IMG/VR virus record: IMGVR_UViG_3300030060_005311
Coordinates: 1 to 20,483 of that record
DNA from: a virus
DNA: 20,483 nucleotides
Direction: 5' to 3' (one strand)
Positions 1-20,483 of this stretch are shown here, one piece after another (the first letter of the stretch is position 1; each line of letters starts with the position of its first letter). Under the pieces are notes generated by a model that was not told the DNA's origin, ran no database searches, and worked only from the letters and a program-made list of their open reading frames with translations. Made by a program: the position numbers and the translations under genes.

Positions 1-2682
1 TTCTTGTATTTGTTTTGGATCTATGCTTTTTGGATCGACTCTAGGTAAATCTTGTTCTTGATCTGCAAAATAATTGTATAATCTTGCAAATGCTTCTCTT
101 TTTTGTGTGAGACCAAGTGCTGTAAGTTTTGGATTGATACTTCTAGCAGTAAACTTTCTTGTAGTTCCAAATAAACCTTTTTGAACTTCACCTATAGACT
201 GACCTTTTAATAATTTTAATTGTTCCTCAGGTAGTAATGCATCATTCATATATCTCAAAGCTGTTGGATCTGTAAGCATTAAACCTGCTCTTCGAGCTAA
301 TAATAAAAATATTGCAGGTGCAAATGGGTTTACAGCAAAAGCTGCACCACCAATAAACATACCACCAGCTACTGATCCAAAAGATCCAAGTGTAAATCTT
401 CTTTGTAAGAATGTGGATGTATCTGATACTGGTATATCGGAAATAGATTTCATATAATTAGTGAAACCATAAAAATCTTTTGCTCCCTGCCTTCCTAACA
501 TCTCTACCATTTTATCTCGACCAAGATCTTCTGTCGCTTTACCGATTCCAAGTTTATTCATAAACTTATTAATATTAAATTGAGCAAAGTCTTCAGGTGA
601 AAATCTGATATCTTTTACATCAAATATTCCATTACCTGTTCTAACATCTTCAATGCTAAAACCTCTTGCTCTTTCTATTGAATCTGTTCCTAACCTTTGC
701 ATTGCATCTTGTGCATACTCTGTGCCAGCTTTAACACCCGGTGCTAAATCAATTGTATCTCTAAATACTGATTTTGCTTGAGGAGCTGTCGCTGAATCAA
801 ATGAATCTAAGAATGCATTGAACATATATCTAGCCTTTGCAGCTTGAAATAATTGTTTGCCATTTTCAGTTGCATACTTACCTTCTGCACCTATTAAAGT
901 TTTAAAACTTTTTAATGCTTCAGGTGAATTAGATTGAAATACATCTCTTTCCATTGTTGAGAATAATAAATCTCTTGGCATAGCTTCTCTACCTACAATT
1001 CCAAATGTGCCCTTATTTGTAAACAATGTTCTATCAAATTTTTGTAATGATCTTGCTGCAGCTGGTGTCGTATACATATTTAACACTTTGTTAAAAGTAG
1101 CATTAGCATCATATAATTTATCTCTTAATTTTTCTGCATTTCTAATATTACCTTGTATAAAAGCTTCTGCTCTCTCTGGACTTTGTTTAGCTAATCCATC
1201 AAATACTTCTTTAATACCTCTGTCTTGCAAGAAAGCACCTTTAGTAAGATTTGCACCGAAAGCATTAAAATCATTTTCTAATGCTTCTCTAATCATGAAC
1301 ATTTGTCTTCCTAATGTTCTGTAGTCTGTGCCTTGAATTGCATTGTTTAACATTTGTATTACACCTTTATATTGTTTAGGTGTAATCATGTTTGTTCCAA
1401 TAGCGTCCATTGCATCATAGAATAAATTAATAGGATCACCAGATTGTTTTAATACTTCGTCAATGTTCTTAGCTGTAATAGCTCTTTCAGTAGCTGGAAA
1501 TAAATCACCAAAAGAAGATTTTAATTCTTTTGCTTTGGCTACTGTCTTGTCTAATTTAATTATGGCTGGGTTACCTACTGTGTCCGCTAGCCGTTCAAAA
1601 GCATCATACTTAGAACCAATAAGATCCATATTATCATTAAAAACTTTGGCTGCTTGATTATAAATAGAATGAGATAATGCACCAGTTTTCATTAATGGTG
1701 CGTATGATGTTAATTGATTTAAAAATAATCTACCTGCTTTTTGTTCTGCGCCTTGGAAAGCCTGATTAGCAATAGGTCCTATAAATGGAAATACACCTAC
1801 AGTTTTAAAAAATCCCTTACCAATGTTTGTAAGTGGGCCATCGTTCATAGCTTGTATTAAGGGTATAGGTAAACCTTTGTCTCTTGCAAAATCAGCAAGC
1901 TCTTTTTGTTTTGGTCCTGTAGTACCGAATAAACTTTTGCCTGCTTTACCTAAAGGTCCAGCTATAAGCGGTGTTAACAAAGCTGCACCTGAGTTCCACA
2001 TAAGTGCTGACTTCATCTCATTTAACGCATTTAATGTAATATCTGCATCTACCTCACCTGGTTTAAGATCTGCAAACTGATCAGATATTTGAGATGCTAT
2101 AAACGTTCCGGCTTGTTCATTTAACATATCATATGTTATTGAACCTACTCCCGCTCCTCCCGTTCCTCCAAGTATTGAATATACTTCCGCTCTACCTAAG
2201 GGACTTTGTAAAACTTTTGTTGGAATATCTGCAGCTCTACCTAATAATTTAAATGCACCGCCTAATAGTTTTAATCTTCCTGGTAATCTATCTGCTAATG
2301 CTCCAGCGACCTGAGCCATTTTACCTGGACCTTTTTTCCAAAGATTTCCTGATTTAGCAGCACCATAAATTTTTTCTCTCATTGTTAAGTAAGGTGCGAT
2401 AGATCCAGTTATGTCTCCAGCAAACACAGCTGTTGGTCTACCTTTAAAAAAAGAATCTTCTGCAGCTAATGCTGTAGCTATTGGATCTCTTCTAAACTCC
2501 TCTTCTGTTGCTAACTGATCAGCTGCCTCTTTTCTTTGTGTTGTTAATTCTGACATAGAAGGACCAGTAAGTTTTTTTCTTCTTATTAGTTCATCGATAA
2601 TTTTTCTTTGCTTAGGACTAAGAGTGTTAGGGTCTAAAGATCTATTATCTAATTGTTCCTGTAATTGCTCAATTGTTGCCAT
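1..2682 (-). CDS. Very large probable ejection/internal virion protein (partial, C-terminus outside window)
   Basis: The minus-strand frame opens at an ATG at 2682 and stays open for 894 codons to the window edge with no stop, so the C-terminus is missing. The start overlaps the stop of the 738-residue gene by one base (TAATG), which suggests translational coupling. The protein is mostly helical-looking and polar. It has small glycine/alanine-rich hydrophobic stretches near residues 165-187 and 225-252, and a stronger one at about 771-803 that could insert in a membrane. I see no clear transglycosylase or protease motif. Its position as the last and largest of a set with sizes 151, 276, 738 and at least 894 residues recalls T7 gp13-gp14-gp15-gp16, where gp16 forms part of the DNA-ejection channel. 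Function is inferred from synteny and size, not from recognised similarity. Confidence 0.85.
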   Translation of the reverse strand, partial: MATIEQLQEQLDNRSLDPNTLSPKQRKIIDELIRRKKLTGPSMSELTTQRKEAADQLATEEEFRRDPIATALAAEDSFFKGRPTAVFAGDITGSIAPYLTMREKIYGAAKSGNLWKKGPGKMAQVAGALADRLPGRLKLLGGAFKLLGRAADIPTKVLQSPLGRAEVYSILGGTGGAGVGSITYDMLNEQAGTFIASQISDQFADLKPGEVDADITLNALNEMKSALMWNSGAALLTPLIAGPLGKAGKSLFGTTGPKQKELADFARDKGLPIPLIQAMNDGPLTNIGKGFFKTVGVFPFIGPIANQAFQGAEQKAGRLFLNQLTSYAPLMKTGALSHSIYNQAAKVFNDNMDLIGSKYDAFERLADTVGNPAIIKLDKTVAKAKELKSSFGDLFPATERAITAKNIDEVLKQSGDPINLFYDAMDAIGTNMITPKQYKGVIQMLNNAIQGTDYRTLGRQMFMIREALENDFNAFGANLTKGAFLQDRGIKEVFDGLAKQSPERAEAFIQGNIRNAEKLRDKLYDANATFNKVLNMYTTPAAARSLQKFDRTLFTNKGTFGIVGREAMPRDLLFSTMERDVFQSNSPEALKSFKTLIGAEGKYATENGKQLFQAAKARYMFNAFLDSFDSATAPQAKSVFRDTIDLAPGVKAGTEYAQDAMQRLGTDSIERARGFSIEDVRTGNGIFDVKDIRFSPEDFAQFNINKFMNKLGIGKATEDLGRDKMVEMLGRQGAKDFYGFTNYMKSISDIPVSDTSTFLQRRFTLGSFGSVAGGMFIGGAAFAVNPFAPAIFLLLARRAGLMLTDPTALRYMNDALLPEEQLKLLKGQSIGEVQKGLFGTTRKFTARSINPKLTALGLTQKREAFARLYNYFADQEQDLPRVDPKSIDPKQIQE

Positions 2683-4898
2683 TATTTATTAAACTCCTGT
2701 AATAAACCAGCTTCATCTAAACCTTTTAAAAATTGATCTGTTACTGTTTCACCTTTTTGTAATCTAAATTGATTTTGTATTCTCATATTTTGTAGAGTTC
2801 TTTCTAATCCACCTACTCTTCTATAATCATTTTCATATCTGATGATGTCATCTTGAAGTTGTTGACCAATCGCTCTAATTGATGCCTCAACGGATGCAGA
2901 ACCTCTAGTTAATGTAAATAAGTTTACAAGTTTTTCAGCAGCAGCTACATCTCTAGCTGTCAATCTATCTTTATCTTTAAATGAGTTAGCTAATGCATAT
3001 ACTAATGTTGTTTCTGCTACAGCTAAAGATTCAAGTGTGTCTGCATCTACTTTACCTGGAGTTCTAGCTTTTATTCTTTTCTCTGCTTCTCTGTAAATTT
3101 TATTAAAATCAGTGCTTTTTAATAATCTTTTCTTTGTCTCTTCATCAAGATCTGAGTTTTCTATTTGAGATCTATAAGCTTCAGCTGTTGCTCTAGCTTG
3201 ATCTTTTGATCCGCCAAATGAAAATCCTAAATCATTAAGAGCAGAGCCAAGTCTTGTTTTGAATAAATTAATTGCACCTGCAGGTCCAACAGATTCAGGT
3301 TGTGCTGCTATAGTATCTAGTACATCATTTGTAATTTTAAATGTTTTGTATCTGTTAGATAGGGTATCACCAATCTTTATAGTTTCTTGATCTACTGTTT
3401 TTTTATCTAAAAATTGATTTACTCTACCAAAACCAGGAACATTAGCTTGACTTGATATTGATGCATAAATTTCATTACCTCTTGGTCCTACTTGACCTGT
3501 AGCAAACTCAATTGTGCCGCCTTTTGTTTGTCTACCTTTTACATTTATTGTATTACCGTTTTCATCTATAAACTGAACTACACCTAATTGACCATCAAAA
3601 GGTTCACCAGCTGCAGCTTCATTAAATAATTTCATTTCGTCCAAAGCAAAACCTAAATAAGTTTCCATAGATTTATTTTCTAATTCATTTTGTTTTAATT
3701 TCATAACAGCGTAATTGTTGACAGCTGGTCCTAAAGCGTTTCCTAAAACTTCTAAAGCACCACCTAGACCACTCTTTCTTGTTGTCCCTGACATCAGACC
3801 TGCTGCCAATGATGATAAGAAGGTTGTTCTTGCAAGATCCCCTTGTGGATCTTGACCTAATTCACTTCTTATTTGTTTAGCTCTTTCAATTAAACTTGTT
3901 GTATATAATTTACCACCAATGGGTTTTTCTGTGCCTTTACCTTGTTGTGATTGGTTAAAAATTTGTTGTGCTGTTTGTTTTTTTGCTGGTTCTTTCACAG
4001 GAGCAGGAGGCTTTGCACCCATTGGAGCTCCTGGTTCTGCACCCACTGGTCCTGTTAAACCACCATCGATTCCACTAGGTTGCTCTGTTACTTGGGCAAC
4101 TGTTTGTGCTGGCACAGTCGGTTTTATAATTTCACCTCTTTTATTTTTTACAATTTTATTTAAATCTGCAACTTCTGTTTGACCTATTTGCGTTTCGTTT
4201 TGTGGCTGTTTTAATGCGTCAGGTATTATTGCTCCTTCTGATCCTTCTGCTTGAGCAAGTTTTGTTCTTTCTTCTTGTGCTTTTTTTATTGCACCTCTAC
4301 CTCTAGGTCTAGATGGATCTAATTTTCTAAATGGATCTATTGCTCTGTCTCCAGTTAACAAAGGATCACCACCAAGAACTCCTCCAGTGATTTGATTAAA
4401 TGTAGTTCCGTATGGATCGGTTTCATCTAAACCAACAAAAGATTGTGGGTTATCTTTTCTTACTTTATCAGCTAAAGCAGCTAAACCTTTAAGACCTGCA
4501 TAACCATAACCTATAGCTCTACCGTAAGGTGTAAGTCCTGCAAAACTTGCAGCAAGATTTATTCCTGATTTCAAAGGTCCTGTGACACCAAGTTTTGTTA
4601 ATATATCGTCAGATAACATAGCAGTTCCAGTAGCTGGTATCGCACCTCGTAATAGAGGACGTATACCAAATTGACTTCTTAAAAATCTACCAGTTCTTTG
4701 CATGGCAGGTCTTATGTTTCTTCCAAAAAATCCTTGTTGATTTATGGCAACAGGAAAATTTCTTTGCATTGTTCCTGTTAAATTTTGAGTTGGCGCACCA
4801 ATCATTTGACCAATTCTGGCTTTTACAGGTTTTAATGCACCTCTCTTCAAAGCTTGTTGTCGAAACAATGGTCTATTTAAAACTTTATTGAGAGACAC
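2682..4898 (-). CDS. 738-residue probable internal core/ejection protein (GTG start)
   Basis: The start codon is GTG, sitting in a TAGTG overlap with the stop of the 276-residue gene; no other start fits this junction better. The N-terminal 90 residues are strongly basic (many Arg/Lys). A weakly hydrophobic Gly/Ala-rich stretch lies near 95-145, a Pro/Gln/Gly-rich low-complexity linker near 265-325, and a helical C-terminal half follows. A segment near residues 640-690 (alternating small/hydrophobic residues followed by LTARDVAAAEKLV) resembles C-terminal helical segments I associate with ejection proteins of marine phages. The length is close to T7 gp15 (about 747 residues) and it occupies the equivalent place between a small helical protein and a giant protein. 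A role in the internal core or DNA-ejection apparatus is inferred; a tail-associated role is the alternative. Confidence 0.85.
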   Translation of the reverse strand: MSLNKVLNRPLFRQQALKRGALKPVKARIGQMIGAPTQNLTGTMQRNFPVAINQQGFFGRNIRPAMQRTGRFLRSQFGIRPLLRGAIPATGTAMLSDDILTKLGVTGPLKSGINLAASFAGLTPYGRAIGYGYAGLKGLAALADKVRKDNPQSFVGLDETDPYGTTFNQITGGVLGGDPLLTGDRAIDPFRKLDPSRPRGRGAIKKAQEERTKLAQAEGSEGAIIPDALKQPQNETQIGQTEVADLNKIVKNKRGEIIKPTVPAQTVAQVTEQPSGIDGGLTGPVGAEPGAPMGAKPPAPVKEPAKKQTAQQIFNQSQQGKGTEKPIGGKLYTTSLIERAKQIRSELGQDPQGDLARTTFLSSLAAGLMSGTTRKSGLGGALEVLGNALGPAVNNYAVMKLKQNELENKSMETYLGFALDEMKLFNEAAAGEPFDGQLGVVQFIDENGNTINVKGRQTKGGTIEFATGQVGPRGNEIYASISSQANVPGFGRVNQFLDKKTVDQETIKIGDTLSNRYKTFKITNDVLDTIAAQPESVGPAGAINLFKTRLGSALNDLGFSFGGSKDQARATAEAYRSQIENSDLDEETKKRLLKSTDFNKIYREAEKRIKARTPGKVDADTLESLAVAETTLVYALANSFKDKDRLTARDVAAAEKLVNLFTLTRGSASVEASIRAIGQQLQDDIIRYENDYRRVGGLERTLQNMRIQNQFRLQKGETVTDQFLKGLDEAGLLQEFNK

Positions 4899-5728
4899 TA
4901 AGCGCTCCTCGGTTGCATACCTTGGAAAGCTTGGAATGCACTTATACCAGTTCCTATTGATTGTGCTAGTGGACTAGTTTGTGGTTGCGTAGCAGCAGTT
5001 AGAGTAGATTGTGATTTCGGACCAGCAGCATACAAATTAGATAAAAACTCAGCTCTTTGGAAAGGCTCAAATGCTTGTTGCAATTGACTTTGTCTTTGAG
5101 CATCTAATACGTTTTGAGCAAGCTGTCTTTGCAAACCACCTGCTTGTTGTAATTGTGCAATATCGGATTGTTGTTGTCTTTGTAAAGCTAGTCCTAAGTC
5201 ACCTAATGTTCTTTGTTGTTGTTGAGCTGCGGTCACTGCGTCTGTAAATCCTCTTTGTTGTGCTAATCCAACTTGACCTAATCTAGCTCTTTCTAATTCT
5301 GCTTGTGCTACTCCTTCTCTTCCACCACCAAAAGCTCCAGCATCAATGGCTCTTGCCGCTAACGTGTTTTGAGCTTGTGCAGCTTGTCTGTTAATTTCAT
5401 CTACAACAAAAGATTGATACGGGTTTAAAAATTGATTTATGTTTGGATTTTGAGCAGCAAGTAATTGTGCTATTCCAGTTCCTGTTTGTCCCGCTAATGT
5501 TTGTGCTTGTGTTTCAAGCCCTGACATAGGTGCAACTTGAATTGCAGGAATACTTACAGGTTGTTGAGCGATACTACGCCCCAGATCCATTAACTCTATT
5601 TTTCTTTCCTCTATACCAGGAGCCTCTCTAATTACTGATTGAGAAAATTGATTTCCTGCTGATGATGGCGCAGGTGCAGAGCCTCCTCCGCCACCGCCTC
5701 CAAATACGCTACTAACTATTGATCCCAT
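4898..5728 (-). CDS. Gln/Ala-rich probable internal virion protein
   Basis: The gene starts at an ATG that overlaps the preceding stop by one base (TAATG). The N-terminus carries a run of seven glycines (residues 11-17) followed by a Ser/Ala/Pro stretch. From about residue 95 to 230 the protein is extremely rich in Gln, Ala, Leu and Arg, as expected for long amphipathic helices or a coiled coil. The C-terminal 40 residues are small and polar. It sits directly downstream of a GNAT-like gene and upstream of a 738-residue gene, the place of T7 gp14, which is also a small Gln/Ala-rich internal virion protein of the ejection channel. The match is one of composition and gene order only, so the specific role is inferred. 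Confidence 0.85.
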   Translation of the reverse strand: MGSIVSSVFGGGGGGGSAPAPSSAGNQFSQSVIREAPGIEERKIELMDLGRSIAQQPVSIPAIQVAPMSGLETQAQTLAGQTGTGIAQLLAAQNPNINQFLNPYQSFVVDEINRQAAQAQNTLAARAIDAGAFGGGREGVAQAELERARLGQVGLAQQRGFTDAVTAAQQQQRTLGDLGLALQRQQQSDIAQLQQAGGLQRQLAQNVLDAQRQSQLQQAFEPFQRAEFLSNLYAAGPKSQSTLTAATQPQTSPLAQSIGTGISAFQAFQGMQPRSA

Positions 5729-6183
5729 TAAATATCTTTCTCCATTTGAATATGTTTAGCTTTCCAACCCCATTTTTTTGATATTCTAGACCAGCCAGGT
5801 CTTACCCAAAAACTAAGTTTTTTGCATCCGTTTAGTTTAGCAAACTTTGTTACTGTATTCACTATCTTGTCTTCCCATAGGTGTCTCTTCCTTCCTGTGC
5901 AGATTATTGCCTCTAATTGAGAGTAATTAGGTAAAGCTGCTATACGGGTTACAAACAAAGCAAAAACTTGATTTAGTTCTTCTTCATCACTTCCAAAAAC
6001 TAAAAACATTTGAGCTTCATCTTTTTTTAGTAAATCTTTAATATCGTGAGCTGATGCAAAATCACCTGAGTATTTTAATGCTTCAGCAATCATAAAATCA
6101 CATAAAGGCCAAAATTTATCTATGTATTTTGGTTCTACTGATAAAACTGATATGTCAGGTTTAATTGGCTTGGGCTTTTGCAT
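5728..6183 (-). CDS. GNAT-like phage protein (T7 gp13-like position)
   Basis: The 151-residue protein has the alternating beta/alpha look of an N-acetyltransferase (GNAT) fold. A helix with WEDKIVNTVTKFAK (about 103-116) is followed by a strand KKLSFWVR (121-128) and the phrase RPGWSRISKKWGWK (128-141), close in pattern to the C-terminal end of phage GNAT-like proteins (GR-GW-R---K-GW/Y). T7-like phages place a GNAT-related protein, gp13, at the head of the internal virion genes, and the same order holds here. Whether it still transfers acyl groups is doubtful, because I cannot identify a convincing acetyl-CoA R/Q-x-x-G-x-G/A loop. It overlaps the upstream gene's end by 23 bases. A virion-assembly role is more likely than metabolism. 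Confidence 0.75.
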   Translation of the reverse strand: MQKPKPIKPDISVLSVEPKYIDKFWPLCDFMIAEALKYSGDFASAHDIKDLLKKDEAQMFLVFGSDEEELNQVFALFVTRIAALPNYSQLEAIICTGRKRHLWEDKIVNTVTKFAKLNGCKKLSFWVRPGWSRISKKWGWKAKHIQMEKDI

Positions 6184-7213
6184 TTCTACTTCCTTCTAAT
6201 AAATCAAATACTCTTTTGTATCTTTTTTGTTGTTCATAGAAGTATTGTGCACCTTTTTCTCTCATATCTTTCATGCTATTTGGATTTGCTCCAGCTATGA
6301 TTCCTGCGCCTAATACTCCATCTGCTCTTGTCACAAACTCTCCGTCTGCTAATTGAGCTAACATTGTATCTTCGTCTTTATCTCCTGTGCCTGACCCATC
6401 TTCAACGTATCCCATCGCTCTAACATAATTATTAGAATCATTCTCGTTGTGAGTTCTTTTGCTTGGTAAATAGTTTATACCACCTTCATTAAATTTTTTT
6501 ATTTCTGCAAGTCCACCCTCTTTTAATCTATTACGTTCAATTGCGTATGGACCCATTTGAAAATCACCTTGATTTGCTGGATCTGCTTCAGGTATGTATA
6601 CTTGCTCAAAAGTTTTTTCTTGTCCGGTAACTGGGTCAATATACTTGAAACCACCTCTTTGTTTTTGTAATTGTGCTACCCCTAAGTTATATGTTGGTGT
6701 AAATACGTCTTGTGGTTCAGGTTCAAAAGCACCTGATGCAAACGTTCCTAAACCAATTGCAGTTGCGACTTTACCAGGGCTAAATTCCATCTCTCCTGTA
6801 GCTTTACCATCTACAAATCTTTTTCTTCTAAATAATTTATCAAACACTGAACTTACCCCACCCTGTGGAGTTGGTTGTGCTTCATTACCAACTATACCTT
6901 GTAACACTCCAGGATCGTCTCCCATAAAAGGATAGTAGTTTGTTGTAGAAGCTGCTGCTGTATTTGGAATGCCTAATGCTGGGAATGCTCTCCCTAAACT
7001 TTGCACAGGTCCTAATTGTGTAAAAGTTGGAACTGTGGTACCAAAACCTGCACCACTTACTCCAGGTATCATTTTACCACCTTGATAACCTAAAAATGCT
7101 CCGGTAGCTCCTGCTAATAATCTTTGAAGTCCTGACCCACCTGCATCTTTTGATGCTTTATAACCTTTGTATCCTCCGTAGGCTGCTAGTGCGTAGGGTA
7201 AAAATTGTATCAT
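6161..7213 (-). CDS. Phage structural protein with DGEFV/ADGV C-terminal domain
   Basis: The 350-residue product begins with a hydrophobic, glycine-rich N-terminus (residues 1-60, alternating small residues, possibly membrane-active). A low-complexity Pro/Gly/Thr middle follows. The C-terminal module around residues 284-304 has LADGEFVTRADGVLGAG, then a helical tail with KGAQYFYEQQKRYKRVFDLL (about 320-339). This module follows a pattern I recognise from many marine phage virion genes (a Ser/Ala-DGEF-V-x-A-x-V-G core followed by a short Lys/Arg helix), whose exact role is unsettled. The gene lies between the glycosyltransferase block and the putative ejection genes and overlaps the latter, so it probably belongs to the virion set. 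I would not assign a specific function. Confidence 0.8.
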   Translation of the reverse strand: MIQFLPYALAAYGGYKGYKASKDAGGSGLQRLLAGATGAFLGYQGGKMIPGVSGAGFGTTVPTFTQLGPVQSLGRAFPALGIPNTAAASTTNYYPFMGDDPGVLQGIVGNEAQPTPQGGVSSVFDKLFRRKRFVDGKATGEMEFSPGKVATAIGLGTFASGAFEPEPQDVFTPTYNLGVAQLQKQRGGFKYIDPVTGQEKTFEQVYIPEADPANQGDFQMGPYAIERNRLKEGGLAEIKKFNEGGINYLPSKRTHNENDSNNYVRAMGYVEDGSGTGDKDEDTMLAQLADGEFVTRADGVLGAGIIAGANPNSMKDMREKGAQYFYEQQKRYKRVFDLLEGSRNAKAQAN

Positions 7214-7231
7214 ATATTATGTGTTTCTTAA

Positions 7232-7243
7232 AATTAGCTAATT
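7232..7243. other. 12-bp perfect palindrome in a 46-base gap
   Basis: AATTAGCTAATT is a perfect 12-base palindrome in the 46-base gap between the GT-A-type glycosyltransferase gene and the structural gene that ends the modification block. It has no loop, so it cannot form a useful hairpin terminator. It could be a protein-binding site or chance in AT-rich DNA. Confidence 0.25.
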
Positions 7244-7259
7244 AGGAAAGTTTACCATT

Positions 7260-8081
7260 TTACTCAGTCTTTATCAACTCATCGGCAAAACACCCTCTAT
7301 ATTGGTGTTCACCCACGTGAGTAATTCGGTCGGTTATTAGTGCGTGGCATTTACCACCTATATCTTTCCATCTTTTACAGAAAGCAAAATCTTCTCCAAG
7401 ATAAGCTTTTGTTTCCTTGTCATACATTGTGTCGAAAAAATTATACATAAAAGGTCTATTTATAAGTTCACCGTTTATCACAGATTTTTGCACTATCTCC
7501 ATATCAGGATATGCTTTAATCATTTTCTCTATAACTTCTCTTTTAATTAACATACATCCAGTTGGAGAATGCGTAACCTCAATTACTCCATCTTTGATCC
7601 TTATATTCTTCTCATCCTCTACTTTCATTGGATAAGAATACAAACCTTTAAATTTTAAATCTTTAGCGTTTTTAATATTACCTTTAGAAATCCTTTCCCA
7701 AGCTTTGTCCCAAAACAATTGTTTCAAAGGGTAGGGAACTGAAATAACATCTTTATCAGCAGCGACCATTTTAAATACAGATGCTGCATTAAAGTCAATA
7801 TCAGAGTCTACAAACAATAAATGTGTATGGTTACTCTCCATAAAACTTGACACACATAAGTTTCTACCTTGCGTAACTAATGATGATTTCATAACTTGAA
7901 AAGAACAAAGTACGTTATTTTTTATACATTGTTTCTGAAGTTCTAAACAAGCTTGGAAATAATGAAGAGATACCTCACTATGACATGGTGTTGCAACAAA
8001 GATAGTAAATTTTTTTGGTTTTAACTCTTCTGTTTTAGTGGGTTCTTTTTTGAACCATATTGGTTTACTAGGATCATCCAT
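7260..8081 (-). CDS. GT-A-type glycosyltransferase
   Basis: The 273-residue protein looks like a GT-A-fold nucleotide-sugar glycosyltransferase. After a short charged N-terminal tail, a strand FTIFVATPCHS (25-35) leads into a Rossmann-like half. LLFVDSDIDF (88-97) carries the DxD motif (D92-S93-D94), expected to hold the metal and the sugar nucleotide. TGCMLIKREV (174-183) matches the usual acceptor-side segment, YLGEDFAFCKRW (227-238) supplies a plausible catalytic acid pair (E230, D231), and a late His (H255 in ITHVG) may be a further metal ligand. No signal peptide or membrane segment is visible, so it is probably cytoplasmic. It follows an oxygenase gene by one base and ends the modification block. 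Donor and acceptor cannot be told from sequence; a virion protein or a host surface glycan are both possible. Confidence 0.85.
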   Translation of the reverse strand: MDDPSKPIWFKKEPTKTEELKPKKFTIFVATPCHSEVSLHYFQACLELQKQCIKNNVLCSFQVMKSSLVTQGRNLCVSSFMESNHTHLLFVDSDIDFNAASVFKMVAADKDVISVPYPLKQLFWDKAWERISKGNIKNAKDLKFKGLYSYPMKVEDEKNIRIKDGVIEVTHSPTGCMLIKREVIEKMIKAYPDMEIVQKSVINGELINRPFMYNFFDTMYDKETKAYLGEDFAFCKRWKDIGGKCHALITDRITHVGEHQYRGCFADELIKTE

Positions 8082-8082
8082 T

Positions 8083-8571
8083 TTAAAAATAATTAAAGTT
8101 AATATTTATCCTTGATTTTGTGTTTGTGGTATTAGTGCTTTTGTGTTTTTTACTAGCATCAAAAAATAACATTCTATTAGCGACTGAGTCTATTTGAGTA
8201 TCGTCTTCTAATATTGTTTTGCCATCGTTTGTGTTTAGGTAATATATAGCACCTTTATGCGTAAATTCATAATCGGTATGCGCAGAATGTATTTGTAGTT
8301 TTTCAGTCCAAGGGTAAAGATTAGCTTTGATTCTTATTAGTGATTTAATTTGTATTTTTTTTATTATAGGTTCTATAAGTCCTATGGCCTGCGTTGGTGT
8401 ATGAAAATTATAAAATACATGTGTAAAATATGATGGTAGTGCGCCATCAACATCATGACTATTTATTTTACCATTGTAATAGTAAGGGAATTCTGAACCA
8501 GTCATAATATCGTATAAACTTTTATGCTCTTCTTTTGATAAAAAATTATCTATTATTTTGTAATCTTGCAT
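8083..8571 (-). CDS. 2OG-Fe(II) oxygenase, prolyl-4-hydroxylase-like
   Basis: The 162-residue protein shows the full iron and cosubstrate signature of the 2-oxoglutarate/Fe(II) oxygenase superfamily: HTD at H98-T99-D100, a distal histidine at H143 and an arginine at R154 (11 residues later). Beta strands typical of the double-stranded beta-helix lie between them (GAIYYLNT, RMLFFDA). The N-terminus (IIDNFLSKEEHKSLYDIM) is the usual opening of prolyl-4-hydroxylase-like members, where a helix begins after a short loop. Such enzymes couple 2OG decarboxylation to hydroxylation of a substrate. The gene overlaps the end of the glycosyltransferase gene upstream by 26 bases and is followed by the GT-A gene, so it is embedded between two glycosyltransferases. 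Confidence 0.88.
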   Translation of the reverse strand: MQDYKIIDNFLSKEEHKSLYDIMTGSEFPYYYNGKINSHDVDGALPSYFTHVFYNFHTPTQAIGLIEPIIKKIQIKSLIRIKANLYPWTEKLQIHSAHTDYEFTHKGAIYYLNTNDGKTILEDDTQIDSVANRMLFFDASKKHKSTNTTNTKSRININFNYF

Positions 8572-9487
8572 TTAATATACCTTTAAAAAAACTTGTCCAA
8601 TGTCCACTAATTGTTTTCCAATTATAAAAATGATTAAAAAAGTTTTGTTGAAATTTTAAGTGTGATTGACAACCTTGGTCATTTAATTGATCAGGCATTC
8701 CATCTATTACAGATGCAAATTGTTGTGCTAAATCTTTAAAATCTGTGCTCATAGGCACATACACAGGAAATTCAGTACAAGTTTCATATAATGCTCCGTT
8801 GTCCGTTGTTGCTACATATAGACCACATGCTAGGGCTTCAAGGATAGATATACAAAAAGTTTCTTCCCATATGTTTGGATAAATAAAAGCATCATAAGTA
8901 TGTAAGTTTTCTAATATGTAATCATTAGATTTATATCCTATGTAATTTACATTAGGTAATTGTTTTGCTTGATCGTACAAAGGTTTATAATTTTTATCAT
9001 TATCTTTTTCGAAATCACTACCATAAACTTTAGTGCTACTGTAAACATCCAAAGTAATATTTGGGTTCTTAATCAACTGCATAGCACCTAATAGAACAGA
9101 TAAACCTCTCCAAGGTGTTGGATGATATATTAATTTAAATTTATCTTTTTTCACATCGACAGGTCTTTTCTTAATTTCAGGTATACCATTTTTTATAACA
9201 GTGCATCTATGGTGTGGTATTGAAAATTTTTTTCTAAATTGTTCATAGTTCCAATGACTATTAAAAACAAAAAAATCATACTGCTGTATTTTTTCTTTAT
9301 CCTTAAAAAAATCTTGGAAGTGTGGCTGATCCGGTGCCATCTTCTGCCAAAGTATATTAATTTTATTAGCAGCTATAGGCACTCTACCAGGCACTGATAA
9401 ACATATTTGAAAGTTATCAAGTAGATCTTTCGCAACATATTTTTTTAAAAACTCATATTGTAACTCTGTTCCACCTAATGGTTCCAT
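8546..9487 (-). CDS. GT4-type (GT-B fold) glycosyltransferase
   Basis: The 313-residue protein has the marks of the GT4 retaining glycosyltransferases. GGTE at residues 5-8 corresponds to the N-terminal glycine loop that contacts the donor. KLIYHPTPWRGLSVLLGA (118-135) matches the conserved segment opening the C-terminal Rossmann domain. The donor-binding E-x7-E motif lies in EETFCISILEALACG (208-222), with E209 and E217. It is somewhat short for the family because the N-terminal domain is compact and starts right at the glycine loop. No membrane segment is seen. It lies between a cupin-type oxygenase gene (9-base gap) and a 2OG oxygenase gene (26-base overlap). The sugar and acceptor are unknown. 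Confidence 0.88.
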   Translation of the reverse strand: MEPLGGTELQYEFLKKYVAKDLLDNFQICLSVPGRVPIAANKINILWQKMAPDQPHFQDFFKDKEKIQQYDFFVFNSHWNYEQFRKKFSIPHHRCTVIKNGIPEIKKRPVDVKKDKFKLIYHPTPWRGLSVLLGAMQLIKNPNITLDVYSSTKVYGSDFEKDNDKNYKPLYDQAKQLPNVNYIGYKSNDYILENLHTYDAFIYPNIWEETFCISILEALACGLYVATTDNGALYETCTEFPVYVPMSTDFKDLAQQFASVIDGMPDQLNDQGCQSHLKFQQNFFNHFYNWKTISGHWTSFFKGILNARLQNNR

Positions 9488-9496
9488 AATTATCCT

Positions 9497-10024
9497 TTAC
9501 TTAAATACACCCCATGAACATACTATTCTTTTTTTTATAGATGATGCAGTATGAGCTATACCACAAGGTATATAAATTGCATCTGTTTCATCTATTTCAT
9601 AAACTTTATTGTGTTCAGGCACATCATAATATGTTTTTCCTAATAAACTTACTATAAAAACACTTTCTTCATCTTTGTGAATAACTCCATTGTTACCTCT
9701 TACAGAGAAAAAAATATCGGCATTAAATTTTTTGTCTTCAATATCTTTATTAAAAACTTTAGATAATTGTTGATGAGTGCTAAACAGTTTCGTATGATTT
9801 TGCATGTCATACAATTGAAAGGTGTAATCAAAAATATCATCCAAATTTACTGACATCAAAGGTGGTATCTTTATAGTGTTCTTATGATATTTAAAAGCTA
9901 ATGCTCCCCAAATATCCTCAAATGTAAATTTATCTTGTGGTTCATATATGTTTTTAAAAACTTTAACTTTATCAAAAGAAAAGTCCTTTAACATTTCTAT
10001 TTTTAACAAGTTGTTACTGATCAT
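9497..10024 (-). CDS. JmjC/cupin-type Fe(II) oxygenase-like protein
   Basis: The 175-residue protein lacks the compact prolyl-hydroxylase layout but has a JmjC/Cupin_4-like core: GVIHKDEESVFIVSLLGKTY (113-132) with the HxD pair H116/D118, then YEIDETDAIYIPCGIAHTA (142-160) with the distal histidine H158, then a closing strand IVCSWGVF (167-174). The pattern H-x-D, a strand ending in a Gly-Lys, a Pro turn and a His-Thr/Glu is that of JmjC-type ribosomal oxygenases and related cupins. The roughly 110-residue N-terminal part is not recognisable to me. It overlaps the preceding oxygenase gene by 11 bases. It probably binds iron and 2OG, but catalytic activity and substrate are inference. Confidence 0.75.
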   Translation of the reverse strand: MISNNLLKIEMLKDFSFDKVKVFKNIYEPQDKFTFEDIWGALAFKYHKNTIKIPPLMSVNLDDIFDYTFQLYDMQNHTKLFSTHQQLSKVFNKDIEDKKFNADIFFSVRGNNGVIHKDEESVFIVSLLGKTYYDVPEHNKVYEIDETDAIYIPCGIAHTASSIKKRIVCSWGVFK

Positions 10025-10604
10025 AATAGAGATTTGCTGCTACTGTTACCCTTTCACCATCGCATTGAAAAGGATTAACCCAGTGACCTAACCAGTGTGG
10101 AAATACAAAGTAATCTCCTACCTCCGGTTCAAATGTTTTACAAGTTTGATTGTGCGGATTGTTTTCACCATAACCAAACATTAAACAACCTGGTCCATTA
10201 TATTGAGATGCAGTATTTTTATAATACGCCTCTATTTCTTCTTTCAATCCTGCAGGTTTTTCTAAAATCATTACTGAAGAAAAATTACAACCTACATGTA
10301 TGTGAGGAGGATTATGTTCACCTTTCTTCATGTAGTTTACCCAAACGGAGCTAGTGTTTAAATTAGGAATATGATTTCCATAAAATTGATAATACCCATG
10401 CCTAAAAAATTCATAATATTTTTGCATGATATTATTAAAACCTTTTAAATCTAATCTAAACTCATCTTTAAAATGTCCAACTAAATCTTTTGCAGCATTG
10501 TTCTCAGGTTGTCTATTGCAGAGTTGTTTTACTTTTTCTAAATCATCAACCTCCATTTTCACCTTAAACAAAATAGGACCGAAATAATAATTATTTGCAA
10601 TCAT
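10014..10604 (-). CDS. Putative 2OG-Fe(II) oxygenase (TIGR02466/PF13759-like)
   Basis: The 196-residue protein follows the layout of the 'putative 2OG-Fe(II) oxygenase' family with an HxH rather than HxD motif. SSVWVNYMKKGEHNPPHIHV (85-104) carries H101-I102-H103, VMILEKP (111-117) is the following strand, DYFVFPHWLGHWVNP (164-178) carries the distal H174, and ERVTVAANLYY (184-194) carries R185, the residue expected to hold the 2OG carboxylate. The His-x-His pair is, to my knowledge, normal for this family. A roughly 55-residue insert between the strand and the distal histidine is longer than in its neighbours. Its start overlaps the stop of the 58-residue gene upstream (ATGA). Confidence 0.87.
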   Translation of the reverse strand: MIANNYYFGPILFKVKMEVDDLEKVKQLCNRQPENNAAKDLVGHFKDEFRLDLKGFNNIMQKYYEFFRHGYYQFYGNHIPNLNTSSVWVNYMKKGEHNPPHIHVGCNFSSVMILEKPAGLKEEIEAYYKNTASQYNGPGCLMFGYGENNPHNQTCKTFEPEVGDYFVFPHWLGHWVNPFQCDGERVTVAANLYYDQ

Positions 10605-10777
10605 GGTTTTGTTTTAGTAAAAATAGGTAAGTCAGGAACTTGTACTTCAATATCTGTAGCCAGGTCATCTTTAGAATGTTCTTTTAAAAACGCCTCTTCT
10701 GTTTCGTATCTCTCGCCTGTTTTAATACTTCTGTAGATAGTTTTGGTCTTACATTTAATTTTTTGCATTGTAGCCAT
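10601..10777 (-). CDS. Small unknown protein (58 residues)
   Basis: A minus-strand frame of 58 codons plus stop starts at the ATG at 10777 and ends at 10601, with its TGA overlapping the ATG of the following oxygenase gene (ATGA). It reads MATMQKIKCKTKTIYRSIKT at the N-terminus, then a short acidic/basic mixed segment (GERYETEEAFLKEHSKDD) and a Pro-rich tail. The stop/start overlap, tight spacing and coding-like composition support a real gene. I do not recognise a domain. It could be a small regulator, an accessory factor or a virion component. Confidence 0.7.
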   Translation of the reverse strand: MATMQKIKCKTKTIYRSIKTGERYETEEAFLKEHSKDDLATDIEVQVPDLPIFTKTKP

Positions 10778-10796
10778 TAAGTTTTAATACATTAAA

Positions 10797-10931
10797 TTAA
10801 CGACCTTGTCCACGATTTCGTTTACGACTCGGAATGCGTTTACTATAACTTTTTGCATGTCTTCCAGGACGTTTTTTAGGTGTCCGTTTAACATAATTAC
10901 TAGGTCCAAATACTGATTTCTTTTTAGCCAT
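10797..10931 (-). CDS. Tiny, extremely basic protein (44 residues)
   Basis: The 44-codon frame runs from the ATG at 10931 to a TAA at 10797-10799. The product begins MAKKKSVFGPSNYVKRTPKK and continues with PGRHAKSYSKRIPSRKRNRG. By my count 17 of 44 residues are Lys or Arg and none is Asp or Glu. This suggests a nucleic-acid-binding peptide, such as a DNA-condensing or RNA-binding factor. Its start overlaps the end of the prolyl-hydroxylase-like gene by 8 bases. I associate short basic proteins with an FGPSNYVKRTPKKRPGRH-like core with marine phages, but no function is known to me. Confidence 0.78.
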   Translation of the reverse strand: MAKKKSVFGPSNYVKRTPKKRPGRHAKSYSKRIPSRKRNRGQGR

Positions 10932-11361
10932 TTTTATACCAAGCTAAGATAACATATCTCTGTCCTGACTTTAAGGTAGTGACCCTATGTTTTAAATCAG
11001 AGGTGAAACAAATTAATTTACCTGCTTTTGGCTGTATCACATAATCTTCTATTTGTGTTCTTCCACCTTCATAATTATCGTTTAGATAAAGTATAGTAGA
11101 ATGATCATAATAAATAGTATCATCATGCCAATCGTGTGATTCGCCTATTCCCCATGAGATTAACTCTAAAGTTTTTAATTTTTTTGTAGGATACAAAGAT
11201 ACATACTTTTGTTTTATACTATCAATCACTGGATCTTTAATTGTTAATAAATCAATTATAAATCTACCTCTAAAAGTTCTTGATACGTTTTGATTACGTG
11301 TAAAAAATTGTATGCAATATTCACAAGTGTCTTTGGATAAAAAACCTGAAACTTGTATCAT
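10924..11361 (-). CDS. 2OG-Fe(II) oxygenase, prolyl-4-hydroxylase-like
   Basis: The 145-residue protein is a compact, complete P4Hc-type oxygenase. The N-terminus (VSGFLSKDTCEYCIQFF) is the usual opening helix. SHDWHDD (75-81) provides the HxD ligands H79 and D81, TILYLNDNYEGGRTQI (89-104) is the characteristic strand plus 'NDNYEGG' turn, GKLICFTSDLKHRV (114-127) carries the distal H125, and R135 in GQRYVILAWY is the 2OG-binding arginine (10 residues after the distal His). All four expected residues are present. By family this is a peptidyl hydroxylase or a small-molecule hydroxylase; the substrate is unknown. It abuts another oxygenase gene upstream with a 4-base overlap. Confidence 0.9.
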   Translation of the reverse strand: MIQVSGFLSKDTCEYCIQFFTRNQNVSRTFRGRFIIDLLTIKDPVIDSIKQKYVSLYPTKKLKTLELISWGIGESHDWHDDTIYYDHSTILYLNDNYEGGRTQIEDYVIQPKAGKLICFTSDLKHRVTTLKSGQRYVILAWYKNG

Positions 11362-11894
11362 CTTGTAAACTCAAAATTTATATTACCAGAAATAGTTTCT
11401 TGATTTGTGGATGGTTTTACTCCGTGTGATAGAAAACTTGGAAAAAGTGCTATAGTATCAGATTTAAATTTGGTATGATAATGAGGGTTAAAAATATCTT
11501 GCATATTAAAGCTTTCGATCAAATCTGAATTAGGTGCAATAAAGTAAGTATTACTTTGTTCTACCTTCTTATAAATAATAAAACTAAAATTAGACTCAGT
11601 GTGTATGTGTGGTTCTTGAAAGCCGTCTTGTATATATTTGTTAGTCCAAACTGCAGTTAATTGTATCTTAAAAAAATTAAACCTTTCAGACAAAAGTTTA
11701 CTTAATATATTTAATAGATAAATGTTAGAGTCCTCAGTTAAAAGATTAGCTTCTTTTATATTAGAATTAAAGCTTGATAAAGTTTTACTTATAAAAGTAG
11801 GTTCTGGTATAAATGGTTTTTGTTTTTTAAATATAATTTTTTTACTATCAATATCCGTATAGAATAAAGGTATCTTAAATATATCTTCAACCAT
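11358..11894 (-). CDS. 2OG-Fe(II) oxygenase-like protein with missing 2OG arginine
   Basis: The 178-residue protein belongs with its two upstream neighbours to the HxH-type putative 2OG-Fe(II) oxygenase group. EPHIHTESNFSFIIYKKV (94-111) holds H96/H98 and IALFPSFLSHGVKP (148-161) holds the distal H157. In related neighbours the closing strand is D/S-RISLSF with an arginine 11 residues after the distal histidine. Here that strand reads ETISGNINF and threonine (T167) stands at the arginine position. The fold and iron site look intact but the 2OG anchor does not. It may use another cosubstrate-binding residue, or be inactive. It overlaps the upstream gene by 8 bases. Confidence 0.8.
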   Translation of the reverse strand: MVEDIFKIPLFYTDIDSKKIIFKKQKPFIPEPTFISKTLSSFNSNIKEANLLTEDSNIYLLNILSKLLSERFNFFKIQLTAVWTNKYIQDGFQEPHIHTESNFSFIIYKKVEQSNTYFIAPNSDLIESFNMQDIFNPHYHTKFKSDTIALFPSFLSHGVKPSTNQETISGNINFEFTR

Positions 11895-12444
11895 TTTGTA
11901 TTTCTATATCAAAAGACAGACTAATTCTATCTTTTTCGTTATTACCCGGTGTTACATAGTGTAGAATGTGAGCTGGAAATAATACTAATAAACCCTCTTT
12001 TGGTGTTATGCTATAGTCATAGGCACTATCGGTATTAGGTTTAAAAAAATCACTCATCACACTATTACTAGATCTTCTAAAAAAAATTAAATTACCTGAG
12101 CCTTCAGGCACGTCTACATAATACACAGCTGAAAAATGCGCCCCTTGATGATCGTGAATTATATTGTGTGAATCTTTTTTATTAGAGTTAATCCAACATT
12201 TAGTAATGTTTATTTTGCAAATCTTTAAACCGAACTCGTTTAATAAATTATTAACAGGGTCCTTGAAAAAATTAAATATTTTATCATCTAATATATTCTT
12301 AGTCTGTATACCTTTTCTGTTACTAGCCGTTAAAACGTTAGCCTCATTAATCGAGTTATATAAAAGAGTGTGTATGTGCTCTTTAATATTGTTTGTTAAA
12401 TTTATCGTAGAAATTGATTCGCTAAATATAATTTTTTTAACCAT
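11887..12444 (-). CDS. Putative 2OG-Fe(II) oxygenase (TIGR02466/PF13759-like), paralogue A
   Basis: The 185-residue protein has IIHDHQGAHFSAVYYVDVPE (95-114) with H97/H99, LLVLFPAHILHYVTPG (152-167) with distal H162, and DRISLSFDI (172-180) with R173 as the 2OG-carboxylate ligand. It is clearly a duplicate of the gene immediately upstream. Both begin with a KKIIFS-[ED]-SI motif (residues 3-11) and share a -G-[IL]-QT-x-x-ILD- segment (residues 45-53), the same strand order and the same length. It follows its paralogue by one base. It is expected to be a soluble hydroxylase of unknown substrate. Confidence 0.87.
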   Translation of the reverse strand: MVKKIIFSESISTINLTNNIKEHIHTLLYNSINEANVLTASNRKGIQTKNILDDKIFNFFKDPVNNLLNEFGLKICKINITKCWINSNKKDSHNIIHDHQGAHFSAVYYVDVPEGSGNLIFFRRSSNSVMSDFFKPNTDSAYDYSITPKEGLLVLFPAHILHYVTPGNNEKDRISLSFDIEIQNG

Positions 12445-12445
12445 A

Positions 12446-13006
12446 TTATTCTACGTTTATGTTAAAAGATAAACTAATTCTAGACTCATCAGAATTGTTA
12501 GGCTTTACTTCATGTTGCAGATGTGCTGGAAAAATCATAAATAAATTATTACTAGGAGTGACTGAATAATAGCAGAATGAATCTGTGGTTGAAAACAAAG
12601 GTGGATATGCCTGCATAGAAACACAAACATCATTTCTAAAAAAACTTATATCACCACTGTTTTCTGGAACAACGCTATAATAATTTCCAACAAATAAAGC
12701 CCTTGGATGAACATGTAAAATATTATAATCACCCTTTTTATTTTCATTAACCCAAGCAGAAGATATCCAAATCTTTTTTGCTTTAACTTGAAAAGCATCA
12801 AGACCTTTTTTTATACTTTCTGTTAAGCAATTAGATAAAGTTTCATCTAATATGTCAGATGTTTGTAAACCACCTTGATTAGATCTTATAGTCAATTGAT
12901 TTTGTTCTTTAGCTTTTTTTAAAATAGTTTGTATGTGTGTATCAAGCACTGCATCTTTGAGGTCTGATGTATATATAGAATCACTAAAAATAATTTTTTT
13001 AGCCAT
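12446..13006 (-). CDS. Putative 2OG-Fe(II) oxygenase (TIGR02466/PF13759-like), paralogue B
   Basis: The 186-residue protein shows ILHVHPRALFVGNYYSVVPE (96-115) with H98/H100, FMIFPAHLQHEVKPN (156-170) with distal H165, and SRISLSFNI (175-183) with R176 eleven residues later, the complete iron and 2OG set of this family. It is the sister of the next gene downstream. The start was taken at ATG 13006, overlapping the end of the beta-rich small gene by 8 bases; an AGGAG sits only one base before it, closer than normal for a ribosome binding site, so coupling to the upstream gene may drive translation. Confidence 0.87.
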   Translation of the reverse strand: MAKKIIFSDSIYTSDLKDAVLDTHIQTILKKAKEQNQLTIRSNQGGLQTSDILDETLSNCLTESIKKGLDAFQVKAKKIWISSAWVNENKKGDYNILHVHPRALFVGNYYSVVPENSGDISFFRNDVCVSMQAYPPLFSTTDSFCYYSVTPSNNLFMIFPAHLQHEVKPNNSDESRISLSFNINVE

Positions 13007-13349
13007 TCTCCTGAGATCTATCTATCTGAGCATAACTTATAGCACCTTGAATTTTATTGCTACCTGAAGCTGCTGTCACTGTTATTGAGTCGCCTGCCTC
13101 AAGATTAATACCTTGTGGTGAGGCGTTCACTTGTGTCTTAGCTGCAACATCGTCTCTAAAAAATTCATACTCCGCACTTGAATCTGAGGAGTCGACTAAA
13201 TTCATATTTACTAAAATTGCTGATGACGCATCGTTATTAGCTACATAAATACTTTTAATTATAATAGTTGCGTTAGTTGGGCATGTAAGAACTGTAGTTT
13301 TTCCCGTGCTCGCTTGTTTATAGCCTTGATTTTTATATTGTATTGTCAT
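12999..13349 (-). CDS. Small beta-rich probable virion protein
   Basis: The 116-residue protein consists of alternating hydrophobic strands (TTVLTCPTNATIIIKSIYVA, ILVNMNLVD, DSITVTAASGSNKIQGAISY) with short Gly/Ser/Asn turns, as in an all-beta jelly-roll or Ig-like sandwich. No signal peptide or catalytic motif is seen. Similar small beta proteins occur next to tail or head genes of marine phages, which fits its place after the P22 gp10-like gene, but I cannot name a specific counterpart. Its ATG overlaps the stop of the 54-residue gene (ATGA). Confidence 0.8.
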   Translation of the reverse strand: MTIQYKNQGYKQASTGKTTVLTCPTNATIIIKSIYVANNDASSAILVNMNLVDSSDSSAEYEFFRDDVAAKTQVNASPQGINLEAGDSITVTAASGSNKIQGAISYAQIDRSQENG

Positions 13350-13510
13350 GATAAAAAATAGTTAAATGCATCAGCCTCATTTTTTATATCATTCTCATAA
13401 GAGAAGTTCAACTGAGATTGTAGAGTACGAAAAGCTTGAAGTATTTGTCTTTGATCTTCCTGAGAGTATTCAGCTTTAGGCTCTGGTATTTGAATTGTAA
13501 TTTTAGCCAT
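13346..13510 (-). CDS. Small unknown protein (54 residues)
   Basis: The frame starts with ATG at 13510, overlapping the TAA of the 726-residue gene by one base (TAATG), and ends in TGA at 13346-13348, overlapping the next ATG. The product starts MAKITIQIPEPKAEYSQEDQ and continues as a predicted helix with Gln, Leu and Asp/Glu and an aromatic C-terminus (AFNYFLS). The coupled junctions at both ends strongly support a real gene. I do not recognise it; a small tail-accessory or assembly protein is a guess from context. Confidence 0.75.
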   Translation of the reverse strand: MAKITIQIPEPKAEYSQEDQRQILQAFRTLQSQLNFSYENDIKNEADAFNYFLS

Positions 13511-15690
13511 TACCTTCTTCCGTCAACTCTTACATCAAATCTAAAAGTGCCATATCTAAAACTTTCATCAATACTATCACACTCAATCTGCACTGCAGCC
13601 AATCTAGCTCTAGCTCGAGTGTCTATTTTTGTTGTGCTGGAGGACACAGTAAAAGGTCCTAGAGGACTCGAAGCTGCTACACTACCTTGTGGAAAAGCAT
13701 TCAAAAAAATTGTAACTTTTGCATTACCACTTATTCTTTTAAAATCTGGCATAAATCTTTTTACGCTCATCAAAAATTCACCATCTCCAGGAACCCCCTG
13801 TCTACCATTTAAATCAAACTCACCTGATTTAATAAAAGCAGGTATCGCAGTTGTAGTTCCGTCTCCATTTAATTGATTTACACCAACCTCATGTGCGTAA
13901 TAAATTGTAGCGCCATTAGATACTCCACTTACCACAGGAAATGTGGGAGTATCACTAGCTTCAAAATCTGTTGCGTAAGGAACTTCAAACACAGTGGATC
14001 CCATCCAAGTAGTCCTATCTAAAGTTCCTGTTGTCCAAACATTTTCAGCATAATTGTAAGTAACAACCCTGTCTATCGCAGTAGATCCTGATGTAGGATA
14101 GAACCAATTGATTTCAGAATATAATTCATTTATTCCACCGAAAACTATTTGACCAGAGTCATAATTAATACCTGGGTTATTTCCTGTTGTGGTAAATACA
14201 AAATCCTCTACAAGACATGGCAATGATTTTACTGTTCCATCATAAACAAAAAATCCGCCTGTTTTACCCATCCAATAGACAGCTCCATTAGCAAAGACAC
14301 CTGCATGTTGTCCTAGAAGACCAGCGTTAGATCCTACCTTTCTAATAGAAAAAGTAAAAGGCGGTCCAACAAATTGCATTTCATATGCGGCTGTATCTGT
14401 TAAAACTAAAATATAATCCTTACCTTTGAAAGCTCCTATAATCTGTGTTCCATCATCCAACTTAAAAGTTCCTGCGGTGTTCGTTGAAGTGGGTGCGTAT
14501 TCACTTTTATTTTCTTGATCAGAAAACCTTATAAACATTTTATCTTGAGAAGAAGGTGTTCCGATTGTCGTCTCTGTGCCTAGATGAAAAAGATGCCTAT
14601 CTCTATCAGATACAATCGTCATAACAGATTTAGTTGGCATTCCTGTTCCAATGACAGCTCTCGTTTGTAAAGCATTAGTCGCAGCGGCATCCCAAGTAAA
14701 TGTCTCACCATTGTGCACAGTAGCTATTAAAAAATTTCCAAAATTATCTAACGACCAGTTAGCAGGATCAATAGTAACTGTGCTTGAAGTTGATGCATCG
14801 CCCCAACCTATATATTCACTAATATCTGTTACTGTTGAGCCGTTTGCATGTTCAGCGGGGGTTGTTGAATTTAATCCTCGAGTTATTCCACTTAGAGTAT
14901 TTGATCCAGTGTTGTTGGTTGTGTACTCCATATCTTCAGATCCTATTCTTATTTTTCCAGATGCAGGAAAGCTAGCAGTGCTTGTTAAGATGACCGAAGA
15001 TGCACCTACTAACATTGGTCCACCATTGTTAACAGTTGTAGTCACCTGAGCAACAGTTCTACCACCCCAAAGATAAGTGCCCCAACCATACCCTGCTGAT
15101 TGATTTAAAGGTCCTACAGTTACATAAGGTCTAACATCTAAAGTTCCATTATTGGTTACACCTGACTTACTCTCATTTGACGGCATGGTAATTGTAAAAG
15201 TTGTTATTGATGGAACAGATTGGATCTCAAAAAGTTTGTCATCAAAATCTGTTGCAGTAAAAACTGTGTTTGCAGAAGTGAAAGATCCTGCGTTTGCAAA
15301 AGTAACAATATCACCCACTTCTAAATTGTGCCCAGCCGTTGTTGTTATGGTAACTGTTGATGATCCGTTGGTCGTTGTTATGTCTGCCCCAGTAGAAAAA
15401 TTATCAGTATCTAAAGGTGTAATGTCATAAAAAGCACCACCAAAATAAATTATTAAAACCTTATCAGTTCCTATGGCAGCGTATTTTTTACCATCTGTAG
15501 AAGCCCACACATGTTGTGCTCTAGCTGCACCTACAAGTTTATCATCTACTAATGCTTGCCACCCTCCAATCTTTTCAGGTTCACCATATCTAAATCTTAT
15601 ATTGTCACCGTCTACGAATCTTCCTTCAGCATCTGAAGGTGTAGATTGTTTATCGAATCCTGGTGCTATATTAACTTTTGCTAGTGGCAT
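13510..15690 (-). CDS. P22 gp10-like tail/packaged-DNA stabilisation protein
   Basis: The 726-residue protein opens with PLAKVNIAPGFDKQSTPSDA (2-21) and RFVDGDNIRFRYGEPEKIGG (24-43), the typical start of P22 gp10-related tail proteins. Middle blocks agree: IRFSDQENKSEYAP (387-400), ILVLTDTAAYEMQFVGPPFTF (427-447) and VYWMGKTGGFFVYDG (471-485). P22 gp10 (about 470 residues) closes the portal channel under the packaged genome as part of the tail. This protein is longer because of two beta-type inserts: one near 105-140 (gly-rich, HNLEVGDIVTFANAG) and one near 229-290 (FPASGKIRIGSEDMEYT, TRGLNSTTPAEHANG). It is not clear whether it also serves as a receptor-facing hub. No Shine-Dalgarno sequence precedes the start; a TATAAT lies 6 bases upstream. 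Confidence 0.88.
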   Translation of the reverse strand: MPLAKVNIAPGFDKQSTPSDAEGRFVDGDNIRFRYGEPEKIGGWQALVDDKLVGAARAQHVWASTDGKKYAAIGTDKVLIIYFGGAFYDITPLDTDNFSTGADITTTNGSSTVTITTTAGHNLEVGDIVTFANAGSFTSANTVFTATDFDDKLFEIQSVPSITTFTITMPSNESKSGVTNNGTLDVRPYVTVGPLNQSAGYGWGTYLWGGRTVAQVTTTVNNGGPMLVGASSVILTSTASFPASGKIRIGSEDMEYTTNNTGSNTLSGITRGLNSTTPAEHANGSTVTDISEYIGWGDASTSSTVTIDPANWSLDNFGNFLIATVHNGETFTWDAAATNALQTRAVIGTGMPTKSVMTIVSDRDRHLFHLGTETTIGTPSSQDKMFIRFSDQENKSEYAPTSTNTAGTFKLDDGTQIIGAFKGKDYILVLTDTAAYEMQFVGPPFTFSIRKVGSNAGLLGQHAGVFANGAVYWMGKTGGFFVYDGTVKSLPCLVEDFVFTTTGNNPGINYDSGQIVFGGINELYSEINWFYPTSGSTAIDRVVTYNYAENVWTTGTLDRTTWMGSTVFEVPYATDFEASDTPTFPVVSGVSNGATIYYAHEVGVNQLNGDGTTTAIPAFIKSGEFDLNGRQGVPGDGEFLMSVKRFMPDFKRISGNAKVTIFLNAFPQGSVAASSPLGPFTVSSSTTKIDTRARARLAAVQIECDSIDESFRYGTFRFDVRVDGRR

Positions 15691-15696
15691 AGCAGT

Positions 15697-15702
15697 ATTA
15701 TA
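15697..15702 (-). promoter_or_regulatory. Possible -10 box just upstream of the gp10-like gene
   Basis: On the minus strand the 50-base gap contains GATGATATAATACTGCT directly before the ATG. TATAAT is a perfect -10 consensus, but it lies only 6 bases from the start codon, which would give a leaderless transcript, and the best -35 at 17 bases spacing (TTCATT) is weak. No Shine-Dalgarno sequence is visible. In AT-rich DNA this could be chance. Confidence 0.25.
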
Positions 15703-15740
15703 TCATCACGTTGTGTAGAAATGAAGTGTTCTGTTCAAAC

Positions 15741-16289
15741 CTATTTTTTAGCAATACCTCTAAAAGCATCATCTTTGAATTGTTGAAAATTAAAAGCTAT
15801 TGCATACTTAGAATTATTTGAAGTGTTTACTGGAGATGAGTGTCGTAAAATACCACTGAATAGAACTAATGAATTTTTCTCAGGATAAACTTCTAGGTTC
15901 AAATCTGGAAAAATTAAAGGTGTATTTTTTTCAGATAAATAAAGCACACCAGATATCGGGCTTGCTATATGATCATGTTCTTGTGTGAAATCGTTTGTAT
16001 CGTGTCTTAAACCCCAAGCTTCATGTAAATTCATTCTTTGAAAATTACCTGCTTCAGTAACTTTATGCATACCTTGAGCCATGGCTTGTAAAAAATCAGG
16101 GTCATGATCAAAAGCATGCCAAACCGTCATTTTGCCTTTTACATTTGTAGCATAATTTAAATTATTTTGTGAAATCAAATGATCTATTTTTTTTATTAAT
16201 TTTTCACTGTCACACTGCACTATGTATTCATGTAAAAAAACTTTTACATTTATTTCTTTCTCAATCTGTTTTCTTATCATTTGGTTCAA
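15741..16289 (-). CDS. Putative 2OG-Fe(II) oxygenase with Lys at the 2OG-arginine position
   Basis: The 182-residue protein carries QEHDHIASPISGVLYLSE (103-120) with the HxH pair H105/H107, then LVLFSGILRHSSP (141-153) with distal H150, and SKYAIAFNF (160-168), where lysine K161 occupies the site (11 residues after the distal His) that holds arginine in the sister genes. The fold is the HxH-type putative 2OG-Fe(II) oxygenase. Whether lysine can replace the arginine in binding 2OG is not known here. The annotated start overlaps the end of the 80-residue gene by 29 bases; the second Met (residue 4) would shorten this overlap by 9 bases. Confidence 0.85.
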   Translation of the reverse strand: MNQMIRKQIEKEINVKVFLHEYIVQCDSEKLIKKIDHLISQNNLNYATNVKGKMTVWHAFDHDPDFLQAMAQGMHKVTEAGNFQRMNLHEAWGLRHDTNDFTQEHDHIASPISGVLYLSEKNTPLIFPDLNLEVYPEKNSLVLFSGILRHSSPVNTSNNSKYAIAFNFQQFKDDAFRGIAKK

Positions 16290-16503
16290 CAGGTGTAACA
16301 GTTTGATTATGTGAAAATTTATTTTTATAGCTCGGGTGAAAGTTAGCTTGCCATGTAGATATAATAGCTATTAATATATTACCAAAATGTTTCAAAGCTG
16401 GACCATCTAAGTGTAACTTTCTTCTTTTAATAAGTGTCCAAACCTCTTTCCAAGTAAATATAATATCAGCTGAACCGTCTTTTTTATTTTGCCTTATTTC
16501 CAT
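16261..16503 (-). CDS. Small conserved-looking phage protein (80 residues)
   Basis: The 80-residue product has a mixed N-terminus (MEIRQNKKDGSADIIFTWKE), a helical Lys/Leu-rich middle (VWTLIKRRKLHLDGPALKHF, 21-40) and a hydrophobic segment (ILIAIISTWQANF, 43-55), ending in a polar tail rich in Asn and Lys. I recall similar short proteins with an LKHFGN-like segment in marine phages, but no function is known to me. It lies one base downstream of the 184-residue oxygenase gene and overlaps the next oxygenase gene. Its conservation cannot be tested from this sequence alone. Confidence 0.78.
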   Translation of the reverse strand: MEIRQNKKDGSADIIFTWKEVWTLIKRRKLHLDGPALKHFGNILIAIISTWQANFHPSYKNKFSHNQTVTPVEPNDKKTD

Positions 16504-17058
16504 TTATCCTCCTTTTTGTGTTCCCCATAACATTCTTCCATCTCTGAAATGATTTGCGTGTATTCCGTTTTTATTAACATAATGTAAAAATGCTTGTGCA
16601 CAATAATCACCAGTAAAATTTTCTCTCCAATGTTCTACTTCACAACCAGCATAAACAACTCCATCTCCTGGTTGTAAAATGATGCTCTTATCATTTATAA
16701 ATATTGGCCAATCAGTTCCACAAGATCCTAAATTTACTGTAACACTATACTCACAAGACGGTCTATCTTTATGTTTTTTTAAATCTGCATTGAAAGTATA
16801 CATTCTCCAATATGAGTAAGTTGGCAAAAGTTCTAATCCAACTAAATCATTCATAGTTTTATTTTTACTAACAAGTAAGGCATCAATTACTTTATCACCG
16901 TAAAAAGATGTATCTCCCTGCTCAGATTGAACCCACTCAAAACTATCAAAATTTAATCTATGTGCAATTCTTGAATAATGATGCAATAAATCTACCTCAC
17001 CTTTTGATAAAAAATTAGGTATCTTTTTATATCTTATTTCACCTAAAGAATCTTTCAT
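16504..17058 (-). CDS. 2OG-Fe(II) oxygenase-like protein, divergent family
   Basis: The 184-residue protein has the HxD ligands in LKKHKDRPSCEYSVTVNLG (93-111; H96, D98) and a distal histidine in GDGVVYAGCEVEHWRENF (131-148; H143), separated by strand-rich sequence (PIFINDKSIILQPG). The HKDRPSCEYSVTVNLG stretch, with Arg-Pro after the Asp, follows a pattern I recognise from a group of phage-encoded oxygenases. The closing strand is FTGDYCAQAFLHYV, and no arginine lies at the usual position 10-11 after the distal His; Q155 or R145 are the only candidates. The N-terminus (IPNFLSKGEVDLLHHYSRIA) begins like P4Hc enzymes. It lies one base after the 192-residue oxygenase gene. Confidence 0.82.
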   Translation of the reverse strand: MKDSLGEIRYKKIPNFLSKGEVDLLHHYSRIAHRLNFDSFEWVQSEQGDTSFYGDKVIDALLVSKNKTMNDLVGLELLPTYSYWRMYTFNADLKKHKDRPSCEYSVTVNLGSCGTDWPIFINDKSIILQPGDGVVYAGCEVEHWRENFTGDYCAQAFLHYVNKNGIHANHFRDGRMLWGTQKGG

Positions 17059-17059
17059 A

Positions 17060-17638
17060 CTATTGCAGCCAAGATACGATTGAATATCTTGTTCCTTTTT
17101 TTACCGGGTTGATTTTGTGTGGATACATAAAATTACTTGGCCAAATAATTATCCTTCCTGGCACAACATCTATTTTAATTTCAGGATCATCAAGAGTTTT
17201 AAAACAAAGTTCTCCTCCTTCATAATCATTATTTAACAAAATAATACAACTAAATTTTCTATTAAAACCATGACCATCATCAACGTGATATTTATAATGT
17301 TGGTTTTTTTGATATTTCAAAGCTTGCATATCAAAGACTTGTGCGTAATAAACATCTTTGAACTCATCCACATATTTTGACATAGCTTTTACTATAAAAG
17401 AATTCATAAGAGCAAACCAATGACAATTACTCATAGAATCATTACAATTATTTAAACCTATAATATCGACATCTCTTATTTCTTTGTTAAGAGTCCCCTT
17501 TCCGGCTTCTTTTAATCCAATAGTTCCACTCTCTGATCTGCCCTCATCGAAAGCCTTAGATAAATATTTAATACAACCACCAATAAATTTTGGTGGGATT
17601 AATCCATCGTATGTTCTGATAAAATGTTTGGTGTCCAT
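17060..17638 (-). CDS. 2OG-Fe(II) oxygenase, prolyl-4-hydroxylase-like
   Basis: The 192-residue protein carries the complete P4Hc signature. HYKYHVDDGHGFNRKFSCII (114-133) holds HxD at H118 and D120, LLNNDYEGGELCF (134-146) is the conserved turn, and GRIIIWPSNFMYPHKINPV (161-179) holds distal H174, with R184 in KGTRYSIVSW completing the 2OG site, ten residues after the His. The N-terminus (FIRTYDGLIPPKFIGGCIKY) begins as in Asp/Pro hydroxylases. Enzymes of this family hydroxylate peptidyl proline or other small substrates. It is the first gene of the oxygenase block, and the short gap before it holds a hairpin and a possible promoter. Confidence 0.9.
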   Translation of the reverse strand: MDTKHFIRTYDGLIPPKFIGGCIKYLSKAFDEGRSESGTIGLKEAGKGTLNKEIRDVDIIGLNNCNDSMSNCHWFALMNSFIVKAMSKYVDEFKDVYYAQVFDMQALKYQKNQHYKYHVDDGHGFNRKFSCIILLNNDYEGGELCFKTLDDPEIKIDVVPGRIIIWPSNFMYPHKINPVKKGTRYSIVSWLQ

Positions 17639-17644
17639 AAGACT

Positions 17645-17673
17645 CTAGTATCAAATAAGATACTATTTGTAAA
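17645..17673 (-). promoter_or_regulatory. Possible promoter before the first oxygenase gene
   Basis: On the minus strand the 35-base gap contains TTTACA (17673-17668; five of six bases of the -35 consensus), followed after 15 bases by GATACT (four of six) or after 17 bases by TACTAG (three of six). The ATG of the oxygenase gene follows shortly after. This may start a transcript for the modification genes, but the -10 element is poor and the match could be chance. Confidence 0.25.
17646..17665. repeat. Inverted repeat (7-bp stem, 6-base loop)
   Basis: TAGTATC at 17646-17652 pairs with GATACTA at 17659-17665 around the loop AAATAA. It fills most of the gap between the 154-residue gene and the first oxygenase gene. 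There is no T-run after it on the minus strand, so it does not look like a standard intrinsic terminator. It could be an operator, an RNA processing site or chance. It overlaps the possible promoter. Confidence 0.5.
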
Positions 17674-18138
17674 CTAGTAAGCGCAGTGGTTGCTTATAGG
17701 CACAGATACTAAATTTTCGTCTCTTACGTGTTCATTCCATGTTTTTGTCATTGGATATGTTAACGTAGAAAAATCAAAGGTTTTAATTAATTCTAAATAA
17801 TTTTCTACATCTGTTTTAAATGATGGCATAGGTGACCAATCATAACGTCCTAAAATATTTTCTAATACTTCAGCATAATCTCGCATTTCTGTTGAAATAG
17901 TTTCTACATGATCATTATAAAGAATAGTATGATCTTCAATAGTAAATGATTTATCATCATTACGTATTACATGTTTATGATTTAGATTTATTGATTCATA
18001 GTCTGCATCAGATATTTCATGAACACATCCTTTTGGTTTGTAATGACTGTCATAATTACCGTGAATACATCTTAAATGATTCTCGGTTTTTCCTATACCT
18101 AAATGATATCCATCCAAATTTGTTATTAAGTATGCCAT
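17674..18138 (-). CDS. Unknown protein next to tail fibre gene (154 residues)
   Basis: The 154-residue product begins MAYLITNLDGYHLGIGKTEN and is rich in His, Asp, Asn and Tyr in its first two thirds (for example NLNHKHVIRNDDKSFTIEDH), with a helical segment near 85-120. It shows no signal peptide, membrane segment or catalytic signature that I recognise. The gene starts two bases after the tail-fibre-like gene ends. A tail-fibre accessory or chaperone role would fit the location but is only a guess. Its 3' neighbour is the first oxygenase gene. Confidence 0.75.
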   Translation of the reverse strand: MAYLITNLDGYHLGIGKTENHLRCIHGNYDSHYKPKGCVHEISDADYESINLNHKHVIRNDDKSFTIEDHTILYNDHVETISTEMRDYAEVLENILGRYDWSPMPSFKTDVENYLELIKTFDFSTLTYPMTKTWNEHVRDENLVSVPISNHCAY

Positions 18139-18140
18139 AA

Positions 18141-19502
18141 TTAACTCTGAAAGTTTTCGTAGATTAATATTGCTCCTGGTGAACCACCTGATGCAGGATA
18201 AACAGGCACTTGAGGGTTTCTTCTTCCACCTCGTCCACCAGTTCCTGATCCTTGTGGCATGTTGAATTGCACAGGAAAGTTTTGTGTTGCACCTGGAGGG
18301 CCAGCTGGTCCTACTGTTACTCCTTGAATTTGTTGTGGAGACGTTCCTGCTCCAAAAACTGTGGCTATTCTTCTTTGTGTTTGTAAAGGAGATGCAGGGA
18401 AAGCAATACTTAAATCAATCGTTGCTCCCGGTGCTGTTCCTGTTGGACCCTCACCTTGTCCAGCATTGTCTTGTAGTGATCCTCCAGCAGTTCCTGTAGC
18501 AACCACAGGACTACCAAACGTACTGTCTTGTCCTGGGTTACCTTGAGGTGGTGAAGTTTGATTAGAACTTTGACCGCTTCCTCCACTGCCTATTGTGTAA
18601 GGTTGCGTGTAAGGTTGAGTTACTGGTATTGAGAAATAGCCAAAACCGCCTGTTCCACCAACTGAAGGTTGTTGTGAAGGTGTGGGTGGTGAGCTTCTTC
18701 CTCCTCCGCCACCGCCAACTATATAAACTCCAAGTTTTGTTGTTTGTGGTTGTGCTGTAAAACTGTACGTACCTGATTGAGATGCTGCATCAGTTAAAAA
18801 ATAATCAGGAGATCCAGCAGACCCTGTGGCTGCTGCTGTAATTCTTCCGTCCTCATCCACTGTGATGTTTGCAGTTGTGTATGAGCCAGCAGTCACAGCT
18901 GTGGATTGTAATTGTGCAGGCCCTACAGAATTAGGTGCCATTTTATTTAATGTAACATTAGATTGTACAAGTTGCGCAGTGCCAACTGAATTTGGTGCCA
19001 TCTTGTTAATTGTTACGTTTGATTGTAAAATTTTTGCTGTCGTTACAGCATCACTTGCAATTTGAGCTGCAGCTATAGTTCCACCCATAGTGTCTAAAGA
19101 AATTTCTTTTAAATTTGTTCCGTCTGCATATGCTCCGTAAATTTTTGCAGCGTCCGGAGTGAATCCAGTTCCAGATGCAGTTTTAATAGTTAAATTAGAC
19201 GGGTTAGTTAAACCTGTACAATCGAAGATATAAAATTTTTCTATGCCATCAGGTATTGTACAAATTGTGCTAGCTGCAATTGATGCAGTTGCAAATTTGA
19301 TAACCATATTTCTAGCGTTTGACAATGTAGCATTAGACATTACAAGAGCTAAAGTTCCACCACTTGATAGTGTTACCTGCTCAAAACCTGCTACGGCTTG
19401 TTGAATTAAATTTAAATTAGTGTTTGTTTTATCACCCCAAGTACCAGCATTTTGGCCAGTTACCATTAATTCTAGTTTGAGGTCTGTAGAATATTGTGAC
19501 AT
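18141..19502 (-). CDS. Tail-fibre-like adhesin with glycine-rich C-terminal domain
   Basis: The 453-residue protein starts with STDLKLELMVTGQNAGTWGD (5-24) and NTNLNLIQQAV (27-37), an N-terminal attachment pattern I associate with marine phage tail fibres. Residues 155-194 hold two near-identical 20-residue units built around an NVT-[IL]-NKMAPNSVG core. From about 258 the sequence is glycine-rich: YIVGGGGGGRSS (260-271), GGTGGFGYFSIPV (282-294), YTIGSGGSGQ (302-311) and GNPGQDSTFGS (321-331). This is the layout of the 'glycine-rich domain' adhesins of phage fibre tips and resembles T-even gp38-type glycine motifs. A short Gly-Pro-Pro collagen-like stretch lies at 398-406. A ribosome binding site AAGGA precedes the ATG by four bases. 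Receptor recognition is inferred. Confidence 0.85.
   Translation of the reverse strand: MSQYSTDLKLELMVTGQNAGTWGDKTNTNLNLIQQAVAGFEQVTLSSGGTLALVMSNATLSNARNMVIKFATASIAASTICTIPDGIEKFYIFDCTGLTNPSNLTIKTASGTGFTPDAAKIYGAYADGTNLKEISLDTMGGTIAAAQIASDAVTTAKILQSNVTINKMAPNSVGTAQLVQSNVTLNKMAPNSVGPAQLQSTAVTAGSYTTANITVDEDGRITAAATGSAGSPDYFLTDAASQSGTYSFTAQPQTTKLGVYIVGGGGGGRSSPPTPSQQPSVGGTGGFGYFSIPVTQPYTQPYTIGSGGSGQSSNQTSPPQGNPGQDSTFGSPVVATGTAGGSLQDNAGQGEGPTGTAPGATIDLSIAFPASPLQTQRRIATVFGAGTSPQQIQGVTVGPAGPPGATQNFPVQFNMPQGSGTGGRGGRRNPQVPVYPASGGSPGAILIYENFQS
18921..19040 (-). repeat. Two direct 60-bp repeats in the tail-fibre gene
   Basis: Two consecutive 60-base units encode residues 155-174 and 175-194, TAKILQSNVTINKMAPNSVG and TAQLVQSNVTLNKMAPNSVG. 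Sixteen of 20 positions are identical by eye. Codon differences between the copies suggest an old duplication kept at protein level, not a recent DNA duplication. They probably form repeated shaft elements. Confidence 0.8.
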
Positions 19503-19523
19503 ATGTTCCTTATATTATCAAAA

Positions 19524-20417
19524 TTAAGCGGCTCGATCAACCTCGGTCCAAACATTATTTACACCAGGATCAATCTCTGCCCACGCAGTTACATTAGTCG
19601 AACCAAGATTTGATGTCAACCCTATACCAGTTAAGCTAATATTAGCAGTTCCTGTAACGACAGTTGAGCCTAAAGAAGTTGTTAAAGTAAATGATTCAGC
19701 TCCCACTATTTGACCTGGTATCTCAGCTGGCGTGCCTAAACTTAAAGCAAGAGCTTGACCTGAAACTGTTTCAAAAGTGCTCTGTTGTAAGCTAATAGAT
19801 CCTAAACTTACAGAAGCAGATATACCTGTTACAGGCACTGTTAATTTTAAGCCTGCAATAGTATTACCGATAGCTGTTGAAAGTAATCCAGCTGTGGTTA
19901 CAGACTCAACAGTAGATTGGACTAAACTTTGATTACCCTGAGAAAGCGTCATTGCATCTTCACCAACGAAGACAGTTACGCTTCCATCAATTTGAATTGA
20001 GTTTAATCCTTGAGTAATTGTTAAAAGATCTAATCCTGATACAGAAACTGACACATCTGTTTTACCAACAGCTGCACCAACAGATGTTGTTAAAGATTGA
20101 CCAACGGCTTGTGCTGAGAATGTATCGCCCCAAGCTCGGTTACCCCAACCGCCTCGTCCCCAACCAATTTCAACCAAACCTTCAGCTGTGACTGCACCAA
20201 TAGCAGAGGTTAATCCTTGACCTTGTGCAAGCACATCACCCGTGATACCCCAAGAGCCAGTGCCCCAAGCTGGTCTACCCCAACCTTCTCCTGGTCCTGC
20301 AAATGCTAAATCTTGAATTGATGGTGTTGCTACAACACCTGTGACGTTTACGGTTACACTGGATGCATCTCCCCAGTTACCTTGTCCCCAACTTAATGCT
20401 CCCCAAGTATTAGCCAT
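19524..20417 (-). CDS. Probable virion structural protein with WG triads
   Basis: The 297-residue product has three clusters of tryptophan-glycine pairs with a strict period of five residues: W5/W10/W15, W46/W51/W56 and W86/W91/W96. The clusters are themselves about 40 residues apart. The remaining two thirds is a Val/Thr/Ser/Gly beta-rich chain with repeated phrases such as QSLTTSVGAAVG, LTTSLGSTVVTG and IGLTSNLGSTNV, suggesting a fibrous or beta-solenoid form. No signal peptide is seen. An AGGAG-like ribosome binding site (CGGAG) lies six bases before the ATG. The place before the tail-fibre gene and the repeats point to a virion surface or tail component, but I cannot name a characterised homologue. 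Confidence 0.82.
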   Translation of the reverse strand: MANTWGALSWGQGNWGDASSVTVNVTGVVATPSIQDLAFAGPGEGWGRPAWGTGSWGITGDVLAQGQGLTSAIGAVTAEGLVEIGWGRGGWGNRAWGDTFSAQAVGQSLTTSVGAAVGKTDVSVSVSGLDLLTITQGLNSIQIDGSVTVFVGEDAMTLSQGNQSLVQSTVESVTTAGLLSTAIGNTIAGLKLTVPVTGISASVSLGSISLQQSTFETVSGQALALSLGTPAEIPGQIVGAESFTLTTSLGSTVVTGTANISLTGIGLTSNLGSTNVTAWAEIDPGVNNVWTEVDRAA

Positions 20418-20483
20418 GGAGAACTCCGAACGGAAGACCCGCTATAGAAAACAAATTAGTAATGTTTGCCATAGCAGGCACCT
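20410..20483 (-). CDS. C-terminal end of an upstream gene (partial)
   Basis: On the minus strand a frame open from the window edge reads VPAMANITNLFSIAGLPFGV and ends with LHG and a TAA at 20412-20410. It overlaps the start of the WG-repeat gene by eight bases, in the same style as the other junctions in this window. This is likely the last part of the next gene upstream. It could instead be a 20-residue peptide starting at the internal Met. Too little is visible to assign a function. Confidence 0.45.
   Translation of the reverse strand, partial: VPAMANITNLFSIAGLPFGVLHG

Follow-up and report, generated by a model that had tools for sequence, protein, structure and literature searches.

Pelagiphages of the HTVC023P type, which infect the ocean bacterium SAR11, carry up to eight non-orthologous 2OG-Fe(II) oxygenases (PMC9599517), and 24 oxygenases are reported for cyanophage S-SCSM1 (PMC9602691). 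In HTVC023P-type phages these genes lie near tail genes together with phrog_2954, a family labelled 'ferrochelatase' since phage S-PM2. The stretch of DNA analysed here (the window, 20.5 kb) is a fragment of an HTVC023P-type pelagiphage, as typed by its virion protein, and has the same arrangement. It has backbone genes in common with HTVC023P (MN698239), HTVC027P (MN698241) and 023Pt_psg01 (MW574966). Tail-region oxygenase matches number five in HTVC023P, three in HTVC027P and ten in the window, whose oxygenases mostly belong to different groups. All ten ORFs are intact on the minus strand between positions 8083 and 17638, at the lengths given by an earlier reading of the sequence alone, and take up about 5.4 of the 9.6 kb (Table 1). 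They form no contiguous run, being broken up by a virion protein, a 116-aa protein, an 80-aa protein, a glycosyltransferase and two small ORFs. A scan for promoters and terminators found no more than expected by chance.

Table 1. Features of the oxygenase block and adjoining genes in the window.
Feature	Coordinates	Strand	Family, motif or remark
Tail-fibre protein, 453 aa	18141..19502	-	C-terminal glycine-rich domain (PF21722); upstream of ox1/ox2
ox1, 192 aa, P4Hc-type 2OG-Fe(II) oxygenase	17060..17638	-	phrog_61, PF13640; H118/D120, H174, R184
ox2, 184 aa, prolyl-hydroxylase-like fold	16504..17058	-	phrog_2954 ('ferrochelatase' label); H96/D98...H143
Conserved small protein, 80 aa	16261..16503	-	between ox2 and slot A
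ox3, 182 aa, PF13759-type	15741..16289	-	slot A; HxH...H; Lys replaces 2OG Arg
Virion structural protein, 726 aa	13510..15690	-	phrog_3287; backbone anchor for finding relatives
Backbone protein, 116 aa	12999..13349	-	phrog_1276, weak
ox4, 186 aa	12446..13006	-	slot C; PF13759/TIGR02466, above both cut-offs; HxH...H...R
ox5, 185 aa	11887..12444	-	PF13759/TIGR02466; HxH...H...R
ox6, 178 aa, PF13759-type	11358..11894	-	HxH...H; 2OG Arg missing
ox7, 145 aa, P4Hc-type	10924..11361	-	phrog_2297, PF13640; HxD...H...R
K/R/P-rich microprotein, 44 aa	10797..10931	-	intact in 34/34 blocks examined
Small ORF, 58 aa	10601..10777	-	after microprotein, position of HTVC023P gp76
ox8, 196 aa, PF13759-type	10014..10604	-	HxH...H...R
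ox9, 175 aa, JmjC/cupin-type	9497..10024	-	phrog_4992; H116/D118...H158...R166
Glycosyltransferase group 1, 313 aa	8546..9487	-	PF00534; block backbone
ox10, 162 aa, P4Hc-like	8083..8571	-	phrog_274 (labelled 'DNA endonuclease V'); HxD...H...R
Glycosyltransferase-like protein, 273 aa	7260..8081	-	phrog_1574, weak Anp1 match; block backbone

HMM searches, structure models of two members and conserved metal-site residues confirmed that the ten ORFs are divergent members of the double-stranded beta-helix Fe(II) oxygenases, for which Fe(II)/2OG catalysis is predicted. The sequence-only reading had proposed ten such genes within 9.6 kb, and this was borne out down to the exact subfamily count of three P4Hc-like, five PF13759/TIGR02466-like (HxH...H), one phrog_2954 and one JmjC/cupin-like protein. 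ox1 and ox7 match PF13640 at 63.6 and 45.9 bits (cut-off 27), in addition to their phrog families. ox10 matches phrog_274 (E = 5e-47) and scores 20.9 bits against PF13640, below the cut-off of 27; a phrog_274 relative in P-SSM2 reaches 27.3 bits, and the ox10 profile finds ox1 (E = 2.8e-5) with an alignment on the metal-triad and Arg residues. An HxD/E...H triad with a distal Arg or Lys is present in 130 of 131 scored ox1/ox7-type proteins and in 37 of 38 of the ox10 type. The HxD...H...R pattern of ox1, ox7 and ox10 is common to prolyl 4-hydroxylase, PHD and PKHD (PiuC) enzymes, which also have the fold of ox2, although their sequence similarity to the window oxygenases is low. The five PF13759-type proteins all exceed the family cut-off (30.7-78.7 bits versus 27) and match phrog_81, and among them only ox4 and ox5 reach the TIGR02466 cut-off. 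In family score and in the HxH...H...R pattern they resemble the solved but uncharacterised members 2rg4 and 3bvc, with departures in ox3, which has Lys, and in ox6, which together with two aligned relatives lacks the Arg expected to hold 2OG. Across PF13759-type proteins, HxH...H, a putative three-His metal site, is found in 146 of 148 and a distal Arg or Lys in 124-125. Structures were modelled for ox2 and ox9, the two most doubtful of the members without a Pfam match above cut-off. ox9 scores 18 bits against JmjC_2 (cut-off 22), and the pLDDT of its model is 68.7 overall and about 75-91 in the C-terminal jelly roll. At this moderate model confidence, its best PDB fold matches are mostly JmjC ribosomal oxygenases, including YcfD, NO66 and MINA53; H116, D118, H158 and R166 are conserved in 14/14 ox9-type proteins. 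The ten oxygenases are at most 40% identical to one another, which fits different targets or sites.

ox2 matches phrog_2954 (E = 2.6e-47) and has no Pfam oxygenase match. Its model (pLDDT 95.7) finds prolyl hydroxylases as top PDB matches (TM about 0.67), with P. putida P4H in complex with EF-Tu among the best and the chelatase fold absent from the best 50. The HxD...H triad is present in 97 of 104 phrog_2954 members, and an Arg two residues past the distal His is invariant in a 39-member alignment. Profile searches with the ox2 family gave no match in the PDB and no significant match to the ox1 family (E = 0.17); the 39 phrog_2954 members had no significant Pfam match, that to ferrochelatase (PF00762) included. 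Identification of ox2 as a ferrochelatase (HemH) was rejected on the missing Pfam match, the missing chelatase fold and the presence of an oxygenase fold and motif, the likeness being confined to the database label of phrog_2954 and phrog_3531. From fold and motif, phrog_2954 looks like a prolyl-hydroxylase-fold oxygenase. A P4Hc gene followed directly by ox2 stands downstream of the tail fibre in 39 of the 42 full-span loci compared, and homologues of ox1 and ox2 are fused in ACG-2014f and S-SCSM1. The re-reading of phrog_2954 as an oxygenase, fused or adjacent to a P4Hc oxygenase, is new here.

Frequent recombination could have brought in the extra oxygenases as neutral cargo or as structural pseudoenzymes, as loss of the metal ligands in 6-7 of the 104 ox2 homologues and the ox6 group without its 2OG Arg might suggest. 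However, the metal ligands are otherwise almost invariant in the PF13759, ox10 and ox9 types, an omega of 0.22-0.40 in sampled genes indicates purifying selection, and 5 kb of neutral genes would be rare in a small phage genome. We regard this explanation as most improbable.

Since megablast of the window against phage records returned nothing, relatives were sought with two proteins of the block, the 726-aa virion protein and the 273-aa glycosyltransferase-like one; when viral contigs were searched with ox9 or ox5 alone, no relative was confirmed. The full-span loci include 33 non-redundant blocks, the window among them. The block is the tail-fibre-to-tail segment of HTVC023P-type pelagiphages, with a fixed backbone of tail fibre, ox1, ox2, the 726-aa virion protein, the 116-aa protein, the 44-aa basic microprotein, two glycosyltransferase-type genes and a 350-aa protein. 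The slots between these genes differ in content from genome to genome and mostly hold divergent Fe(II)/2OG-type oxygenases; eight slot oxygenases and the fixed pair ox1/ox2 make up the ten in the window. The microprotein was considered as a dedicated substrate and dropped, similar proteins being found in HTVC021P-like pelagiphages of another type.

Turnover in the slots is high: when oxygenases are grouped at 60% identity, 96 of 112 groups occur once. Identity to the best relative is about 42-81% for the window oxygenases, compared with 79-93% for the 726-aa anchor in its closest relatives. ox4 is 81% identical to an oxygenase of locus L018 that also follows the 116-aa gene, and ox8 is 80% identical to one in L021. 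Tandem duplication as the main origin was dropped, given the low mutual identity of the window paralogues and better matches for most genes in other genomes; ox4 and ox5, the pair at 40% identity, may be an old duplication. Alternative slot contents are sulfotransferase, APS-kinase-like and nucleotidyltransferase-like genes (L008 and L128), a carbamoyltransferase (L052 and L042, the former also with a DXD glycosyltransferase) and a CmcI-type methyltransferase (L155). Likewise new here is the layout of the block: tail and glycosyltransferase genes as a fixed backbone, and exchangeable slots that in relatives take up genes for sulfation and for carbamoyl-, glycosyl- and methyl-transferases as well.

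The 32 non-redundant relatives spanning the whole block hold 2-7 oxygenases each (median 4, mean 3.9, SD 1.4), and ten is therefore the highest number among the 33 blocks. To this extent the 'unusual expansion' of the sequence-only reading stands, but its kind is known, both from the eight of HTVC023P-type phages and from the 20-24 of T4-like marine phages, where our scans counted 23 in P-SSM2 and, in HTVC008M, about 20, of which 7 fall within 9.6 kb. With these counts and the 24 of S-SCSM1, 'one or a few' oxygenases per phage is an understatement. The ten-oxygenase block is an extreme case of a known habit of HTVC023P-type phages. The T4-like marine phages (S-SCSM1, P-SSM2, HTVC008M, Mosig EXVC030M) carry the same subfamilies (PF13640, PF13759, phrog_274, and phrog_2954 or its P4Hc partner) in local runs of 5-7. 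In Mosig, S-SCSM1 and HTVC008M such runs have tail or baseplate genes as neighbours. Unlike in the window phage, their genomes are larger, the genes more dispersed and the podovirus tail backbone absent. The proposal of one late transcription unit is not supported as worded; the oxygenase runs of HTVC027P and HTVC008M lie on the strand opposite their structural neighbours.

A dedicated hydroxylation programme, whose substrate we infer, is plausible. Tentatively, we favour the view that the slots are a swappable module for hydroxylating and afterwards decorating a target on a surface, that of the phage's own tail being the most likely. Slot genes would be made alongside tail proteins, and the oxygenases would oxidise side chains or sugars, by hydroxylation or in another way; the oxidised product would then be decorated by glycosyltransferases, joined in some genomes by enzymes of sulfation, carbamoyl transfer or methyl transfer. 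The tail fibre or tail surface is the most likely target, a glycan on the host surface being the other candidate, and rapid exchange of slot genes would alter the chemistry presented to hosts or competing phages. Three observations run counter to such a module. Relatives of these genes also lie in replication regions of cyanophages (P-SSM2, S-P4). The correlation between oxygenase content and tail fibre is weak (partial r 0.25, p 0.026), and neither this nor the covariation with other backbone genes was significant after correction for nine comparisons. Passages on the S-SCSM1 virion proteome give 45 phage proteins and name no oxygenase among them (PMC9602691), although a modifying role would be compatible with this.

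Most papers treat the oxygenases as auxiliary metabolic genes (PMC9602691, PMC9599517, PMC11561400), which would redirect the metabolism of the host (2-oxoglutarate, iron or nutrient pathways) and have no surface target. Infection by HTVC027P raises host iron-uptake genes, a rise that the authors link to oxygenase gp73 (PMC12753301). However, the oxygenases are neighbours of tail and glycosyltransferase genes, are replaced rapidly and occupy slots that in other genomes hold sulfation and carbamoylation genes, and the heme link depends on the 'ferrochelatase' label, which fold and motif contradict; we consider a metabolic role rather unlikely. Alternatively, polysaccharide on the host surface might undergo the same tailoring, which would mask receptors or exclude superinfecting phages. 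The fixed backbone includes two glycosyltransferase-type genes, and the slot alternatives are typical polysaccharide-decorating enzymes, whereas the genes occupy the structural region adjoining the tail fibre instead of an early host-takeover region and no nucleotide-sugar pathway was seen in the window, and we judge a host target unlikely.

The fold matches of ox2 and ox9 bring to mind enzymes that hydroxylate the host translation machinery, such as Pseudomonas P4H, which acts on EF-Tu, and YcfD, which acts on a ribosomal protein. However, a substrate is not deducible from matches at 10-19% identity, and a conserved host target fits poorly with the exchange of slot genes and with the transferases that share the slots, making such a role very unlikely. 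Hypermodification of phage DNA, with oxygenases producing hydroxylated bases that glycosyl- or carbamoyl-transferases cap, has precedents in a carbamoyltransferase acting on 5-hydroxymethylcytosine (PMC8670742) and in other hypermodification genes of some HTVC023P-type phages (PMC9599517). Nevertheless, no window oxygenase matches Tet_JBP, which a cyanophage fusion alone matches weakly; the base-modifying carbamoyltransferases adjoin thymidylate synthase and deaminase genes (PMC8670742), none of which were seen here, and ten enzymes exceed the needs of a base pathway. We find DNA hypermodification highly unlikely.

If phrog_2954 is an oxygenase family, two published results should be read again: the connection drawn between phage oxygenases and heme synthesis (PMC9599517) and the enrichment of 'ferrochelatase' by season (PMC11561400). 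Counts of oxygenases in marine viromes would then be too low, an error to which the 'endonuclease V' label of phrog_274 adds. More speculatively than the module itself, the fixed oxygenase pair, two glycosyltransferases and exchangeable hydroxylation, sulfation, carbamoylation and methylation cassettes could constitute a combinatorial surface-tailoring module that marks the virion tail, or a host glycan, with a chemical pattern specific to the phage, and this might account for the large number of unexplained 2OG oxygenases kept by marine phages. In the marine-phage papers cited here these enzymes have no assigned substrate. Because cultures exist of both type phages, HTVC023P and HTVC027P, ten oxygenases in 9.6 kb, with a fixed pair and swap-in slots, offer a compact test system.

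Judged by sequence, the window, an entire virus record of 20,483 bases, comes from an HTVC023P-type pelagiphage and covers part of its genome. Its 726-aa virion protein shares 79-93% identity with the nearest uncultivated relatives, the best-matching named phages being HTVC027P, 023Pt_psg01 and HTVC023P (45-56%). Gene order is that of HTVC023P, running from the tail fibre and virion protein through a 116-aa protein, a 44-aa protein with small ORFs and the glycosyltransferases to 350-, 151- and 276-aa proteins. All ten oxygenase ORFs described in the sequence-only reading were found, a count that covers the 20,483-base fragment. The HMM searches that it proposed placed five proteins (182, 186, 185, 178 and 196 aa) above the PF13759 cut-off and two (192 and 145 aa) above that of PF13640; the 162-aa protein belongs to phrog_274 (PF13640 match sub-threshold), the 175-aa protein to phrog_4992 (JmjC_2 match sub-threshold) and the 184-aa protein to phrog_2954. 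Metal ligands are almost invariant among relatives of the ten: the P4Hc group has the pattern HxD/E...H...R/K, HxH...H is present in 146/148 PF13759-type proteins, HxD...H in 97/104 phrog_2954 proteins, and HxD...H...R/K in 37 of 38 phrog_274-type proteins and all 14 of the 175-aa (ox9) type. Sampled oxygenase genes are under purifying selection, with omega 0.22-0.40 versus 0.04 in the virion protein.

The usual site of such enzymes is two histidines and one carboxylate. Because of their HxH pattern, which is common to the family and also seen in 2rg4 and 3bvc, bacterial members with solved structures, the five PF13759-type enzymes are implied to hold the metal by three histidines. The distal Arg or Lys expected to hold 2-oxoglutarate is kept in most PF13759-type proteins and missing from the 178-aa protein (ox6) and two aligned relatives; 2-oxoglutarate use by all five is putative.

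Both phrog_2954 and phrog_3531 are labelled ferrochelatase, a name in use for S-PM2 and many later records; none of 39 members matches a Pfam ferrochelatase model. As the sequence-only reading had suggested, we predicted the structure of the 184-aa protein; the confident model (pLDDT 95.7) has prolyl hydroxylases as its best solved-structure matches (TM about 0.67), with no chelatase among the best 50. Since sequence-profile comparison with the P4Hc family was not significant, the case that phrog_2954 has an oxygenase fold rests on the predicted fold and the conserved HxD and distal His. Three ligand-lost homologues were also seen (Table); L013 has a second copy with an intact triad. In ACG-2014f the 362-aa 'ferrochelatase' fuses a phrog_2954 domain with a PF13640 domain, and S-SCSM1_248 is built alike; in 39/42 loci the pelagiphage blocks have the corresponding genes, ox1 then ox2, separate and adjoining. 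A joint action of the two is therefore probable. Doubt also attaches to 'DNA endonuclease V' as the label of phrog_274, because the only Pfam family matched by the P-SSM2 'denV' of that group is PF13640 (27.3 bits).

Coordinates of features in the window and related loci
Feature	Locus	Position	Strand
Virion protein, 726 aa	window	13510-15690	
K/R/P-rich microprotein, 44 aa	window	10797-10931	-
Probable sulfation genes in oxygenase slots	L008	5014-6525	
Probable sulfation genes in oxygenase slots	L128	3835-5781	
Carbamoyltransferase in two overlapping frames	L042	8345-9785	
Six oxygenase-type genes after tail fibre	L168 (Mosig EXVC030M)	3147-8232	
2OG oxygenase gene, tryptophan halogenase gene directly after	L170 (HTVC008M)	15199-17158	
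Ligand-lost phrog_2954 homologue	L010	9169-9723	
Ligand-lost phrog_2954 homologue	L013	4229-4762	
Ligand-lost phrog_2954 homologue	L068	1141-1731	

Across 42 loci spanning the block, some of them near-duplicates, the window has ten oxygenases, the next highest seven and the median is four; 32 non-redundant relatives average 3.9 (SD 1.4). HTVC023P is in this sample, with its ox1/ox2 pair outside the counted span, and partial blocks (L050, L032 and similar), which do not span the whole backbone, were left out; several have 7-8 oxygenase hits. By merged hits HTVC008M has 20 oxygenases (7 within 9.6 kb) and P-SSM2 has 23 (6 within 9.6 kb). Ten in a single block is the maximum found here, but the 'unusual expansion' is as such already known: HTVC023P-type phages have eight distinct oxygenases on record (PMC9599517) and S-SCSM1 has 24 (PMC9602691). 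The observation is confirmed and the earlier interpretation, a dedicated hydroxylation or oxidation programme, is partly supported; the window is an extreme case within a type already known.

Among related blocks the backbone is constant and the slots between its genes vary in content; 96 of 112 oxygenase groups at 60% identity occur once in the sample. Slots in L008 and L128 hold sulfotransferase, APS-kinase-like and nucleotidyltransferase-like genes, probably a sulfation cassette; others hold a carbamoyltransferase (L052, and L042 in split form), a CmcI-type methyltransferase (L155), further oxygenase-like proteins or, again in L052, a DXD glycosyltransferase. The split L042 carbamoyltransferase perhaps reflects a frameshift or assembly error. 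The microprotein is intact and in the same place in 34/34 blocks, and similar proteins occur in HTVC021P-like pelagiphages.

The analysis shows ten oxygenase-type genes, conserved metal sites and purifying selection, together with one fixed gene pair and exchangeable slots that can hold transferase genes instead. We infer that the oxygenases would hydroxylate a surface target that would then be decorated, most likely the phage tail, with host glycan next. The tail fibre had the strongest association with oxygenase content in a covariation test (p 0.026), not significant after nine comparisons. Mosig, S-SCSM1 and HTVC008M likewise have runs of oxygenase genes close to those for tail fibres or baseplates; in Mosig, genes for heme oxygenase and phycocyanobilin:ferredoxin oxidoreductase come after the run. 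Cyanophage relatives of the window's genes also lie within replication regions. Action on host metabolism, on host translation proteins or in DNA modification remains an alternative to surface tailoring. The largest additions made here are the re-annotation of phrog_2954 and the picture of tailoring slots.
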